Positions 1 to 64,000 of a DNA stretch of 64,000 nt are shown here, piece after piece. The notes under the pieces were generated by a model, which was not told where the DNA came from, ran no database searches, and worked only from the letters and a program-made list of their open reading frames with translations. Position 1 is the first letter of the stretch, and each line of letters opens with the position of its first letter. The DNA is from Roseococcus sp. SYP-B2431 (GTDB taxonomy: Bacteria > Pseudomonadota > Alphaproteobacteria > Acetobacterales > Acetobacteraceae), in the NCBI RefSeq assembly GCF_004336745.1, contig NZ_SJXD01000026.1, positions 372,001-436,000 on the forward strand, read 5' to 3'. Position numbers and translations under genes: made by a program.

Positions 1-438
1 CTGCGAGGTGTACACGGCGCGCGAGCGCAGCTGGACCTCGTTGCGCAGCACGTCGTCGGAGACGCGGCGGTTGCCCTCGAAGGCCACGCGGCTGATCAGC
101 GGGTTCTCGGCCACATCCACGACGACGCGCGAGCCGTCGCGGGAGACGCGCACATCGCGGAACAGGCCGGTCGCGAAAAGGCTGCGGATCGAGCGGTCCG
201 CCCGGTCGGCGTCATAGGCGTCGCCCGGCTGAAGCAGCATGTAGCTGCGGACCGTATCGGTCTCGATCCGCTGGTTGCCGCGGACCTCGACCGCCGTGAT
301 GATTCCGCCCGGCGCCTCGGCGGCGCGGGCGGGCACGGGCCGGCGGCCCTGCGCCTCGGCCTGGCCTGGCGACAGCATCACGAGACCGGCGGTCGTGAGC
401 AGGATTGCGCGCAGCGTTGTCGTCAAGGAAAGACCCAT
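1..438 (-). CDS. bamA: Outer membrane protein assembly factor BamA, N-terminal part (cut by window edge)
   Basis: Only the first 146 codons lie in the window; the frame runs off the left edge. The protein begins with a cleavable signal peptide (MGLSLTTTLRAILLTTAGLV..., ending near the Ala-Glu-Ala-Gln at residues 27-30). It continues into a first POTRA repeat, with VEVRGNQRIETDTVRSYM followed by the typical 'FATGLFRDVRVSRDGSRVVVDVAENPLI' pattern at about residues 50-115, and then enters POTRA 2 (VAFEGNRRVSDDVL). BamA is the outer-membrane beta-barrel insertase. It lies directly downstream of rseP, as is usual in proteobacteria. No strong Shine-Dalgarno sequence is visible before the ATG. The 77-base gap to rseP contains no gene that I can see. 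Confidence 0.93.
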   Translation of the reverse strand, partial: MGLSLTTTLRAILLTTAGLVMLSPGQAEAQGRRPVPARAAEAPGGIITAVEVRGNQRIETDTVRSYMLLQPGDAYDADRADRSIRSLFATGLFRDVRVSRDGSRVVVDVAENPLISRVAFEGNRRVSDDVLRNEVQLRSRAVYTSQ

Positions 439-515
439 ATGTTTGCGTCGAGCCGGAGCCGGCGGGAACATAGCCGCGCCGCCGGCATGCCGCCACCCCG
501 CCGTTTCCCGCGCCC

Positions 516-1631
516 TCATCCGACCAGCCCGGCGACCCAGCGGCCGATCCCGCCATGGGCGATATCGTTCCACGTGGCGAACAGAAACAGGCAGATCAGC
601 ACCGCGAAGCCGGCGCGGAAGCCGACCTCCAGGGCCTTGGGCGGAAGCGGCCGCCCCCGGATCGCCTCGGCGGCGTAGAACATGAGGTGGCCGCCGTCCA
701 ACAGGGGGATGGGGAAGAGGTTCAGCAGGGCCAGGCTCACCGAGAGCAGCGCCATGAGGTTGATCAGCGGCACGATGCCGAGCGTCGCGGCCTGGCCCGA
801 GACCTCGGCGATCCGGATGGGCCCTCCGAGCTCGGTCGCGCTGCGCGATCCGGACAGCATCTCGCCGATGCCCGCGAGGGTCGCCCAGCTGACCTCGGCG
901 GTCTGCACGGTGCCGGCCCAGAGCGCCGAGAGGGGATCCAGCCGCTCGAAGACCGCCTGGCCGCCCTGGATTCCCAGGATGCCGACCGGCTGCGCCTCGC
1001 TGCCGGGACGAACGGCCGGCACGAGTTGGAGGTTCACCTCGCGCCCTTCGCGCTCCAGACGGACCGCGACCTGCTGGCCCGCCCGCGGCTGGATGTGGCG
1101 CTGAACCTGGTCGAATCGCGTCACGCGCTCGCCGTCGAGGGCCACGATCATGTCGCCCGCCATGACTCCGGCCACCTCGGCTGGGGAGCCCGGCGAAACG
1201 GCAGAGACCGTCGTCAGCCCCCTCGGAACGCCGTTCGTCGCGAAGAGGATGGCGAAGAGCAGCGCCGCCAGCAGGAAATTGGCAGCCGGGCCGGCCGCGA
1301 CCACGATGGCCCGATCCAGCACGCCCTTGTTGTGGAAGGTGAGGCCGGGGCGCTCCGGCACCCGGTCCGCCTCCGGCGTCTCGTCGAGGGGCGCCTGGCC
1401 GTGCAGCTTCACGTAGCCGCCGAGCGGGATCCAGGCGATGCGCCACTGGGTTCCGCGCCGGTCCCGCCAGGAAGCGATCGCCTTGCCGAAGCCGATGCTG
1501 AAGGCGTCGACGTGCACCTTGCGCCAGCGCGCCGCCAGATAGTGCCCGAGCTCGTGAAAGAAGATCAGGACGCCCAGCACGGCCAGGAAGGCCAGCATGG
1601 TCCGCACGGCAGAAGGCAGGAATTCAAGCAT
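516..1631 (-). CDS. rseP: RIP metalloprotease RseP (site-2 protease)
   Basis: A membrane zinc protease that cuts substrates, classically anti-sigma factors, within the inner membrane. The 371-residue protein has the zinc motif HELGH at residues 26-30 inside the first transmembrane segment. One or more PDZ regions occupy roughly residues 120-225 (VSAVSPGSPAEVAGVMAGD). The C-terminal conserved site-2 motif reads LLDGGHLMFY near residue 310, followed by a final hydrophobic segment. Length is slightly short of the E. coli protein (450), consistent with a single complete PDZ domain. It sits 11 bases downstream of dxr on the same strand and is presumably co-transcribed with it and bamA. Confidence 0.96.
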   Translation of the reverse strand: MLEFLPSAVRTMLAFLAVLGVLIFFHELGHYLAARWRKVHVDAFSIGFGKAIASWRDRRGTQWRIAWIPLGGYVKLHGQAPLDETPEADRVPERPGLTFHNKGVLDRAIVVAAGPAANFLLAALLFAILFATNGVPRGLTTVSAVSPGSPAEVAGVMAGDMIVALDGERVTRFDQVQRHIQPRAGQQVAVRLEREGREVNLQLVPAVRPGSEAQPVGILGIQGGQAVFERLDPLSALWAGTVQTAEVSWATLAGIGEMLSGSRSATELGGPIRIAEVSGQAATLGIVPLINLMALLSVSLALLNLFPIPLLDGGHLMFYAAEAIRGRPLPPKALEVGFRAGFAVLICLFLFATWNDIAHGGIGRWVAGLVG

Positions 1632-1642
1632 GATGGACTCCT

Positions 1643-2821
1643 TCAGGCGGCGGCGCGATGGGCGGCGATGCGGGAGGCCTCGCGGCGTGCGGCCTGGTCG
1701 AGCGCCAGGATCGAATCGAGGTCGGAAACCGGCTGGCTTCCCAGGGCCGCGAGCGTCTCCGCCACCACGGCCGCGATGTCGAGGAAGCCGAGGCCGCGCG
1801 CGAGGAAGAGTTCGACGGCCACTTCGTTCGCGGCGTTCAGCACGCAGGGCGCGCCGCCCTCGGCCTCCAGCGCCTCACGGGCGAGGCGCAGCGCGGGAAA
1901 GCGCTGGGTGTCGGGCGCGCCGAAATCGAGCCGGCTCAGCGCCGCGAGGTCGAGTCGCGCCACCTGCACGGCCATGCGGTTCGGCCAGGCGAGGCAGCTC
2001 GCGATCGGCGTGCGCATGTCGGGCGTGCCGAGCTGGGCCAGGAGCGAGCCGTCGGCATATTGCACCAGCCCGTGCACGGCCGATTGCGGGTGGATCAGCA
2101 CGCCGAGCTGGTCGGGCCGGACCGGGAAGAGGCGCGCCGCCTCGATCAGCTCCAGGCCCTTGTTGAACATGGTGGCGCTGTCGACGCTGATCTTGGCCCC
2201 CATGGACCAGACGGGATGCCGCACCGCCTGCTCGGGCGTCGCCTGCGCCATCTGCGCGGGCGTCCATTCGCGGAACGGACCGCCCGACGCCGTCAGGATG
2301 ATCTGCTCGATCACGGAGGGGTCGCGGGCGTCCAGCGCCTGGAAGATGGCATTGTGCTCGGAATCCACGGGAAGCAGCGTGGCGCCCGTGTTCCTGGCCG
2401 CATCCAGCACGATGTGGCCGGCGCAGACGAGGCTCTCCTTGTTGGCCAGCGCCAGCGTGCCGCCCCGGCCCAGCGCGGCCAGGGTGCTGCGCAGGCCGAC
2501 GGCGCCCACGATGGCGGCCATGGTCCAGTCGGCGGGGCGGCTGGCGGCGGCGATCACGGCCTCGGCCCCGGCGGCCGCTTCGATGCCGGAGCCGGACAGC
2601 TCCTCCTTGAGGAGCGGATAGGCGCGCTCGTCCGCCACCACGGCGAGCCGCGCGCCATGCGCCCTGGCCTGCGCGGCGAGGGTCTTCGCGTCCTTCCCGG
2701 CCACCAGCGCCTCCACGGCGAACTCGCCGGGCCGCGCGGCCGCCAGCAGGGACAGCGTGCTGCGGCCAACCGAGCCGGTGCTGCCCAGGACCATGATGCT
2801 GCGGGGGGGCGAGACGGTCAA
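1643..2821 (-). CDS. dxr: 1-deoxy-D-xylulose 5-phosphate reductoisomerase
   Basis: Converts DXP to 2-C-methyl-D-erythritol 4-phosphate with NADPH, the committed step of the MEP isoprenoid pathway and the target of fosmidomycin. The N-terminal Rossmann motif is VLGSTGSVGRSTL. The metal and substrate motifs are LPVDSEHNAIFQ and LTASGGPF; NKGLELIEA follows. The chosen start is a TTG giving LTVSPPRSIM (392 aa). It is preceded at a good distance by GGAGGT, which is itself part of the last codons of cdsA. A frame opening four codons earlier exists, but its TTG would overlap that ribosome-binding site. The downstream gene for undecaprenyl phosphate chemistry (uppS) shares this operon, linking isoprenoid supply to its use. 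Confidence 0.95.
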   Translation of the reverse strand: MTVSPPRSIMVLGSTGSVGRSTLSLLAAARPGEFAVEALVAGKDAKTLAAQARAHGARLAVVADERAYPLLKEELSGSGIEAAAGAEAVIAAASRPADWTMAAIVGAVGLRSTLAALGRGGTLALANKESLVCAGHIVLDAARNTGATLLPVDSEHNAIFQALDARDPSVIEQIILTASGGPFREWTPAQMAQATPEQAVRHPVWSMGAKISVDSATMFNKGLELIEAARLFPVRPDQLGVLIHPQSAVHGLVQYADGSLLAQLGTPDMRTPIASCLAWPNRMAVQVARLDLAALSRLDFGAPDTQRFPALRLAREALEAEGGAPCVLNAANEVAVELFLARGLGFLDIAAVVAETLAALGSQPVSDLDSILALDQAARREASRIAAHRAAA

Positions 2822-2823
2822 AC

Positions 2824-3639
2824 CTACCTCCAAAGATGAACGCCCGCCCCCGCGGCGGCGCCGATCAGCGCGGCAAGGGGGGCTGCGGCCAGAACGCCGT
2901 CGAGGCGGTCCAGCAGGCCGCCATGGCCGGGAATCAGCCCGGACGAGTCCTTTACGCCGAATCGGCGCTTGATCCAGCTTTCAAGCATGTCACCGGATTG
3001 CGTGGCGATGCCGAGCAGGGCCGAGACCAGGAGTATAGTGGCCGGGGAGCCGCCCGCGCCGAGGCCCCATGCCACGCCCAGCCCCACCGCCGAGGCCCCG
3101 ATCAGGCCGCCGAGGGCGCCGGACCAGGTCTTGTTGGGAGAGATCGCCGGCGCGAGCTTGGGGCCGCCCAGGCTCCGCCCGGCCGCATAGGCGGCGATGT
3201 CCGAGGCCCAGACCACCAGGAACAGGAAGATCACATTGTCCCGCCCGACGAGGCCGTCGTGCCGTAACGCGACCAGCGCGATGCCGGCCAGGCCAATGTA
3301 GAGGATGCCGAAGGCCAGCCAGAAGGGGCGCGCGCCCGGCGCTGTCCGCGCGACATACCAGGTCGCCGGCGCTCCCAGGGCGAGGATCAGCAGTCCGAGT
3401 CCCGGCCGGCCCAGCACCGCGGCGGCGCCGGCCATCAGGACGACGGCGCCGACGAGGGCTCCAGGGAGCGCACGGGTCGAGCCGCCGCAGAGCCTCACCC
3501 ATTCCCAGGCGAGGCCCGCCACGCAGAGCGCCATCAGCGCCGCCCACCACAGCCCCCCCAGCCAGACGCAGAGCAACGCCGCCGGTCCCAGCAAGGCAGC
3601 GGTCAGGACGCGCTGGCGCAGGTCGCCCCAATGCCGCAT
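2824..3639 (-). CDS. cdsA: Phosphatidate cytidylyltransferase
   Basis: Makes CDP-diacylglycerol from phosphatidic acid and CTP at the inner membrane, the precursor of phospholipids. The 271-residue protein is mostly hydrophobic helices. It ends with the family signature: an S/E-W-I-K-R block, then VKDSSGLIPGHGGLLDRLD at about residues 225-245, with the conserved Lys-Asp, Pro-Gly-His-Gly-Gly and Asp-Arg-Asp residues. Its ATG directly abuts the uppS stop codon (TGAATG), so the two are coupled. Length matches the family. Confidence 0.96.
   Translation of the reverse strand: MRHWGDLRQRVLTAALLGPAALLCVWLGGLWWAALMALCVAGLAWEWVRLCGGSTRALPGALVGAVVLMAGAAAVLGRPGLGLLILALGAPATWYVARTAPGARPFWLAFGILYIGLAGIALVALRHDGLVGRDNVIFLFLVVWASDIAAYAAGRSLGGPKLAPAISPNKTWSGALGGLIGASAVGLGVAWGLGAGGSPATILLVSALLGIATQSGDMLESWIKRRFGVKDSSGLIPGHGGLLDRLDGVLAAAPLAALIGAAAGAGVHLWR
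2826..2831 (-). promoter_or_regulatory. Shine-Dalgarno site (GGAGGT) for dxr inside the cdsA terminus
   Basis: On the minus strand the last codons of cdsA read TGG AGG TAG. GGAGGT lies about five bases before a TTG that opens dxr. This decides the start at the TTG (position 2821) rather than the upstream in-frame TTG and implies translational coupling between cdsA and dxr. Confidence 0.6.
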
Positions 3640-4380
3640 TCAGCCGATACGGGCGCCGAAACGCCGCTCCCGCGCGGCATAGTCGGTCAGGGCGGCGTTG
3701 AAGTCCGTCACGCCGAAATCGGGCCAGAGGCCGGGCAGGAAGACCAGCTCGGCATAGGCGGCCTGCCAGAGCAGGAAGTTGGAGATGCGCTGCTCGCCGG
3801 AGGTCCGGATGATGAGGTCCGGATCGGGCATGCCCGCCGTGAAGAGGCGCGAGGCGAAGCCGGCCTCGTCCAGGGTATCGGGATCGAGCTCGCCCCGAGC
3901 GGCGGCGGCCGCGGCGGAACGGGCGGCCGAAAGAATCTCCGCGCGGGCGCCGTAGGACAGGGCCACGGTCAGGTTCAGCCGCAGCCCCCCCTCGGTACGC
4001 TGCTCGGCCGCGTCGATGGCTCTCAGCGTCTCCTCGCCGAAGCGCCCCCGGTCTCCGATGACGCGCAGACGCACGCCTTCCTTGGTCAGCTGGGCGACCT
4101 CCGCGCGGAGGTAGTGGCGCAGCAGGGCCGTCAGCTCCTGCACCTCGTCGGCGGGGCGGCCCCAGTTCTCGGAGGAAAAGGCGAAGAGCGTCAGCCAGGA
4201 AACGCCGGAGCCGATGGCGGCCTCGATGGTCCGGCGTGCCGCGTCCGCGCCGGCGCGATGGCCCAGCGCCACGGGAAGGCCCCTCGCCTGTGCCCAGCGG
4301 CGGTTCCCGTCCATGATGACGGCGACGTGGCGGGGCGGCGGGGCGCCTGAACCCGCCCGCAAGGCAGGGTTTGCGGACAT
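3640..4380 (-). CDS. uppS: Undecaprenyl diphosphate synthase (cis-prenyltransferase)
   Basis: Condenses isopentenyl diphosphate units onto farnesyl diphosphate to make the C55 lipid carrier for peptidoglycan and polysaccharides. The start of the fold shows the catalytic Asp24 in VAVIMDGNRRWAQARG. Conserved LTLFAFSSENWGRP lies near residue 65, and the C-terminal DLIIRTSGEQRISNFLLWQ block carries the diphosphate-binding arginines. Length (246 aa) is typical. The ATG shares one base with the frr stop codon (TGATG). It is part of the rpsB-to-bamA operon. Confidence 0.97.
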   Translation of the reverse strand: MSANPALRAGSGAPPPRHVAVIMDGNRRWAQARGLPVALGHRAGADAARRTIEAAIGSGVSWLTLFAFSSENWGRPADEVQELTALLRHYLRAEVAQLTKEGVRLRVIGDRGRFGEETLRAIDAAEQRTEGGLRLNLTVALSYGARAEILSAARSAAAAAARGELDPDTLDEAGFASRLFTAGMPDPDLIIRTSGEQRISNFLLWQAAYAELVFLPGLWPDFGVTDFNAALTDYAARERRFGARIG

Positions 4381-4952
4381 CAGACGGTCTTGATGTCCTT
4401 TTCCTTCTCGGCGAGCGACACGTCGATCTTCTTCACATAGTCATCGGTGAGCTTCTGGACCTCGTCGGACCAGCGCTTGGCATCGTCCTCGCCGATCTCG
4501 GACTTCTTCTTCCAGCCCTGGATCTGCTCCATCCCGTCCCGGCGCACGCCGCGAATGGCCACCTTGGCGCCTTCGGAGTACTTGGCCGCCGTCTTGGCCA
4601 GCTCGTTGCGACGCTGCTCGGTCAGGGGCGGCAGCATCACGCGGATGGTCTGGCCTTCGGATTGCGGGTTCAGCCCCAGCCCCGAGTCGCGGATCGCGAT
4701 CTCCACGGCCTTGGTCACCGAGCGGTCCCAGACCTGGACCTGCAGCATGGACGGCCCTGCGACCGAGACGTTGGCGACCTGGGCCAGCGGCTGGTTGCTG
4801 CCATAGGCCTCGACGCGGATCGGCTCCAGCAGCGAGGGGCTGGCGCGGCCGGTGCGCAGCCCGGCGAATTCCTTCTTCAGCGTCTCCAGCGCGCCGTCCA
4901 TGCGGCGCACAAGGTCGGTCTTCAGCGTCTGTTTGTCGGGCGGGACAGCCAT
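4380..4952 (-). CDS. frr: Ribosome recycling factor
   Basis: Splits post-termination ribosomes together with EF-G. The 190-residue protein (family about 185) has the LRTGRASPSLLEPIRVEAYGS block near residues 31-51, typical of RRF. It also has the LPPLTEQRRNELAK segment near 107 and a charged helical C terminus ending in DVSLAEKEKDIKTV. It follows pyrH by 16 bases and overlaps uppS by one base, in the standard alphaproteobacterial order. Confidence 0.98.
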   Translation of the reverse strand: MAVPPDKQTLKTDLVRRMDGALETLKKEFAGLRTGRASPSLLEPIRVEAYGSNQPLAQVANVSVAGPSMLQVQVWDRSVTKAVEIAIRDSGLGLNPQSEGQTIRVMLPPLTEQRRNELAKTAAKYSEGAKVAIRGVRRDGMEQIQGWKKKSEIGEDDAKRWSDEVQKLTDDYVKKIDVSLAEKEKDIKTV

Positions 4953-4968
4953 GGGAAGGGCCTCGGCG

Positions 4969-5694
4969 TCAGGGGGTGTCGGTTACGGTGGTGAAGCGGC
5001 CTTCGCCCTTCATGACGGCCGTAAAAGCCCCGGGTTCGTGGATGTTGAAGACAATAATGGGCAGATGGTTTTCCCGCGCAACCGAGATGGCCGCGGCGTC
5101 CATCACGGCCAGGTCCCGGGCCAGCATCTCGAGGTAGGTCAGCGTCTCGTAGCGCTCGGCCTCCGGGTTCTTGCGCGGATCGGCCGCATAGACGCCGTCG
5201 ACCTGCGTGCCCTTGAGCAGCACGTCGCAGCCCATCTCGGCCGCGCGAAGCGCCGCGGCCGTGTCCGTGGTGAAGAAGGGATTGCCCGTGCCGGCGCCGA
5301 AGATCACGACCCGGCCCTTCTCCATGTGGCGCATGGCGCGCCGCCGGATATAGGGCTCGCAGATGGAGCTCATCTCGATGGCCGACTGGACGCGCGTCTG
5401 CACGCCGATCTTCTCGAGCGCCGATTGCATGGCCAGGGCGTTCATGACCGTGGCCAGCATGCCCATGTAGTCGGCCTGGGCCCGGTCCATGCCGGTCGCC
5501 GCGCCGGCGATGCCGCGGAAGATGTTGCCGCCGCCGATCACCATGGCGACCTCGACCCCGAGCTCCACGACGCCCGCGACATCATGCGCGATGGCCTTGA
5601 GGGTGGCGACGTCCAGCCCGTAGGAGCGGCCGCCCATCAGGGCCTCGCCCGAGACCTTCAGCAGCACGCGCTTGTATTTCGGCGTTTCGCTCAT
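4969..5694 (-). CDS. pyrH: Uridylate kinase
   Basis: Phosphorylates UMP to UDP with ATP; a hexameric amino acid kinase fold enzyme. The N-terminal phosphate loop is [14 protein letters not shown]. The central IGGGNIFRG (about residues 53-61) and the [17 protein letters not shown] loop (about 133-149) are diagnostic of Pyr[12 protein letters not shown] supplies further nucleotide contacts. Length (241 aa) is normal. It lies between tsf and frr, and an 85-base gap with a strong hairpin separates it from tsf. Confidence 0.98.
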
Positions 5695-5741
5695 CGCTGA
5701 TCCGGTCTTGTGAGAATTCGGTACTGGCAGGCAAATGTGGC

Positions 5742-5766
5742 GCCGGGGCGGCAGAACCGCCCCGGC
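5742..5766 (-). terminator. Perfect 10-bp hairpin between tsf and pyrH (terminator or attenuator candidate)
   Basis: GCCGGGGCGG and CCGCCCCGGC pair perfectly around a five-base loop, 13 bases after the tsf stop codon on the transcribed strand. The following bases are CGCCACATTTGCC, so there is no proper U-run. It could be a weak or Rho-assisted terminator, or an RNA stability element that lets rpsB-tsf mRNA accumulate above pyrH-frr. The base pairing is seen; the function is inferred. Confidence 0.5.
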
Positions 5767-5779
5767 GAAGTCTGTCGGC

Positions 5780-6691
5780 TCAGGCGACGCCGGAGGCGGC
5801 GGCGACCTCGGCCGCGAAGTCGGAGGTCTGCTTCTCGATGCCCTCGCCGAGCTGGAAGCGGGCGAAGCCCTTGAGCCCCAGGCCGGCCTTGGCGACCACG
5901 GCCTTCACGCGGCTCTCGCCGTCATGCACCCAGACCTGCTCCAGGAGGACGACCTCCTCGTAGAACTTCCGGATGCGGCCCTCGACCATCTTCTCGATGA
6001 CCGCCGGCGGCTTGCCGGAGGCCATGGCCTGCTCCGTCAGCACGGCCTTCTCGCGCTCCAGGGCGGAGGGCTCGACGGCGCTCACGTCCAGCGCCTCCGG
6101 CCGAGTGGCGGCGACGTGCATGCCGATCTGCCGGCCCAGCGTCTCCATCACCGCGTTCTCGCCCGGACCTTCGAGCGCCACGAGCACACCGATCTTGCCG
6201 AGGCCCGGCTTCACGGCGTTGTGGATATAGGTCGCGACGGTGCCCTTCTCGACCGAGAAGACCTTCGCCCGGCGGATCGTCATGTTCTCGCCGATCGTAG
6301 CGATCATCTTGGTCAGCTCTTCCTGGGTGCTGTGCGTCGTGCCCGGGAAGGTCGCGGCCTTGAGATGCTCCAGATTGTCGCCGACCGAGAGGGCGAGGCC
6401 CGCCACCTCGGCGACGAAGTTCTGGAAGGCCTCGTTGCGCGCGACGAAGTCGGTCTCGGCATTCACCTCGACCATGGCGGCGACGCCGGGGCCGGAGGCG
6501 ACGCCCACCAGGCCCTCGGCGGCGACGCGGCCGGACTTCTTGGCGGCGGCCGACAGCCCCTTCTTCCGGAGCCAGTCGATCGCGGCCTCCATGTCGCCGC
6601 CGCTCTCCACCAGCGCCTTCTTGCAGTCCATCATGCCGGCGCCGGTGGCGTCGCGCAGGTCCCGCACCATGCCGGCCGTGATTTCAGCCAT
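5780..6691 (-). CDS. tsf: Elongation factor Ts
   Basis: Nucleotide exchange factor for EF-Tu. The 303-residue protein starts [27 protein letters not shown], the classic EF-Ts N-terminal domain with its [14 protein letters not shown] motif at residues 11-24. A core follows with [11 protein letters not shown] at about 78-88, the signature that contacts EF-Tu. A clear GAGGAG Shine-Dalgarno lies about eight bases before the ATG. The gap to rpsB is 39 bases, so the two form one unit. Confidence 0.98.
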
Positions 6692-6730
6692 TGCTCAAGC
6701 TCCTCGTTCTGGCGCTTCGGGTATCTACGC

Positions 6731-7522
6731 TCAGGCCTGGACGGCCGGAGCTTCTTCGGCAGGGGCGACCTCGACGGGCGCGTCTTCGGCCATCGGCTCG
6801 GCCATGGCGCCGACGTCGCGGCCAGAGGCCTGCATCTCGGCCGAAATGCCGTCGAAGACGGCCGCCGCGACCAGGTCGCAATAGAGGTTGATGGCGCGGA
6901 TCGCGTCGTCATTGCCCGGGATCGGGAAGGTCACGCCCGAGGGATCGCAGTTGCTGTCCACCACGGCCACGACGGGAATCCCCAGCGTGTTCGCCTCCTC
7001 GATGGCCAGCTTCTCCTTCACCACGTCGATGACGAAGATCATGTCGGGCAGGCCGCCCATCTCGCGGATGCCGCCCAGCGCGCGGTCGAGCTTGTCGCGC
7101 TCGCGCGTCAGCATCAGCACTTCCTTCTTGGTCAGGCCCTGGATGTCGCCATGCAGGCGCGTGTCCATCTCCTTGAGGCGCTTGATGGAGCCGGTGATGG
7201 TCTTCCAGTTGGTCAGCATGCCGCCGAGCCAGCGGTGGTTGACGTAGTACTGGCCGCAGCGGGTCGCCGCCTCGGCCACGTATTCCGCCGCCGCCTTCTT
7301 GGTGCCCACGAAAAGCACGCGGCCGCCGCCGGCCACCGTGTCCCGCACGGAGCGCAGGGCGCGCTCGAGCATGGGGACGGTCTGCTGCAGATCCAGGATA
7401 TGGACCTGGTTGCGCACGCCGAAGATGTAGGGGGCCATACGCGGATTCCAGCGACGCGTGTGGTGGCCGAAATGCACGCCGGCCTCGAGCAGCTGGCGCA
7501 GGGAAACGTCGGGCATCGCCAT
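6731..7522 (-). CDS. rpsB: 30S ribosomal protein S2
   Basis: Structural protein of the small ribosomal subunit. The start [27 protein letters not shown] is characteristic, with GVHFGH near residue 15. The family signatures [13 protein letters not shown] and [19 protein letters not shown] follow, and [14 protein letters not shown] is near 190. The ATG chosen lies nine bases after GGAAGGA; an in-frame TTG six codons upstream would sit within that ribosome-binding site. The last 30 or so residues are an Ala/Glu/Pro/Val-rich tail beyond the core fold, as in some alphaproteobacteria. It is the first gene of the operon running to bamA. Confidence 0.97.
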
Positions 7523-7570
7523 GAGCGATATTCCTTCCAATCAGTCCGGTTGGGCCTCCGCGGCGCAAAC

Positions 7571-7586
7571 CTCGGCCGAAGCCGAG
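7571..7586 (-). promoter_or_regulatory. UUCG-tetraloop hairpin in the rpsB upstream region
   Basis: On the minus strand CTCGGC-TTCG-GCCGAG forms a six-pair stem capped by a C(UUCG)G tetraloop, about 50 bases before the rpsB ATG, followed by GTTTGC. It is either the end of the phnN transcript or part of an rpsB leader. S2 is known to autoregulate rpsB-tsf in other bacteria through leader RNA, but I cannot match this to a known leader family. Confidence 0.4.
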
Positions 7587-7629
7587 ACCGGACCCTTGCC
7601 GTCAGGAAGGGAGCGCCGCGTGCGGATTT

Positions 7630-7647
7630 CCGGCGGACATCCGCCGG
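7630..7647 (-). terminator. Hairpin just after the phnN stop codon
   Basis: CCGGCGG and CCGCCGG flank a four-base loop, ten bases beyond the phnN stop on the minus strand, followed by AAATCC rather than a U-run. It is a candidate 3' end for phnN. With the second hairpin about 45 bases further on, it may separate phnN from the rpsB operon. Confidence 0.4.
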
Positions 7648-7657
7648 ATGCGCAGCC

Positions 7658-8215
7658 CTATGGCCGAAAAGCCCCTGCCGCGCAAGACGAGGCGGCCGCT
7701 TCCAGCACATGCCGGAGGCGCGCCGCGCCCTCCTCGATGGTGGAATCGTTGCGGATCCTGCGGAGGTCCAGCCCCTCGGGCAGGCCCATCTCCCGGTCCA
7801 GCCGCGCGGCGATCTGTTCCGCCGTCTCGCGCCCCCGCCGCGCCAACCGCTCGGCCAGCAGCTCCCGCGGCGCCGTGACCTCGATGACCCGCAGCGGCCG
7901 CAACCGCGCGGCCTCGTGCAGCACCGTCCGCGACACGCTGAGGACAACGAGCTTGTCGGCCGGCGCCTCGCTGCGCCGGATGCCATAGCGCAGCCCATGC
8001 GCCTGCCAGGTCAGGACGAAGGCATCGGCCTCCGCAAGCGCCTGGAATTCCTCGGAAGAGACGGCGTCATGCGCCTCGCCGCCGGCCTCGGCCGGACGGG
8101 TGATGGTGCGCCGCGCGAAATGGAAGCGGCCATCGCCCGCCAAGGCGTCCCTGGCCCGGTCCAGAAGGCTGTCCTTCCCCGCGCCCGAAGGGCCGGCCAA
8201 TGCCACCCAGATCAT
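7658..8215 (-). CDS. phnN: Ribose 1,5-bisphosphate phosphokinase PhnN
   Basis: Uses ATP to turn ribose 1,5-bisphosphate into PRPP, the salvage step after C-P lyase cleavage of phosphonates. The 185-residue protein is a guanylate-kinase-like P-loop protein with Walker A GPSGAGKDS at residues 8-16. The PhnN-type segment RRTITRPAEAGGEAHDAVSSEEF replaces the GMP-binding S-R-T-P-R-x-G-E pattern of true guanylate kinases. The lid region is LAERLARRGRETAEQIAARLDR. No other phn C-P lyase genes flank it; it lies just upstream of rpsB and diverges from the gamma-glutamyltransferase. A guanylate kinase is the alternative, judged unlikely from the AGGExH motif. Confidence 0.85.
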   Translation of the reverse strand: MIWVALAGPSGAGKDSLLDRARDALAGDGRFHFARRTITRPAEAGGEAHDAVSSEEFQALAEADAFVLTWQAHGLRYGIRRSEAPADKLVVLSVSRTVLHEAARLRPLRVIEVTAPRELLAERLARRGRETAEQIAARLDREMGLPEGLDLRRIRNDSTIEEGAARLRHVLEAAASSCAAGAFRP

Positions 8216-8295
8216 CGCTCCTCCGCCCGGCCCCGCCAGGTTGACCCCGCCGCCCTTCTTTGCGCAGATCAGGCCGCTCCCGAAAAGGCCCCTCC

Positions 8296-10083
8296 ATGTT
8301 CACGACCCGCCCCGAGATCGCCGGTACCTTCGGCGTTGTGGCCTCCACGCACTGGCTCGCGAGCCAGGTCGGCATGGCGGTGCTGGAGCGGGGCGGCAAT
8401 GCCTTCGACGCGGCGGCGGCGGCGGGCTTCACCCTGCAGATCGTCGAGCCGCACCTGAACGGCCCCGGCGGCGACTGCCCGATCATCCTGCACGACGCGA
8501 AGCTCGGGAAGGAGCTGGTGATCTGCGGCCAGGGGCCGGCACCGGCTGGCCTGACCGTCGATCTGGTGAAGGGAAAGTACGGCCTCGACATCATGCCGGG
8601 CACCGGCTTCCTGGCCGCCCCCGTCCCCGGCGCCTTCGACGCCTGGGCCTTGATGCTGCTCAACCACGGCACCTGGCGGCTGCGCGACGTGCTGGCCTTT
8701 GCCATCTCCTATGCCCGGCACGGCGCGCACATGGTGCCCCGGGTGTGCCAGACTGTGGCGACCGTCAAGCCGCTCTTCGAGGCCGAGTGGAAGAGCTCGG
8801 CCGCCCTCTGGCTGCGCGATGGCGGCCCCCAGCCCGGCAAGCTCTACGCCAACCCCACCTTGGCCGACACCTATGAGAGGGTGATCCGCGAGGCGGAGTC
8901 GCAGGGCCGCGACCGCGAGGCCGAGATCCAGGCCGCGCGGAACGCCTGGTATTCTGGCTTCGTCGCCGAGGCGATCGACCGCTTCGGCCGGACGCCGGCG
9001 ATGGACACCTCGGGCCGGCGCCACGCGGCGGCCCTGACCGGCCAGGACATGGCAGGCTGGCGCGCCGGCGTGGAGGCGCCCGTATCCCTGGAGTTCATGG
9101 GCACGACGGTCCTGAAATGCGGCCCCTGGAGCCAGGGGCCGGCCATGCTGCAGACCCTGGCCCTGCTCTCCGGCTTCGACCTCGCGGCGATGGACCCGGT
9201 GGGCGAGGCCTTCGTCCATCATGTGACCGAGGCCATGAAGCTCGCCTTCGCCGACCGCGAGGCCTTCTACGGCGACCCCGGCTTCACCGCGGTCCCGCTC
9301 ACGACCCTGCTGTCCAAGGCCTATGCGGACGAGCGGCGCCGGCTGATCGGCCACGACGCCTCGCTGGAGTTCCGGCCCGGCAACCCCGACGGCCTCCCCA
9401 TCCGCGGCGTGAACTACGCCGCCGCCGTCCACCGGGCCGAGGTCATGGCCATGGCGGCGGGCACGGGCGAGCCGACCGTCTCGCGCCTCGGCGCCTCGGG
9501 CGGCGACACCTGCCATGTCGACGTGATCGACCGGCACGGGAACTTCGTGAGCGCCACGCCCTCGGCCGGCTGGCTGCAATCCTCGCCGGCCATCCCGGAA
9601 CTCGGCTTCTGCCTCGGCTCGCGCTGCCAGATGTTCTGGCTGGACGAGACGCTGCCCAACGGCCTGCAGCCCGGCAAGCGCCCGCGCACGACGCTCTCCC
9701 CCTCGATGGTCCTGCGCGACGGCAAGCCCTGGATGAGCTTCGGCACCCCCGGCGGCGAGCAGCAGGACCAGTGGCAATCCATCATGCTCTCGCGGATGCT
9801 GGCCCACGGCTTCAACATCCAGGAGGCGATCGACCTGCCCTCCTTCCACTCCGAGCATTGGGTGAGCAGCTTCTGGCCGCGCGGCGCCAGGCCCGGCAAG
9901 CTGGTGCTGGAGGGGCGCTACGCGCCGGAGGTGCTTTCGGCGCTCCACGCGCGCGGCCACAAGGTCGAGATGGGCGGCGAGTGGAGCGAGGGGCGCCTGA
10001 CCGGCGCCCGCCGCGAGCCCGACGGGCAAATCTTCGCCGGGGCGAACCCCCGCGGCATGCAGGGCTACGCCGTCGGCCGCTGA
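8296..10083 (+). CDS. Gamma-glutamyltransferase family protein (Ntn hydrolase)
   Basis: A 595-residue member of the GGT/cephalosporin acylase-like Ntn-hydrolase family. These proteins self-cleave so that a new N-terminal Thr becomes the nucleophile for hydrolysing or transferring gamma-glutamyl (or related acyl) groups. The predicted cleavage site is GGDTCHVDVID with Thr405. Downstream is SPSMVLRDGKPWMSFGTPGGEQQ, equivalent to the GGT substrate loop. No signal peptide is evident (MFTTRPEIAGTFGVVAS...), so it is probably cytoplasmic, unlike E. coli GGT. AAAAGG precedes the ATG; an in-frame start 12 codons earlier lacks support. It diverges from phnN and converges on an SDR gene. The true substrate is unknown; many such proteins accompany uptake and catabolic genes rather than glutathione metabolism. 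Confidence 0.88.
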   Translation: MFTTRPEIAGTFGVVASTHWLASQVGMAVLERGGNAFDAAAAAGFTLQIVEPHLNGPGGDCPIILHDAKLGKELVICGQGPAPAGLTVDLVKGKYGLDIMPGTGFLAAPVPGAFDAWALMLLNHGTWRLRDVLAFAISYARHGAHMVPRVCQTVATVKPLFEAEWKSSAALWLRDGGPQPGKLYANPTLADTYERVIREAESQGRDREAEIQAARNAWYSGFVAEAIDRFGRTPAMDTSGRRHAAALTGQDMAGWRAGVEAPVSLEFMGTTVLKCGPWSQGPAMLQTLALLSGFDLAAMDPVGEAFVHHVTEAMKLAFADREAFYGDPGFTAVPLTTLLSKAYADERRRLIGHDASLEFRPGNPDGLPIRGVNYAAAVHRAEVMAMAAGTGEPTVSRLGASGGDTCHVDVIDRHGNFVSATPSAGWLQSSPAIPELGFCLGSRCQMFWLDETLPNGLQPGKRPRTTLSPSMVLRDGKPWMSFGTPGGEQQDQWQSIMLSRMLAHGFNIQEAIDLPSFHSEHWVSSFWPRGARPGKLVLEGRYAPEVLSALHARGHKVEMGGEWSEGRLTGARREPDGQIFAGANPRGMQGYAVGR

Positions 10084-10108
10084 GCGCGCCGGAGGGCTCC
10101 CCCGGGGA

Positions 10109-10870
10109 TCACAGCTTGCGCTGCTGCGAGGCCAGGTAGCTGCGGTTGCGCGTCGGGGTGATCAGCACCTCGTTGATGCAGACATGCGCCGGCATGGTCG
10201 CCAGGAAGATCACCAGCGCCCCGCAATCCTCCGGCTGCACCATCTCCGCCAGCTCCTTCTCGCTGAGCTTGTTGGGGCGCTTGTCGAGGATGGGCGTGCG
10301 CACCTCGCCCGGACACAGGGCCGTGGAGCGGATGCCGTTGCCGCATTCCTCCATGTTGAGGCTGTGGCTCATCGCCACCACCGCATGCTTCGAGGCTGTG
10401 TAGCCGGCCCCGGACAGCGGGCTCACGAAGCGGCCGGCCATCGAGGCGGTGTGGATCATCAGCCCGCCGCCCTGCGCGCGCATGATCGGCAGCGCCGACA
10501 TGGCGCAGTAGAAAGCCGAGAAGAGGTTGCCGTTCACCAGCTCCTGAACGCCCTCGGGCTTCAGGTCCTTCCAGCTGCGCTGCTGGATGTTCACGCCGGC
10601 ATTGTTCACGAGGATGTCGAGGCGGCCGAGCTCCTTCTGGATGAAGTCCGCCACCTTCTGCACGGCCGCGGGCTCGGCGAGATCCGCCACCTTCACATGC
10701 ACGGTCCCGCCCGCGGCCTGGATCGTGGCCGCCACCTTGTCGAGCTTTTCCCTGGTGCGCCCCGTGAGGACGACGGTCGCCCCCTCCGCGGCCAGCGCGA
10801 TCGCGGCAGCCTCGCCGATGCCGCTCCCCGCCCCCGTCACCCATGCGGTCTGCCCAGCCAACTTGCCCAT
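10109..10870 (-). CDS. Short-chain dehydrogenase/reductase (SDR), classical type
   Basis: A 253-residue NAD(P)-dependent oxidoreductase. The cofactor motif is TGAGSGIGEAAAIAL at residues 12-26. NNAGVNIQQRS is the conserved NNAG region near residue 90, and the catalytic pair appears as GYTASKHAVVAMSHS (Tyr and Lys, near residue 156). The upstream catalytic Ser region reads HTASMAGRFVSPLSGAG. The region after the active site, CPGEVRTPIL, is normal. The C-terminal tail differs from FabG and the substrate cannot be told. It diverges from the 2-hydroxyacid dehydrogenase across 124 bases that probably hold both promoters, though no clear consensus boxes are visible. Confidence 0.9.
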   Translation of the reverse strand: MGKLAGQTAWVTGAGSGIGEAAAIALAAEGATVVLTGRTREKLDKVAATIQAAGGTVHVKVADLAEPAAVQKVADFIQKELGRLDILVNNAGVNIQQRSWKDLKPEGVQELVNGNLFSAFYCAMSALPIMRAQGGGLMIHTASMAGRFVSPLSGAGYTASKHAVVAMSHSLNMEECGNGIRSTALCPGEVRTPILDKRPNKLSEKELAEMVQPEDCGALVIFLATMPAHVCINEVLITPTRNRSYLASQQRKL

Positions 10871-10994
10871 CGGACACTCCCTCCGTTCCTTAGATGCGCG
10901 AGCCTAGATGCCCCGCCTGCATGTGCAAGGGCCCGGCTTGCCGCACCGTCATGAGCATGCTTCGCTCGCCGAAATTCATTGGGAGAAAACGCAG

Positions 10995-12038
10995 ATGGCG
11001 AAATTCCGCATCGTCACGCCCGCGGGCGCAAGCTTCACCGTCGCCGGGGGCGGCTACGACCTCGAGATGGAGGCGCTCCAGGGCATGGACGCCGAGATCG
11101 TCGAGGCCCCCATGGACACGGCGGGCTTCATCGCCGCGGCCAAGGACGCGGACGCCATCTACGCCAAGGGCATCAACATCACGGCCGAGATCATCGCGGG
11201 GCTGCAGAACTGCAAGTCCATCACGCTCGGCTCCGTCGGCGTGGACAGCGTGGACGTGAAGGCCGCGACGCGCGCCGGCATCCCCGTGACGAACGTGCCG
11301 GACACCTTCATCGAGGAGGTCGCCGACCACGCGATGACGCTGCTCCTCTCGACCTTCCGCCGCGTGATCGAGCAGGACAAGATGGTGCGCGAGCATCGCT
11401 GGAAGGAAGGCCGCCCCGCGCTGCTGAAGATCCCCCGCCTCATGGGCCAGACGCTCGGCTTCGTCAGCTTCGGCCGCGTGGCCCGCGCGGTGGCCAAGCG
11501 CGCCGCGCCCTTCGGCCTGCGCCTGATCGCCTATGACCCGTTCCTCGACGAGACGCAGATCAGCGAGCACGGCGTGATGCCGGTCTCGCTCAACGACGTG
11601 ATGAGCCAGTCGGACTTCGTGTCCATGCACGCGCCGGCGCGGCCGGAATGCACGCATCTCCTCAAGGAGGAGCATTTCCGGAAGATGAAGAAGACCAGCA
11701 TCTTCATCAACACGGGCCGTGGCCCGACGGTGGACGAAGCCGCGCTGATCAAGGCGCTGACCGAAGGCTGGATCGCCTATGCCGGGCTGGACGTGCTGGA
11801 GGTCGAGCCGCCCTCGCACAACAACCCGCTGCTGAGCATGGACAATGTGATCCTCTCCGCGCACACGGCCTCGGCCTCGGCGCGCTTCGACGAGGCGCGC
11901 AAGCGCCGCGTGGGCAGCGAGCTGGCGCTGGTCCTCTCGGGCAAGTGGCCGATGAGCTGCGTGAACCCGGCCGTGCTGCAGAACACCAAGTTGCAGCGGT
12001 GGCAGCCGGTGGGAATCGGCCGCGGACCGAACAGCTGA
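10995..12038 (+). CDS. D-2-hydroxyacid dehydrogenase family protein (SerA/CtBP-like)
   Basis: A 347-residue member of the D-isomer 2-hydroxyacid dehydrogenases, which reduce 2-keto acids with NAD(P)H. The catalytic Arg lies in INTGRGPTVDEAAL, the Glu in LDVLEVEPP and the His in SAHTASASARF. The nucleotide-binding loop reads LGFVSFGRVARAVA, so the usual G-x-G-x-x-G is S-x-G-x-x-A, an unusual loss of two glycines. GGGAGA lies about eight bases before the chosen ATG; upstream in-frame ATG codons lack a ribosome-binding site. It may work with the neighbouring SDR or ligase cluster, but no substrate can be assigned. Confidence 0.87.
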   Translation: MAKFRIVTPAGASFTVAGGGYDLEMEALQGMDAEIVEAPMDTAGFIAAAKDADAIYAKGINITAEIIAGLQNCKSITLGSVGVDSVDVKAATRAGIPVTNVPDTFIEEVADHAMTLLLSTFRRVIEQDKMVREHRWKEGRPALLKIPRLMGQTLGFVSFGRVARAVAKRAAPFGLRLIAYDPFLDETQISEHGVMPVSLNDVMSQSDFVSMHAPARPECTHLLKEEHFRKMKKTSIFINTGRGPTVDEAALIKALTEGWIAYAGLDVLEVEPPSHNNPLLSMDNVILSAHTASASARFDEARKRRVGSELALVLSGKWPMSCVNPAVLQNTKLQRWQPVGIGRGPNS

Positions 12039-12048
12039 CGGCGCGGTC

Positions 12049-12140
12049 TTGAGGGGGCTTTGCCCCCTCAAACTCCCCCAGCAGGGAACACGTTCCCTGC
12101 ACCCTCATTCCTGAAGTAGGGCGAGGGCAGCGGCCCTCGC
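12049..12140. repeat. Three tandem perfect hairpins between convergent genes (REP-like element / bidirectional terminator)
   Basis: Three separate palindromes follow one another. TTGAGGGGGC-TTT-GCCCCCTCAA is at 12049-12071 (10-bp stem). GCAGGGAA-CACG-TTCCCTGC is at 12081-12100 (8-bp stem). GCGAGGGC-AGCG-GCCCTCGC is at 12121-12140 (8-bp stem). They fill the gap between a plus-strand dehydrogenase and a minus-strand ligase. The first and third can act as terminators in either direction. The layout of short GC palindromes joined by 'CCCCCAGCAGGG' spacers resembles intergenic repetitive elements of alphaproteobacteria. Copy number in the genome cannot be judged from this window. Confidence 0.6.
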
Positions 12141-12145
12141 ATTGA

Positions 12146-13705
12146 CTAGAATCGGATGCCTTCCGCTTCCAGGCGCTCGCGAAGCAAGGCCTTCGGGATC
12201 TTCCCGTAGGCCGACTTTGGGAGCTCCTCCCAGAAGACGAATTGCTGCGGATGACGGTAGCGCGCGAGCTGCCCGTCCAGATGCGCGAGCAGCTCGGGGC
12301 CTTCGGCCAAGGCGCCTGCATTCAGCACCACGCAGGCCACGCCCGCCTCGCCCCATTTCGGATGCGCCAGCCCGACCACGGCACATTCCGCGACCGCGGG
12401 GTGCGTCAGCAGCGCCTCCTCCACCTCGCGCGGATAGACGTTCGAGCCGCCGGAGATGAACATGTCTGAGGCGCGGCCGGTGATATGCAGGAAGCCCCGC
12501 GCGTCGAGAAATCCCAGGTCGCCCGTGTGGAACCAGCCGTGGCGGAACGCCTTTTCCGTCCCCTCCTCGTTCTGCCAGTAACCGGCGAGCACGGCATTGC
12601 CGCGCACGCAGATCCCGCCCTGCTCGCCGGGCGGAAGGCGCCGGCCGTCCTCGTCCAGGATGGCGAGGTCCATGCCGGTCCGCGGCATGCCGCAGCTGCC
12701 GACGCTCGGATCGCTGTCGTCCATCGTATGCTGGTCGGGACGCAGGACGGTGATGTTGCCGGTCACCTCGCCCAGCCCGAAATACTGCACGAGACAGCGG
12801 CCGAGCCGTTCCATCGCGCGCTTCTGGTCCGCCCGGTACATCGGTGCGCCCGCATAGATCACGTGGCGCAGGGCATGCGGCGCCGCGCGCCCGTCGGCCA
12901 CGAGCATGTTCAGGATGGTCGGCACGGTGAACATGTTGGTCACGCCATGCCGCTCGATCAGCTCCCAGGCGGTGCCGGGATCCAGCCGCTCGCCCGGCAT
13001 GAGGATGGAGCAGGCGCCGCGCGCCACCTGGCTCATCGCGTGGATGCCCGCGCCATGGCTGAGCGGCGCCACGACCAGCGAGACGTCGCGCTCCGTCAGC
13101 CCCGGCATGAGGTCGGCCAGGTGGTTGGTGACGACGAAGCCCATCTGCCCATGCGTCAGCACCGCCGCCTTCGGCCGGCCGGTGGTGCCGGAGGTGAAGA
13201 AGAACCAGCAGGGATGGTCGCGATCCACATCCGCCTCGTGATCGGGCGGCGGCGCCGGCGTGCCGGCGATCAACGCCTCGAAATCCAGTTCGCCCTCCCG
13301 CGCATCGCCGACGGCGAGGATCAGCCGGCAGTCCGGCGCCGCCTCCCGCACCGCATCGGCATGGCCGGCGAAGCCATGGTCGCGCAGCATGGCGCGCGCG
13401 CCGCTCGCCGCGGCGAGGTAGGCCGCTTCGGGCGGCGTCAGCCGGACATTGGTGGGCACCCAGACCGCGCCGAGCTTCAGGCAGGCCCAGAGGCTCTCGA
13501 ACATCACGTTGGAGTTGCGGGAATGGACCAGCACCCGGTCGCCCGGCGCGATGCCCTGCGCGCGCAGCGCCGCGCAAAGGCGGTCGACGCGCGCATTCAT
13601 CTCGGCCCAGCTCCAGCTCCGCTCCCGCCAGATCAGCGCCGGCGCATCCGGCAGGCGCCGCGCCGTCTGGGTCAGCAGCCGGCCGAGATTGGTCGTGGGG
13701 ATCAC
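12146..13705 (-). CDS. AMP-dependent acid-CoA ligase (acyl-CoA synthetase, ANL family)
   Basis: A 519-residue adenylate-forming enzyme that activates a carboxylic acid to its acyl-CoA via an acyl-AMP. The AMP-binding P-loop is FFTSGTTGRPKAAVLTH (about residues 165-181). YFGLGEVTGNITVL is near 300, the hinge region is TGDLGFLDARGFLHITGRASD (about 395-415), and the catalytic C-terminal Lys lies in LPKSAYGKIPKALL. The start is the GTG whose GTGA overlaps the stop codon of the upstream SDR, so the two are translationally coupled. Specificity is not readable; the neighbouring TRAP transporter suggests an imported organic or aromatic acid. Confidence 0.92.
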   Translation of the reverse strand: MIPTTNLGRLLTQTARRLPDAPALIWRERSWSWAEMNARVDRLCAALRAQGIAPGDRVLVHSRNSNVMFESLWACLKLGAVWVPTNVRLTPPEAAYLAAASGARAMLRDHGFAGHADAVREAAPDCRLILAVGDAREGELDFEALIAGTPAPPPDHEADVDRDHPCWFFFTSGTTGRPKAAVLTHGQMGFVVTNHLADLMPGLTERDVSLVVAPLSHGAGIHAMSQVARGACSILMPGERLDPGTAWELIERHGVTNMFTVPTILNMLVADGRAAPHALRHVIYAGAPMYRADQKRAMERLGRCLVQYFGLGEVTGNITVLRPDQHTMDDSDPSVGSCGMPRTGMDLAILDEDGRRLPPGEQGGICVRGNAVLAGYWQNEEGTEKAFRHGWFHTGDLGFLDARGFLHITGRASDMFISGGSNVYPREVEEALLTHPAVAECAVVGLAHPKWGEAGVACVVLNAGALAEGPELLAHLDGQLARYRHPQQFVFWEELPKSAYGKIPKALLRERLEAEGIRF

Positions 13706-14400
13706 GCCATCACCCCGGCTCCGGCATAGCCGCCATCCACCGGCAGGGCGTGGCCGGTGATGTAGGAGGAACGCGCCTCGTCCAGCAGGAAGAGCGCGGC
13801 CTGCGCCACCTCCTCCGCCCGGCCGTAGCGGCCTGCGGGAATACGCGAGAGCCACTGCGCGCGGGTCTCGGCGTCGTGCAGCCTCGTCACCAGAGGCGTC
13901 TCGATCGGCGCCGGGCACAGGGCGTTCACGCGGATGCGGTGCGGCGCGAGGTCGATCGCCAGGACCTGCGCCATGTTGATCACCGCCGCCTTGGAGGCGC
14001 CATAGGCCACCCGCCCCTGCACGCCGCGCAGGCCCGAGACCGAGGCGACGAAGACGATCGAGCCGCCCATCCCTGTCGCCACCATCGCCCGCGCCGCCGC
14101 CTGGGCCACCAGGAAGCTCCCGGTCAGGTTCACGTCCAGGATGCGGCGGAACACCTCCGGATCCGTCTCCAGGATCGGCGTCGCCGCCGAGATTCCAGCG
14201 CTGCACACCACGCCGCGCAGCCCGCCCATCCCGCCGACCCAGCGCGCGACCGCCGCCGCGTCGGTCACGTCCAGCGCCGTGATCCCTTCGCCCGGTGTCC
14301 GATCGGCCGCGTCCACCTGCCACCCGGCCTCACGTGCCGACCCGGCGATCGCGAGCCCGATCCCGGAAGCCCCGCCCGTCACGGCCAATCGCATGTCCAT
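13702..14400 (-). CDS. Short-chain dehydrogenase/reductase (SDR)
   Basis: A 232-residue classical SDR with cofactor motif VTGGASGIGLAIAG near the N terminus. The NNAG position is altered to CSAGISAATP, and the catalytic block is VAYGASKAAVINMAQ (Tyr/Lys), followed by NALCPAPIETPLV. It ends VDGGYAGAGVMA, the usual SDR C terminus. The first ATG is only two bases after GGGGGA; a second ATG two codons later has better spacing (start at 14394), so the protein may be 230 residues. It is coupled to the downstream ligase by a GTGA overlap and diverges from dctP. It is probably a dehydrogenase in the same catabolic pathway. Confidence 0.88.
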   Translation of the reverse strand: MDMRLAVTGGASGIGLAIAGSAREAGWQVDAADRTPGEGITALDVTDAAAVARWVGGMGGLRGVVCSAGISAATPILETDPEVFRRILDVNLTGSFLVAQAAARAMVATGMGGSIVFVASVSGLRGVQGRVAYGASKAAVINMAQVLAIDLAPHRIRVNALCPAPIETPLVTRLHDAETRAQWLSRIPAGRYGRAEEVAQAALFLLDEARSSYITGHALPVDGGYAGAGVMA

Positions 14401-14500
14401 ATTCCCCCGCTCACGGCCGTCTTGCGCGCCTGGCTTTCCGGACCGCATTGTGACACCGCAACGTGCGGCCGGCACAAGGCCGCCTGGGAGGACCGAGACC

Positions 14501-15541
14501 ATGACCCCGAGCCCGAGCCGCCGCGCCCTGCTGGCCGGCAGCGCCACGCTGCTGGCCACGCCGCATGTCGCGAAGGCGCAGACCCAGTACCGGCCCGAAT
14601 ACAAGATGTCCGTGGTCGGCAACCGCCCCATCCCCTTCGCCGAGGGCGCCTTCCAATGGGCCGAGCTCATCACCGAGCGCTCGGGCGGGCGCATCAACGT
14701 GAAGGTCTATCCCGGCAGCCAGCTGGTGGGCGGCGACCAGACGCGCGAGCTGCTGGCCATGCGCCAGGGCATCATCGACTTCGCGGTGTTCAGCACCATC
14801 AACATCGCCCCGCAGGTGCGCGAGGCCGGCATCTTCCAGCTTCCCTTCCTCATGCCCGACCACCGGGCCTTTGACGCGCTGCTGAACGGCGAGGTCGGCC
14901 GCGACCTGGTCGGCATCATGGACCGCCGCGACGTCACCGCCGTCTCCTTCGGCGAGAACGGCTTCCGCGAGATCAGCAACTCCCGCCGGGCCATCCGCAC
15001 GCCGGCCGACCTGCGCGGCCTGAAGATCCGCTTCGCCGCCGGCGCGATCTTCAACGACATCTTCAACGGCCTCGGCGCCAACCCGCTGCAGATGTCCTTC
15101 GCCGACCTGCAGCCGGCGCTCTCGACCGGCGCGGTGGACGGGCAGGAGAACCCGGTCAACCTCTTCCTGGCCTTCCGCATGGACACGCTGTCGCAGAAGC
15201 ACATGACCATCTGGAACTACGTGAACGACGCGCTGATCTTCGGCCTCAACAAGCAGCTGATGGCCGGCTTCACGCCGGCCGACCAGCAGCTCATCCGCGA
15301 ATGCGGCATCGAGGCGGCGCGGCGCAACATCGCGCTGGCCCGCCGCGGCCTCGGTATCCCCGGCACCGACGACAGCGCGCTGGTCGAGGCGCGCAACCGC
15401 GGCGTCGAGGTGACGGTCCTCAGCGCCGAGGAGAAGCGCGTCTTCGCGACCGCGCTGCGCCCCGTCTACGACAAGTGGTCCGCGACGGTCGGGCGCGAGA
15501 TCGTGGGCAAGGCCGAGGCCGCCATCCGGGCCGCCTCGTGA
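14501..15541 (+). CDS. dctP: TRAP transporter periplasmic substrate-binding protein (DctP family)
   Basis: Captures a carboxylate in the periplasm and delivers it to the DctQM membrane subunits. The 346-residue precursor begins MTPSPSRRALLAGSATLLATPHVAKAQ, an Arg-Arg signal peptide that may be Tat type. The body matches DctP: GSQLVGGDQTRELLAMRQGIIDF, then the arginine-bearing segment GLKIRFAAGAIFNDIFNGLGANPLQMSFADLQPALSTGAVDGQENP. The latter holds the Arg that salt-bridges the carboxylate and the typical family signature. GGGAGGA lies eight bases before the ATG. It is the first gene of a plus-strand dctPQM operon, divergent from the SDR-ligase pair. Confidence 0.95.
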   Translation: MTPSPSRRALLAGSATLLATPHVAKAQTQYRPEYKMSVVGNRPIPFAEGAFQWAELITERSGGRINVKVYPGSQLVGGDQTRELLAMRQGIIDFAVFSTINIAPQVREAGIFQLPFLMPDHRAFDALLNGEVGRDLVGIMDRRDVTAVSFGENGFREISNSRRAIRTPADLRGLKIRFAAGAIFNDIFNGLGANPLQMSFADLQPALSTGAVDGQENPVNLFLAFRMDTLSQKHMTIWNYVNDALIFGLNKQLMAGFTPADQQLIRECGIEAARRNIALARRGLGIPGTDDSALVEARNRGVEVTVLSAEEKRVFATALRPVYDKWSATVGREIVGKAEAAIRAAS

Positions 15542-15554
15542 GGCCTGCCGCCTG

Positions 15555-16064
15555 ATGGCCACGGATTTCGACCCGACCGCGGCCCCCGCCGATCCCCGCA
15601 CGCGCCTCCCGCTGACGCTGGAGCGCGTGCTGCTGGCCGTCGCGATGGGGGCCATGGCGCTCATCACGGCCGGCAACGTGGTGACGCGCTATCTGACCGA
15701 TATCTCCTTCTCCTTCACGGAGGAGTATTCGGTCGCGCTGATGGTGGGCGCGGCCATGGTCGGCACCGCGCTCGCGACGGCGGCGGGCCGGCACATCCGC
15801 ATCGGCTATTTCGTCGACAAGCTCCCGCCGCGTCGCCGGCGTATCGCCGACATCGTCGCCAGCGCGCTGCTCATCCTCTGCTTCGCGCTGATCGCCTGGT
15901 ATGGCGCGCGCATGGTCTGGGACGAGTACGATTTCGAGGTGCTGTCCCCCGGTCTCGGCCATCCGCAATGGCTCTACAGCGTCTGGCTGCCGGTGCTGGC
16001 GCTTCTGGTGATCGGGCGCGCGGCGGGCCGCATCCTCCGCCTCTGGCGCGGAGAGGATTCGTGA
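15555..16064 (+). CDS. dctQ: TRAP transporter small membrane subunit (DctQ family)
   Basis: A 169-residue protein with four predicted transmembrane helices. They lie roughly at residues 17-38 (ERVLLAVAMGAMALITAGNV), 50-70, 95-115 and 130-150, matching DctQ. The conserved ITAGNVVTRYL and FSFTEEYSVALMVGAAMVGTA segments are present. It follows dctP by 13 bases, with GAGG before the ATG. It ends in a GTGA overlap with dctM, so the membrane subunits are translationally coupled. Confidence 0.93.
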   Translation: MATDFDPTAAPADPRTRLPLTLERVLLAVAMGAMALITAGNVVTRYLTDISFSFTEEYSVALMVGAAMVGTALATAAGRHIRIGYFVDKLPPRRRRIADIVASALLILCFALIAWYGARMVWDEYDFEVLSPGLGHPQWLYSVWLPVLALLVIGRAAGRILRLWRGEDS

Positions 16065-17347
16065 TCGGCGCCGTCCTCTTCCTCATGTTCCTGGTGCTGC
16101 TGCTGGGCGGCGTGCCGATCGGCGTGGCCCTCGGCCTCGCCGGCGCGCTGGCGATCACCCTGGCCGACCAGACTCTCATGGCCATGCCAACCAACGTCTA
16201 TGCCGGCATCGCGAAATATCCGCTGATCGCCATCCCCATGTTCGTGCTGGTCGGCTGCGTCTTCGACCGGACAGGCGTGGCGCTGCGGCTCGTGCGCTTC
16301 GCGACGGCGGTGGTCGGCGCCGGGCGCGGCGCGCTGGCCTCGGTGGCGGTGCTGGTGGCCATGGTGATCGGCGGCATCTCCGGCTCCGGCCCGGCCACCT
16401 CGGCCGCCGTCGGCCAGGTGGTGACGCGCAGCATGGTGAAGGACGGCTATCCCCGCCCCTTCATCGCCGGGACCGTCGCGGCGGCGGCGGCGACGGACAT
16501 CCTGATCCCGCCCTCCATCGCCTTCATCGTCTATGCGGTGATGGTGCCCGGCGTCTCGGTGCCCGCGATCTTCATGGCCGGCATGATGCCGGGGATCCTG
16601 GCGGGCTTCGCCATCATCGTCCCGATCGTGATCATCTCCTGGCTCAAGGATTTCGGCGGAAAGAACCCCGACCGCGATCGTCTCTCGGTCTGGCAGGCCT
16701 TCAAGGAGGCGATCTGGGGGCTGATGGCGCCCGTGGTCATCCTCGGCGGCATGCGCATCGGCGCCTTCACGCCGACCGAGGCCGCGGTGATGGCCGTGTT
16801 CTACGGCCTCTTCGTCGGCTTCGTCATCTATCGCAGCATGACGCTGCGCGACCTCTACGAGATGCTGGTGGAGGCGGGCGAGATCTCCGCCGTCATCCTC
16901 ATCATCATCGCGCTCGCCAGCGTCTTCGCCTGGTCCACGGCGACGCTGGGCATCGTGCAGCCCATCGCCGGCTGGATCGTGGGGCTGGGGCTCGGGGAAT
17001 ACGGCACCATCGCGCTGCTGATGATCGCGCTCATCTTCATCGGCATGTTCCTCGACGGGGTCTCGACCTTCCTGATCCTGCTGCCGGTGCTGATCCCCAT
17101 CGCCATGGCCTTCCACTGGGATCTCACCTGGTTCGGCGTCATCCTCACCATGAAGATCGCCATCGGCCAGTTCACCCCGCCCATGGCCGTGAACCTGATG
17201 GTGAGCTGCCGCATCGCGGGCGTGACCATGGAGAGCACCATCCCCTGGGTGGTCTGGATGATCCTGGCCATGTTCGTGGCGCTGGCGCTGGTGGTGGTGT
17301 TCCCGGGCATCGCGCTCTGGCTCCCCGCCGCGGCCGGCATGATGTGA
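16061..17347 (+). CDS. dctM: TRAP transporter large permease subunit (DctM family)
   Basis: The sodium-coupled transport channel of the TRAP system, 428 residues with about 12 transmembrane helices. Recognisable blocks are GGVPIGVALGLAGALAI, SGSGPATSAAVGQVVTRSMVKDGYP, ILIPPSIAFIVYAVM and QFTPPMAVNLMVSCRIAGV. The start is the GTG in the GTGA overlap with dctQ, giving MIGAVLFLMFLVLLLGG. With dctP and dctQ it forms a complete transporter. The adjacent acyl-CoA synthetases suggest that the imported acid is immediately activated with CoA. Confidence 0.96.
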   Translation: MIGAVLFLMFLVLLLGGVPIGVALGLAGALAITLADQTLMAMPTNVYAGIAKYPLIAIPMFVLVGCVFDRTGVALRLVRFATAVVGAGRGALASVAVLVAMVIGGISGSGPATSAAVGQVVTRSMVKDGYPRPFIAGTVAAAAATDILIPPSIAFIVYAVMVPGVSVPAIFMAGMMPGILAGFAIIVPIVIISWLKDFGGKNPDRDRLSVWQAFKEAIWGLMAPVVILGGMRIGAFTPTEAAVMAVFYGLFVGFVIYRSMTLRDLYEMLVEAGEISAVILIIIALASVFAWSTATLGIVQPIAGWIVGLGLGEYGTIALLMIALIFIGMFLDGVSTFLILLPVLIPIAMAFHWDLTWFGVILTMKIAIGQFTPPMAVNLMVSCRIAGVTMESTIPWVVWMILAMFVALALVVVFPGIALWLPAAAGMM

Positions 17348-17357
17348 CGCCGCCGTT

Positions 17358-17381
17358 CCGACCGATCGACCGTCCGGTCGG
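17358..17381 (+). promoter_or_regulatory. Inverted repeat between dctM and the acyl-CoA synthetase gene
   Basis: CCGACCG and CGGTCGG are separated by ten bases (ATCGACCGTC). The site lies ten bases after the dctM stop codon and 66 bases before the next start. It could be a transcription factor operator (GACCG/CGGTC half-sites are common for TetR-family regulators) or a weak terminator stem. The repeat is seen; the role is a guess. Confidence 0.3.
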
Positions 17382-17447
17382 GGGCTTGCCGAAACGCTCC
17401 GCCTGCTTCGGAATGCCGTGAAGCAACCGCAAGGGAGAGAAGCCTCG

Positions 17448-19583
17448 ATGCCTGCCGTGGAACCACTGCGCGATCCCAACAGCCTCACGCGCCTCCTGGC
17501 GCCGCGCAGCTTCGCCGTGGTGGGCGTCTCTGCCGAGGCCACCGGCTTCGGCGCCCGCACCGTCCAGAACATGCGGGACTTCGACGGCCCGGTCTGGTGC
17601 GTGAACCCGAAATACGCCGGCCAGGAGCTCCACGGCCGCCCCTGCTACGCCTCGGTCGCCGACCTGCCCGGCGCGCCGGATTCGGCCGTCATCGCCCTGC
17701 CCCGCCCCGGCGTCCTGGCCGCGGTCGAGGCGCTGGCGCAGAAGGGCGGCGGCGGCGCGGCCATCTATGCCTCCGGCTACGGCGAGACGGATCTTCCCGA
17801 ACGCGCGGTCGAGGAGCAGGCGCTGGGCGACCGCGCCCGGGCGCTGGGCTTCCCGCTGCTCGGTGCGAACTGCCTGGGCTTCGTCGATCATCGCCATCGC
17901 ATCGGCGCCACCTTCATGCCGGACTACGTGAAGATGACGGCGCCGGTCGGGGGCGTGGGCGTGGTCAGCCAGTCCGGCGCGCTGGGCTATGCGCTCATGC
18001 AGGCGGCCGAGCGCGGCTTCGCCATGTGCCATATGACGACGGCCGGCAATGCCACGGATCTCGACGTCTGCGACCTCGCGGCCTTCCAGCTCACCATCCC
18101 CGAATGCCGCAGCGTGGCCCTGGTCGTGGAGGGGCTGCGCGACGCGCGCCGCCTCTTCGCCCTGGGCGACCTGGCGCGCGACCTGGGCAAGGCCATCGTC
18201 GTGCTCAAGCTCGGGCGCGGCGAGATCGGTGCCAAGGCCGCCATGTCGCATACCGGCTCGCTGGCCGGCAGCACGGCCGCCTGGTCCGCCGGCTTCAAGC
18301 GCGCCGGCCTGCTGGAGGTGGAGGATTTCGACTCCATGCTCGAGACGGCAGGCTTCTTCGCCAAGTCCGGCCCGCCCCGGACCAAGGGCCGGGGCGTGGG
18401 CATCGTGACCCCCTCGGGCGGCGCGGGCATCATGTCGGCCGACCATGCGGAGTTCGCCGGGCTGGAGCTGCCGCAGCCCGCCCCCGCGACCGAGAAGGTG
18501 CTGCGCGCCGCCATCCCGGATTTCGGCAGCCCGCGGAACCCCTGCGACCTCACGGCGCAGGTGGCGACCAATCCGAAATCCTTCGAGGAGTGCATGGACG
18601 CGATGCTCGCCGACGAGCAATACGCGGCCATCGTCTTCCCCGTCGTCTACCACAACCCGGCCCCCACCGCGACGCCGCAGCGCATGCGGACGCTGAACCC
18701 CATGTCGGCCAATTCCGGCAAGCCCATCTGCATCGGCTGGATTCCGGAGAGCCTGGAGGGCGCGGGGCCGGAGGCGGCCGACGCGGCCAGCCACATCTCC
18801 CTCTTCCGCAGCACGCGGCGGATGATGAACACGCTCCGCCTATGGTTCGACCACCACGGCGCGAAGCCGGCGGCCGGCGCGATCGAGGCCAGCGCCGCCG
18901 CCGCCGCAAAGGCGATCCCGGCCGGCGAGAGCACGCTGATGGAGGCGGCCGCCAAATCCGCCTTCGCCGCGGCCGGCCTCCCCGTCGTGGACGAGCGCCG
19001 GGCCGCGACGGCCGGGGAGGCCGTGGCCGCCGCCACCGCCCTCGGGTTTCCGGTCGTGCTGAAGGTCGATAGCCCCGACATCGCCCACAAGACCGAGGTG
19101 GGCGGCGTCCAGCTCAACCTGGCCGATGCCGCCGCCGTCACCGCCGCCTTCGCCCGCATCATGGAGGGCGCCAGGACGCATGCGCCGAAGGCCCGAATCG
19201 ACGGGGTGCTCGTCCAGCGCATGGAGGCGCGCGGCGTCGAGCTCATCCTGGGCGCCAGCCGCGACCCGCAATTCGGCACCATGGTCCTGGTGGGCCTCGG
19301 CGGCGTGCAGGCGGAGCTGTGGAAGGACGTGGCGCTGGATGTGGCGCCCGTCTCGGCCGAAGGCGCCATGGCGATGCTGAAGTCCCTCAAGGCCTTCCCC
19401 TTGCTGGACGGCTTCCGCGGCAGCGCCAAGGTGGACATCGAGGCCGTCGCCGCTGCCGTCGCGCGCTTCTCGGGCTTTGTCGCAGCCCTGGGCGAGCGGC
19501 TGGAGGAGGCCGAGATCAACCCGCTCGTCTGCCGCGGGAACGGCTGCGTCGCGGTGGACGGGCTGATGAAGCTCTCGAGCTGA
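17448..19583 (+). CDS. ADP-forming acyl-CoA synthetase (acetate-CoA ligase family, fused alpha-beta)
   Basis: A 711-residue NDP-forming acyl-CoA synthetase that makes an acyl-CoA (or runs in reverse to make ATP). The CoA-binding Rossmann domain comes first (SFAVVGVSAEATGFG, about 22-130). It is followed by the succinyl-CoA-ligase-like domains with the phosphohistidine loop region AAMSHTGSLAGS (about 265-276) and SPSGGAGIM-type segment VTPSGGAGIM. The C-terminal ATP-grasp domain starts near residue 480 (FPVVLKVDSPDIAHKTEVGGV) and ends EAEINPLVCRGNGCVAVDG. AAGGGAGAG precedes the chosen ATG; an in-frame GTG ten codons earlier is less likely. Placed after dctPQM, it probably activates the imported acid or a breakdown product. 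Confidence 0.92.
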   Translation: MPAVEPLRDPNSLTRLLAPRSFAVVGVSAEATGFGARTVQNMRDFDGPVWCVNPKYAGQELHGRPCYASVADLPGAPDSAVIALPRPGVLAAVEALAQKGGGGAAIYASGYGETDLPERAVEEQALGDRARALGFPLLGANCLGFVDHRHRIGATFMPDYVKMTAPVGGVGVVSQSGALGYALMQAAERGFAMCHMTTAGNATDLDVCDLAAFQLTIPECRSVALVVEGLRDARRLFALGDLARDLGKAIVVLKLGRGEIGAKAAMSHTGSLAGSTAAWSAGFKRAGLLEVEDFDSMLETAGFFAKSGPPRTKGRGVGIVTPSGGAGIMSADHAEFAGLELPQPAPATEKVLRAAIPDFGSPRNPCDLTAQVATNPKSFEECMDAMLADEQYAAIVFPVVYHNPAPTATPQRMRTLNPMSANSGKPICIGWIPESLEGAGPEAADAASHISLFRSTRRMMNTLRLWFDHHGAKPAAGAIEASAAAAAKAIPAGESTLMEAAAKSAFAAAGLPVVDERRAATAGEAVAAATALGFPVVLKVDSPDIAHKTEVGGVQLNLADAAAVTAAFARIMEGARTHAPKARIDGVLVQRMEARGVELILGASRDPQFGTMVLVGLGGVQAELWKDVALDVAPVSAEGAMAMLKSLKAFPLLDGFRGSAKVDIEAVAAAVARFSGFVAALGERLEEAEINPLVCRGNGCVAVDGLMKLSS

Positions 19584-19659
19584 TTCCGGACAAGGCGGAC
19601 AACCAGGCGCCCGCACCGGGTCACGACGAGAGCGATTACAGGGGGCCCGGTTCTCGTCT

Positions 19660-20493
19660 ATGCTCCGCCATATGATCCTCCGAACAGCCCTGGCGGCCCT
19701 GCTTTCCGCCGCCCTCCTCACCCCCGCGGTCGCGGAAAACGAGCCCGGGACCGAGCGCATGCTCGCCCATCGGGCCGCCTATCGTCTTGCCCTCGACAGC
19801 GTGCGCGACAACGCCTCGGTGACCCGCGCCGAGGGCGTCATGCTCTTCGAGGTGGTGGATGCCTGCGATGCCTGGGCCTCGCGCCAGCGCTTCACCCTTG
19901 TCCTCTCCGACCGCGACGGCAACACCATCGAGACCAGCTCGGACTATTCGACGCTGGAGGCCAAGGACGGCAGCTCGATCCGCTTCTCGCTCACGCAGAT
20001 GACCGAAGGTGCGGTGACCTCGCGCGTGGCCGGCGAGGCCACGCTGACGCCCCAGGGCGGCCGCGCCGTCTATTCCGAGCCGGCCAACACGCAGGAGGAC
20101 CTCCCCGCCGGCACGATCCTGCCGATGATCCACACCTTGCGCGCGCTGGCCGCCGCCCGTGCCGGCCAGCGGATCTTCGCGGCGCCGCTGTTCGACGGCA
20201 CCAGCGCCGACGGCGCGCAGGACACGACGACGGTCATCGCCGGCGGGTGGACCGCGCCGCAGCTCAATACAAACTTCCCGCTGCTCTCGCCCCTGGGCAG
20301 CGCCCGCATGCGCATCGCCTTCTTCGACCGCAATGCCGGCGGCCAGAACAGCGGCGCCGGCACGCCGGACTACGAGGTCAGCATGCGCTACTTCGAGAAC
20401 GGCGTGGCCGACGAGCTCAAGATGGATTTCGGCGAGTTCGTCGTGGACGGCCGCCTCGGCGAGCTGCAGCCCATCCCCTCGCCCTGCGGATAA
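19660..20493 (+). CDS. EipB-like periplasmic cell-envelope integrity protein (DUF1849 family)
   Basis: A 277-residue secreted protein with signal peptide MLRHMILRTALAALLSAALLTPAVAE. The mature part shows the EipB/DUF1849 features: AHRAAYRLALDS near residue 36, CDAWASRQRF near 69, SDYSTLEAKDGSSIRFSLTQM near 104 and a final SPCG. Cys69 and Cys276 match the cysteine pair that forms a disulfide in Brucella EipB. In Brucella this protein supports envelope integrity and interacts genetically with lipoprotein and cell-wall systems. A second ATG five codons in is possible. It stands alone between the acyl-CoA synthetase and an amidase gene. Family assignment is from memory of conserved motifs. Confidence 0.85.
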   Translation: MLRHMILRTALAALLSAALLTPAVAENEPGTERMLAHRAAYRLALDSVRDNASVTRAEGVMLFEVVDACDAWASRQRFTLVLSDRDGNTIETSSDYSTLEAKDGSSIRFSLTQMTEGAVTSRVAGEATLTPQGGRAVYSEPANTQEDLPAGTILPMIHTLRALAAARAGQRIFAAPLFDGTSADGAQDTTTVIAGGWTAPQLNTNFPLLSPLGSARMRIAFFDRNAGGQNSGAGTPDYEVSMRYFENGVADELKMDFGEFVVDGRLGELQPIPSPCG

Positions 20494-20626
20494 GCCTCCG
20501 GCAGGGGGCGGGTTCCGCCCCACGCCTCCAGCCCGCATAGTCGCGCTCCGATCATGTGTCGCGGGATCCGGACCTTCGGCGACTTCGCGCCTTCGGTCCT
20601 CCCGCCAAGCTTCCGCAGGACGACCG

Positions 20627-21979
20627 ATGCCCCGCCACGCCTTCCCCACCATCGCCGACGCCGCCCAGGCCCTGGAGACCGGTAGCGTCACCGCCGCCGC
20701 GCTGGTCGAGGAGGCGCTGGCGCGGATGGGCCAGGGTGAGGGCCCGGCCGTCTTCACCGAGGTCCATGCCAAATCCGCGCGCGATGCCGCGCTGGCCATG
20801 GACCAGCTCCGGCTGGTCGGCCGCGCGCCGAGCCGCTTCGCCGGCATCCCCATCACCATCAAGGACCTCTTCGACGAGGCCGGCCATGTCAGCCGTGCCG
20901 GCTCCGTCGCGCGGGACGGCGCGGCGCCCGCCGCCGTGACGGCGCCCGTGGTGGCGCGCCTGCAGCGCCAGGGCTTCGTGGTGCTCGGCCGGACGAACAT
21001 GACGGAGTTCGCCTTTTCCGGCCTCGGCGTGAACCCGCATTTCGGCACGCCGAGATCGCCCTGGGACCGCGAGACGGGACGGCTGCCCGGCGGCTCCTCC
21101 TCCGGCGCGGGCGTGGCCGCGGCGGACGGCATGGGCTTCGGCGGGCTCGGCACCGACACGGGCGGCTCCTGCCGCATTCCCGCGGCGCTGAACGGCGTGG
21201 TCGGCTTCAAGCCGACGGCCCGGCGCGTGCCCCTCGACGGCGCGGTGCCGCTCTCCTTCTCCCTGGATTCCGTGGGCCCGCTGGCACGATCGGTGGCCTG
21301 CTGCCACGTGCTGGACGCCTTCATCGCCGGGGCGGAGGAGGCGCCGGCCCTTCCGGAGGGGAGCCTCGCCGGCCTGCGCTTCGGCATCCTGCACAATATC
21401 GTGGAGGAGGGCATGGAGGGCGAGGTCGCTCGGCCCTATGCCCGCGCGCTCGCCCTGCTGGAGCAGGCCGGGGCGAAGCTCGTCGATCTCGCCATCCCCG
21501 AGCTCGAGCGGATGCCGCAGATCAATGCCAAGGGCGGGCTGACGGCCTCCGAGGCCCATGCCTGGCACCGCGAGCTGATCGCGAGCGATGGGCCGCGCTA
21601 CGACCCGCTGATCCTGAAGCGCATCCTGCGCGGCGAGAAGATGACCGCGTCGGACTATCTCGAGGCCGTGAAGGGCCGCGCCGAGGTCATCGCCGGGGCC
21701 GCCGCGCGGACCGCGCCCTTCGATGCCGTGCTCTGCCCGACGGTGCCGCTGGCGCCGCCGCCCATCGCGGCGGTGGCCGAGGAGGGCGAGTACAACCGCA
21801 TCAACCTGCTGCTGCTGCGGAACACGACGATCGCGAACTTCCTCGACCGCTGCGCCATCAGCCTGCCCTGCCATCTCCCTGGCGAGGCCCCGGCCGGGCT
21901 GATGCTGATGGGCGAGGCGATGGCCGACGCCCGCCTCTTCGCCATCGCGGTCGCCGTGGAGCGGATCCTGGAGGTGTGA
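20627..21979 (+). CDS. Amidase (amidase signature family)
   Basis: A 450-residue amidase-signature hydrolase. The Ser-cisSer-Lys triad is visible. The Lys lies in GIPITIKDLFDEAG (about residue 80), the cis-Ser in LPGGSSSGAGVAAADG (about 155) and the nucleophile Ser in LGTDTGGSCRIPAALNGVVGFKPT (about 179). The C terminus has CDRCAISLPCH-like context typical of biuret/allophanate-type and GatA-like amidases. AGGA lies before the chosen ATG. It is not GatA: there is no gatC or gatB nearby and the length is short. Substrate unknown. It converges with fhs, 26 bases away. Confidence 0.92.
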   Translation: MPRHAFPTIADAAQALETGSVTAAALVEEALARMGQGEGPAVFTEVHAKSARDAALAMDQLRLVGRAPSRFAGIPITIKDLFDEAGHVSRAGSVARDGAAPAAVTAPVVARLQRQGFVVLGRTNMTEFAFSGLGVNPHFGTPRSPWDRETGRLPGGSSSGAGVAAADGMGFGGLGTDTGGSCRIPAALNGVVGFKPTARRVPLDGAVPLSFSLDSVGPLARSVACCHVLDAFIAGAEEAPALPEGSLAGLRFGILHNIVEEGMEGEVARPYARALALLEQAGAKLVDLAIPELERMPQINAKGGLTASEAHAWHRELIASDGPRYDPLILKRILRGEKMTASDYLEAVKGRAEVIAGAAARTAPFDAVLCPTVPLAPPPIAAVAEEGEYNRINLLLLRNTTIANFLDRCAISLPCHLPGEAPAGLMLMGEAMADARLFAIAVAVERILEV

Positions 21980-22005
21980 GGGTCCGGGGACGCGGGAGGG
22001 GGGCC

Positions 22006-23679
22006 TCAGAACAGCCCCTGAATCCGCCCCTTGCCGTCCAGCCGGATCGTCTCGGCGGCGGGCACGCGCGGCAGTCCCGGCATGGTCATCACGTCGCCGC
22101 AGATCGCCACCACGAAGCCCGCCCCCGCCGAGAGCCGCACGTCGCGGATGGGCAGGACATGCCCCTCCGGCGCGCCGAGCGCGGTCGGGTCGGCGCTGAA
22201 GCTGTACTGCGTCTTGGCGATGCAGACCGGCACATGGCCGAAGCCCTGCGTCTCGAAGCGGGCGAGCTTGGTCGCGACGCTGGCCGGGATGGCGACGTCG
22301 GCGGCGCGGTAGATCCCCTTCGCGATGGCCAGGATCTTGCCGGCAAGCGGCAGGCTGTCGGGATAGAGCGGCTTGAAGGCGGCCTCGCCCGCATCGAGCC
22401 GCTTCATCACGGCATGGGCCAGCGCCACCGTGCCCTGGGCGCCGTCCGACCAATGGGTGCAGAGGACGGCCTCGGTGCCCAGCGCGGCCATGGCCTGCTG
22501 CACGGCGCCGATCTCGGCCTCGGTGTCGGCGGTGAAGCGGTTGAGCGCGACGATCGGCGGCAGCCCGAACTTCCGGATGTTCTCGACATGCCGCGCGAGA
22601 TTCGCGATGCCGCGCCGCACGGCGCCCACATCCTCGCGGCCGAGATCGGCCTTGGCGATCCCGCCATGCATCTTCAGGGCGCGGATGGTGGCGACGATCA
22701 CGCAGGCATCGGGCGCGAGGCCGGCCAGCCGGCACTTGATGTCGAGGAACTTTTCGGCCCCCAGATCGGCGCCGAACCCGGCCTCCGTCACGACCACGTC
22801 GCTGAGGTGCAGGCCGAGCGTCGTGGCCATCACGCTGTTGCAGCCATGGGCGATATTGGCGAAGGGCCCGCCATGCACCAGCGCGGGCGAGCCGGCCAGG
22901 GTCTGCACGAGATTGGGCGCGAAGGCATCCTTCAGCAGCACCGCCATGGCGCCGTCGGCCTTGAGGTCGGCCGCCGTGACGGGCTTCCCGTCCCGCGTGC
23001 TGGCCACGATGATCCGGCCGAGCCGCGTCTGCAGGTCGGCGAGGTCGTAGGCGAGGCAAAAGGCGGCCATCACCTCGGAGGCGACCACGATGTCGAAGCC
23101 GTCCTCGCGGGGAAAGCCGTTGGCCGTGCCGCCCAGCGAGCCCACGATGCCGCGCAGCGCGCGGTCGTTCATGTCCAGCGCGCGGCGCCAGGTGATGCGG
23201 CGCGCGTCGATGCCGAGCGAATTGCCCCAGTAGATGTGGTTGTCGAGCATCGCGGCGAGCAGGTTGTTGGCCGCGGTGATGGCGTGGAAATCGCCGGTGA
23301 AGTGGAGGTTGATGTCCTCCATCGGCACCACCTGGGCATGGCCGCCGCCCGCCGCGCCGCCCTTCACGCCGAAGCAGGGGCCGAGCGAGGGCTCGCGCAG
23401 GCAGATCATCGCCTTCTTGCCGATGAGGTTCAGCGCGTCGCCCAGGCCCACGGTGGTGGTCGTCTTGCCCTCGCCGGCCGCAGTGGGGTTGATGCCGGTG
23501 ACCAGCACCAGCTTGCCGAGCGGCCGGTCGTGCCGCGTCTTCGCCACGAAATCCAGGCCGATCTTCGCCTTGTACTTGCCGTAGGGCTCCAGCGCCTCGG
23601 CCGGGATGCCGGCCCTCTCCGCGATCTGTGCAATGGGGAGAAGCGTGGCCGCGCGGGCGATCTCGAGGTCGATGGACAT
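22006..23679 (-). CDS. fhs: Formate-tetrahydrofolate ligase
   Basis: Makes 10-formyl-THF from formate, THF and ATP, feeding one-carbon metabolism. The 557-residue length is standard. The P-loop is [18 protein letters not shown] (about residues 60-78), followed by [37 protein letters not shown]-type family signatures. [10 protein letters not shown] and [13 protein letters not shown] are also conserved. The ATG chosen has GGGAGAG nine bases upstream; a longer frame adds 25 poorly conserved residues. No other C1 genes are adjacent. Confidence 0.97.
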
Positions 23680-23780
23680 GTCGCGTGGCTCTCCCGATTC
23701 GCGCGGGATTTGAGCCGCTGTCACGCGCCTGGACAAGTCGGGGCCTTTCGGCAAAGTGGACGCAAGTTCAGGAGGAAATC

Positions 23781-24764
23781 ATGAGAATGCACCGCCGCGC
23801 CCTGCTTGCCGCCCCCGCCCTGCTTTCCCTCGGGCGGCCTTCCCCGGCCCGCGCGCAGTCCGACTGGCCCCAGCGTCCCATCACCATGCTGGTGCCCTTC
23901 GTGGCCGGCGGCCCCTCGGACATCACGGCCCGGGTGATCGCGGCCAGGCTGGGCGGCATCCTGGGCCAGTCCGTCGTGGTGGAGAACCGCCCCGGCGCCA
24001 ACGGCGCCGTGGCCGGCCAGGTGCTCGCCCGCGCCAATCCCGACGGCTACACGCTGATGACCGGCTCGATCGGCGTCTTCGCCATCAACGCGGCGCTGCG
24101 GCCCAACCTGCCCTACAACCCGCTGCGCGACTTCGCGACCGTGACGCTGGCCGTCACCACGCCGAACGTGCTGATCCTGAATCCCGCCAAGGTCCCGGCG
24201 ACGAACTACGCCGAGACCCTGGCCTGGCTGCGCGCGAATGGCCGCAACGCCTCCTACGCCTCCTCGGGCGTCGGCTCCTCCGAGCACATGACGATGGAAC
24301 TCTTCAAACTGCGGACCGGCACGGAAGCCACGCATATCCCCTACCAGGGCGGCGCCGCGGCCGCGACCTCGCTCATCGCCGGCGACACCCAGCTCACCTT
24401 CCAGAACCTGAGCAGCGTCGCCCCGCATATCCAGGCCGGCCGCATCAAGGCCGTGATGGTGACCAGCGAGCGGCGCAACCCGACGATCCCCGACGTGCCG
24501 ACGGCCGCCGAGCTGGGCCTCCAGGACTTCGTCGTCACCTCCTGGCAGGCGACCATGGCGCCGGCCGGCGTGCCCGCGCCCATCCTGGCCAGGCTGGAGG
24601 CCGGCTGCATCGAGGCGCTGCGCCATCCCGAGAGCGTGCAGCGCCTCAACCAGGTGGGCTTCGACGTGGTGGCCAGCACCGCCGCCGAGTTCCGCCGCTT
24701 CCAGGAGGCGGAGATCGACCGCTGGAAGACCGTGGTGGACCGCGCCAATATCCGCGCCGAGTGA
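23781..24764 (+). CDS. Tripartite tricarboxylate transporter substrate-binding protein (Bug family)
   Basis: A 327-residue periplasmic binding protein of the Bug/TctC family, which binds carboxylates or other small acids. The signal peptide is MRMHRRALLAAPALLSLGRPSPARAQ. Family blocks follow: WPQRPITMLVPFVAGGPSD, VVVENRPGANGAVAGQVLARANPDGYTL, and later HIPYQGGAAAATSLIAGDTQLTFQNLSS. The Shine-Dalgarno GGAGGA is well placed before the ATG. No TctA/TctB permease genes are adjacent, which is common: many Betaproteobacteria and Acetobacteraceae have large sets of orphan Bug proteins. Confidence 0.95.
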   Translation: MRMHRRALLAAPALLSLGRPSPARAQSDWPQRPITMLVPFVAGGPSDITARVIAARLGGILGQSVVVENRPGANGAVAGQVLARANPDGYTLMTGSIGVFAINAALRPNLPYNPLRDFATVTLAVTTPNVLILNPAKVPATNYAETLAWLRANGRNASYASSGVGSSEHMTMELFKLRTGTEATHIPYQGGAAAATSLIAGDTQLTFQNLSSVAPHIQAGRIKAVMVTSERRNPTIPDVPTAAELGLQDFVVTSWQATMAPAGVPAPILARLEAGCIEALRHPESVQRLNQVGFDVVASTAAEFRRFQEAEIDRWKTVVDRANIRAE

Positions 24765-24861
24765 CGCCGGCCGCTTGATCCAACGCAAGGCAGGCCTTCT
24801 CCACGGAGCCTAGACCTGATGCCGCAGCGACGTGCTGCGACATCTGAAGGCTCTGGAAACG

Positions 24862-25506
24862 ATGCGGATCGTGGGATATGCGGCGGCGGCCATGCTGGCA
24901 CTGGGTGCGGGCGCGGCCTCGGGGCAGGACGCCGTGCGCGGCAAGCAGGCGGGCGACATCGTCGTCGGCCTGGGCGCCATCGGCGTGCTGCCGACCAATG
25001 GCGGCCATGTGGGCCGGATCGGCGGCACCCCGACCGCCAGCAACAGCGCGAGTCCGCAGCTGGACGTGAGCTATTTCTTCACGCCCAACCTCTCGCAGAA
25101 CCTGATCGCGGCCACCACGCAGCATGATGTCAGCGTGCGCAATTCGGCGCTCGGCAATGTCCGTCTGGGCGACGTCTGGGCGCTGCCGCCCACCCTCACC
25201 CTGCAATACCACCCGCTGCCCCGCGCGCGGATCAGCCCCTATCTCGGCCTCGGCCTGAACGTCACCTGGTTCTACGGCGAGGGCGGGCGCCTCACGGCCC
25301 CGGTGAACCGCGTGCGCATCGATCCCACGGTCGGCGTCGCGCCCAATATCGGCGTGGATTACGAGATCAGGCCCAACTGGCTCCTCAACCTCGACGCCAA
25401 GTGGATCCTGATGCAGCCGGATGTCAGCGTGAACAGCGGGCTCATCCGCGCCCGCGCCGACATCAACCCCTTCGTCGTCGGCGCATCGGTGCGCTACCGC
25501 TTCTGA
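24862..25506 (+). CDS. OmpW-family outer membrane beta-barrel protein
   Basis: A 214-residue outer-membrane protein with signal peptide MRIVGYAAAAMLALGAGAASGQ. It has an eight-strand-like alternating pattern and ends in a C-terminal aromatic residue (VRYRF) as needed for BAM insertion. Family-type blocks include LDVSYFFTPNLSQNLIAATTQHDV, LPPTLTLQYHPLP and PYLGLGLNVTWFYGEG. OmpW barrels form narrow hydrophobic channels for small molecules; the ligand here is unknown. An in-frame GTG ten codons upstream is possible but would lengthen the signal peptide. It converges with cysI with only nine bases between stop codons. Confidence 0.9.
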   Translation: MRIVGYAAAAMLALGAGAASGQDAVRGKQAGDIVVGLGAIGVLPTNGGHVGRIGGTPTASNSASPQLDVSYFFTPNLSQNLIAATTQHDVSVRNSALGNVRLGDVWALPPTLTLQYHPLPRARISPYLGLGLNVTWFYGEGGRLTAPVNRVRIDPTVGVAPNIGVDYEIRPNWLLNLDAKWILMQPDVSVNSGLIRARADINPFVVGASVRYRF

Positions 25507-25515
25507 GGCCGCCGG

Positions 25516-27204
25516 CTACTCGGCGGCGATCGAAGGCACGAGCTCGGCGCGGCATGCCTCCGCGCCGAGCCTGGAGCAGAAGTCCCCGAAGCCCTCACCC
25601 GGATCGCGGCGCGCCGCCCAGACGTCCAGCAGCGGCGCGAGGGTGGCGCCGACCCGGTCGAGCGGCACCTTGTCGGCGATCGGGAAGTTGAGCCGCGTGC
25701 CGGCGAAATCGCCGCCGACGAAGACCACGTACATCCCCGGCGACTTCCCGACGACGCCGATGTCCCCCTGGTAGGGGCGGGCACATCCATTGGGGCAGCC
25801 CGTCAGGCGAAGGCTGACGCGCTCGCCCAGCAGGCCGAGCCGGCCCAGCTCCCGCTCCACCTGGTCTAGGATCGGCTGGCGCACGCGCTCGCCCTCGGCC
25901 AGCGACTGGCCGCAGGTGGGAAGCGCCACGCAGGCGATCATGTTGCGGGCCACGGGGGTGAAGGCCTCCGGCAAGGGCACGTCGTGGGAACGCAGCAAAG
26001 CCTCCAGGGCGGCGCGGTCCTCCGGCCGGATGTCGGCGAGCAGCACGTCCTGGATCGAGGTCGCGATCGGGTTTGCGCCGAAGGCGAGTGCCGCCTCGCG
26101 CAGCGCCGTGCGCAGGCGGATCCCGCCCCGGTCGGCGACACGGCCGGCCGGTACGTGCAGGCCGAACCACCAGTTTCCGTCCCCCTGCTCGTGCCAGCCG
26201 AGATGGTCGGGGATCTCGAAGCGCGGCAAAGGCGGCGGCGGCGCGAGCGGGCGGCCGAGATCGGCCGAAAGCCGCTCCCGCGCCCATTCCGCGCCCCGTT
26301 CCGCCAGCACGTATTTCAGGCGGGCGTGCTTGCGATCGGATCGGTCGCCATGGTCGCGCGAGAGGCGGACGACGGCCTCGGCCACCTCCAGCACCTCGTC
26401 CGGGCCGATGAGCGCCACGGCATCGGCGATGCGCGGATAGGTGGCGGGCTTGTTGTGCGTCATGCCCATGCCGCCGCCGATCGTCACGATCCAGCCGGTG
26501 ATCTCGCCGGCCGCATCGGTCTGCATGACGAAGCCGAGGTCGTTGGCCAGCACGTCCGGCGTGTTGTCGGCCGGATGGGCGAGTCCGATCTTGAACTTTC
26601 TCGGCAGGTATGTGGCGCCGTAGAGGGGTTCCGCCTCGGGCGTGCCGACCGGCTCCTCGTCCAGGAAGATCTCGTGATGGGCGCGGCTCTTCGGCAGCAG
26701 CGCCGAGGACAGGCGACGGGCCTCGGCCTCCAGCCGCGCGTGGATCGCGTCCCGCCGCGGCGCCGGCGTGGTCACCACGTTTCGGACCACGTCGCCGCAG
26801 GCGGCCAGGGTGGTCAGCAGGGCCTTATCCACGGCGGCGATGCTGCGCTTCAGATTTTCCCGCAGAATACCGTGGAACTGCACCCCCTGGCGGGAGGTCA
26901 GCCGCAGGGTGCCATCGGCATATTGCCCGGCGAGATCGTCCAGGGCGAGCCACTGCGCCGCGGTCAGCCGGCCGCCCGGGGCGCGGACGCGGACCATGAA
27001 GGCCCATTCCTTGTCCAGACCGGCCTGCTTGCGCGGTGTCGCGGTATCGCGGTCGAACTGCTCATAGGTTCCATGGAACTTCAGCAGGGTATAGGCCGCT
27101 TCCGACAGGCCTCCCTTCGCCGCCTCGGCCGCGATCTCGAGGGCGATCGGCCCGCGCAGGCCGGCGCTCTCGGATTTGATCGTCTCGGCGCCACTGGGCT
27201 TCAT
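25516..27204 (-). CDS. cysI: Nitrite/sulfite reductase hemoprotein (CysI-type assimilatory sulfite reductase)
   Basis: A 562-residue siroheme and 4Fe-4S enzyme, most likely reducing sulfite to sulfide for cysteine synthesis. The cluster cysteines are CVALPTCGQSLAE and TGCPNGCARPYQGDIG, the classic C-x5-C and C-x3-C pairs, near residues 425 and 470. The siroheme-contact segments LTSRQGVQFHGI and GDVVRNVVTTP are near the N terminus. It diverges from a uroporphyrinogen methyltransferase, which makes the siroheme precursor. No flavoprotein CysJ, CysH or DUF934 gene follows in this window, so the electron donor and upstream reductases must be elsewhere. A ferredoxin-nitrite reductase is the alternative. 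Confidence 0.88.
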   Translation of the reverse strand: MKPSGAETIKSESAGLRGPIALEIAAEAAKGGLSEAAYTLLKFHGTYEQFDRDTATPRKQAGLDKEWAFMVRVRAPGGRLTAAQWLALDDLAGQYADGTLRLTSRQGVQFHGILRENLKRSIAAVDKALLTTLAACGDVVRNVVTTPAPRRDAIHARLEAEARRLSSALLPKSRAHHEIFLDEEPVGTPEAEPLYGATYLPRKFKIGLAHPADNTPDVLANDLGFVMQTDAAGEITGWIVTIGGGMGMTHNKPATYPRIADAVALIGPDEVLEVAEAVVRLSRDHGDRSDRKHARLKYVLAERGAEWARERLSADLGRPLAPPPPLPRFEIPDHLGWHEQGDGNWWFGLHVPAGRVADRGGIRLRTALREAALAFGANPIATSIQDVLLADIRPEDRAALEALLRSHDVPLPEAFTPVARNMIACVALPTCGQSLAEGERVRQPILDQVERELGRLGLLGERVSLRLTGCPNGCARPYQGDIGVVGKSPGMYVVFVGGDFAGTRLNFPIADKVPLDRVGATLAPLLDVWAARRDPGEGFGDFCSRLGAEACRAELVPSIAAE

Positions 27205-27289
27205 TCGCCGTCCCTCGCAATGCTACTGGACATCGTGAAATCACGATTATACGATCCGTTCAAGTGTCGTTTTGGGGTAACAACTTCCA
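27205..27289. promoter_or_regulatory. Divergent control region of cysI and the SUMT gene with an ATCGTG-AAAT-CACGAT palindrome
   Basis: This 85-base gap is clearly richer in A and T than its surroundings (for example TTATACGAT and TTTTGGGGTAACAACTT). It carries a perfect six-base inverted repeat with a four-base centre at 27232-27247, about 28 bases before cysI and 43 before the SUMT start. Its position between two sulfite-assimilation genes suggests a shared sulfur-responsive operator. The regulator is unknown. Confidence 0.5.
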
Positions 27290-28099
27290 ATGGGTGTTCA
27301 ATCCGCCTCCGCCGTCGCCGGCCGAAGCTTCCCCCGGGGCGAGGTCTGGCTGGTCGGCGCCGGCCCCGGCGACCCTGACCTGCTGACCCTCAAGGCCGTC
27401 CGTGCCCTGGAGCAGGCCGACCTCGTCCTGCACGACGCCCTGCCCGGCCGGGCCGTCCTGCGCCACGTCCGCCACGGCGCCGAGATCGTGGCGGTCGGCA
27501 AGCGCAAGGGTGCCGCGCCCGTGCCGCAGGCGAAGATCCATGCGAGGCTGGTCGCCGGCGCGCGGGCCGGGCTGCGGGTCCTCCGCCTCAAGGGGGGCGA
27601 TCCCTTCGTCTTCGGCCGCGGCGGCGAGGAGGCGCTGGCCTGCGAGGCCGCCGGAATCCGCTGGCGCGTGATCCCCGGCGTCTCGGCCGGCCTCGCCGCG
27701 CCGGCCGCGGCCGGCATCCCGCTCACCCATCGCGGCACCGCCTCCGCCGTCACCTTCGTCACCGCCCATGACGAGACCGGCGCGCTGCCGGCCCTGGACT
27801 GGGAGGCGCTGGCCCGGACGGGCGGCACCATCGCCGCCTTCATGGCCCTCTCCCGCCTGGACGAGCTGACGCTGCGCCTCCTCGCGGGCGGCCTTGCGCC
27901 CTCCACCCCAGTCGCCGTCGTCGCCCGGGCCACCCATCCCGGCGAGTCGCAGCTCCGCACCACCCTCGGCGCCTGCACCCTCGACGCCCGCCGCGCCGCC
28001 CTGCCGACGCCGGCGCTGGTCGTCATCGGCGACGTCGTCGGCGTCCTGGCCCATCGAGCCACACCTGTCATCGGAGCGGTCCAGCATGCTTGCGCCTGA
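27290..28099 (+). CDS. cobA: Uroporphyrinogen-III C-methyltransferase (SUMT)
   Basis: Uses two S-adenosylmethionines to make precorrin-2 for siroheme or cobalamin. The 269-residue protein contains the tetrapyrrole methylase motifs VWLVGAGPGDPDLLTLKAVRAL (residues about 19-40), LRLKGGDPFVFGRGGEEA (about 99-116), and VIPGVSAGLAAPAAAGIPLTHR (about 127-149). It is the stand-alone SUMT, without the CysG dehydrogenase/chelatase domain. Being divergent from cysI points to siroheme supply for sulfite reductase. It overlaps the next small gene by 14 bases. Confidence 0.94.
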   Translation: MGVQSASAVAGRSFPRGEVWLVGAGPGDPDLLTLKAVRALEQADLVLHDALPGRAVLRHVRHGAEIVAVGKRKGAAPVPQAKIHARLVAGARAGLRVLRLKGGDPFVFGRGGEEALACEAAGIRWRVIPGVSAGLAAPAAAGIPLTHRGTASAVTFVTAHDETGALPALDWEALARTGGTIAAFMALSRLDELTLRLLAGGLAPSTPVAVVARATHPGESQLRTTLGACTLDARRAALPTPALVVIGDVVGVLAHRATPVIGAVQHACA

Positions 28100-28259
28100 G
28101 ATTCCCGCCCGGCCCGCCGTCGACTGGGTGAACGAGGACTGGCCCTCCGCGACCGCTGGCCACGAGCTTCCCGAAGAGCCCTGGCTGCCCGCGCGCGACG
28201 TCTCGCTCATGACGCTGGCCGCCTTCGCGCTGATCGCCCTGCTGCAACTGTTCCACTGA
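28086..28259 (+). CDS. Small single-span membrane protein, unknown function
   Basis: A 57-residue frame starting MLAPEIPARPAVDWVNEDW. GGAG sits eight bases before its ATG inside the end of the SUMT gene, and the stop is 14 bases before the peroxiredoxin start. The N-terminal half is acidic and Pro/Trp-rich (two Asp/Glu-rich Trp motifs, VNEDWPS and LPEEPWLP). The C-terminal 19 residues (VSLMTLAAFALIALLQLFH) form one transmembrane helix with no residues beyond it. The good ribosome-binding site, coupling and codon use support a real gene. I do not recognise the family; it may be a tail-anchored partner of siroheme or peroxide functions encoded next to it. Confidence 0.65.
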   Translation: MLAPEIPARPAVDWVNEDWPSATAGHELPEEPWLPARDVSLMTLAAFALIALLQLFH

Positions 28260-28273
28260 AGGACAATCAAGAC

Positions 28274-28924
28274 ATGACGCTCCAGACCGGCATCCCGCTG
28301 ACGCTCGGCCAGACCGCACCCGACTTTGAGGCCGAGACCACCGCCGGCCCCATCCGCTTCAGCGATTGGGCCAGGGAATCCTGGGTGGTCTTCTTCTCGC
28401 ATCCGAAGGACTTCACCCCGGTCTGCACGACGGAGCTGGGCGAGGCCGCCCGACTCAAGCCGGAATTCGACAGGCGCGGCGTGAAGGTGATCGGCCTCTC
28501 CGTGGACGCGCTGGACCGGCACGGGGCCTGGGCCGAGGACATCGAGGCGACGCAGGGCCATGCCCTGAACTTCCCGATGATCGCCGATCCGTCGAAGCAC
28601 GTCTCGCAGCTCTACGGGATGATCCATCCGGAGGCCGATCCCTCCATCACCGTCCGGACGGTCTATGTGATCGACCCGGCCCGGAAGGTGCGCCTGACGC
28701 TGACCTATCCGCCCAGCACGGGCCGCAACTTCGACGAGGTGCTGCGGGTGATCGACAGCCTCCAGCTCACCGACAAGCACAAGGTCGCGACGCCGGTGAA
28801 CTGGCAGAAGGGCGACAAGGCCATCATCGTGCCCTCGCTCTCCGACGAAGACGCGGCCAAGCGCTTCCCGCAGGGCTGGCAGGCCGACCGGCCCTATCTG
28901 CGCTGGGTCGAGGTCGCCGAGTAG
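28274..28924 (+). CDS. Peroxiredoxin, 1-Cys (Prx6) type
   Basis: Reduces peroxides with a single peroxidatic cysteine. The 216-residue protein has the active site DFTPVCTTELGEAARL with Cys51, the catalytic Thr48 and an Arg near residue 130 in SITVRTVYVID. The extended C-terminal domain (PVNWQKGDKAIIVPSLSDEDAAKRFPQGW) is characteristic of Prx6. There is no resolving Cys. Its place directly after the SUMT and small membrane protein genes suggests a shared transcript, perhaps protecting siroheme or sulfur metabolism from oxidation (inference). Confidence 0.95.
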   Translation: MTLQTGIPLTLGQTAPDFEAETTAGPIRFSDWARESWVVFFSHPKDFTPVCTTELGEAARLKPEFDRRGVKVIGLSVDALDRHGAWAEDIEATQGHALNFPMIADPSKHVSQLYGMIHPEADPSITVRTVYVIDPARKVRLTLTYPPSTGRNFDEVLRVIDSLQLTDKHKVATPVNWQKGDKAIIVPSLSDEDAAKRFPQGWQADRPYLRWVEVAE

Positions 28925-28973
28925 TCGGGACAATTCCCGCGCCGGCCCGGAAAGGGCCGGCGCGGCGGCCGCT

Positions 28974-30077
28974 TCAGGCCGCCTGCCGTAGCCCGAGCTC
29001 GTCGAGCGCGGCCTTCACGGCGGCCACCGCCTTCTCCATGTCGGCCAGGTGCACGTCGCCGATGGTGCCGATCCGGAAGCTGGACTGCACGCTCGTATAA
29101 TAGCTGCTGATCAGCACGCCCTGCCGCTTCAGCGCCTCCACGAAATCGGCCAGGACAAAGCCGGCCGGCTGGTGGATCGTCACCACGATCGGGCCCTGCT
29201 CGGCCGCCTCGACATAGGGCTTGAGCCCCAGCCCCTTCAGCCCGCGATACAGCGCATCCGCATTCGCGCGGTAGCGCGCGAGCCGCGCCGGCTGGCCGCC
29301 CTCCGCGTCGAAGCGGTCCAGCGCCACGTCCAGCGCGAGCAGGCTCTGCACCGGGCCGGTGAAGCGCAGGCTCCCCATGCCGCTGGCCCTCGTATTCGCC
29401 CAGACATCCGCGAGATCGAGGCTCCAGGAGCCGGCATGGCCCGCCGCCGCCTCGCAGCTGTCGATGCGGGAGACGGCGAAGGCGAAGCCCGGCAGCCCCT
29501 CCAGGCACTTGTTCGAGGTGAAGAGCACCGTGTCGATCTCGGGCTGCTGCGCGAGGTCGATCGGCAGCGCGCCGAAGGCCGAGACGGCATCCACGATCAT
29601 CCGCCGGCCCGCCGCGCGCACCACGGCGCCGATCGCCGCCGGGTCGTTTACGATGCCGCTGCCCGTCTCGCTGTAGACGAGCGCCACGTGGCTGCATTCC
29701 GGATGGGCCGCCAGCGCGGCCTGGATCTCCGAGGGCGTCACCCCGCGCGTGTCCGGCACCGCCAGCTCCACCACCCGGCGGCCGGCCAGCCGGCCGAGCT
29801 TCACCGCCCGCCGGGCATATTGCCCGTTCACCGGCACCAGCACCGCCCGGTCGGCCGGCACGAAGGTGCGCAGCGCCGCTTCCATCATCATATGCCCGGC
29901 CACCTGGAGCGGCAGGGTGACGTGCACGCCCTCGACGCCGCCGGCGATCACGCGGATCCGCTCGCGCAGCCGCGTGTAGAGGGGCCGGAAGGAGGAATCC
30001 CAGGGCGCCACGTCCTCGGCCATGGCGGCGCGAACCGAGGGGTGGGTCTGCACGGGGCCGGGGGTGAGCAGCAGCAT
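28974..30077 (-). CDS. phnW: 2-aminoethylphosphonate-pyruvate transaminase (PhnW-like class V aminotransferase)
   Basis: A PLP-dependent class V aminotransferase of 367 residues, moving the amino group of 2-aminoethylphosphonate to pyruvate to give phosphonoacetaldehyde. PhnW-like features are LLLTPGPVQTHPSVRAAMAEDVAPWD at the start, SETGSGIVND near residue 140, IVDAVSAFGALPID near 165, the PLP lysine in TSNKCLEGLPGFAFAVS near 190, and FRIGTIGDVHLADM near the C terminus. Serine-glyoxylate or alanine-glyoxylate transaminase is the alternative, but the NKCLEGxPG block favours PhnW. No phnX lies next to it, although phnN occurs about 20 kb away in this window. It diverges from an MFS transporter. 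Confidence 0.8.
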   Translation of the reverse strand: MLLLTPGPVQTHPSVRAAMAEDVAPWDSSFRPLYTRLRERIRVIAGGVEGVHVTLPLQVAGHMMMEAALRTFVPADRAVLVPVNGQYARRAVKLGRLAGRRVVELAVPDTRGVTPSEIQAALAAHPECSHVALVYSETGSGIVNDPAAIGAVVRAAGRRMIVDAVSAFGALPIDLAQQPEIDTVLFTSNKCLEGLPGFAFAVSRIDSCEAAAGHAGSWSLDLADVWANTRASGMGSLRFTGPVQSLLALDVALDRFDAEGGQPARLARYRANADALYRGLKGLGLKPYVEAAEQGPIVVTIHQPAGFVLADFVEALKRQGVLISSYYTSVQSSFRIGTIGDVHLADMEKAVAAVKAALDELGLRQAA

Positions 30078-30176
30078 GGTCCGGGGAATCCTTTGCCGAA
30101 GCCGCCAGATGCCGCGAATCCGCCCCCGGGGGAACCCCCGTTCGACTCGACGCCGTATTGGTCTAGCTTCGCGGAC

Positions 30177-31673
30177 ATGGCCGATGCCCGCGTTACCGCG
30201 ATGATCGTCGCCTCCGCGCTGTTCATGCAGAACCTGGACAGCGCGGCGGTGGTCACCGCCCTTCCCTCCATGGCGCGCGACATGGGCGAGGAGCCCACGC
30301 GCCTCGGCGTCGCCATCACCTCCTACCTGGTGGCGCTGACGGTCTTCATCCCCGTCTCGGGCTATATCGCCGACCGCTTCGGGGCGAAGCGCGTCTTCCT
30401 CGTCGCCATCGCGCTCTTCGGCGCGGCCTCCATGGCCTGCGGCCTCTCCAACAGCCTGATCGAGCTGGTGATCGCGCGCGTCGTCCAGGGCATGGCGGGC
30501 GCCATGATGGTGCCGGTCGGCCGCCTCCTGCTGCTGTCCGGCATCCGCAAGGACGAGATGCTGACGGCCATGACCTGGCTGACCATGCCGGCCATGATCG
30601 GCCCGATCAGCGGCCCGCCGCTCGGCGGCGTCCTGACCGACCTCTTCGGCTGGCGCAGCGTCTTCTGGATCAACCTGCCCGTCGCGGTGATCGGGCTGGT
30701 CATGGTGGCCTGGAAGATCGAGCCCCTGCCCCGCACCGATCCCGGCCCGCCCGACGTGAAGGGGCTGGCCCTGGTCGGCGGGGCCCTGGCCGCGCTCATG
30801 GCGGGCATCGAGACCGTCGGGCGCGGCATCTTCCCCACAGGCTGGCCGGAAGGGCTGATCGCCCTGGGCGCCGTGCTCGGCGTCTGGGCCGTCCGGCACT
30901 GCCGCGCCGCGCCCAAGCCCGCGCTGGACCTCGGCCTGCTGAAGATCCCGAGCTTCCGCTACTCCACCATGGCCGGCAGCTTGTTCCGCAGCGGCGCGGG
31001 CGGCATTCCCTTCCTCGTCCCCATGCTGCTCCAGGTGGGCTTCGGCTGGAGCGCCACCGAGGCCGGCTTCGTCGCCTTCGCGACCGCGATCGGCGCCTTC
31101 CTCATGAAGCCGCTGACCCGGCCGATCCTGCGCCGCTTCGGGTTCCGGACCGTGATCCTCGGCAATGGCGTGCTGGCCGCGCTGGGCGTCGCCTCGGGCG
31201 CCATGTTCACGGCCGATTGGCCCATTCCGGCGATGTTCCTGGTGCTGGCCCTGGGCGGGCTGTTCCGCTCGATGCAGTTCACCGCGCTGAACACGCTGGC
31301 CTTCGCCGACACGTCGCGCGCCCAGCTCAGCGCGGCCACGAGCTTCTATGGCACCGCCCAGCAGCTCGCGCCGGCGCTGGGCGTGGTGCTGGCGACGGCC
31401 TCGCTGGAGCTGGCGCGCCACGTCAACGGCGATGCGGTGCTGCGCCCGGCCGATTTCACGGCAGCCTTCCTCGTCGCGGCCCTCGTGGTGGCGGCCTCGA
31501 TTCCCTTCGCGCTCGGCCTGCCGAGGGATGTGGGCTCGGAGGTCAGCGGCAGGAAGCTGCCCCCGGGCCCGCCCCCTTCCGGCTCCGCGGCGACGGCGGA
31601 GGCCGCGAATATCGCTGCGCGGCCGGAGGCCCTGGCGTCCGAGATCGTCGAGGCGTCGCCCAAGAGGCCGTAG
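30177..31673 (+). CDS. MFS multidrug transporter, DHA2 (EmrB/QacA) type
   Basis: A 498-residue proton-driven exporter with about 14 transmembrane helices. The DHA2 signatures are visible: NLDSAAVVTALPSMARDMG in helix 1 (the D1 motif), ADRFGAKRVFLVAIALFG (motif A, about residues 65-83), and GPISGPPLGGVLTDLFGWRSVFWINLPVAVIGL (motif C region, about 135-168). No adaptor (EmrA-like) gene is adjacent. It diverges from phnW across 99 bases and converges with an RND pump through a shared inverted repeat at the stop codons. Confidence 0.93.
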   Translation: MADARVTAMIVASALFMQNLDSAAVVTALPSMARDMGEEPTRLGVAITSYLVALTVFIPVSGYIADRFGAKRVFLVAIALFGAASMACGLSNSLIELVIARVVQGMAGAMMVPVGRLLLLSGIRKDEMLTAMTWLTMPAMIGPISGPPLGGVLTDLFGWRSVFWINLPVAVIGLVMVAWKIEPLPRTDPGPPDVKGLALVGGALAALMAGIETVGRGIFPTGWPEGLIALGAVLGVWAVRHCRAAPKPALDLGLLKIPSFRYSTMAGSLFRSGAGGIPFLVPMLLQVGFGWSATEAGFVAFATAIGAFLMKPLTRPILRRFGFRTVILGNGVLAALGVASGAMFTADWPIPAMFLVLALGGLFRSMQFTALNTLAFADTSRAQLSAATSFYGTAQQLAPALGVVLATASLELARHVNGDAVLRPADFTAAFLVAALVVAASIPFALGLPRDVGSEVSGRKLPPGPPPSGSAATAEAANIAARPEALASEIVEASPKRP

Positions 31674-31710
31674 CGCGCCACCTCCTCTCGTCAGGAAAGC
31701 GGCGCGCTAC
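31670..31710. terminator. Inverted repeat covering both stop codons of convergent transporter genes
   Basis: GTAGCGCGCC (31670-31679) and GGCGCGCTAC (31701-31710) are perfect inverse complements with a 21-base spacer. The first arm includes the TAG of the MFS gene and the second the TAG of the RND gene on the other strand. It is a likely bidirectional terminator. No U-run is present on either side. Confidence 0.55.
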
Positions 31711-34700
31711 TCCGCCGGCGCGTGGGCCGGAACGGCGCCCCGGCCCCGGCTGAGCTTCCGCGCCATCCCGTCGAAGCCAAGATAGAGCACCGGCGTCACG
31801 AAGAGCGTCAGCACCTGCGAGACCGCAAGGCCGCCGACGACCGCAAGGCCCAGCGGCTGACGCAGCTCGGCCGCCGCGCCCCAGCCGGCCGCGATCGGCA
31901 CCGCGCCGGCGGCCGCGGCCAGGGTCGTCATCAGGATCGGGCGGAAGCGCAGCACGCAGGCCTGCCGGACCGCATCGTAGGGCGTCTCCCCGCTGCGCTG
32001 CCGGTGCAGGGCCACGTCCACGATCATGATGGCGTTCTTCTTCACCAGCCCGATCAGCAGCAGCGTGCCGATCACGGCGATGACCGAGAGGTCCAGGTCG
32101 AAGAGCCACAGCGTCGCGAAGGCGCCGAGCGCCGCCGCGGGCAGGCCGGAGAGGATGGTCAGCGGATGGATGAGCGACTCGTAGAGCACGCCCAGCACCA
32201 CATACATGATCAGCACCGCCGCGATCACCAGGAAGCCCTGGCCGGCCAGCGCCTGCTGGAAGACCTGGGCCGAGCCGGTGAAGCCCGTCACGATGGTGGG
32301 CGGCAGGCCGATCTCGCGCTCCACCGCCTTGATGGCGTTCACCGCGTCGCCGAGGGCCACGCCCGGCGGCGTGTTGAAGCCGATGGTCACGGCCGGGAGC
32401 TGGCCCTGATGCGCCACCGTCAGCGGGCCCGAGCGCCGCTCGATGCTGGCCACGGCCGAGAGCGGCACCAGCCGCCCCGTGTTGGAGCGGATATAGAGCT
32501 TGGCGAGGCCGGTCTCGTCCCGCTGGTCCTCGGGCAGTGCCTCCACGATCACCGGATAGGCATTGGCCTGCCCGTAGATGGTGGAGATCTGCCGCGCCCC
32601 GAAGGCGGAGAAGAGCGCCTGGCGCACCTGGTCGACGGTGACGCCGAGCGCCGTCGCGCGGTCGCGGTCGACATTCACCAGGACCACCGGGCTGTCGAGC
32701 TGGAGGTCCGTGTTCACGTCCTGCAGCTGCGGCACGCGGGAGAGCGCCTGTTCCAGCCGCGGCGCCCAGTCATAGAGCTCGTCGAGGCGGAGCCCCTGCA
32801 TCGTGTAGAGGTAGAGCGTGCGCGACTGGCGCGCGCCGAAATTGATGTTCTGGATCGGCTGCACGAAGATCCGCATGCCGGGAATCCGGCCGGCATCGCG
32901 GCGGAGCTGCTGCATCACGGTCTGGATGTCGGGCCGCTCGCTGCGGTTCTTCAGCTGCACGAAGAGCCGCCCCTGGTTGATGGAGGCCGAGCCGCCCACC
33001 GCGCCGAGGTTGGACACCACGGCGTCCACATAGGGCGAGCGGCCGAAGATGGCCGCCACCTCCCCCTGCATCTCCGCCATGCCGTTGATGGAGGTGCCGC
33101 GCGGCCCCTCGGTGTTCACGACCAGGAGGCCGGTGTCCTCGATGGGGAAGAAGCCCTTCGGGATGTGGACCGCCAGCCAGCCCGCGGCCCCCACGGACAG
33201 CAGGAAGACCAGCCACACGACGAGCTTGGCCTTGAGCGCATGGCCCAGCAGCCAATCGTAGCTGCGCTCGACGGCGACGAAGCCCTTCTCCAGCGTCCGG
33301 TCCAGCCAGCCCGGCTTGCCATGGGTCGGCATGCGGCTGGCCATCAGCGGCGTCAGCGTGAGCGCCACCACGCAGGACGCGATCACCGCCAGCGAGACGG
33401 TGGCGGCGAAGGCGTTGAAGACGCGGCCGACCACGCCGCCCATCAGAAGGATCGGCAGGAAGACGGCGATGAGCGACAGCGTGATGGACAGGACGGTGAA
33501 GCCCACCTCCTTCGAGCCGCGGATGGCCGCCGCCAGCGGGTGCATGCCCTCCTCGATGTGCCGGACGATGGCCTCCAGCACCACGATCGCGTCGTCGACG
33601 ACGAGACCCACCGCGATGGTAAGGCCGAGCAGCGTCACATTGTCGATCCCGTAGCCCATCAGGTACATCAGCCCGAAGGTGATGGAGAGGCTGATCGGCA
33701 CCGTGATCGAGGGGATCAGCGTGGCGGTCATCCGGCGCAGGAAGAGGAAGCAGACCAGCACCACCAGCCCGACTGCGATGACGAGGCTCTCCTGCACGTC
33801 GTGCACGGCGGCGCGGATCGAGACCGAGCGATCGAGGAAGACGCCGATCTCGGCGCCCGGCGGCAGGGCGGCCCGCAGCCCGTCCAGGCTCGCGCGCACG
33901 CCGTCCACCACATCGACGGTGTTCGCGTCGGGCTGCCGCTGCACGGCCAGCACCAGGGAACGCTCGCCGTTGCGCCAGCTCGCCACGCGCTCGTTCTGCA
34001 CGCCGTCGGCGACGCGGGCGATCTCGCTGAGCCGCACCGGGGCCGAGGCGCGGCCCGCCACCACGAGGTCGCCGAAGGCGGCGGCGTTCTGCGGCTGGTC
34101 GTTGGCGCGCAGGGTGAGCTGCTGCCGCGCGCCGGTCAGCAGGCCGACCGGCGTGTTGGAATTGGCGGCGCTGATCGATTGGCTGACCGTGTCGAAGGCC
34201 AGCCCCATCGCCGCGATCCGGTCGGGGTCGAGCCGGACGCGCACGGAGTAGAGCTGCTCGCCATAGGTCACCACCTGCGCCACGCCCTGCACGCGGCTGA
34301 GCGCCGGGGCGACGATGGTGCTGGCGATGTCGTTCAGCCGGTAGAGCGGCGTGTCGCCGCCCGAGAGGGTCAGCAGCAGCACGGGCGCGTCCGCCGGGTT
34401 CACCTTCCGGTAGCTCGGCGGGATGGTCATCTCGACGGGCAGGCGGCGCTGCGCACGCGTCATCGCGGCCTGGACATCCTGCGCGGCGCTGTCGATGTTG
34501 CGGCCGAGCTGGAACTGCAGGGTGATGTTCAGCGTGTCCTGGCCGGAATTGCTGCTCATCGATTCGAGGCCGGCGATGGTGCTGAACTCGCGCTCCAGCG
34601 GCAGCGCGACCGAGGTGGCCATGGTCTCGGGGCTGGCGCCGGCGAAGGAGGCGAAGACCGAGATGACGGGGAAGTCGACGCGCGGAACCGCCGCCACCGG

Positions 34701-34796
34701 CAGGCGCGTATAGGCGACGATGCCCGCCAGGACGGCCGCGGCCGTCAGCAGGCAGGTCATGACCGGCCGCCGGATGCAGAGCTCCGAGATGTTCAC
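31707..34796 (-). CDS. RND efflux pump inner-membrane subunit (HAE-1/AcrB-like)
   Basis: A 1029-residue resistance-nodulation-division transporter. It starts MNISELCIRRPVMTCLLTAAAVLAGIVAYTRLPVAAVPRVDFPVI, the typical first helix and pore-domain entry. The proton relay region GLTIAVGLVVDDAIVVLEAIVRHIEEG (two Asp, about residues 395-420) and the Lys-containing helix GLVKKNAIMIVDVAL (about 930) are conserved. The internal duplication of two pore halves is evident. It overlaps its adaptor gene by four bases (ATGA). No outer-membrane TolC-like gene is in the window. Substrate cannot be told from the sequence; the MdtB/MdtC-like sequence of the first helices is suggestive only. Confidence 0.96.
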   Translation of the reverse strand: MNISELCIRRPVMTCLLTAAAVLAGIVAYTRLPVAAVPRVDFPVISVFASFAGASPETMATSVALPLEREFSTIAGLESMSSNSGQDTLNITLQFQLGRNIDSAAQDVQAAMTRAQRRLPVEMTIPPSYRKVNPADAPVLLLTLSGGDTPLYRLNDIASTIVAPALSRVQGVAQVVTYGEQLYSVRVRLDPDRIAAMGLAFDTVSQSISAANSNTPVGLLTGARQQLTLRANDQPQNAAAFGDLVVAGRASAPVRLSEIARVADGVQNERVASWRNGERSLVLAVQRQPDANTVDVVDGVRASLDGLRAALPPGAEIGVFLDRSVSIRAAVHDVQESLVIAVGLVVLVCFLFLRRMTATLIPSITVPISLSITFGLMYLMGYGIDNVTLLGLTIAVGLVVDDAIVVLEAIVRHIEEGMHPLAAAIRGSKEVGFTVLSITLSLIAVFLPILLMGGVVGRVFNAFAATVSLAVIASCVVALTLTPLMASRMPTHGKPGWLDRTLEKGFVAVERSYDWLLGHALKAKLVVWLVFLLSVGAAGWLAVHIPKGFFPIEDTGLLVVNTEGPRGTSINGMAEMQGEVAAIFGRSPYVDAVVSNLGAVGGSASINQGRLFVQLKNRSERPDIQTVMQQLRRDAGRIPGMRIFVQPIQNINFGARQSRTLYLYTMQGLRLDELYDWAPRLEQALSRVPQLQDVNTDLQLDSPVVLVNVDRDRATALGVTVDQVRQALFSAFGARQISTIYGQANAYPVIVEALPEDQRDETGLAKLYIRSNTGRLVPLSAVASIERRSGPLTVAHQGQLPAVTIGFNTPPGVALGDAVNAIKAVEREIGLPPTIVTGFTGSAQVFQQALAGQGFLVIAAVLIMYVVLGVLYESLIHPLTILSGLPAAALGAFATLWLFDLDLSVIAVIGTLLLIGLVKKNAIMIVDVALHRQRSGETPYDAVRQACVLRFRPILMTTLAAAAGAVPIAAGWGAAAELRQPLGLAVVGGLAVSQVLTLFVTPVLYLGFDGMARKLSRGRGAVPAHAPAE

Positions 34797-35908
34797 TGGC
34801 GGGACTCCAGCAGCGAGACCCTGGATCTCCCCGGGCCCGTCACCGGGCGTTCCTCCACCCGCGTCCCGTCGCTCACGCGCTGGGCGCCCTCGACGATGAT
34901 CTTCTCCGCCTGGGCGATCTGCCCGCGCACCACGGCGCGGTCGCCGACGATGCGGGACACCTGCACCGCGCGCCGCCGCGCGACGCCGCCGTCCAGCACG
35001 AAGACGAAGCGGCCCTGCTGGCCCATCTGCACCGCCGCCGCCGCGATCAGGATCGCATTCTCCTCGACGGCGGGCGCGAGCGTGACCTGCACGTACTGGC
35101 CGGGCCAGAGGCGGCCCTCGTCATTGTTGAAGCGGGCCTTCAGCATGATGGTGCCAGTGTTCACGTCGACTTGGCTGTCGACGAAGACCAGCTGGCCCTC
35201 GACGGGGGTCTCCGTGTCGCCGTCCGCCTGGGCGCGGACCGGGACCGGGTGTCCAGAGGCGGTGGCCCGGCGGATGGTCGGCAGCCAGCGTTCCGGCACG
35301 TTGAACTGCACCAGGATGGGATTGGTCTGCGTGATGGTGGCCAGCGCCATCGGGTTGCTGTCTGCCTGCCGGACAAAGTTGCCCACGCGCAACGGCAGCG
35401 CGCCCAGTACGCCGTCAACCTCGGCGGTGATGCTGGCGAATTCGATGCTGAGGCGCGTCTGGGCGATGAGGGCCTGCGTGGCCTGAACGTTGGCGGCCGC
35501 AGCGGCGGCGTCGGCCTGCGCCTGCTCGAAGCGCTGCTGGGAGGCGTAGCTCTCGCCGCGCAGGCTCTGGTAGCGGGCGGCGTCGAGCTGGGTGCGGGTG
35601 GCGGCGGCGCGGGCGCTAAGGAGCTGCGCCTCCTGCTGGGCCAGCAGCGCCTGGTTCAGCCGGGCGTCCAGCGTGAAGAGCGGCTGGCCCCGGCGCACGG
35701 CCTGGCCCTCCACCACATGGACCTGGGTGATCTGGCCGTCCACGCGGGTGCGGATCGTGACGACGCTTTCGGACTGCACCGTGCCGTTCGCCATGATCTC
35801 GATCGGCACGGGCCCCACCACGGCGGGGTCGGTCGTAACGGCGACCACCTGCTGGGCGGCGGCGGGGAAGGCGACGAGAATGGCGAGGATGGCCAGTCGA
35901 AGAATCAT
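34793..35908 (-). CDS. RND efflux periplasmic adaptor (HlyD/MFP family)
   Basis: A 371-residue membrane fusion protein linking the RND pump to an outer-membrane channel. The signal sequence is MILRLAILAILVAFPAAAQQ. The lipoyl-like halves are VTIRTRVDGQITQVHVVEGQAVRRGQPLFTLD (residues about 50-80) and the second half near 140-170. A coiled-coil hairpin of Ala/Gln-rich repeats lies between them (QALLAQQEAQLLSARAAATRTQLDAARYQ). There is no lipobox Cys, so it is probably anchored only by its signal-like helix or soluble. It is first in a two-gene operon divergent from the alpha-2-macroglobulin gene across a 183-base gap with relatively AT-rich segments. Confidence 0.94.
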   Translation of the reverse strand: MILRLAILAILVAFPAAAQQVVAVTTDPAVVGPVPIEIMANGTVQSESVVTIRTRVDGQITQVHVVEGQAVRRGQPLFTLDARLNQALLAQQEAQLLSARAAATRTQLDAARYQSLRGESYASQQRFEQAQADAAAAAANVQATQALIAQTRLSIEFASITAEVDGVLGALPLRVGNFVRQADSNPMALATITQTNPILVQFNVPERWLPTIRRATASGHPVPVRAQADGDTETPVEGQLVFVDSQVDVNTGTIMLKARFNNDEGRLWPGQYVQVTLAPAVEENAILIAAAAVQMGQQGRFVFVLDGGVARRRAVQVSRIVGDRAVVRGQIAQAEKIIVEGAQRVSDGTRVEERPVTGPGRSRVSLLESRQ

Positions 35909-36091
35909 GAATTCAGAGGCTCCCGTCCGGTCCGGCATCGGCTAGGTTAGGGGCAGCGCACCGAGGGGCAAGACCGGCTTCATTCACCAGTTGCGGGTGT
36001 AGAAGCCGACTGACGAAAAAGCAACGATAACGCTCAAACGCCGCTCGCAAATCGCGCATCCTGCGGCAAAATCGGGAAGGACATCATTGGA

Positions 36092-39000
36092 ATGCTTCGC
36101 TGGCTCTTCCTGGCTCTGCTGCTCCTGGCCCCTGCGGCCCAGGCCTTCGACTTGCCGGGCCTGTCCCGGGATTCCGGCCGCTATCGTGAGGAGCTCGAGC
36201 GACGCTTCCCCGCCGGCGGCTCGGCGCAGCAGCGCCAGGCCGCCGAGACCCGCGCCGGCACGGCCGAGCGGCAGAACAACTGGGCGGCGGCCGCCCAGGC
36301 CTGGGAGGACCGCGCCGCCCTAGGCGAGATGACCGCGCCGCAATGGCTGTCCCTCGCCCGCGCCCAGCTCCGCCGCAATCCGCCGGAAGCGGCGCGCGCG
36401 CTTTCGGCGGCCTGGCAGAACTTCCTCATGGTCCCGGCCGGCCCGCCCGAGATCCCCTCGCTCCTGGTCGTGGCCGAGGCGCTGCAAAGGATGGATCGCC
36501 CGGCGCAGCAGATCGCGGCGCTGGAGCAGGTGGTGCAGCGCGCCCCCGACGAGGCCCGCTATGCCCAGGCCCTCACCGAGGCCCGCCGTGCCGCCGGCCT
36601 CCTGGTCGCCCGGGTCGGCACCGAGGCCGAGGCGGAGCCCGCCCGCGCCTGCCTGGCCTTCACCCTGCCCCCCGCCCGACGGAACGACTGGCAGCCGCAG
36701 GACTGGATGCGCGCCGAGACGCCCGTTCCCGGCCTCGCCTTCCAGCGCGACGGCGACGAGCTCTGCATCGTGGGCCTCCCCCATGGCCGCACCACCCGCA
36801 TCCTCCTGCGCGCCGGCCTGCCGGGCGAGGACGGGCTGCGGCTGATGCGCGATACGGCGATCAACATCGCCATGCCGAGCCGCCGGCCGCGGCTGGCCTT
36901 CGACAGCCGCGCCTTTCTGCTCGCCCGCGGCCAGGAGGCGCGGGTGCCGCTGGCGCTCATGAACGTCACCGGCGTGAAGCTGCGCGTCGTGCGGCTGGCC
37001 GAGCGAAACCTCGTGCCCTTCACGCGCGAGAACCGGCTCGGCGAGAACATCTCCTCCTGGACCGCCGTGGACCTGCCCGAGAGCTGGGGCCGCGTCGTCT
37101 GGGAAGGCGCGCTCGATCTGCCGCGCGGCGAGGCGAACCAGCTTCAGCGCGTCACCGTGCCGGTCCCGCCCGCCGTGCGCGAGGCGGGGCCGGGCCTCTA
37201 CATGATGGTGGTGCAGCCCAATGACGGCACGGCCGATGCCGGCGCGCTCGCCGCCGCCCAGCCGCTGATCCTGACCGATCTCGGCCTGACCGCCTGGCGC
37301 GGCGAGGGCGGGCTGGCCGTGCAGGCCCGCCGCCTCGGCGATTCCCGCCCCGCCGGCGGCACCCGCATCGCGCTGATGTCGCGCAACAACGAGATCCTGG
37401 CCGATGTCGAGGCCGGCGCGGACGGGATCGCGCGCTTCGCCCCGGCCCTGCTGCGCGGCGAGGGCCCGATGGCCCCGGTCGCCCTCCATGCCAGCCTCGG
37501 CGACGACCTCGTCTCCCTCGACCTCGAGGCCGCCTCCTTCGACCTCTCCGACCGCGGCGTCTCCGGACGCGAGCATCCCGGCCCCCTCGACGCCTTCCTC
37601 TGGCTCGACCGCGGCATCTACCGCCCCGGCGAGACGGTCCAGGTCATGGCGCTGCTGCGCAACGTGGCGGGCATCCCCTCGGACGTGCCGCTGCGCCTGC
37701 GCCTGCGCCGCCCGAACGGCCAGGTCGCCGCCGAGACGGTGATGCGCGACGGCGGCCACTGGCCCGTCGCCCTGCCCTCCGCCGCGCCGGTCGGCGTCTG
37801 GAAGGTCGAGGCGCTGACCGATCCCGACGCGCCGCCCGTCGGCGAGGCCAGCCTGCGGGTGGACGCCTTCGTGCCCGAGCGCCTCGCCGTCGAGGCGGGG
37901 CCGGCGCCGGGGCCGCTGGTACCCGGCCGGCCGCTTTCCATCCCCGTCACCGCGCGCTTCCTCTACGGCGCGCCGGGCTCCGGGCTGGAGGGCAGCGCCG
38001 AGCTGCGCCTGACGACCGAGCGCAGCCCCTTCCCCTCGCTCCAGGGCTACCTCTTCGGCCTGGAGGACGAGAGCTTCGCGCCCGACCTCATCACCGCCGA
38101 CATGCCCGAGACGGACGACCAGGGCCGCGCCACGCTGGAGCTGAACCTGGCCCGCGCGCCGGACACCACGCGCCCGCTGCGCGGCGAGCTCGGCATCTCC
38201 GTCGAGGAGCCGGGCGGCCGCGCCACGCGCGTCAGCCTGCCGCTGGCCGTGGCCGGCAATCCGCGCCTCGTCGGCATCCGCGGGCCGCAGGCGGTGAACG
38301 CCAATGCCGAGGCCGCCTTCGAGTTGGTGGTCGCCGACCCGGAGGGTCGCACCCTTGCCGCCGAGCTGAGCCTGCGCCTCGTCCGCGAGCGGCCCGACTG
38401 GCGCATCGTGCTGCGCGGCGGCCAGACCCGCTACGAGACGGTCTGGACCGACGAACCGGTGGACACGGCCACGGTCCGCGCCACGGCCGACGCCCCTGCC
38501 CGCTTCGCCCGCTCCCTGCCTTTCGGCCGCTACCGGCTGGAGGCGCGCGAGGCCAATGGCATGGCCATCGGCTCCGTGCGCTTCCGCTCCGGCTGGGTCG
38601 CGAGCGAATCCGCCGAGGTGCCTGACAAGGTGGACGTGGCAGCCGACCGCCAGTCCTATGCGCCGGGCGACACCGTGACCCTGCGCGTGACCGCGCCCTT
38701 CGCCGGCCGCGCCAGCCTCGCCGTGCTGACCGACCGGCTGATGACGCTGCGCGAGATCGACGTGGCCGAGGGCGGCACCGAGGTCCCGCTCACGGCCGAT
38801 GCGGGCTGGGGGCCCGGCGCCTATGTCGCCGTCACCGTCTTCAGGCCCGGCGCGCCGGCCAGCGCGCCGGGCCGCGCCCTCGGCCTCGCCTGGGTGCAGA
38901 TCGACCCGGCATCGCGCCGCCTCGACGTCGCGATCGGCGGGCCGGAGCGCGCGCGGCCCAATACCCGCGTGGAGCTGCCCGTCACGGTCACGGGCGGCCA

Positions 39001-41152
39001 GGGACCGGTGAAGCTCACCCTCGCCGCGGTGGACGAGGGCATCCTGCGCCTCACCCGCTTCGCCTCGCCCGATCCGCTCGCGCATTACACCGGCCGCCGC
39101 ACCCTCGGCGCCGATATTCGCGACGATTACGGCCGGCTGATCCGCCCCGACGACGCCACCCAGGCCGTGCTGCGCCAGGGCGGCGACGATGTGGGCGACC
39201 TCGGCGCGCTGCGCATCCCGCAGCGGAACGTCGTGCTGTTCAGCGGCATCGTCGAGACCGACGCCGATGGCCGCGCCATCGTCCCGCTCGACCTCCCCGA
39301 CTTCGCGGGCGAATTGCGGCTGATGGCCGTCGCCTGGCAGGGCCCGCGCGTGGGCGCGGCCAGCCGCGCCATGACCGTGCGCGACCCCGTGCTGGCCGAG
39401 GCGCTGCTGCCGCGCTTCCTCGCCCCGGGCGACGAGGCGACGCTGCCCGTGCTGCTGCACAACCTCGAACTCCCGCAGGGCGAGGTGAGCGCGACCCTGG
39501 CCGCCGAAGGCGCCATCGCGCTCGGCGGCCCGGCGCGGCTGGCGGCGCGCCTCGCGACCGGCGCGCGCGCCCAGCCCACCACCACGCTCCGCGCGCCCGG
39601 CGCCGGCGAGGGCCTCCTGCGCCTCGCCGTGGCCGGGCCCGACGGCTTCACCGCCACCAGGGAGTCGCGGATCGAGGTGCGCTCCTCGCGCGCCATCGCC
39701 TCGGTGAGCACGCTCACCGAGCTGGCGCCCGGCCAGGAGATGCGCCTCGCGCCCGACGCGGCGCGCTTCGTCCCCGGCGCCTGGCGCGCCACGGCCCGGC
39801 TCGGCACCCCCGTCCGCTTCGACGCCGAGGGGATGCTGCGCAGCCTGGAGGTCTATCCCTTCACCTGCCTGGAGCAGCTCTCCTCCCGCGCGCTGGGCAT
39901 CGGGGCCGCCATCAGCGAGGGCAGCACGCCGCAGCAGGCCGTGCTCCTCCAGCGCGCGGTGGACGGCATCCTCTCGCGCCAGCGCTACGACGGCAGCTTC
40001 GGCCTCTGGTCGGCCCAGGGGGAGCCGGAATTCTGGACCTCGGCCTATGCCGCCGAGGCGCTGATCCGCGCAAAGGCGGCCGGCGCCGCCGTGGCGGATG
40101 CCGCCCTGGAGGCCGCGCTGGACGACCTCGCCACGCGGCTGGAGGACACGAGCGCCAGCGAGCCGACCGAGCTCGCGGCCCAGGCCGCGCGGCTGAACGC
40201 GCTGTCGCTCGCCGGCCGTCACCGGCTCGGCGCGGCGCGGCGGCTCATGGAGAGCCTGGACCGCCTGCCGACGCCGCTCGCGCGCGCGCAGCTCGGCGCG
40301 GCCTTCGCCCGGGCCGGCGACGGCGAGCGCGCCGCCCGCGCCTTCGCCGCCGCGCTCGCGGCGCCGGGGCGGCGCGACTGGCTCTACGACTATGGCAGCG
40401 CCGCGCGCGACGCGATGGCGCTGGTCGTGCTGCTGAAGGAGGCGCAGGCGCCGGCGCCCATGCTCCAGCAGGCGATGCAGCGCCTCCCCGGGCCGGAGCT
40501 GACGCCGGCCCTGGCCTCCACGCAGGAGGCGGCCTGGGCGATGATGGCCGCGGCGGCACTCGGCCGCGACGGCCGGCCGGTGCGCGCCACCTTCGAGGGT
40601 AGCCCGGCGACGCGCGTCCTCAACGCCACCGCCGGGGGTGTGCTGCGCAATCTCGGCGACGCGCCCCTGCCCGTGGTGCTCACGGTGACCGGCACTCCCA
40701 CCGAGGCGCTGCCCGCGGGGCGGAACGCCATGACCATCCGCCGGCGCTTCCTGGACCTCCAGGGCATGGCGTTGAACCTCGACCAGCTGCGCTCCGGCAC
40801 CTCCTTCCTGATGGTGATCGAGGCGCGGGCGGAGTCCGGGCAGGAGCACCTGGCCATGATCAGCCAGGGCCTGCCGGCGGGCTGGGAGATCCAGGCGCGG
40901 CTCGGGCCGGGCGCGGTGCCCGGCCTTCCCGGCCTCGGCGAGCTGGCCGAGCCCGACGCCACGCCGGCGCTGGACGACCGGGTCGCCGCCGCCTTCACCT
41001 TCGGCGCCCAGACGCGGGAGTTCCGCATGGCGGTGCGGCTGCGGGCGGTGACGGTGGGCCGCTTCGAGCTGCCGGGTGCGGAGGTGTCGGACATGTACCG
41101 GCCGAGCTTCTTCGCGCGGCAGGCCTCGGGACGGATCAGCATTTTGCCGTGA
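36092..41152 (+). CDS. Bacterial alpha-2-macroglobulin with thioester
   Basis: A 1686-residue periplasmic protease trap. After signal peptide MLRWLFLALLLLAPAAQA comes a helical N-terminal region (to about 140), then a long series of macroglobulin-like beta domains. The MG2-type segment DAFLWLDRGIYRPGETVQVMALLRN starts near residue 498. The thioester motif CLEQ is at residues 1259-1262 inside YPFTCLEQLSSRALG, followed by an alpha/alpha toroid thioester domain and a C-terminal receptor-like domain. Unlike E. coli YfhM there is no lipobox cysteine. The usual partner pbpC is not adjacent; the next gene is a glycosyltransferase on the other strand. GGAAGGA lies before the ATG. Family assignment is secure; the target proteases are unknown. 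Confidence 0.95.
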   Translation: MLRWLFLALLLLAPAAQAFDLPGLSRDSGRYREELERRFPAGGSAQQRQAAETRAGTAERQNNWAAAAQAWEDRAALGEMTAPQWLSLARAQLRRNPPEAARALSAAWQNFLMVPAGPPEIPSLLVVAEALQRMDRPAQQIAALEQVVQRAPDEARYAQALTEARRAAGLLVARVGTEAEAEPARACLAFTLPPARRNDWQPQDWMRAETPVPGLAFQRDGDELCIVGLPHGRTTRILLRAGLPGEDGLRLMRDTAINIAMPSRRPRLAFDSRAFLLARGQEARVPLALMNVTGVKLRVVRLAERNLVPFTRENRLGENISSWTAVDLPESWGRVVWEGALDLPRGEANQLQRVTVPVPPAVREAGPGLYMMVVQPNDGTADAGALAAAQPLILTDLGLTAWRGEGGLAVQARRLGDSRPAGGTRIALMSRNNEILADVEAGADGIARFAPALLRGEGPMAPVALHASLGDDLVSLDLEAASFDLSDRGVSGREHPGPLDAFLWLDRGIYRPGETVQVMALLRNVAGIPSDVPLRLRLRRPNGQVAAETVMRDGGHWPVALPSAAPVGVWKVEALTDPDAPPVGEASLRVDAFVPERLAVEAGPAPGPLVPGRPLSIPVTARFLYGAPGSGLEGSAELRLTTERSPFPSLQGYLFGLEDESFAPDLITADMPETDDQGRATLELNLARAPDTTRPLRGELGISVEEPGGRATRVSLPLAVAGNPRLVGIRGPQAVNANAEAAFELVVADPEGRTLAAELSLRLVRERPDWRIVLRGGQTRYETVWTDEPVDTATVRATADAPARFARSLPFGRYRLEAREANGMAIGSVRFRSGWVASESAEVPDKVDVAADRQSYAPGDTVTLRVTAPFAGRASLAVLTDRLMTLREIDVAEGGTEVPLTADAGWGPGAYVAVTVFRPGAPASAPGRALGLAWVQIDPASRRLDVAIGGPERARPNTRVELPVTVTGGQGPVKLTLAAVDEGILRLTRFASPDPLAHYTGRRTLGADIRDDYGRLIRPDDATQAVLRQGGDDVGDLGALRIPQRNVVLFSGIVETDADGRAIVPLDLPDFAGELRLMAVAWQGPRVGAASRAMTVRDPVLAEALLPRFLAPGDEATLPVLLHNLELPQGEVSATLAAEGAIALGGPARLAARLATGARAQPTTTLRAPGAGEGLLRLAVAGPDGFTATRESRIEVRSSRAIASVSTLTELAPGQEMRLAPDAARFVPGAWRATARLGTPVRFDAEGMLRSLEVYPFTCLEQLSSRALGIGAAISEGSTPQQAVLLQRAVDGILSRQRYDGSFGLWSAQGEPEFWTSAYAAEALIRAKAAGAAVADAALEAALDDLATRLEDTSASEPTELAAQAARLNALSLAGRHRLGAARRLMESLDRLPTPLARAQLGAAFARAGDGERAARAFAAALAAPGRRDWLYDYGSAARDAMALVVLLKEAQAPAPMLQQAMQRLPGPELTPALASTQEAAWAMMAAAALGRDGRPVRATFEGSPATRVLNATAGGVLRNLGDAPLPVVLTVTGTPTEALPAGRNAMTIRRRFLDLQGMALNLDQLRSGTSFLMVIEARAESGQEHLAMISQGLPAGWEIQARLGPGAVPGLPGLGELAEPDATPALDDRVAAAFTFGAQTREFRMAVRLRAVTVGRFELPGAEVSDMYRPSFFARQASGRISILP

Positions 41153-41165
41153 CCTCAAACGCCGG

Positions 41166-41182
41166 GCGCGCGCTCCGCGCGC
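41166..41182 (+). terminator. GC hairpin after the alpha-2-macroglobulin gene
   Basis: GCGCGCG-CTC-CGCGCGC forms a seven-pair stem 13 bases after the stop codon, followed by TTGG. It is a candidate terminator between convergent genes; further GC-rich inverted segments follow up to 41244. Confidence 0.45.
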
Positions 41183-41244
41183 TTGGCTTCGCCGCGCCGC
41201 TGTCGCCACCGGCCGGAAGTCGGTGGGGCGGCGCCGCGCTTTCG

Positions 41245-44094
41245 TCACCCAGGCAGCAGGCGCTCCACCAGGGCACGTTGCGCCAGCCCATCCCCACGCA
41301 GCAGGCCCTGCTGCAGCCCGCCGATCGGCCGCGCGCCGGCGGCGATGACCGCATCGGCGGCTTCGGGCGCCGTGATCGCGGCATCCCCGGCCGCCGGCGC
41401 GGCCGGCCCCTCCTCCGGCGGCGCGCCGGGCAGGCCGAGCCGCGCCCAGGCCCAGCCATGGGCCGAGACGAGTCGGCCCTCCTGCCACCGGCAGGGCTCC
41501 GGCCGCCAGCCGTCCAGCCCCTTGCGCAGCAGTTCCACGATCCCGGGCTCGAAGGCGGGCAGGCCCGTATCGAGCCAGAGGCGCGGCGTGCGCGGCGGCG
41601 GGAAGCTCGCGGCCAACGCGGCGCCGACCGCGCCGGCATCGGCCTCGGTCAGCGGCAGGCCGGCGCTGGCCGCCAGCACCGCCGCCATCCCCGATTGCGG
41701 CCCCTGCTCATGGGCCCGCTCGATTACGGCGGCATAGGCGCTGGCGATGCACGCGGGATCCAGCTCGCGCAGGGCCCAGGCGCGGGCGGCGCGGCCCATG
41801 GCCTCGCGCTTGGCGGCATCGGCCCGGATCTCGCCGAGCGCCTCCGCAAGGTCGGGAAGCTCCGCCTCCTCCGGGATGAGGCGAGCCCCTGATTCCTCCA
41901 GCTCCGACAGCGAGCCGTGGCGGTTCGCGACCAGCGGCAGGCCGGCCATCAGCACGTCCTTCACCGCGCCCGAACTTTCGCCCCGACTGCCACGGCGCAG
42001 CTGCACGGCCATGTCGCAGGCGGCGAGCCAGCGCCGGTAGTCCTCCACCACGACGCGCCCGGTGACCGTGACGCGGGAGGCGAGGCCAAGCCGCCCGGCC
42101 TCCTCAAGCACGGCCGGGCCGGCGCCCTCCTCCGATCCGCCCACGAAGACCAGCCGCGCCGCGGCGTCGCGCCGGGCCAGCGCGGCGAAGCCGGAGAGGA
42201 TGCGTTCCGGCAGCTTCTTCGGCGTCATCAGTCCGAAGGAGGCGAGCACGAAGGCCCCCTCCGGCAGGCCCAGCGCCGCCCGCGCGGCCGCGCGACCGGG
42301 CAGGACGGGCGGCTGGCGCAGATGCGGCAGCACGGCGACGTGGCGCAGCGCGGCCCGGCCGTACTCGGCCTCCAGCAGCCAGCGGGCATGGCCCGAATGC
42401 AGGACCACGCCGAGCGCATCGGCCAGCAGACCGGCGCTGCCGGCGAGTTCGCGCGAGGTGACGAGGGCGGGATAGCCCTCCTCCCGGACCAGCCGCAGGA
42501 TGCGCGGCTCCGGCGCTGCGGCGCTGCCGTCGATCCAGTTGCGGAGGTCGGTGATGGCGGAATCATGCAGCGTCACGACGCCGGGGAAGCGCGGCAGCAG
42601 CTTCGTGAGCGCCGCCGCATGCATCGGGTTGTTACCGATCTGGTAGAGCACGCGGTCGAAGCGGCCGCCCTCGCGCGCGAAATCGCCCTCGCTCATCCAG
42701 GGCAGGCGGCCGGCCAGCGCGCCCTGGGCCGGCGCGGCGCCGACCAGGGTGACGGCGTAATGCGCGGCCAGCGCGGGCGCCAGCTCGGCCGTGTAGTCGG
42801 CGATGCCGCTGGCGGCCGGCGGCAGCGGCGCGACGATCGCGAGCGTTCTTCTCCGCGGCGGGCGGCCTGGGCGACGGACGGCACGCGCGCCCTCCAGCGC
42901 GGCCCAGGCGCGCGACGCGACCTTGTCCCAGCTGAATTCCCGCGCGCGGCGGGGACCATAGGCGGCAAGGTCGGCGCGCAGCTCCGGCGCAGCCAGCAGC
43001 CGCTCCAGCAGCGCGGCCAGCGCGGCCGGATCGCGCGGATCGAACAGCGCATCGGCACGGCCCAGCACCTCGGGCATGGCGGAGGTGTCGCTGGCGATGC
43101 AGGGCGCGCCGCAGGCCATGGCCTCCAGCAGGGGCAGCCCGAACCCCTCGGCCAGCGAGGGCATGGCGAAGAGCGCCGTCGCCCCGTAGAGGCCCGGCAG
43201 GTCCGCCTCCTCCACGAAGGGCAGCGCGATCAGCTCGGACTCCGTCAGCCCGGCCGCCCGGGCCTGCGCCCGCAGATGCGGCGGATTCACATGGCCGATG
43301 GCCAGCGGATGCGCCGCGCGCAGCGCCGCCGGCAGTCGAGCGAAGGCCTGGAGCAGCACGCCCTCGTTCTTCCGCAGGTCGCCCGCACCGAGATAGAGCA
43401 GAAAACCCTCGCGCAGCCCGTAGCGGGCCAGCAGGGCGTCCCGTGCGCCGGCCTCCAGCCGTGGCGGCGCGAAGGCGGGCGAGACGCCGCCGCCGATCGT
43501 CACCACCCGCTCCGGCGGCAGGCGAAGATGGCGCAGCAGCTCGTCGCGCGTCGCCTCGGAATTGGCGAGCAGCGGCGCGCAGGCGGCCACCTCGTCCAGG
43601 CAGCGCGCGTACCAGGGCGCCAGCCCGGCCTCCCGCCAGGCCCCGTCGAGATAGGTCTCGCGCAGCGTCAGCGGGATCAGGTCGTGCACGGTGGCGGCGA
43701 TGGCGGGGCGCTCCAGCCCGGCGGGCCAGGTCGTGACGACGTCATGCCGCCAGCCCTCGAAGACGCTGCCGAGATGCAGGATGTCGGGCGCCGCGTCGGC
43801 GATGGCCTGGGCGCGGATCTGCTCGGCCAGAAGCCGCCGCGGCGCCTGGGGGTTCGAGCCGGCCGCGGAACCCTCGGGCGCCTGCCAGCGGCGGATGGCG
43901 TGGTGGCCCAGGACCGGCGCGAACTCCTCGGCCAGCCTTGCCGCCGGCTCGGCGAGGCGCGTGTTCACCAGGACCTGCACCTCATGCGCGCCCCGTCCCC
44001 GGATCAGCGCCCGCGCCAGCTCCAGCGAATAGCGGCCGAGCCCGGCATGCCGAGCCGCGCCCTGCACGCCCTGGAGGTCGAGCAGCAGCCGCAT
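41245..44094 (-). CDS. Large glycosyltransferase with two GT4-type (GT-B) domains
   Basis: A 949-residue protein with two glycosyltransferase halves. The first (about residues 1-390, MRLLLDLQGVQGAARHAGLGRYSLELARAL...) has the GT4 signature PSLAEGFGLPLLEAMACGAPCIASDTSAMPEV near 310-340. The second (about 410-770) has ASFGLMTPKKLPERILSGFAAL and KDVLMAGLPLVANRHGSLSEL near 720. A C-terminal piece of some 150 residues (about 790-949) is rich in Ala and Trp and ends ALVERLLPG; I recognise no fold there. Probably builds an exopolysaccharide or lipopolysaccharide in the cytoplasm. It lies 11 bases downstream of another large glycosyltransferase gene, so the two are likely one operon. No flippase or polymerase genes are near. 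Confidence 0.88.
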   Translation of the reverse strand: MRLLLDLQGVQGAARHAGLGRYSLELARALIRGRGAHEVQVLVNTRLAEPAARLAEEFAPVLGHHAIRRWQAPEGSAAGSNPQAPRRLLAEQIRAQAIADAAPDILHLGSVFEGWRHDVVTTWPAGLERPAIAATVHDLIPLTLRETYLDGAWREAGLAPWYARCLDEVAACAPLLANSEATRDELLRHLRLPPERVVTIGGGVSPAFAPPRLEAGARDALLARYGLREGFLLYLGAGDLRKNEGVLLQAFARLPAALRAAHPLAIGHVNPPHLRAQARAAGLTESELIALPFVEEADLPGLYGATALFAMPSLAEGFGLPLLEAMACGAPCIASDTSAMPEVLGRADALFDPRDPAALAALLERLLAAPELRADLAAYGPRRAREFSWDKVASRAWAALEGARAVRRPGRPPRRRTLAIVAPLPPAASGIADYTAELAPALAAHYAVTLVGAAPAQGALAGRLPWMSEGDFAREGGRFDRVLYQIGNNPMHAAALTKLLPRFPGVVTLHDSAITDLRNWIDGSAAAPEPRILRLVREEGYPALVTSRELAGSAGLLADALGVVLHSGHARWLLEAEYGRAALRHVAVLPHLRQPPVLPGRAAARAALGLPEGAFVLASFGLMTPKKLPERILSGFAALARRDAAARLVFVGGSEEGAGPAVLEEAGRLGLASRVTVTGRVVVEDYRRWLAACDMAVQLRRGSRGESSGAVKDVLMAGLPLVANRHGSLSELEESGARLIPEEAELPDLAEALGEIRADAAKREAMGRAARAWALRELDPACIASAYAAVIERAHEQGPQSGMAAVLAASAGLPLTEADAGAVGAALAASFPPPRTPRLWLDTGLPAFEPGIVELLRKGLDGWRPEPCRWQEGRLVSAHGWAWARLGLPGAPPEEGPAAPAAGDAAITAPEAADAVIAAGARPIGGLQQGLLRGDGLAQRALVERLLPG

Positions 44095-44105
44095 CGAGGG
44101 ACTCC

Positions 44106-46991
44106 CTAGCCCCTGCGGGCGGCGAGGCGCAGCGCGGCGCGTCCCGCCTCGCCGCCGGGCACGGGCGCGGCCGAGGCCGTGCCGTCCGCGCGCAGCCGCG
44201 CCTCGATGGCGAGCAGGCGATCGGCGGCCGGCACCGCAAGCCCGGCCTCGGGCAGGACCAGCGCCTCGACCATGGCGAGACGGCCCGCCGTGTCGCCGGC
44301 GGCGGCCCAGCGCAGGGCGGAGAGGCGCAGCGGCGGGACGCTGCCGTCCTCCATCTCCAGCACGATCTCGGCCGTCCCCTCGGCGTCCGCCGCGAGCGAG
44401 AGCGGCAGGAGCAGGGGGCCGCCCGCCTCCGGAAGGTCCTGCGTCCCGCCGGTATGGCGCAGCTTGGCGTGATAGCCGGGGCGGATCGCGAGATGCAGCA
44501 GGACGCGCAGCTCTCCCTCCTCGGGCGGAACCCGGAGCCGGATCACGGCGCGCGGCGACAGGGCCTCCACGCCCTCGGGGCTCGCGGCGAGATCCCAGCC
44601 CTCGGCGAGCAGGCCGGTCCAGGCGAGGTCCGGCGCGCCGGGGCCGAAGACCACCGGACGGCCCGGCGTCAGCGCCGCCTCGACGGGCGCGGCCACGGTG
44701 ATCGCGCGCAGGCCGACGCGGATGGGGCGCGTCTCGCCTTGCGGCGGCGCGTCCAGCGGGCCGTCCACCACGAGGCGGAGGGTCACGCTTCCCGCCGGAA
44801 CGTCGATCGCGGTCAGGGCGTCACCGCCTGGGACCAGGCTCGTCCAGCGGAGCGGCCCGTCGCCCAGCGCGACGCCCGCCCGGTTGTCCTCGGCCCAGGG
44901 CGCCGCGGCGAGCCGCAGCCAGAGCCGGGCGGGGGCAGCGACATCGAGATGCACCGTGCCGGAGGGGCCGAGGAGCCAGGAGCCGATCTCCTCCGGCGGC
45001 TCGAAGCCCGCGCCGAGCGCCAGGCTCGATTCCGGCCAGCCCTCGCTGGTGGCGGCGAAGGAGACGGTCTCGCCCGCGACCAGGCGCGGCGGCATGGGCG
45101 CCGGCCGTTGCAGCGCGGGCCGGGCCATCCCCTCCGCGACCTCGGCGAGGAAATGGCGCGTCACCTCCGGCCAGCCGCGCGGGCGGAACCCGTCGCGCAG
45201 TCGTTGCTCGGCGGCGGCGAGCGCCGGACGGTCGTCGAGGAAGTGGCGGATGCGGGCGGCGATGTCGCGCGGGCTGAAGGCGTCGATCGGCTCGGCGAAG
45301 CCGCCGCCCGCCTCCGGCGTGGCACCCTCCATCGCCGCGAGGCAGAGCTTTCCGAGCGCCAAAGATTCGCCCACGGGCAGGCCCCAGCCTTCGGTGAAGG
45401 AGGGGAAGACGGTGAAGAGGCAGCCGCGATACAGCCCCTCCAGCTCGGGGTCCGAGATGCCGTGCAGCAGGCGGATGCGGCCATCGAGGTAATGCGTCGA
45501 TTCCAGCTGCGCCATCAGGTCGGCCACGCGCCAGCCGGGGCGGCCGACCAGCACCAGCGGCGGCGGCTCGACGCCCTCGCGGATCAGGAGCTGCCAGGCC
45601 TGGAAGAGCGCCGCGTGGTTCTTCCGGGATTCGATGGTGCCGACGCAGAGGATGTAGTCCTGCCCGCGCAGGTCGGCCGCGGCCTCCGGAAAGGCGTCGC
45701 CCGGCTCGGCTTCGTTGAAGCGATGCGCCAGCGGCATGGGCCGCACCGGGATGGCGGGCGCCTCCAGCGCCGCGAGCCGCTTGCGGAGCTCGCCCGCCGT
45801 GTATTCCGAAATGGTGAGCGCGAAGTCCCAGAACTGCGCGCCCTCCCGCAGCCCCTGGCGGAAGCCGGCCACGGTGCCCTCGCTCGTATGCTCCGGATGC
45901 GTGACCGGGATGAGGTCGTAGACCAGCACGCCGATGCGCAGCCCCGCCGCGCGCAGCCGGGCCAGGGCCGCCGGCGCGCCGGCCCAGAACCAGAAGGCGC
46001 CCATGATGAAGAAGAGACGCGCGGCGCCCAGGCCCGTCGGCCGCGCGCGGTCCATCGCGCCGTTCGCCAGCGCGGCGGCGCGGTCCAGGTCATGCGGCTC
46101 GTCCAGGCAATAGGCGATGATCGCCTCCAGATCCTCGCGGGCCAGGGTCCAGAGCGGACCGAAGCGCTCGGCGAGGAAGACGAAGCGCGCCGCCGCCGAA
46201 GCCTCCGGATCGCGCAGGATGCCCTGCGCCAGGCCCAGCTGGACGCGCTGGATTCCCGTCGCCCGCCCGGTGTCGCGCACGAGGTTCAGCAGATCGGTGA
46301 TGTCGTAGAGATGCGGCGCGTCCGATCCGTCGGCCCCGCCTTCTGCCGGCAGCCCGCCCGCGCGGCGCACCGCCTGCCAGTTGCGGCGGTCGGGCGCGAG
46401 GGCGAAGGCGTCCCGGGCCGCGGCGATCGCCCCCTCGCGGTCGCCCGCGCGCAGCAGCGCCGCGGAGAGCGCGCGATGCGGCGCCGGATCCCCCGGCGAC
46501 CGGGCGAGGTCGATGCGGGCCTCCGCCACGCGCGCGGCGTTCTCGCGCTCGCGGGCCGTCCCCAAGGGCCGGGGCGCGCCGGCCGGGCGCCGGGGCGGCA
46601 TCGGGGCGCCGGCGAGCGCGGCCAGCTCCTCCGCCGCATGGTTGATCGGCGCGAGCTCGTCCGAGCGCGCATAGGCCGCGCGCGCCTCGGCGACCCGGCC
46701 CTGCATCTTCAGCGCATGGCCGAGCTGGAGGTGTGCGTCGTGATTCTCCGGCGCCAGCTCCACACCGCGGCGATAGGCGCTCTCCGCCGCCGGCAGGTCG
46801 CCCGATTCCTTGAGCGCGTGGCCCAGCTGGACCCAGACGCCGCCATCGCCCGGCCGCAGGCCGAGATAGCGCCGATAGCCGGCCGCGGCGGCCTGCCAGT
46901 CCCTCGCGTCGCGCGCGCCATTGCCGGCATGCAGCGCCGTCATCGCCGCCCGGCGGACCCTGAGGCGTCGGAAGAAACCCAGCAGTCGCAT
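44106..46991 (-). CDS. TPR-containing glycosyltransferase (GT4) with C-terminal beta-rich region
   Basis: A 961-residue protein. TPR-like repeats occupy about residues 20-120 (WVQLGHALKESGDLPAAESAYRRGVELAPENHDAHLQLGHALKMQGRVAEA). A GT-B glycosyltransferase domain runs from about 210 to 590, with YILCVGTIESRKNHAALFQAWQLL and FPSFTEGWGLPVGESLALGKLCLA. The remaining 350 residues alternate in a beta-sheet-like way and may bind carbohydrate; I cannot name that domain. The start chosen has GGGAG four bases before the ATG; a longer frame adds 22 residues. It is co-directional with the following double glycosyltransferase and diverges from a MarR regulator across 232 bases in which I see no gene. Confidence 0.85.
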   Translation of the reverse strand: MRLLGFFRRLRVRRAAMTALHAGNGARDARDWQAAAAGYRRYLGLRPGDGGVWVQLGHALKESGDLPAAESAYRRGVELAPENHDAHLQLGHALKMQGRVAEARAAYARSDELAPINHAAEELAALAGAPMPPRRPAGAPRPLGTARERENAARVAEARIDLARSPGDPAPHRALSAALLRAGDREGAIAAARDAFALAPDRRNWQAVRRAGGLPAEGGADGSDAPHLYDITDLLNLVRDTGRATGIQRVQLGLAQGILRDPEASAAARFVFLAERFGPLWTLAREDLEAIIAYCLDEPHDLDRAAALANGAMDRARPTGLGAARLFFIMGAFWFWAGAPAALARLRAAGLRIGVLVYDLIPVTHPEHTSEGTVAGFRQGLREGAQFWDFALTISEYTAGELRKRLAALEAPAIPVRPMPLAHRFNEAEPGDAFPEAAADLRGQDYILCVGTIESRKNHAALFQAWQLLIREGVEPPPLVLVGRPGWRVADLMAQLESTHYLDGRIRLLHGISDPELEGLYRGCLFTVFPSFTEGWGLPVGESLALGKLCLAAMEGATPEAGGGFAEPIDAFSPRDIAARIRHFLDDRPALAAAEQRLRDGFRPRGWPEVTRHFLAEVAEGMARPALQRPAPMPPRLVAGETVSFAATSEGWPESSLALGAGFEPPEEIGSWLLGPSGTVHLDVAAPARLWLRLAAAPWAEDNRAGVALGDGPLRWTSLVPGGDALTAIDVPAGSVTLRLVVDGPLDAPPQGETRPIRVGLRAITVAAPVEAALTPGRPVVFGPGAPDLAWTGLLAEGWDLAASPEGVEALSPRAVIRLRVPPEEGELRVLLHLAIRPGYHAKLRHTGGTQDLPEAGGPLLLPLSLAADAEGTAEIVLEMEDGSVPPLRLSALRWAAAGDTAGRLAMVEALVLPEAGLAVPAADRLLAIEARLRADGTASAAPVPGGEAGRAALRLAARRG

Positions 46992-47223
46992 CCAGCTCCC
47001 GATCCCGGCGGAGAACCAGGAATCCCCCGCGGACGCGCCCGGCGTCAAGCGCTCCACGTCATGCGGCGAGCCTTTCGCGACGGGCCTCGCCGCCGCGCTC
47101 GCGCTGGGAGGCCGACGGAGCTAATCATGGGCCAGGGAGCGGGCCGCCCGAATCGCCCAGGGACTTGGAACGACCGGATCGAAGATGCCGACGAAGCTGA
47201 CGGAAAATGGGAGCGTCGCCACC

Positions 47224-47838
47224 ATGGCCGAACGGCCGGAACCCCTGAAGCCGGAATTCCTGAAGCGGGAGCCCCCGCGCGGGGCCGGCGCCGCGCGCAA
47301 CCTGCTCTTCCTGCGCGAGGAGGAGCTGCGCCTCGCGCAGGACCTGCTCTACTTCGGCTATCGGGACTTCACCGCCGGCCCCGACCGGATCCTCGCCACC
47401 ATGGAGATGGGCCGCGCGCATCACCGCGTGCTGCACTTCGTCGGCCGCGCGCCCGGCATCAAGGTGGGCGAGCTGCTGGCCATCCTGGACATCACCAAGC
47501 AGTCGCTCGGCCGCGTGCTGCAGCCGCTCATCGAGGAGGGCTACGTGCGCCAGGCGCCCGGCCTCAAGGACAAGCGGCAGCGGCTGCTCACCCTCACGGA
47601 GCAGGGCGAGGCGCTGGAGCGCCGCCTCTTCGCCGCCCAGCGCGAATGGGTGCTGCGGGCCTATCGCGAGGCGGGGCCGCAGGCGGTGGAGGGCTTCCGG
47701 CAGGTCATGCGCGGGCTGATGGGCCCCGAGGCCCGCGCCCAGTTCGAGGCGCTGGAGAAGTCCGCCGCGCCCGGCCGCTCGACGCCCCCCTTCTCGCCCA
47801 ACCCGGCCAACCGCCCGGCCAGCGCCGGCGGGGCCTGA
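47224..47838 (+). CDS. MarR-family transcriptional regulator
   Basis: A 204-residue regulator with a winged helix-turn-helix. GRAHHRVLHFVGRAPGIKVGELLAILDITKQSLGRVLQPLIEEGYVRQ (about residues 64-112) is the MarR DNA-binding region, and LKDKRQRLLTLTEQGEAL is the wing. The Pro-rich C-terminal tail (PGRSTPPFSPNPANRPAS) is not part of the fold. GGGAG lies 11 bases before the chosen ATG; an in-frame ATG 13 codons earlier is possible. It is followed by the two-component genes with a 14-base gap and may be co-transcribed. Targets unknown. Confidence 0.9.
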   Translation: MAERPEPLKPEFLKREPPRGAGAARNLLFLREEELRLAQDLLYFGYRDFTAGPDRILATMEMGRAHHRVLHFVGRAPGIKVGELLAILDITKQSLGRVLQPLIEEGYVRQAPGLKDKRQRLLTLTEQGEALERRLFAAQREWVLRAYREAGPQAVEGFRQVMRGLMGPEARAQFEALEKSAAPGRSTPPFSPNPANRPASAGGA

Positions 47839-47852
47839 TCGGAGAGCCGCCC

Positions 47853-48557
47853 ATGGCCGACCCCACCGCCGATATCCTGGTCGTCGACGACGACGCGCGC
47901 CTGCGCGCCCTGCTCCAGCGCTTCCTGGCCGAGCAGGGGCACCGCGTGGCGGTGGCCGGCGATGCGGGCGAGGCACGGGCGGCCATCGGCGCCATGGCCT
48001 TCGACCTGCTGGTGCTCGACGTGATGATGCCCGGCGAGACCGGCCTGGAGCTCGCCGAGGGCCTGCGCCGGGACGGGCACGACACGCCCATCCTCATGCT
48101 CACCGCCCGCGGCGACCCGGACGACCGCGTGGCCGGCTTCGAGCACGGCGCGGACGACTACCTCGCCAAGCCCTTCGACCCGCGCGAGCTGGCGCTGCGC
48201 ATCCGCACCATCCTGCGGCGCGCCGCACCCGCCGCATCGGCCGCCCCCATGCCGTCCGGCCCCATCCAGCTCGGCCCCCGCTGGTTCGACGCCGAGCGCT
48301 GCGAGCTGCGCAGCCCGGAGGGGACGCAGCGCCTCACCGGCGGCGAGGCCGCGCTGCTCACCGCGCTGGCCCGCCGCGCCGGCGAGGTGCTCTCGCGCGA
48401 GGACATCGCCGTCGCCCTGGGCACGCCCGATGCGGGCGAGCGCAGCGTGGACGTGCAGGTCACCCGCCTGCGCCGCAAGATCGAGGCCGACCCGCGCGAG
48501 CCGCGCTTCCTGCACACCATCCGCCACAAGGGCTACGTGCTGAGGCCCGGACCCTAA
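47853..48557 (+). CDS. OmpR-family response regulator
   Basis: A 234-residue two-component regulator. The receiver domain (about 1-120) has the acidic pair at Asp12-Asp14, phospho-acceptor Asp56 in LVLDVMMPGETG, the Thr in MLTARGD and the Lys in YLAKPFDPREL. The winged-helix output domain (about 140-232) has LTGGEAALLTALARRAGEVLSRED and RSVDVQVTRLRRKIEADPREPRFLHTIRHKGYVL. A GGAG sequence precedes the ATG. It is followed 25 bases later by the sensor kinase, so the two form an OmpR/EnvZ-like pair. Confidence 0.95.
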   Translation: MADPTADILVVDDDARLRALLQRFLAEQGHRVAVAGDAGEARAAIGAMAFDLLVLDVMMPGETGLELAEGLRRDGHDTPILMLTARGDPDDRVAGFEHGADDYLAKPFDPRELALRIRTILRRAAPAASAAPMPSGPIQLGPRWFDAERCELRSPEGTQRLTGGEAALLTALARRAGEVLSREDIAVALGTPDAGERSVDVQVTRLRRKIEADPREPRFLHTIRHKGYVLRPGP

Positions 48558-48582
48558 GAAGAACCGCCGTGAGATCCCCTCC

Positions 48583-49932
48583 TTGAAGCGCCCCGACAAG
48601 TCCATCTCCCGCCAGCTCGGCATGCTGCTGCCGCGCGGGCTGCTGGCGCGGACGCTGCTGATCATGCTGCTGCCGCTCGTGGTGGTGCAGGGGGTGGCGC
48701 TGCAGCTCTTCTACGGCGGGCATCTCGACGTCATCTCGCGCCGCCTCACCTCGGGCCTGGCCGGCGATGTCGCCTTCGTCGCGAGCCTCGTGGACAACCT
48801 GCCGGAGGCCATGCGCCCGGAGATGCTGCGCGAGGGCAACTGGCGCCTCGGCCTCTCGCTCGGCTTCGAGCCGGGGGCCGCGCTCGGCGTCCCGCCGACG
48901 CGCCCGGCCTGGAACCCGTTCCTGCCGCTGGAGCAGGACCTCAACAGCGCGCTGCGCGAGCGCATGACCTTCGCTTTCGATGCCGACTGGCAGAGCGATC
49001 CGCAATCCCTCGTCATCCGCGTGCAGACCGCCACCGGAATCCTCAGCGTCGAGGCGCCGCGCAAGCGGCTCTTCAGCACCACGCTCTACGTCTTCGTGCT
49101 CTGGCTGGTGGGCTCGGCGATGCTGCTGGCCGGCATCGCGGTGCTCTTCATGAAGAACCAGGTGCGCGCCATCCGCCGGCTGGGCGAGGCCGCGGAATCC
49201 TTCGGCCTCGGCCGCGAGGCCGGGCCCATGAAGCCCGAGGGCGCGCGCGAGGTGCGGCAGGCGGCGCTGGCCTTCAACGCCATGCAGGAGCGCATCCTGC
49301 GCTTCGTGAACCAGCGCACCGAGATGCTGGCCGGCATCAGCCACGACCTGCGCACGCCGCTCACCCGCATGCGGCTGGCGCTGGCCATGTTCCCGCGCAC
49401 CCCCGAGACGGAGGAGGACGTGGCCGCCCTCAACCAGGACCTCGAGGAGATGGAGCGGATGGTGGAGAGCTACCTCGCCTTCGCGCGCGGCGAGCGCACC
49501 GAGGCCCCGCGCCCCTCCGACCTCGTGGACCTCGTGGAGGACATCGCCGCCAAGGCCCGCCGCAGCGGCGCGGCGGTGGAGGTCGAGGCGCCCGAGACGC
49601 TCGTGCTGCCGCTGCGGGCCGATGCGCTGAAGCGCGCGCTGGGCAACCTGCTGGACAATGCCCGGCGGCATGCCCGCCGCATCGCCATCGGCGTGACCCC
49701 GCTGCAGGATTCCGGCCGGAGCTGGGCGGAGCTGACCGTGGACGACGACGGCCCCGGCATCCCCGCCGGCGAGCGCGCGGACGCCTTCCGGCCCTTCAGC
49801 AGCGGCTCGGCCACGGGGACCGGGCTGGGGCTGGCCATCGCGCGCGACATCGTGCGCGCGCATGGCGGCGACATCCTGCTGGAGCAGAGCCCGATGGGCG
49901 GTCTGCGGGCGCGGCTCAGGCTTCCGGTATAG
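48583..49932 (+). CDS. EnvZ-like sensor histidine kinase
   Basis: A 449-residue inner-membrane sensor. It has two transmembrane helices, near residues 20-42 (LLARTLLIMLLPLVVVQGVALQLF) and 170-192 (TLYVFVLWLVGSAMLLAGIAVLF), with a periplasmic loop between. A HAMP region follows (RAIRRLGEAAESFG), then the dimerisation box MLAGISHDLRTPLTRMRL with His254. The ATPase motifs are LGNLLDNARRHARR (N box), VDDDGPGIP (G1) and GTGLGLAIARDI (G2). The start is a TTG with a poor ribosome-binding site; an ATG 13 codons later is an alternative. The likely stimulus is an envelope or osmotic signal, by analogy only. Confidence 0.92.
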   Translation: MKRPDKSISRQLGMLLPRGLLARTLLIMLLPLVVVQGVALQLFYGGHLDVISRRLTSGLAGDVAFVASLVDNLPEAMRPEMLREGNWRLGLSLGFEPGAALGVPPTRPAWNPFLPLEQDLNSALRERMTFAFDADWQSDPQSLVIRVQTATGILSVEAPRKRLFSTTLYVFVLWLVGSAMLLAGIAVLFMKNQVRAIRRLGEAAESFGLGREAGPMKPEGAREVRQAALAFNAMQERILRFVNQRTEMLAGISHDLRTPLTRMRLALAMFPRTPETEEDVAALNQDLEEMERMVESYLAFARGERTEAPRPSDLVDLVEDIAAKARRSGAAVEVEAPETLVLPLRADALKRALGNLLDNARRHARRIAIGVTPLQDSGRSWAELTVDDDGPGIPAGERADAFRPFSSGSATGTGLGLAIARDIVRAHGGDILLEQSPMGGLRARLRLPV

Positions 49933-49969
49933 AACGACGACGGCGCCCGGCGGCCCTGGTGCTTCCGCT

Positions 49970-50722
49970 TCACGGCCGCACCGCCGGCGTCTCGACCGCC
50001 ATGCCCGCGGCCCGCTGCGCCAGATACAGCTCGATCTCCACATATTCCGCCGCGCCATAGGCATAGGGCTCGGCGCGCGCGCCCGTCATGCAGCCGCGCA
50101 GCCGCCGCTGCAGCGAGCCCAGCGACTGCCATTCGAGCCGGTAGAGCGGGTATCCGGTCGGGTGGCCCTGCGGGATCACGCTGCCGGCCAGCCGGCGGCC
50201 GGCGTTGTCGTCGTGGCACTGCGCGCAGGAGAGGTCGAGCTGGCCGCGCCGCTCCGCATAGAGCGCCCGCCCCCGCGCGCGGGCCGAGTCCAGCCGCGCA
50301 TCGTCCGGCGGGCGGATCGGCTCGCCGCGCGACTGGTGCGCGACATAGGCCGCGAGCGCCAGCAGGCCCTCGCTCTCGCGCGCCAGGGCCGGGGCGCCCT
50401 GGCGGGACTCGCGGCTCTGCCGGATGCGGCCAGCCAGGTCGATCGGCGCGCCGCTGGCCTCGTCCCAGGCCGGGTAACGGGCGGCGACGCCGCGCATGCT
50501 GACCTCGGCCTTCCCGTGGCAGCTGGCGCAGGATCGCCCGGACGCGCCGTCCGGCCGGTTCCACAGCGCCTCGCCCTCCAGCACCCAGAGCATGCCGGGA
50601 TTGGCGGTGTCGTCCCGCTGCATGGCCTGGCTTTCGCGCGACATCTCCTCGAAGCCGGAGCGCCGCTCCTGCGCGGCGGCGGGCAAGGCGAGCGCGGCCA
50701 GCAGCGCCAGCGCGCGCCTCAC
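49970..50722 (-). CDS. soxA: Sulfur oxidation c-type cytochrome SoxA (diheme)
   Basis: The 250-residue periplasmic subunit that, with SoxX, links a sulfur substrate to the cysteine of SoxY. The signal peptide is MRRALALLAALALPAAAQ. Two heme-binding motifs are present, CASCH at residues 65-69 and CAQCH at 166-170, so this is the diheme form. The cysteine that serves as heme ligand and substrate carrier is Cys211 in RRLRGCMTGARAEPYAYG. It overlaps soxZ by four bases and is the last gene of the eight-gene minus-strand operon. It converges with the sensor kinase gene 37 bases away. Confidence 0.96.
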   Translation of the reverse strand: MRRALALLAALALPAAAQERRSGFEEMSRESQAMQRDDTANPGMLWVLEGEALWNRPDGASGRSCASCHGKAEVSMRGVAARYPAWDEASGAPIDLAGRIRQSRESRQGAPALARESEGLLALAAYVAHQSRGEPIRPPDDARLDSARARGRALYAERRGQLDLSCAQCHDDNAGRRLAGSVIPQGHPTGYPLYRLEWQSLGSLQRRLRGCMTGARAEPYAYGAAEYVEIELYLAQRAAGMAVETPAVRP

Positions 50723-51042
50723 GGCGCCACCGTGATCTCGCGCGTCTCGGTCTGGTCGAAGCCGTTGTCGCCCTGCCAGCGCAGCACCAGCGGTGCGGTG
50801 CGCGTCGCGACGAGGGCGAAGGACAGGAAGGGATTGGCGGCGATGGCGGGCGAGAGCTCGGCGGCGAAGACCTCGGCGCCGTCGTAAGTGGCGGTGAAGC
50901 GGCGGAGGATGTCGCGCGGCAGCACCTCGCCGTCGGCGCCGGGACGGTAGCCCGTCTCCATGCCGTGCTGGATGAGCGTGCGGATGGTGACGACCTCGCC
51001 GGGCCGGGCGCTGCGGGGGATGTTGAGCAGGACGCGCGCCAT
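50719..51042 (-). CDS. soxZ: Sulfur carrier subunit SoxZ
   Basis: The 107-residue partner of SoxY; it forms the SoxYZ carrier heterodimer. The sequence ARVLLNIPRSARPGEVVTIRTLIQHGMETGYR is typical of SoxZ (conserved HxMETGxR), followed by FTATYDGAEVFAAELSPAIAANPFLSFAL. No signal peptide is present; SoxZ is normally exported bound to SoxY. It starts three bases after soxY and overlaps soxA by four. Confidence 0.95.
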   Translation of the reverse strand: MARVLLNIPRSARPGEVVTIRTLIQHGMETGYRPGADGEVLPRDILRRFTATYDGAEVFAAELSPAIAANPFLSFALVATRTAPLVLRWQGDNGFDQTETREITVAP

Positions 51043-51045
51043 GGC

Positions 51046-51483
51046 TCAGCCCTCCACGCAGGCCGCGAGGGTGACGACCACCTGCGCGCGATCCGACCAG
51101 AAGCTGCCGTCCGAGAGCTGCGCCACGGCCAGCAGGTTCTGCGAGGTGGCGAGGCGGATATGCGTGGCCAGGATCGCGCGGCCGGAGCGAGGGCCGAGGC
51201 GCACCGTGATGACATGCGGCTGCGGGTTGCGCTCGTTGAAGACCGCGATGGCGCGGACATGGTCCGCCTCGGTCATCGGGCTGTCCACGATGACCGAGAG
51301 CGGCACGGCGTTGCCGTTCTCGACGAGCGGCGAGATGTCCATCGCCACCCGGCCGGGCCGGACCTCGGCGCCATCCGTGAAGCCGCGCACGGCCTCGGCC
51401 ATCGCCTCGGCCGAGGCGTCGGCGCCGCGCGGCAGGAGCAGCAGCGCGGGGGCGGCGAGCAGCAGGCGGCGGGGCGCGATCAT
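51046..51483 (-). CDS. soxY: Sulfur carrier subunit SoxY with atypical C terminus
   Basis: The 145-residue SoxY that should carry sulfur on a C-terminal cysteine. The signal peptide MIAPRRLLLAAPALLLLPRGADA has an Arg pair; SoxY is usually a Tat substrate. The body DISPLVENGNAVPLSVIVDSPMTEADHVRAIAVFNERNPQPHV is clear SoxY. The C terminus is TLAACVEG: the carrier Cys142 is present, but the canonical swinging arm GGCGG is replaced by AACVEG. The ATGA overlap with soxX sets the start. The change could alter how substrates are attached or released. Confidence 0.93.
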   Translation of the reverse strand: MIAPRRLLLAAPALLLLPRGADASAEAMAEAVRGFTDGAEVRPGRVAMDISPLVENGNAVPLSVIVDSPMTEADHVRAIAVFNERNPQPHVITVRLGPRSGRAILATHIRLATSQNLLAVAQLSDGSFWSDRAQVVVTLAACVEG

Positions 51484-51899
51484 CGCGGCGGCTCCTCGCG
51501 CAGGGTCGTCAGATAGGCCACCACGTCCTCGATCTCCTGCGCGCCCAGGACCGTGCGTCCCTGGAAAGCGGGGGCGACCCGGTGCAGCCCTTCGCTGCGG
51601 TGGTAGGAGGGCATGATGCTGTCCGGATTCAAGCGGCGGCTGTCCATGAGGCGGAGGCGGAGCTGTCCCTCCGTCCATCGGCTGCCGGCGCCGGCGAGGT
51701 CGGGGGCCAGGTTCCCCTGGAACCGCTCCTCCGGCATGGGCGCGGGGTGGCACAGCAGGCACAACCCGCGCTGCCGGTCGGCGACGATGGCGCGGCCGCG
51801 CGCCGGGTCGCCCGGCTGTGCCGTGAGCGGAGCGGCCTCCTGCGCCACGGCCGGAAAGGCCGCCGCCAGCAGCACGGCGAGAGACCTAGCCGAAGGCAT
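51480..51899 (-). CDS. soxX: Sulfur oxidation c-type cytochrome SoxX
   Basis: The small monoheme subunit of SoxAX, 139 residues. After signal peptide MPSARSLAVLLAAAFPAVAQ it has one heme motif, CLLCH at residues 47-51. It then shows the SoxX signature GNLAPDLAGAGSRWTEGQLRLRLMDSRRLNPDSIMPSYHR, containing the Met axial ligand. The C-terminal VLGAQEIEDVVAYLTTL is typical. It overlaps soxF upstream by 14 bases and soxY downstream by four. Confidence 0.94.
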   Translation of the reverse strand: MPSARSLAVLLAAAFPAVAQEAAPLTAQPGDPARGRAIVADRQRGLCLLCHPAPMPEERFQGNLAPDLAGAGSRWTEGQLRLRLMDSRRLNPDSIMPSYHRSEGLHRVAPAFQGRTVLGAQEIEDVVAYLTTLREEPPR

Positions 51900-53121
51900 C
51901 GGCGGTGATCGTCGCGAACCAGTCCTCCGCGTAGAGAGCCTCGGCCTCGCGGAAGGCGGGCGGCGCGTCGAGAGGGCTGATGCCGCCGGCGCCGGGGCTA
52001 TCGGCCAGCACGCCCTCGACCGCCCGGTACACCCCGGCCACGGAGATGCCGTAGCCGGGGCCGACGAGGCTGTAGCAGGTGTTGAGCAGGCGTGGCTCGG
52101 GCACCGGCGCGCCGCGCAGCAGGCGGGTGATGGCATCGGCGCAGACCCGCGCCTGGGCATTCGCGGCGAAGGCCGATTTCGGCATGGCCCCGGCGATGCA
52201 GGCGTCGCCGATCACATGGACATTCGGCACCAGCCGGGATTCGAAGCTGGCCGGGTCCACCGGGCACCAGCCGGAACGGTCGGCCGTCCCCGCGATCCGG
52301 GCGATGTCGCCGGCGCGCTGCGGCGGGATCACGTTCACCACGTCGCCCGCATGGTTGCCGAATTCCGTCACGACCTCGCGCGCGGCGAGGTTCACGCCCG
52401 TCACGCGGCCGCCGCCCGAGAGCGGCACGTATTCCAGCAGCCCGGGGTAGAGCGCGGCCCAGGCCGCCTCGAAGAGCCGCTGCTTGGAGAAGGCGTCCTT
52501 GGCGTCGAGCACCAGCAGCTTGGAGCGCGGCTTCCGCGTCCGGAGGTAATGCGCGACCAGGCTGGCGCGCTCATAGGGGCCGGGCGGGCAGCGATAGGGA
52601 TTCGCGGGCACGGTCAGGACGACGGTGCCGCCATCCTCCATCGCCTCCAGCCGCGCGCGCAGCAATTCGGTCTGGGCGCCAGCGTGCCAGGCATGCGGCA
52701 TCACCTCGGCCGCGGCCTCGTCATAGCCGGCGAGCGCGTCGAAGCGCAGCGCGATGCCGGGCGAGAGGACCAGGCGGTCGTAGGGCAGCACGCTTCCATC
52801 GGCCAGCGTCACGCGGCGCGCGGTGGCGTCGACGCCCGTGGCGGCCTGATGCGCGACGCCGATGCCCTGATCGCGCAGCGCCCCGTAGCCGAAGCGCTGG
52901 CGCTCCATGGGCCGCAGCCCGGCGATGACGGTGTTGCTGAAGGGGCAGGCCGTGTAGGTGGCATGCGGCTCGACCAGCGTGACCGCGAGGCCGTTCCGCC
53001 GCAGCGCCCGCGCGCAGCTCGCCCCGCCGAAGCCGCCGCCGACCACCACGACGACCGGGGCCGCCTGCGCCAGAGCGGGCGCCGCGAACAGCCCCGCCAG
53101 CGCGCGCCGCGCGACCCTCAC
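51886..53121 (-). CDS. soxF: Flavocytochrome c sulfide dehydrogenase flavoprotein subunit (SoxF/FccB)
   Basis: A 411-residue periplasmic FAD protein that oxidises sulfide (or another sulfur species) and passes electrons to a cytochrome c. The N terminus (RRALAGLFAAPALAQAAP) looks like a Tat signal. FAD binding is VVVVGGGFGGASCARALRR. The two cysteines of the redox disulfide lie in the conserved NPYRCPPGPYERASL and SGWCPVDPASFES motifs, and VHVIGDACIAGAMPKSAFAANAQA is the second FAD segment. The start is the GTG in a GTGA overlap with the cytochrome gene upstream, so flavin and heme subunits are made together. Confidence 0.94.
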   Translation of the reverse strand: MRVARRALAGLFAAPALAQAAPVVVVVGGGFGGASCARALRRNGLAVTLVEPHATYTACPFSNTVIAGLRPMERQRFGYGALRDQGIGVAHQAATGVDATARRVTLADGSVLPYDRLVLSPGIALRFDALAGYDEAAAEVMPHAWHAGAQTELLRARLEAMEDGGTVVLTVPANPYRCPPGPYERASLVAHYLRTRKPRSKLLVLDAKDAFSKQRLFEAAWAALYPGLLEYVPLSGGGRVTGVNLAAREVVTEFGNHAGDVVNVIPPQRAGDIARIAGTADRSGWCPVDPASFESRLVPNVHVIGDACIAGAMPKSAFAANAQARVCADAITRLLRGAPVPEPRLLNTCYSLVGPGYGISVAGVYRAVEGVLADSPGAGGISPLDAPPAFREAEALYAEDWFATITADAFG

Positions 53122-53399
53122 CGCACCACCCAGGCGGCGATGGCGCGGCTCTCGGCCTCGCTGAAGCCCCGCGCGAGGCGGTCCATCACCGTCGCGGGCG
53201 CCGTGCCGTCGCGATAGGCGCGCAGCAGCGCCGCGACCTCCGCCGGATCACGCCCGCGCAGCGAGGGGATCGCCCCATCGGCCCGGGCCGGCGAATGGCA
53301 GCCGAGGCAGGAGGAGGCGCCCGGCGGGGCCTCCCCGGCGAAGGCCGGCATGGCCTGCAGCAGCAGCGACAGCGCCAGGCGCGGCGCCATCGCCGTCAC
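53118..53399 (-). CDS. Small class I cytochrome c (electron partner of SoxF or IorB)
   Basis: A monoheme cytochrome of about 93 residues with a short signal peptide (MAPRLALSLLLQAMPAFAG) and heme motif SSCLGCHSP. The likely axial Met lies in APATVMDRLARGFSEAE. The start is taken as a GTG overlapping the iorB stop (GTGA), giving three extra residues; the ATG at 53390 is the alternative. It may be the FccA/SoxE subunit of the flavocytochrome, or the electron acceptor of the molybdenum hydroxylase upstream, as cytochromes often serve IorAB-type enzymes that have no FAD subunit. The evidence does not choose between them. Confidence 0.88.
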   Translation of the reverse strand: MTAMAPRLALSLLLQAMPAFAGEAPPGASSCLGCHSPARADGAIPSLRGRDPAEVAALLRAYRDGTAPATVMDRLARGFSEAESRAIAAWVVR

Positions 53400-55627
53400 G
53401 TCCGGCGCAGGCTCGTATTCTTCAGCGGCAGGTCGCGCACGCGCTTGCCGGTCGCCGCGAAGATCGCGTTGAGCACGGCCGGCGCGGCCACCGCGATGGT
53501 CGGCTCGCCCACCCCGCCCCAGAAGCCGCCGGTCGGCAGGACGATGGTCTCGACCTTCGGCATCTCGTCCATCCGCAGCACCTGGTAGCTGTCGAAGTTG
53601 GTCTGCTCGATGCGGCCGTCCTTCACCGTGCACTCGCCGTAGAGCGCGGCCGAAAGCCCATAGACGAACGAGCCCTCCACCTGCGCCGCGATCTGCTGCG
53701 GGTTTACGGCATGGCCGGGGTCGGTGGCCGCGACGATGCGGTGGATCTTCAGCACCCCCGCCTCGCTCACCGAGACCTCGGCGCAGGCCGCGACGTAGCT
53801 GCCGAAGCCATGGGTCTGCGACAGGCCGCGGAAGACCGGCTGCCCGTCCACCGGCGCCGCCGGCGTGCCCCAGCCCGCGCGCTCGGCGACGGCATTGAGC
53901 ACGGCCAGGTGCTTCGGATGGTTCGCCATCAGGGCCCGGCGGAACTCCAGCGGATCCTTCCCCGCGGCATGGGCCAGCTCGTCCAGGAAGCACTCGAGAT
54001 AGATCGTGTTCTGGTTCAGGTTCACCCCGCGCCAGAAGCCCGGCGGCACATGCGGGTTGCGCATGGCGTGGTCGATCAGCAGATTCGGGATGGTGTAGCC
54101 GATATCGGCCTCGTTGCTGCTGGCGTTCAGCCCCTGGAAGACCAGCGGATCGCGGCCGTCGCGGATGTTCTGCGGGAACATGCCGGCGATGATCGACTGG
54201 CCGGCGAGGCGCATGTGAAGCCCGGCCAGGTTGCCCTGCGCACCCAGCCCCGCCGTCATCCTGCACATGGTGATCGGGTGGAACCGGCCCTGCAGCATGT
54301 CCTCCTCGCGCGTCCAGACGAGCTTCACCGGCGTGCCGGGCATCTGCTTCGCGATCTCCACCGCCTGGCGCACCCAGTCATGCACGGCGGCGCGCCGGCC
54401 GAAGCCGCCGCCAAGGTGGAACTTGTGGACCTCGCAGCGCGCGGGCGGCAGGCCGGAGGCCTCGGCGGCGACGGCATGCGCCGCCTCGCCGTTCTGGGTG
54501 GGCGTCCAGACCTCGCAGCGCTCGGGCGTCCAGACGGCGGTGGCGTTCATCACCTCCATGCAGGCGTGGTTCTGGTGCGGGTAGGAATAGACGGCCTCGA
54601 CCTTGCGGGGGGCCGCGGCGATGGCGGCTGCCGCATCCCCCGCCCGGTTGCCCACGGCCGCCTGGGGCGCATCCAGCGCCGATCTCAGCACCTCCGCGAA
54701 GCCGGCGGAGGAGGCGGCGGCGTGCTCGCCCTCGTCCCAGGTGATGTTGACCGCGTCGAGCGCCGTCTTGGCCCGCCACCAGGTGTCGGCCACGACGGCG
54801 ACGGCATTGTCCCCCACGCGCAGCACGCGCTTCACGCCGGGCATGGCCTCGGCGGCGGCGGAATCCACGCTGCGCACCTTGCCGCCGAAGACCGGGCAGG
54901 CATGGATCGCGGCGTTCAGCATGCCCGGCAATTGCAGGTCCATTCCGTAGACCTGGCTGCCGTTGAGCTTGGCCGCGGTGTCGAGCCGCAGGACCGGCTG
55001 GCCGGCGACTTTCCAGTCCGCCGGGTTCTTCAGCGGGACGTCGGTGGGCACCGGCAGCCGTCCGGCCGCCTCGGCCACGCGGCCGAAGGTGGTGGTCCGG
55101 CCGCTGGGCATGTGGGTGACGATGCTGGCCGCCGCCCGGCACTCTCCGGCCGGCACGGACCACGCGTTCGCCGCCGCCTGCACGAGCATCATGCGCGCGG
55201 CCGCGCCGCCCTTGCGGACATAGTCCTGGCTCTCGCGGATGCCGCGGCTGCCGCCGGTGGACATGTTGCCCCAGACCCGGCCGCGCGCGAGGTTCTGGCC
55301 CGGCGTCGGGTATTCGGTGGTGACCTTGGCCCAGTCGCATTCCAGCTCCTCGGCCACGAGCTGGGCGAGGCCGGTGAGCGTCCCCTGCCCCATCTCGGAG
55401 CGGGCGATGCGGATCACGATCGTGTCGTCGGGCTTCACCACGACCCAGGCATTCACTTCGGCCGAGGTCGGCGCGGCGGCCGGAGCGGAAGCCGGGGCGC
55501 CCGTCTGGGCCGCGGCCTCGCCCGGCAGCGGGATGCGGAAGCCGAGGGTGAAGGCGCCGAGCGCCGCGGAGGCGCTGGCGAGGAGGTGGCGGCGGCTGGG
55601 GTTCCCGGGCCGGCTGATGGCGTTCAT
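53396..55627 (-). CDS. Molybdopterin-containing hydroxylase large subunit (IorB type, xanthine dehydrogenase family)
   Basis: A 743-residue periplasmic molybdenum hydroxylase that oxidises an aldehyde or N-heterocycle. The Tat signal is SRRHLLASASAALGAFTLGF. Molybdopterin-binding parts include KFHLGGGFGRRAAVHDWVRQAVEIA and the N-terminal SEMGQGTLTGLAQLVAEELECDW. The active-site Glu708 is in GGFWGGVGEPTIAVAAPAVLNA. This is the single-polypeptide IorB arrangement with a fused N-terminal domain, not XdhB. GGGAGGA precedes the ATG. It follows iorA by 11 bases and overlaps the cytochrome gene by four, tying it to the sox genes downstream. The substrate is unknown; isoquinoline oxidoreductase and acetic-acid-bacterial aldehyde dehydrogenases are relatives. 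Confidence 0.93.
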   Translation of the reverse strand: MNAISRPGNPSRRHLLASASAALGAFTLGFRIPLPGEAAAQTGAPASAPAAAPTSAEVNAWVVVKPDDTIVIRIARSEMGQGTLTGLAQLVAEELECDWAKVTTEYPTPGQNLARGRVWGNMSTGGSRGIRESQDYVRKGGAAARMMLVQAAANAWSVPAGECRAAASIVTHMPSGRTTTFGRVAEAAGRLPVPTDVPLKNPADWKVAGQPVLRLDTAAKLNGSQVYGMDLQLPGMLNAAIHACPVFGGKVRSVDSAAAEAMPGVKRVLRVGDNAVAVVADTWWRAKTALDAVNITWDEGEHAAASSAGFAEVLRSALDAPQAAVGNRAGDAAAAIAAAPRKVEAVYSYPHQNHACMEVMNATAVWTPERCEVWTPTQNGEAAHAVAAEASGLPPARCEVHKFHLGGGFGRRAAVHDWVRQAVEIAKQMPGTPVKLVWTREEDMLQGRFHPITMCRMTAGLGAQGNLAGLHMRLAGQSIIAGMFPQNIRDGRDPLVFQGLNASSNEADIGYTIPNLLIDHAMRNPHVPPGFWRGVNLNQNTIYLECFLDELAHAAGKDPLEFRRALMANHPKHLAVLNAVAERAGWGTPAAPVDGQPVFRGLSQTHGFGSYVAACAEVSVSEAGVLKIHRIVAATDPGHAVNPQQIAAQVEGSFVYGLSAALYGECTVKDGRIEQTNFDSYQVLRMDEMPKVETIVLPTGGFWGGVGEPTIAVAAPAVLNAIFAATGKRVRDLPLKNTSLRRT

Positions 55628-55638
55628 GGCTTCCTCCC

Positions 55639-56100
55639 TCAACCGGCCGTGGCCGGGCCGGCCGCGCGCTGGATGCCCGCGATGACCCGGTTGAAGGTGC
55701 CGCAGCGGCAGATGTTCGTGACCTCCTCGCGGATCTGCGCCTCGGTCGGGCGCGGCGTCGCGGCGAGCAGCGCGGCGGCGGCCATGATCATCCCCGGCTG
55801 GCAGAAGCCGCATTGCGGCACGTCGAGCGCGAGCCAGGCCTGCTGGATCGGATGGCTGGCGTCCGGCGAGAGCCCCTCGATGGTGACGATCCTCTGGGTC
55901 TCGTCGAAGGCCGAGACTGGCATGGCGCAGGCGCGCGCGGCGACGCCGTCCACATGCACGGTGCAGGCGCCGCATTGCGCGATGCCGCAGCCGTATTTGG
56001 TCCCGGTCAGGCCGAGCTGCTCGCGCAGCGCCCAGAGCAGCGGCGTGTCGTCCTCGGCCTGGACCTCGACGACCTGTCCATTGACGTTGAGCTTCGCCAT
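55639..56100 (-). CDS. 2Fe-2S subunit of the molybdenum hydroxylase (IorA type)
   Basis: The 153-residue iron-sulfur electron-transfer subunit paired with IorB. The plant-type ferredoxin cluster is bound by Cys38, Cys43, Cys46 and Cys58 (GCGIAQCGACTVHVDG then ARACAMPVS). The second, helical 2Fe-2S domain has CGFCQPGMIMAAAALL and NICRCGTFNRVIAGI. No signal peptide is present; it should be carried out with IorB by Tat. AGGAGGGA precedes the ATG. It is the first gene of the eight-gene iorAB-sox unit. A 139-base gap separates it from fsr, where a promoter would be expected. Confidence 0.95.
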   Translation of the reverse strand: MAKLNVNGQVVEVQAEDDTPLLWALREQLGLTGTKYGCGIAQCGACTVHVDGVAARACAMPVSAFDETQRIVTIEGLSPDASHPIQQAWLALDVPQCGFCQPGMIMAAAALLAATPRPTEAQIREEVTNICRCGTFNRVIAGIQRAAGPATAG

Positions 56101-56239
56101 CCGTCCCTCCTGTTCCCTGCGCGCGCCCTCGCGGCGCGGCTGCCCGGATCCGATGCCGAGGCTTGTTCCCGAGCCTATCAGGCGAGGAGGCGGCGGAACA
56201 ATCAAATCACGAGGGCGCGGGCCTGGCCCGGATGTCCCC

Positions 56240-57460
56240 CTACCGCTCGGACAGCTTCGGCAGGAACACCGTCAGCAGCCCGAGCAAGGGGAGGAAGGCA
56301 CAGACCATGTAGACGGTGGAGATGCTGGTCCGGTCCGCCAGCTCGCCCAGCGCCGCCGCGCCGAGGCCGCCCAGGCCGAAGGAGAGGCCGAAGAACATGC
56401 CGGCCACGAGGCCCACCCGCCCCGGCAGCAGCTCCTGCGCATAGACCAGGATCGCCGCGAAGGCCGAGGACATGACGAGCCCGATCGTCACCGCCAGGAC
56501 CACCGTCCAGAACAGGTTCGCGAAGGGCAGCGCCAGGGTGAAGGGCAGCGCGCCCAGGATGGAGAACCAGATGATGGGCAGCCGGCCCACCCGGTCGCCC
56601 AGGATGCCGCCAATCATGAGGCCCACGGCCAGCGAGCCGAGGAAGACGAAGAGGATGACCTGCGCGGCCTGCACGGAGACCTCGAAGCGCTCGATCAGGT
56701 AGAAGGTGAAATAGGAGCTGAGGCTGGCCGTATAGACGTTCTTCGAGAAGAGCAGCGCGATCAGCACCAGGACCGCCAGCGCCACCTGCCCGCGCGAGAG
56801 CCCGTGCCCCGCGGCCGCGCCCGCCTTGCGCGCCGGGGCGCGCGCCACCCGGTTGCGGGCGTACCAGTGCCCCACCTGCAGCAGGATCAGCATGCCGAGG
56901 AGGGCCGCGGCCGAGAACCAGACGAGGCTCGCCTGTCCATGCGGCACCACCACGAAGGCGGCCAGCAGCGGCCCGATCGCCGAGCCGGTGTTGCCGCCCA
57001 CCTGGAACAGCGACTGCGCCAGCCCGTAGCGGCCGCCCGAGGCCAGCCGCGCGACGCGCGACGCCTCCGGATGAAAGACCGAGGAGCCCACGCCGATCAG
57101 CGCCGCCGCCAGCAGGATCACCGTGTAGGAATTCGCATGCGCCATCAGCAGCAGGCCGACCAGGGTCGAGCTCATGCCGATCGGCAGCGAATAGGGCATG
57201 GGCCGCTTGTCGGTGTAGATGCCGACCAGCGGCTGGAGCAGCGAAGCGGTGACCTGGAAGGCGAGCGTGATCAGCCCGATCTGGGCGAAGTCCAGCGCGT
57301 AGGACTCCTTCAGGATCGGGTAGAGGGCCGGCACCAGCGACTGCATCATGTCGTTCAGCAGGTGGCAGAAGCTGAGCGAGAGGATGACCGCGAAGGTGGT
57401 GCCGCTGGGCTGGGCCAAGGGGGAGGCCGGGGCCTGGAGGGCGGGCTGATGGGTGCTCAC
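56240..57460 (-). CDS. MFS transporter, fosmidomycin resistance (Fsr) type
   Basis: A 406-residue 12-helix MFS exporter. It closely resembles Fsr: FCHLLNDMMQSLVPALYPILKESYALDFAQIGLITLAFQVTASLLQPLVGIYTDKRPMPYSLPIGM at about residues 31-97, with GVGSSVFHPEASRVARLASGGRYGLAQSLFQVGGNTGSA near 125-160. The start codon is GTG. It lies downstream of serS on the same strand (79-base gap). Related proteins export fosmidomycin, the inhibitor of the Dxr also encoded in this window; the native substrate is unknown. Confidence 0.9.
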   Translation of the reverse strand: MSTHQPALQAPASPLAQPSGTTFAVILSLSFCHLLNDMMQSLVPALYPILKESYALDFAQIGLITLAFQVTASLLQPLVGIYTDKRPMPYSLPIGMSSTLVGLLLMAHANSYTVILLAAALIGVGSSVFHPEASRVARLASGGRYGLAQSLFQVGGNTGSAIGPLLAAFVVVPHGQASLVWFSAAALLGMLILLQVGHWYARNRVARAPARKAGAAAGHGLSRGQVALAVLVLIALLFSKNVYTASLSSYFTFYLIERFEVSVQAAQVILFVFLGSLAVGLMIGGILGDRVGRLPIIWFSILGALPFTLALPFANLFWTVVLAVTIGLVMSSAFAAILVYAQELLPGRVGLVAGMFFGLSFGLGGLGAAALGELADRTSISTVYMVCAFLPLLGLLTVFLPKLSER

Positions 57461-57539
57461 GGGACGTTCCGCTTGATTTACGATCCATCCTAGGCACGCC
57501 GGGGAAGGAAGTCAGCCCGCCCCGGCAGGCGAGGCGCCG

Positions 57540-58808
57540 CTACATCCGGGCGGGAATCCGCTCCATCCCCATCCAGGGCCGCAGCACCTCGGGCACGAGG
57601 ATGCCGCCATCCTCCTGCTGATGCGTCTCCATGACCGCGATGAGCGCGCGGCCCACGGCCACGCCCGAGCCGTTCAGCGTGTGGACCAGCACATTGTCCT
57701 TGCCGCGGCGATAGCGCGCCTTCATCCGCCGCGCCTGGAATTCGCGGCAGTTGGAGCAGGAGGAAATCTCGCGCCAGGCCTGCTGGCCGGGCAGCCAGAC
57801 CTCCAGGTCGTAGGTGCGCGCGGCCGAGAAGCCCGTATCCCCCGCGCAGAGGAAGACGCGGCGCCAGGTCAGGCCGAGCGCGGTCAGCACGGCCTCGGCG
57901 CATTCCGTCATGCGCTCGTGCTCGGCGTCGCTCTCCTCGGGCCTCGTGATCGAGACCAGCTCCACCTTGCTGAACTGGTGCTGCCGCAGCATGCCGCGCG
58001 TGTCGCGGCCCGCGCTGCCGGCCTCGCTGCGGAAGCTCGGCGAGAGCGCGGTGAAGCGCAGCGGCAGGACCGCCTCGGCCAGAATCTCGTCGCGGGCGAG
58101 GTTGGTCAGCGGCACCTCGGCGGTCGGGATCAGGTAGCGGCCGTCCGTCGTCTTGAAGAGGTCCTCCTCGAACTTCGGGAGCTGGCCGGTGCCGAACATG
58201 GTGGCCGCGTTCACAAGGTTGGGGACCGAGGTCTCGCTGTAGCCGTGCTGATCCGTGTGCAGCGTCAGCATCCATTGTCCGAGCGCCCGCTCCAGCCGCG
58301 CCAGTGCGCCCTTCAGCACCACGAAGCGGCTGCCGGAAATCTTGGTCGCGGCGGCGAAGTCCATGAGGCCGAGCGCCTCGCCCAGCTCGAAATGCTGCTT
58401 GGCCTCGAAGTTCGGGCGGGCGGGCTCGCCATGCTGGCGGACGACCACGTTGTCGTTCTCGTCGCGGCCCTCCGGCACCTCGGGGTCGAGGAGGTTGGGC
58501 AGGACGGAGAGCGCCTCGGCGACCGCGGCCTCCTTGGCCTCGACCTCGGCCCCCTCGGCGGCGGCCACCGCCGCGGCCACCTCCGCCTTGAGGCGCTCCG
58601 CCTCGTCCCTGTCGCCGCGCTTCATGGCGGCGCCGATCTCGCGGGAAAGGGCATTGCGCCGGGCCTGGGCGCCCTCGGTCAGGGCGATGGCGGCGCGCCG
58701 TGCCTCGTCCAGCGCCAGGATTCCGGCCGCCTGGGGCTCCACCCCGCGTCGCGCCATGGCCGCGTCGAAACCGGCCGCATCGGCGCGGACCACTCGGATG
58801 TCATGCAT
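57540..58808 (-). CDS. serS: Seryl-tRNA synthetase
   Basis: Charges tRNA-Ser. The 422-residue class II enzyme has the N-terminal tRNA-binding coiled coil (about residues 30-105, Ala/Glu/Arg-rich). Motif 2 is [29 protein letters not shown] and motif 3 is [31 protein letters not shown]. Length matches the family. It follows tatC on the same strand across 147 bases in which I see no gene, in the common alphaproteobacterial order tatB-tatC-serS; the next expected gene, surE, is replaced here by fsr. Confidence 0.98.
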
Positions 58809-58955
58809 GTTCGGTCACCGATCCAGAGGGCTGCGCCGTTATGGCAGCTTCGGCAGCCCGTCAATGTAAGACCCTGGCCAGCCCTGTCCGGCCGGCCGCC
58901 TCAGATCATGACGGGGAGGGTCACGATCGGCCGTGAAGGCCCGGGGCGACGGGGC

Positions 58956-59750
58956 TCACTTGGTGTCCTCCAGCGGCTTCGGCACCACCCAGAGCGCGAA
59001 GAGGATCGAAATCTCGTAGAGCAGGATCAGCGGCACGGCCAGGCCGATCTGGCTGATCACGTCCGGGGGCGTGATGATCGCGGCCAGCACGAACATGCCC
59101 ACGATCGCGTAGCGACGGCCCTTGCGCAGGCCCGCCACGCTCAGGATGCCCACGCGGCACAGCAGCACCAGCGCCACCGGCATCTGGAAGGCGATGCCGA
59201 AGGCCAGGATCATGTGCATGACCAGCGAGAGGTACTCGCTGACCTTGGCCTCCAGCTGGATCGGCACGCCCCCCTGCCCGGGCGGCGTCTCGAAGCTGAT
59301 GAAGAAGTGCCAGGCCAGCGGGAAGATGAAGTAGTAGGCCAGCGCCGCGCCCAGCAGGAACAGGATCGGCGAGGCGACCAGGAAGGGCGTCACCGCCCGC
59401 TTCTCGGAGCGGTAGAGGCCGGGCGCGATGAAGAGCCAGAGCTGCGTCGCCCAGATCGGGAAGGAGAAGAACACGGCGCCGAAGAAGGCCACCTTCAGAT
59501 AGGTGAAGAAGGCCTCGTAGAGCGCGGTGAAGATCATCCGCCGGTCGCCGCCGCCCTGCTCCTGCAGGATGCGGGCGAGCGGCTGCGCCAGGAAGCCGTA
59601 GATCTGCGCCGAGAAGTAGTAGCAGACCGCGAAGGCGAGGCCGAAGGCGAGGACCGACCAGAGAAGCCGCCGGCGCAGCTCCATCAGATGGTCGATCAAC
59701 GGCATGGGCTTGTCGTTGATGGGATCGTCGTCTTCGGCGGTGGTGGACAC
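58956..59750 (-). CDS. tatC: Twin-arginine translocase subunit TatC
   Basis: The Tat receptor that recognises RR signal peptides. The 264-residue protein has six transmembrane helices and the conserved N-terminal PLIDHLMELRRRLLWSVLAF, the ARILQEQGGGDRRMIFTALYEAFFTYLKVAFF block with the key Glu, and FGIAFQMPVALVLLCRVGI. The start is GTG (MSTTAEDDDPINDKPMPLIDHL), eight bases after tatB. Many proteins in this window (IorB, SoxF, SoxY, DctP, the caspase-like protein) carry candidate Tat signals. Confidence 0.96.
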   Translation of the reverse strand: MSTTAEDDDPINDKPMPLIDHLMELRRRLLWSVLAFGLAFAVCYYFSAQIYGFLAQPLARILQEQGGGDRRMIFTALYEAFFTYLKVAFFGAVFFSFPIWATQLWLFIAPGLYRSEKRAVTPFLVASPILFLLGAALAYYFIFPLAWHFFISFETPPGQGGVPIQLEAKVSEYLSLVMHMILAFGIAFQMPVALVLLCRVGILSVAGLRKGRRYAIVGMFVLAAIITPPDVISQIGLAVPLILLYEISILFALWVVPKPLEDTK

Positions 59751-59758
59751 GGGGGGCC

Positions 59759-60376
59759 TCAGACGATCTTGGCCGCGTCGGCGGAAGCGGGCGCCGCGGC
59801 GGGAGTTGGGCTGGCGGGCGCGTGCTCGATCGGCGCCGCCGTCAGCTGCTCGGCGGGCGCCGGCGCCGGCACGGCGGAGACGGCCGGCTCGGGCCTGATC
59901 GGGTTGGGCGGCGCCGGGGTCGAGGGCGGCAGGAAGGAGGGCGCCTCGGGCTGCGGCTCGGGCTCGGGCGGCTTGTAGGGAGCCATGGTCTGCGGCGGGA
60001 TCATCGCCGGCGCGTCCGGCGTGTCGGCGGCGGTCGGCGGCGGCGTCCAGGCCGGCGTCGCGCTGACGGGGCTGTCGTTGAAGGTCTTGGCCAGCGTGCC
60101 ATCGGAATCGACGGTCTTCTCGATATGGCCCTTCAGGTCGAAGCTGCGGATCTCGTTGATCGCGCCCTTCACGTCGGCGATCTGGTTCCGCACGTCCTCC
60201 AGCTTGGCCTCGCGCACCAGCTCGTCCGCCTGCTGCTGGAACTGGGCAAGCTGCTTCTTCCCCTTCTTCACGAGGTCCGCAATGCCGCGGATCGCGCTGG
60301 GCAGGTCCTTCGGACCGATCACCACCAGCGCCACGACGGCGACCAACATGATCTCGGACCAGGCGAGGTCGAGCAT
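59759..60376 (-). CDS. tatB: Sec-independent protein translocase TatB
   Basis: A 205-residue TatB. The single N-terminal helix and hinge read MLDLAWSEIMLVAVVALVVIGPKDLPSAI, with the TatB-type Glu8 and the Gly-Pro hinge. An amphipathic helix follows (RGIADLVKKGKKQLAQFQQQADELVREAKLEDVRNQIADVKGAI). The last 100 residues are a Pro/Ala/Glu-rich disordered tail. No tatA lies upstream; the neighbouring genes are an ABC ATPase and a caspase-like protease. Confidence 0.94.
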   Translation of the reverse strand: MLDLAWSEIMLVAVVALVVIGPKDLPSAIRGIADLVKKGKKQLAQFQQQADELVREAKLEDVRNQIADVKGAINEIRSFDLKGHIEKTVDSDGTLAKTFNDSPVSATPAWTPPPTAADTPDAPAMIPPQTMAPYKPPEPEPQPEAPSFLPPSTPAPPNPIRPEPAVSAVPAPAPAEQLTAAPIEHAPASPTPAAAPASADAAKIV

Positions 60377-60512
60377 TCCATCCCCAATGCGGATACAGAC
60401 GTGATCCGCCCTGGATACCAGGGCCGGAACGCGCCGCCAATGTGCGCCAGTTCTACTTAGGCGCTTGGGGCGCCCGTTGCACCCTCACGCGCCCAAATCG
60501 CGGGCGGGGAGC

Positions 60513-61541
60513 TCAGCCCGCCGGAAAGGCGAAGGCGCGCTCGGGGTCCAGCGCCAGGCCGACGCGCTGGCCGCGGATCAGCCGGAGGCCGGGCGGCAGG
60601 CGCGCATGGAGCTGGAGCGCGCCGTCCACCGTGAGCCAGGCCCGGTGGTGGGCGCCCAGCAGCCGGCAGGACTGCACCTCGGCGGGCGTGCCCTCGCCGG
60701 CCGGAAGGATGCGGATGCCCTCCGGGCGCAGCAGCAGCTCGGCCGGGCCGTCGGGCAGGCCGCGGGCGGGGACGGCGCCCAGGGCGCTGACGGCGGCGCC
60801 GTTCCCGACGTGGGCCGGCAGCCGGTTCACCTCGCCCAGGAAGCCGGCGACGAAGGGATCGGCCGGCCGGAGGTAGAGCTCCTCCGGCGTGCCGAGCTGG
60901 GCCACCCTGCCCTCGCGGATCAGGGCGATCCGGTCGGCCATGAACATGGCCTCCTCGGCGTCATGGGTGACGATGAGGGCCGGGATGTCCGCCTGCTGGA
61001 GGACGCGGAGGGTGTCGTCGCGCACCTGCTCGCGCAGGCGGGTGTCGAGGCTGGCGAAGGCCTCGTCGAGCAGCAGGACCCGGGGCCGGGGCGCCAGGGC
61101 GCGGGCCAGGGCCACGCGCTGCTGCTGCCCGCCGGAGAGCTGGTGCGGCCAGGACTCCACATGGCCGGCGAGGCCGACCCGCTCCAGCGCCTCGGCGACG
61201 CGGGTGCCGCGCTCCGCGCGCGGGACGCGGCGCAGGCCGAAGGCGACGTTGCCGCCCACCGTCAGATGGGGAAACAGCGCGTAGTCCTGGAAGACGAAGC
61301 CGACATGCCGGTCCTCGGGCGGCACCTCGCGGCCCGGCACCGCCAGGGGGGCGCCGTCCAGCTCGATGCGGCCGTGCTGCAGCGGTTCCAGCCCGGCGAC
61401 GAGGCGCAGCAGCGTGGTCTTGCCGTCGCCCGAGGGGCCGAGGAGGCAGAGGATCTCGCCGCGCGCGACCTCCAGGCTGACGCCGCGCAGGATCTCGCGC
61501 GGGCCGAAGGCGTGGCGGATGTCGGTGAGGCGCAGGCTCAT
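60513..61541 (-). CDS. ABC transporter ATP-binding protein (FbpC/PotA-like), no permease nearby
   Basis: A 342-residue ATPase of the iron(III)/spermidine/sulfate importer class. Walker A is LLGPSGDGKTTLL (Asp in place of the usual Cys), the Q-loop VFQDYALFPHLTV, the signature HQLSGGQQQRVALARAL, Walker B VLLLDEAFASLD, and the H-loop IVTHDAEEAMFMADRI. A C-terminal TOBE-like domain follows (about residues 240-342). All catalytic motifs are intact. No permease or binding protein is adjacent. It sits upstream of tatB on the same strand and diverges from the caspase gene across 91 bases. Confidence 0.92.
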   Translation of the reverse strand: MSLRLTDIRHAFGPREILRGVSLEVARGEILCLLGPSGDGKTTLLRLVAGLEPLQHGRIELDGAPLAVPGREVPPEDRHVGFVFQDYALFPHLTVGGNVAFGLRRVPRAERGTRVAEALERVGLAGHVESWPHQLSGGQQQRVALARALAPRPRVLLLDEAFASLDTRLREQVRDDTLRVLQQADIPALIVTHDAEEAMFMADRIALIREGRVAQLGTPEELYLRPADPFVAGFLGEVNRLPAHVGNGAAVSALGAVPARGLPDGPAELLLRPEGIRILPAGEGTPAEVQSCRLLGAHHRAWLTVDGALQLHARLPPGLRLIRGQRVGLALDPERAFAFPAG

Positions 61542-61632
61542 GGCGGCATCACGCTCGGCCGGGCTGTCAAGTCAACCTGTCGCTTTGGTTATATTTCTGG
61601 ACACATCGCGGGACGCGCCCGAAGCTTGCGGA
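61542..61632. promoter_or_regulatory. Divergent control region of the ABC ATPase and caspase-like genes
   Basis: A 91-base gap with a central AT-rich block (TTTGGTTATATTTCTGG, about 61584-61600) that stands out from the GC-rich surroundings. TATATT is a plausible -10 for the caspase-like gene, but no matching -35 at the right distance is clear. TTGACA occurs on the minus strand about 25 bases before the ATPase start. Confidence 0.35.
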
Positions 61633-62922
61633 ATGCCGGCCGTTTCCCGCCGAACGCTCCTCGCAGGCTCGGGCCTCGCGCCGCTGCGCCCGTCATGGGC
61701 TCAGGCAAGCGGACGCATCGCGCTGGTCGTCGGCAATGCCGGCTACCGCTCCATCCAGCCGCTCAACAATCCGCGCCGCGACGCGCGGGGAATGGCCGCC
61801 CTGCTGTCCCGGCTCGATTTCCGCGTGGAGCTGCTCCTGGACGCCACCAGGAACGACCTTCTCGCAGCCCTCGCGCGCTTCCGGCAGGCGGCCAGCGCCG
61901 AAGCCGCCCTCCTGCATTATTCGGGCCATGCCCTTCAGCTCGACGGGGTGAACTGGCTGGTGCCCGTGGATGCGGTGCTCCATCCCGCAGCGCCGACGGC
62001 ACCGCTGGTGGGGTTGGCCGAGTGCGTCTCCGCCATGGGCCGGGCCACGTCGCGCATCCTGCTGCTGGATGCCTGCCGGAACGATCCCTTCGAGCAAGGT
62101 CGGGACCGGAGGCCCGCCGGCCTCGCCCGCGTGAACGACGCGGACCACGGTGTCCTGATCGGCTTCGCCACGGCTCCGGGAAGCGTCGCGCTGGACGGGC
62201 GCGGGCTCACGAGCCCCTTCACCGACGCGATGCTGGAGCATATCGGCACGCCCGGCCTCGAGATCCGGCAGGTCCTCACCCGGGTCCGGCGCATGGTGCT
62301 GGAGGCGACTGACGGTCAGCAGATTCCCTGGGATACCTCGTCGCTGACGCGGGACGTCATCCTGCGGACGCCCGGGCACGCGCCCGTCCCGCGGCCGAAC
62401 CGCACGGAGCTGGAGCCGGCGCCAGCCCCGGTCCCGGCCGCCGTCCCCTCGCCGCGGCCCCAGTCAGCGCCGCCCAGGCCGGCGGTTCAGGCCGCCCCCG
62501 CCCCAAGCGCGCTCGCCCCGGCCGGCCGGTTCCGCGAGATTCCGAACGCCTACGCCTATGCGCGAGCCGCCCGCATTCCGCTGCCGAGCGGCATCGCGGT
62601 ACGGCAGTACCCGGAGGGCGACCCGCGCGCCGCGCTGGTGGGAAGCTGGCACAGCGGGGGCGGGCAGCAGGTGGTCGTGGTCGTCAGCGTGAACGAGCAG
62701 CTGACCAGGGTCGTCATCCTGGCGGCCCATACGAGCACCCCCTACGACCATATGCCGGGATGGTGGCGGCGCTCCGCGACACTGAACGGGTCGAAGGTCG
62801 ATCTTTCCAGTGCCTTCAACGTCTCGGAATTCGACCTGGCCTCCGGCTGGAGCCTGACAGCCGGCACCAACACGAGAGGGCGGGCCTTCACAAACAGCTT
62901 CAGGCGCATACGCCTCGACTGA
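61633..62922 (+). CDS. Caspase-like cysteine protease (peptidase C14 family), predicted Tat-exported
   Basis: A 429-residue protein with an RR signal, SRRTLLAGSGLAPL, ending near AWAQA (residue 25). The caspase p20-like domain spans about 27-250 (RIALVVGNAGYRS at the first strand). The catalytic His99 is in LLHYSGHALQ and Cys148 in ILLLDACRNDPF. It then has a Pro/Ala-rich linker (about 255-310) and a C-terminal domain of about 115 residues rich in beta pattern (VVVVVSVNEQLTRVVILAAHTS), which I cannot assign. Bacterial caspase-like (orthocaspase/metacaspase) proteins cut after basic residues and serve in regulation or cell death. Its strand is opposite to the flanking tat and scp genes. Confidence 0.9.
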   Translation: MPAVSRRTLLAGSGLAPLRPSWAQASGRIALVVGNAGYRSIQPLNNPRRDARGMAALLSRLDFRVELLLDATRNDLLAALARFRQAASAEAALLHYSGHALQLDGVNWLVPVDAVLHPAAPTAPLVGLAECVSAMGRATSRILLLDACRNDPFEQGRDRRPAGLARVNDADHGVLIGFATAPGSVALDGRGLTSPFTDAMLEHIGTPGLEIRQVLTRVRRMVLEATDGQQIPWDTSSLTRDVILRTPGHAPVPRPNRTELEPAPAPVPAAVPSPRPQSAPPRPAVQAAPAPSALAPAGRFREIPNAYAYARAARIPLPSGIAVRQYPEGDPRAALVGSWHSGGGQQVVVVVSVNEQLTRVVILAAHTSTPYDHMPGWWRRSATLNGSKVDLSSAFNVSEFDLASGWSLTAGTNTRGRAFTNSFRRIRLD

Positions 62923-62925
62923 GGA

Positions 62926-63582
62926 TCACGCCGCGTGATCCTCGATCAGCGGCGGCGCCCCGGTCGGCTCGCCCTGCAGCTCCACCACCGCGAGGTCGTT
63001 GGAGACCAGCTCCTCCTTCCGCGGCAGTTCCCCCAGCGACTTCAGCCCGAACTGGTCCAGGAACTTCGGCGTCGTCCCCCAGAGGGTCGGCCGCCCCGGC
63101 GTCTCCTTCCGCCCGCGCGAGGTCACGAGGCCCGCGTCGAGCAGCGCGTCCAGCGTGGTCTGCGCCAGCGCCGCGCCGCGGATCTCCTCGATCTCCGCCC
63201 GCGTCACCGGCTGGTGATAGGCCACGATCGACAGCGCCTCCATGGCCGCGCGCGGCAGGCGCCGCGGCACCTCGACCACGCGGGTGATGGCCGGCGCCAG
63301 GTCCAGCGCCGTCCGGAAGGCCCAGCCGCCGCCGACCTCGACCAGCTCCACCGCGCGGCCGGCCGTCTGCGCGGCCAGCGCCGTCAGCACGGCCCCGGCC
63401 TCCACCCCCTCCGGCAGCGCCATCTGCACTCGCAGGGCCGGGACCGGCCGGTCGGAGGCGAAGATCAGGGCCTCGGCGATGCGCAGGCCGCGGTCGAAGT
63501 CGGCCTGTTCGGGGCGCATGGGCTCCGGGGTCGCGGGCTCCGGCGCGGCATTGATGTCTTCAGGGGTGTCTTCAGGCGACAT
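62926..63582 (-). CDS. scpB: Segregation and condensation protein B
   Basis: Kleisin-interacting subunit of the SMC-ScpAB condensin complex. The 218-residue protein has two winged-helix domains: LRIAEALIFASDRPVPALRVQMALPEG near residues 32-58 and EALSIVAYHQPVTRAEIEEIRGAALAQTTLDALLDAGLV near 114-152, followed by GRPTLWGTTPKFLDQFGLKSLGELP, the diagnostic ScpB C terminus. The ATG is preceded by GGGAG and lies inside the end of scpA (11-base overlap). A longer frame with 25 residues of Cys/Arg-rich sequence is not supported. Confidence 0.95.
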   Translation of the reverse strand: MSPEDTPEDINAAPEPATPEPMRPEQADFDRGLRIAEALIFASDRPVPALRVQMALPEGVEAGAVLTALAAQTAGRAVELVEVGGGWAFRTALDLAPAITRVVEVPRRLPRAAMEALSIVAYHQPVTRAEIEEIRGAALAQTTLDALLDAGLVTSRGRKETPGRPTLWGTTPKFLDQFGLKSLGELPRKEELVSNDLAVVELQGEPTGAPPLIEDHAA

Positions 63583-64000
63583 GTCGAAGGTCTCCCTCGG
63601 TTTTCCGCAGCAGGATGGGCGCGAAGACCGCCTCCTGCCGCAGCTCGATCCCGCCATGCCGGGCGGCCTCGAGCGCCGCGATCAGGGTGCTCGCCAGCGC
63701 GGCGCGCCGGTCGAGCGGCGACAGCATCCCCTCCGGCAGGAAGGTGGCGAGCGTGCTCCAGCCAGGGGCGCTGCCGATCAACGCCTGGAGCCGGGTCAGG
63801 GCTTCCGCCACCGACCAGAGCTTGCGCGGCCTGGGCGTGAAGGGCCGGTCGGCCGCGCCGCGCCGGCGGGCCGTGGCATAGGCGCGCAGCAGGCTCGTGA
63901 GATCCGCCACCAGCCCCGTCCGGTCCTCGACGCGCAGCGATTCCGGCGCGCCCCGGGCGAAGGTCTCGCGCCCCAGCTGGGCCCGGCCGCCCAGCCAGGC
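63572..64000 (-). CDS. scpA: Segregation and condensation protein A, C-terminal part (cut by window edge)
   Basis: The kleisin subunit that bridges SMC heads. The frame runs in from the right edge, giving 142 residues here beginning AWLGGRAQLGRETFARGAPE, the conserved ScpA segment. It then continues LVADLTSLLRAYATARRR and ends APILLRKTEGDLRHVA. The GTG at 63910 is internal, not the start. It overlaps scpB by 11 bases. scpA-scpB upstream of tat genes is the standard alphaproteobacterial layout. Confidence 0.93.
   Translation of the reverse strand, partial: AWLGGRAQLGRETFARGAPESLRVEDRTGLVADLTSLLRAYATARRRGAADRPFTPRPRKLWSVAEALTRLQALIGSAPGWSTLATFLPEGMLSPLDRRAALASTLIAALEAARHGGIELRQEAVFAPILLRKTEGDLRHVA

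Follow-up and report, generated by a model that had tools for sequence, protein, structure and literature searches.

A conserved gene unit joins the molybdenum hydroxylase IorAB to a SoxB-independent Sox variant with a remodelled SoxY arm

Why a molybdenum hydroxylase of the xanthine oxidase family should be encoded together with Sox proteins, in surroundings that carry neither SoxB nor SoxCD, is the question raised by a locus of Roseococcus sp. SYP-B2431 (Acetobacteraceae). The window, that is, the whole stretch of DNA analysed, comprises 64,000 nucleotides (positions 372,001 to 436,000 of contig NZ_SJXD01000026.1). The genes iorA, iorB, cyt, soxF, soxX, soxY, soxZ and soxA follow one another in this order on the minus strand, from 56100 to 49970:

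55639..56100, minus strand: iorA, [2Fe-2S] subunit of a xanthine-oxidase-family enzyme, 153 aa (PF00111/PF01799; cluster cysteine patterns present)
53396..55627, minus strand: iorB, molybdopterin-binding subunit with a twin-arginine N-terminus, 743 aa (MoCoBD_1 and MoCoBD_2)
53118..53399, minus strand: cyt, small monoheme cytochrome c, probable partner of SoxF (Cytochrome_CBB3; start GTG 53399 or ATG 53390)
51886..53121, minus strand: soxF, flavoprotein of the flavocytochrome c sulfide dehydrogenase type (FCSD_central and FCSD-flav_bind)
51480..51899, minus strand: soxX, monoheme cytochrome c with CxxCH (NCBI model, 79.3 bits, cut-off 61)
51046..51483, minus strand: soxY, carrier of the AACIE-arm family TIGR04487 (PF13501; 193.7 bits, cut-off 172)
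51049..51066, minus strand: remodelled SoxY carrier arm, A-A-C-V-E-G (from the translation and the arm comparison)
50719..51042, minus strand: soxZ, partner of SoxY (PF08770; 70.7 bits, just below the true-SoxZ cut-off of 76)
49970..50722, minus strand: soxA, diheme cytochrome with C-x-x-G-x-R (PF21342; 230.3 bits, cut-off 110)

The gene junctions measure 11 bases between iorA and iorB, -4 between iorB and cyt, and then -4, -14, -4, +3 and -4 bases; the value for iorB-cyt holds for the GTG start and becomes +5 with the ATG start. The coordinates and family searches bear out the first-pass annotation, which had described eight genes on one strand with tight or overlapping junctions. No promoter or terminator consensus was detected in 49800-57700, a result that carries little weight here. 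An MFS gene lies upstream of iorA, at 56240-57460; it had no match in the 40 loci compared from the order.

The individual proteins keep the motifs of their families. A survey of 47 ior-linked loci revealed the GVGEP or GLGEP motif of IorB, the cluster cysteine patterns of IorA, the CxxCH motif of SoxX, and the two CxxCH motifs and C-x-x-G-x-R of SoxA in 47/47, and an RR pair near the N-terminus of IorB in 42/47 by pattern, the remaining five being recognised on visual inspection. Three cysteines of SoxF, which we take to be the functional ones of flavocytochrome c sulfide dehydrogenase, are retained in 34/34 full-length rows, one remnant (L047) being set aside; an apparent loss of them in Bradyrhizobium, raised by a strict pattern search, was rejected once the alignment showed the cysteines kept.

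IorAB resembles periplasmic molybdenum hydroxylases and aldehyde dehydrogenases of the same type in its [2Fe-2S] small subunit, its molybdopterin-binding large subunit with the conserved glutamate motif, and its twin-arginine start, the nearest solved chain of IorB being the large subunit of an aldehyde dehydrogenase (8gy3_C). The window IorB differs from these enzymes by falling into its own, mostly Sox-linked clade in the rows compared. Neither IorA nor IorB reaches an equivalog cut-off of NCBIfam, so no substrate can be named from them. XdhC_CoxI, a maturation factor of xanthine-oxidase-family enzymes, was found in 19/19 genomes tested and lies directly after soxA in four f13 genomes; the idea that SoxYZ stands in for XdhC is weakened by its presence throughout the tested set. 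SoxF, with 5n1t as its best-scoring solved relative, is similar to flavocytochrome c sulfide dehydrogenase (FccAB, SoxEF) in its FCSD domains, its three cysteines, and a cytochrome gene just before it that overlaps soxF by 4 bases, as befits the cytochrome c subunit of that enzyme; here the pair is an optional part of a larger unit.

Comparison with the canonical Sox system (SoxXA, SoxYZ, SoxB and SoxCD) shows common homologues of SoxX, SoxY, SoxZ and SoxA (1h31 is the best-scoring solved relative of SoxA), with the heme motifs of SoxXA and the active-site cysteine in C-x-x-G-x-R in place, and three differences: (i) SoxB and SoxC, the latter optional in truncated Sox systems, are missing from the genome, (ii) the SoxY arm reads A-C-x-[D/E] instead of GGCGG, and (iii) a molybdenum hydroxylase is joined to the unit. 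To establish the first of these, the host genome (4.7 Mb, 99% complete) was searched with SoxB, SoxC and SoxY models against the curated NCBI cut-offs. The best match reached 142 bits for SoxB (cut-off 550) and 154 bits for SoxC (cut-off 420), and a single SoxY was present. The absence of SoxB and SoxC, previously claimed for the window, therefore holds genome-wide at these cut-offs, and neither protein was found elsewhere as part of a separate soxBCD set.

The linkage of IorAB to SoxY was followed in an order sample of 395 genomes and a phylum sample of 398 genomes. TIGR04487 matched 152/395 order genomes at E 0.001, and 31 passed its cut-off, of which one (G011) really has a GGCGG SoxY and the other 30 have A-C arms. 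IorB of the window clade (57-100% identity; the next copies among the matches listed stand at 46% and 43%) occurs in 78/395 order genomes, lying within 8 kb of SoxY in 69 of the 78; in the remaining nine, a contig end lies no more than about 2 kb from IorB or SoxY. Four further genomes (G153, G178, G348, G367) have a second, unlinked IorB copy in addition to a unit that is linked or split. In the phylum sample, 15/398 genomes pass the TIGR04487 cut-off, and the clade IorB was again found; a few copies lie away from any SoxY (in G532, G580 and G691, and as a second copy in G685 and in G770).

When named genomes were scanned with an alignment of Bradyrhizobium IorB, at least 588 stretches were found to encode relatives, and the best 80 were kept. 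Among these best 80, SoxY lies directly downstream in 71; five are interrupted by contig ends (L203, L204, L206, L208, L209), and four have no SoxY (L200, L214, L228, and L232, which retains soxF only). The genera represented include Bradyrhizobium, Tardiphaga, Bosea, Microvirga, Reyranella, Mesorhizobium, Enterovirga, Pseudoduganella, Duganella, Noviherbaspirillum and Methylibium, and the unit is plasmid-borne in Neorhizobium galegae, a Methylobacterium and Roseomonas marmotae. Chance adjacency is ruled out by this linkage, which spans genera and the two classes of alpha- and betaproteobacteria and holds in several arrangements of the genes, and the coupling of IorAB to Sox that the first-pass annotation had proposed is well supported as real and conserved.

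The association is not an exclusive one. Unlinked copies of the clade IorB occur (L131, L133-L135, L137 and others). In a quick IorB tree, supported by SH-aLRT only, Sox-linked copies fall in both main branches, unlinked copies are scattered, and the linkage label needs 12 changes, so a clade defined strictly by Sox linkage is not supported. The tree fits an old IorAB-Sox association with later duplication and loss, which does not imply one origin of the linkage. In a SoxA tree, two of whose rows were long and badly extracted, a single clade is not rejected by the AU test (p 0.543), nor is it shown.

Three main layouts were observed: iorAB-(cyt)-soxF-soxXYZA, iorAB-soxXYZA, and iorAB-soxXYZA-cyt-soxF. 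The order iorA-iorB-cyt-soxF-soxXYZA is therefore one among several in relatives, the cyt-soxF pair often being missing while iorAB-soxXYZA persists. In many Bradyrhizobium loci among the best 80 of at least 588, the cytochrome beside SoxF was not detected. Wherever both genes were seen, cyt directly precedes soxF, even when the pair sits at the other end of the unit. Hence a role of the small cytochrome as a shared electron hub, suggested earlier, is less likely; by analogy with flavocytochrome c sulfide dehydrogenase, it is a probable partner of SoxF. Because the layouts vary in this way across loci, we regard IorAB, SoxYZ and SoxXA as the core and cyt-SoxF as optional.

Seven of the best 80 of at least 588 loci carry iorAB-soxYZ with no soxXA alongside. 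SoxA above the cut-off is found elsewhere in 7/7 of these genomes, five having an ior-type soxXYZA set at the fetched locus and two showing just an ior-like soxA where a contig ends, and these loci were therefore rejected as proof that SoxXA is dispensable. One genome has iorAB-soxX-soxA and no SoxY anywhere. The flanking open reading frames of 49 loci were also clustered: at most 10 of the loci share any one neighbour, and the broadest groups are common transporter parts at variable distance, so a conserved ninth gene that would reveal the substrate was not obtained.

The SoxY arm changes together with the linkage to IorAB. The window SoxY ends in AACVEG, passes the model of the "SoxY-related AACIE arm protein", TIGR04487 (193.7 vs 172 bits), and fails SoxY_true_GGCGG (82.8 vs 125 bits); TIGR04487, compared here by family name, covers SoxY only, and the link to IorAB comes from gene neighbourhoods. 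We compared the arms of 165 sequences (the window, 40 order loci, 44 others and 80 named loci), a set in which one arm was lost to a contig end and at least four loci were entered under two identifiers. The consensus of ior-linked SoxY is [A/S/G/P]-A-C-x-[D/E] in place of GGCGG, with A-C in 123/123 sequences that have a readable arm and an acidic residue two places after the cysteine in 121/123 (the exceptions are L116 and L117). Among 15 unlinked SoxY, 11 have GGCGG, two have A-C arms and lie beside soxF at contig ends (L046, L061), and two have a third arm type (L069, L125). In a SoxY tree built without the last nine residues, the ior-linked rows form one side of a branch with SH-aLRT 98. 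The first-pass annotation missed this altered arm, which is the best sign against a thiosulfate system.

The coupling is also independent of SoxB. For the order, we selected 49 genomes from the SoxY matches, 43 with an A-C-arm SoxY and six with a GGCGG SoxY (G011, G074, G100, G126, G143, G236). The six GGCGG genomes have SoxB in 6/6 and clade IorB in none. Clade IorB is present in all 43 A-C-arm genomes except G351, where the contig begins at soxX; SoxB is above the cut-off in eight of them, is lacking at E 1e-50 in 34, and in G344 gives a partial match at a contig end, below the cut-off. Outside the order, 23 genomes including G221 were examined and 19 with a linked unit were counted, leaving out G221, G532 and G580 (no SoxB) and G691 (SoxB); SoxB is present in 15 of the 19 and absent in four (G468, G613, G701, G714). 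SoxB is thus missing from 38/62 unit genomes, and in 23/23 of the unit genomes with SoxB above the cut-off a separate SoxY lies no more than 4 kb from SoxB. SoxC is above the cut-off in 4/30 unit genomes, a search set drawn entirely from the 34 SoxB-less ones, and in both of two canonical genomes included in that search.

Bradyrhizobium offers a published hint on the division of labour between such SoxY copies. According to the available text of PMC5748708, B. diazoefficiens has two soxY genes, and only soxY1 (locus I) is essential for thiosulfate oxidation. In B. diazoefficiens SZCCT0449 (L183, G552), we found three SoxY: the first next to SoxB, the second within the ior unit and the third at another place; this third copy reads as a SoxYZ fusion in four other Bradyrhizobium genomes (L149, L150, L155, L156). 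Judging from these copies, soxY2 of B. diazoefficiens is probably the A-C-arm gene. The accessible part of Hahn and others (PMC3308952) notes that some Polynucleobacter sox genes are like Bradyrhizobium ones and absent from Cupriavidus and Ralstonia. A literature search of titles and abstract beginnings in open-licence papers returned no description of IorAB-Sox coupling, which does not imply its absence from print.

In the canonical system, the SoxY arm brings sulfur intermediates into partner enzymes. Our preferred reading, held tentatively at a rough probability of 0.42, is a self-contained periplasmic module, distinct from the thiosulfate-oxidising Sox, in which SoxYZ with the remodelled arm would be the dedicated partner of the molybdenum hydroxylase. 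The change of the arm with IorAB linkage, the retention of SoxYZ when SoxXA is encoded elsewhere, and the dispensability of SoxB together speak for SoxYZ being a carrier that serves IorAB, and known reactions of the xanthine oxidase family, to which IorB belongs, are on carbon, where its chemistry would be expected.

The substrate and chemistry of the unit we infer as follows: (i) SoxXA would attach a sulfur-containing substrate oxidatively to the cysteine of the SoxY arm, (ii) the A-C-x-[D/E] arm would offer the sulfur-bound group to IorAB, and (iii) IorAB would hydroxylate a carbon of the arm-held group with water as the oxygen donor. Electrons would exit via IorA to a c-type cytochrome, possibly SoxXA. 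Where present, cyt-SoxF would oxidise sulfide or strip leftover sulfane from the carrier. The cargo would likeliest be an organic thiol or a thiol-aldehyde adduct, and SoxB would be unneeded because no sulfonate must be released. The division of labour proposed in the first-pass annotation, with the carbon left to IorAB and the sulfur captured by SoxAX-YZ, may hold.

The evidence counted for such a carrier module comprises the linkage in 69/78 order genomes and the SoxY directly downstream in 71 of the best 80 of at least 588 loci; the A-C arm in 123/123 readable ior-linked SoxY and the SoxY branch recovered without the arm; the same gene set in several orders, with seven iorAB-soxYZ loci among those best 80; and the frequent absence of SoxB together with the presence of XdhC_CoxI in each genome tested. 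There is also a precedent in PMC11237559, the available text of which describes divergent SoxYZ in the neighbourhood of alcohol, methanol and formate dehydrogenases and proposes a role in carbon metabolism. As far as that text goes, its SoxYZ-S2 and SoxYZ-S4 likewise place a SoxYZ carrier beside a carbon-oxidising dehydrogenase and differ from the window in their fused SoxYZ, other arm and quinoprotein enzymes; the survey excluded SoxY without GGC. Counted against the module are the unlinked, scattered copies of the clade IorB, which mean that IorAB can work without adjacent Sox genes; the genome with iorAB-soxXA, where SoxY is evidently not needed; the SoxA encoded elsewhere in all seven iorAB-soxYZ genomes; the lack of a substrate gene conserved around the unit; and the motifs of SoxA and SoxF, which are those of inorganic sulfur enzymes. 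A bolder form of the carrier module, which we put forward as possible and rather doubtful, would make SoxYZ a protein-borne thiol cofactor, like glutathione or coenzyme A, that is loaded by SoxXA and holds an organic or organosulfur substrate for oxidation by the periplasmic molybdenum hydroxylase, a new class of carrier-bound carbon oxidation.

Four other explanations were weighed against the carrier module. IorAB might replace SoxCD and oxidise sulfane sulfur on the SoxY arm, which would make the unit a system for inorganic sulfur oxidation that uses a different molybdenum enzyme. Both SoxCD and IorAB are periplasmic molybdenum enzymes that work with cytochromes, SoxC is rare among the SoxB-less unit genomes searched, and SoxF and SoxXA appear intact; however, IorB belongs to the xanthine oxidase family, unlike SoxC of the sulfite-oxidase family, and we know of no sulfate-releasing step without SoxB, so we consider this replacement unlikely. 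An explanation of small probability is that the Sox part serves IorAB by removing or delivering reactive sulfur, thereby protecting or re-sulfurating its periplasmic molybdenum-sulfido centre. The sulfane carriers are kept with IorAB in all but a few layouts among the best 80 of at least 588 loci, and a protective role of divergent SoxYZ for methanol dehydrogenase is suggested in the available part of PMC11237559; the presence of XdhC_CoxI in all 19 genomes tested, next to soxA in the four f13 genomes, and the occurrence of unlinked IorAB copies argue against such a service.

Quite unlikely, in our view, is mere co-expression, with IorAB acting on an aldehyde or heterocycle and Sox separately on sulfide under the same conditions, sharing a cytochrome c. 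It would account for the IorAB copies without Sox and for the soxYZ-cyt-flavoprotein cluster without IorAB (L069, L125, L299), but not for an arm altered in step with IorAB linkage in 123/123 sequences, nor for iorAB staying with soxXYZA or soxYZ after the loss of cyt-soxF. A second thiosulfate or sulfide oxidation system, using SoxB in trans or a SoxH-like hydrolase, could draw on the kept SoxXA motifs, the PGAP label of thiosulfate carrier on one member, and the SoxH that, according to the available text of PMC11237559, was reported to take the place of SoxB in Sulfurimonas CVO, but is very improbable given the absence of SoxB from 38/62 unit genomes, the altered arm, and the dispensability for thiosulfate oxidation of soxY2, probably this SoxY, in the accessible account of B. 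diazoefficiens (PMC5748708).

The unit is a widespread Sox variant, built round a SoxY paralogue and reaching far beyond the window. Genome and metagenome surveys commonly take Sox genes as a sign of thiosulfate oxidation, and such calls may mislead for many genomes because the unit, which often comes without SoxB, is frequent in the sampled Acetobacteraceae and in Bradyrhizobium and is also present in further alpha- and betaproteobacteria. The SoxY paralogue is already named at NCBI (TIGR04487), a name that by itself gives no function; a conserved partner now provides it with a testable one, and suggests a wider use of SoxYZ carriers in carbon or organosulfur oxidation than has been assumed.

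The ior-sox unit of the window is flanked on both sides by genes recognized by eye:
47838-49932, plus strand: response regulator and histidine kinase genes
58956-60376: tatB-like and tatC-like genes, approximately 3 kb upstream of iorA

The histidine kinase gene and soxA end 37 bases apart, and clustering of the flanking ORFs of 49 loci revealed no conservation of this regulator-kinase pair at other ior-sox loci. IorB, the partner of IorA, begins with a twin-arginine start; the closeness of the tatB- and tatC-like genes to iorA is probably a coincidence.

Signs of decay were observed at L047 and L295. In the L047 unit (genome G215), cyt and soxF persist only as remnants (11142-11423), which are placed between iorB and soxX and cover cyt residues 20-44 and soxF residues 335-406; the optional cyt-soxF pair is in the course of being lost at this locus. 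At L295 (G797, contig C14), which belongs to the same genome as L200, a soxA fragment with a stop adjoins an iorA fragment, and these fragments are apparently leftovers of a deleted ior-sox unit. For the iorB genes of L117 (G468) and of G613, the sequence search reported one TAG each within the stretch that it matched.

The iorAB-soxYZ cassettes are found at seven loci (L207, L211, L215, L216, L225, L233, and L241). Genes resembling tripartite tricarboxylate receptors, as judged by eye, are located near the cassettes of L215, L216, and L241, and a TauD-like gene, also assigned by eye, is located near those of L215 and L216. A third SoxY setting lacks IorAB and comprises soxYZ, a cytochrome, and an FCSD-type flavoprotein, with the following SoxY arm endings:
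L069: GGCLT
L125 (pSymA of Sinorhizobium meliloti): NGCL
L299: GGCLS

The L124 SoxY (9872-10312) is labeled by PGAP as a thiosulfate oxidation carrier; this label is likely an over-annotation, because the protein has a GACVE arm and its gene lies inside an ior unit.

A tandem iorB pair occurs inside a single ior-sox unit at both L138 (G227) and L139 (G337). At L126 (8849-12913), iorAB is followed by soxX and soxA only, and no SoxY was found anywhere in the respective single-contig genome, G532. In four genomes of the f13 group (G468, G613, G701, and G714), the gene for XdhC_CoxI, a maturation factor of the IorAB enzyme family, immediately follows soxA, placed as if it belonged to the ior-sox unit.
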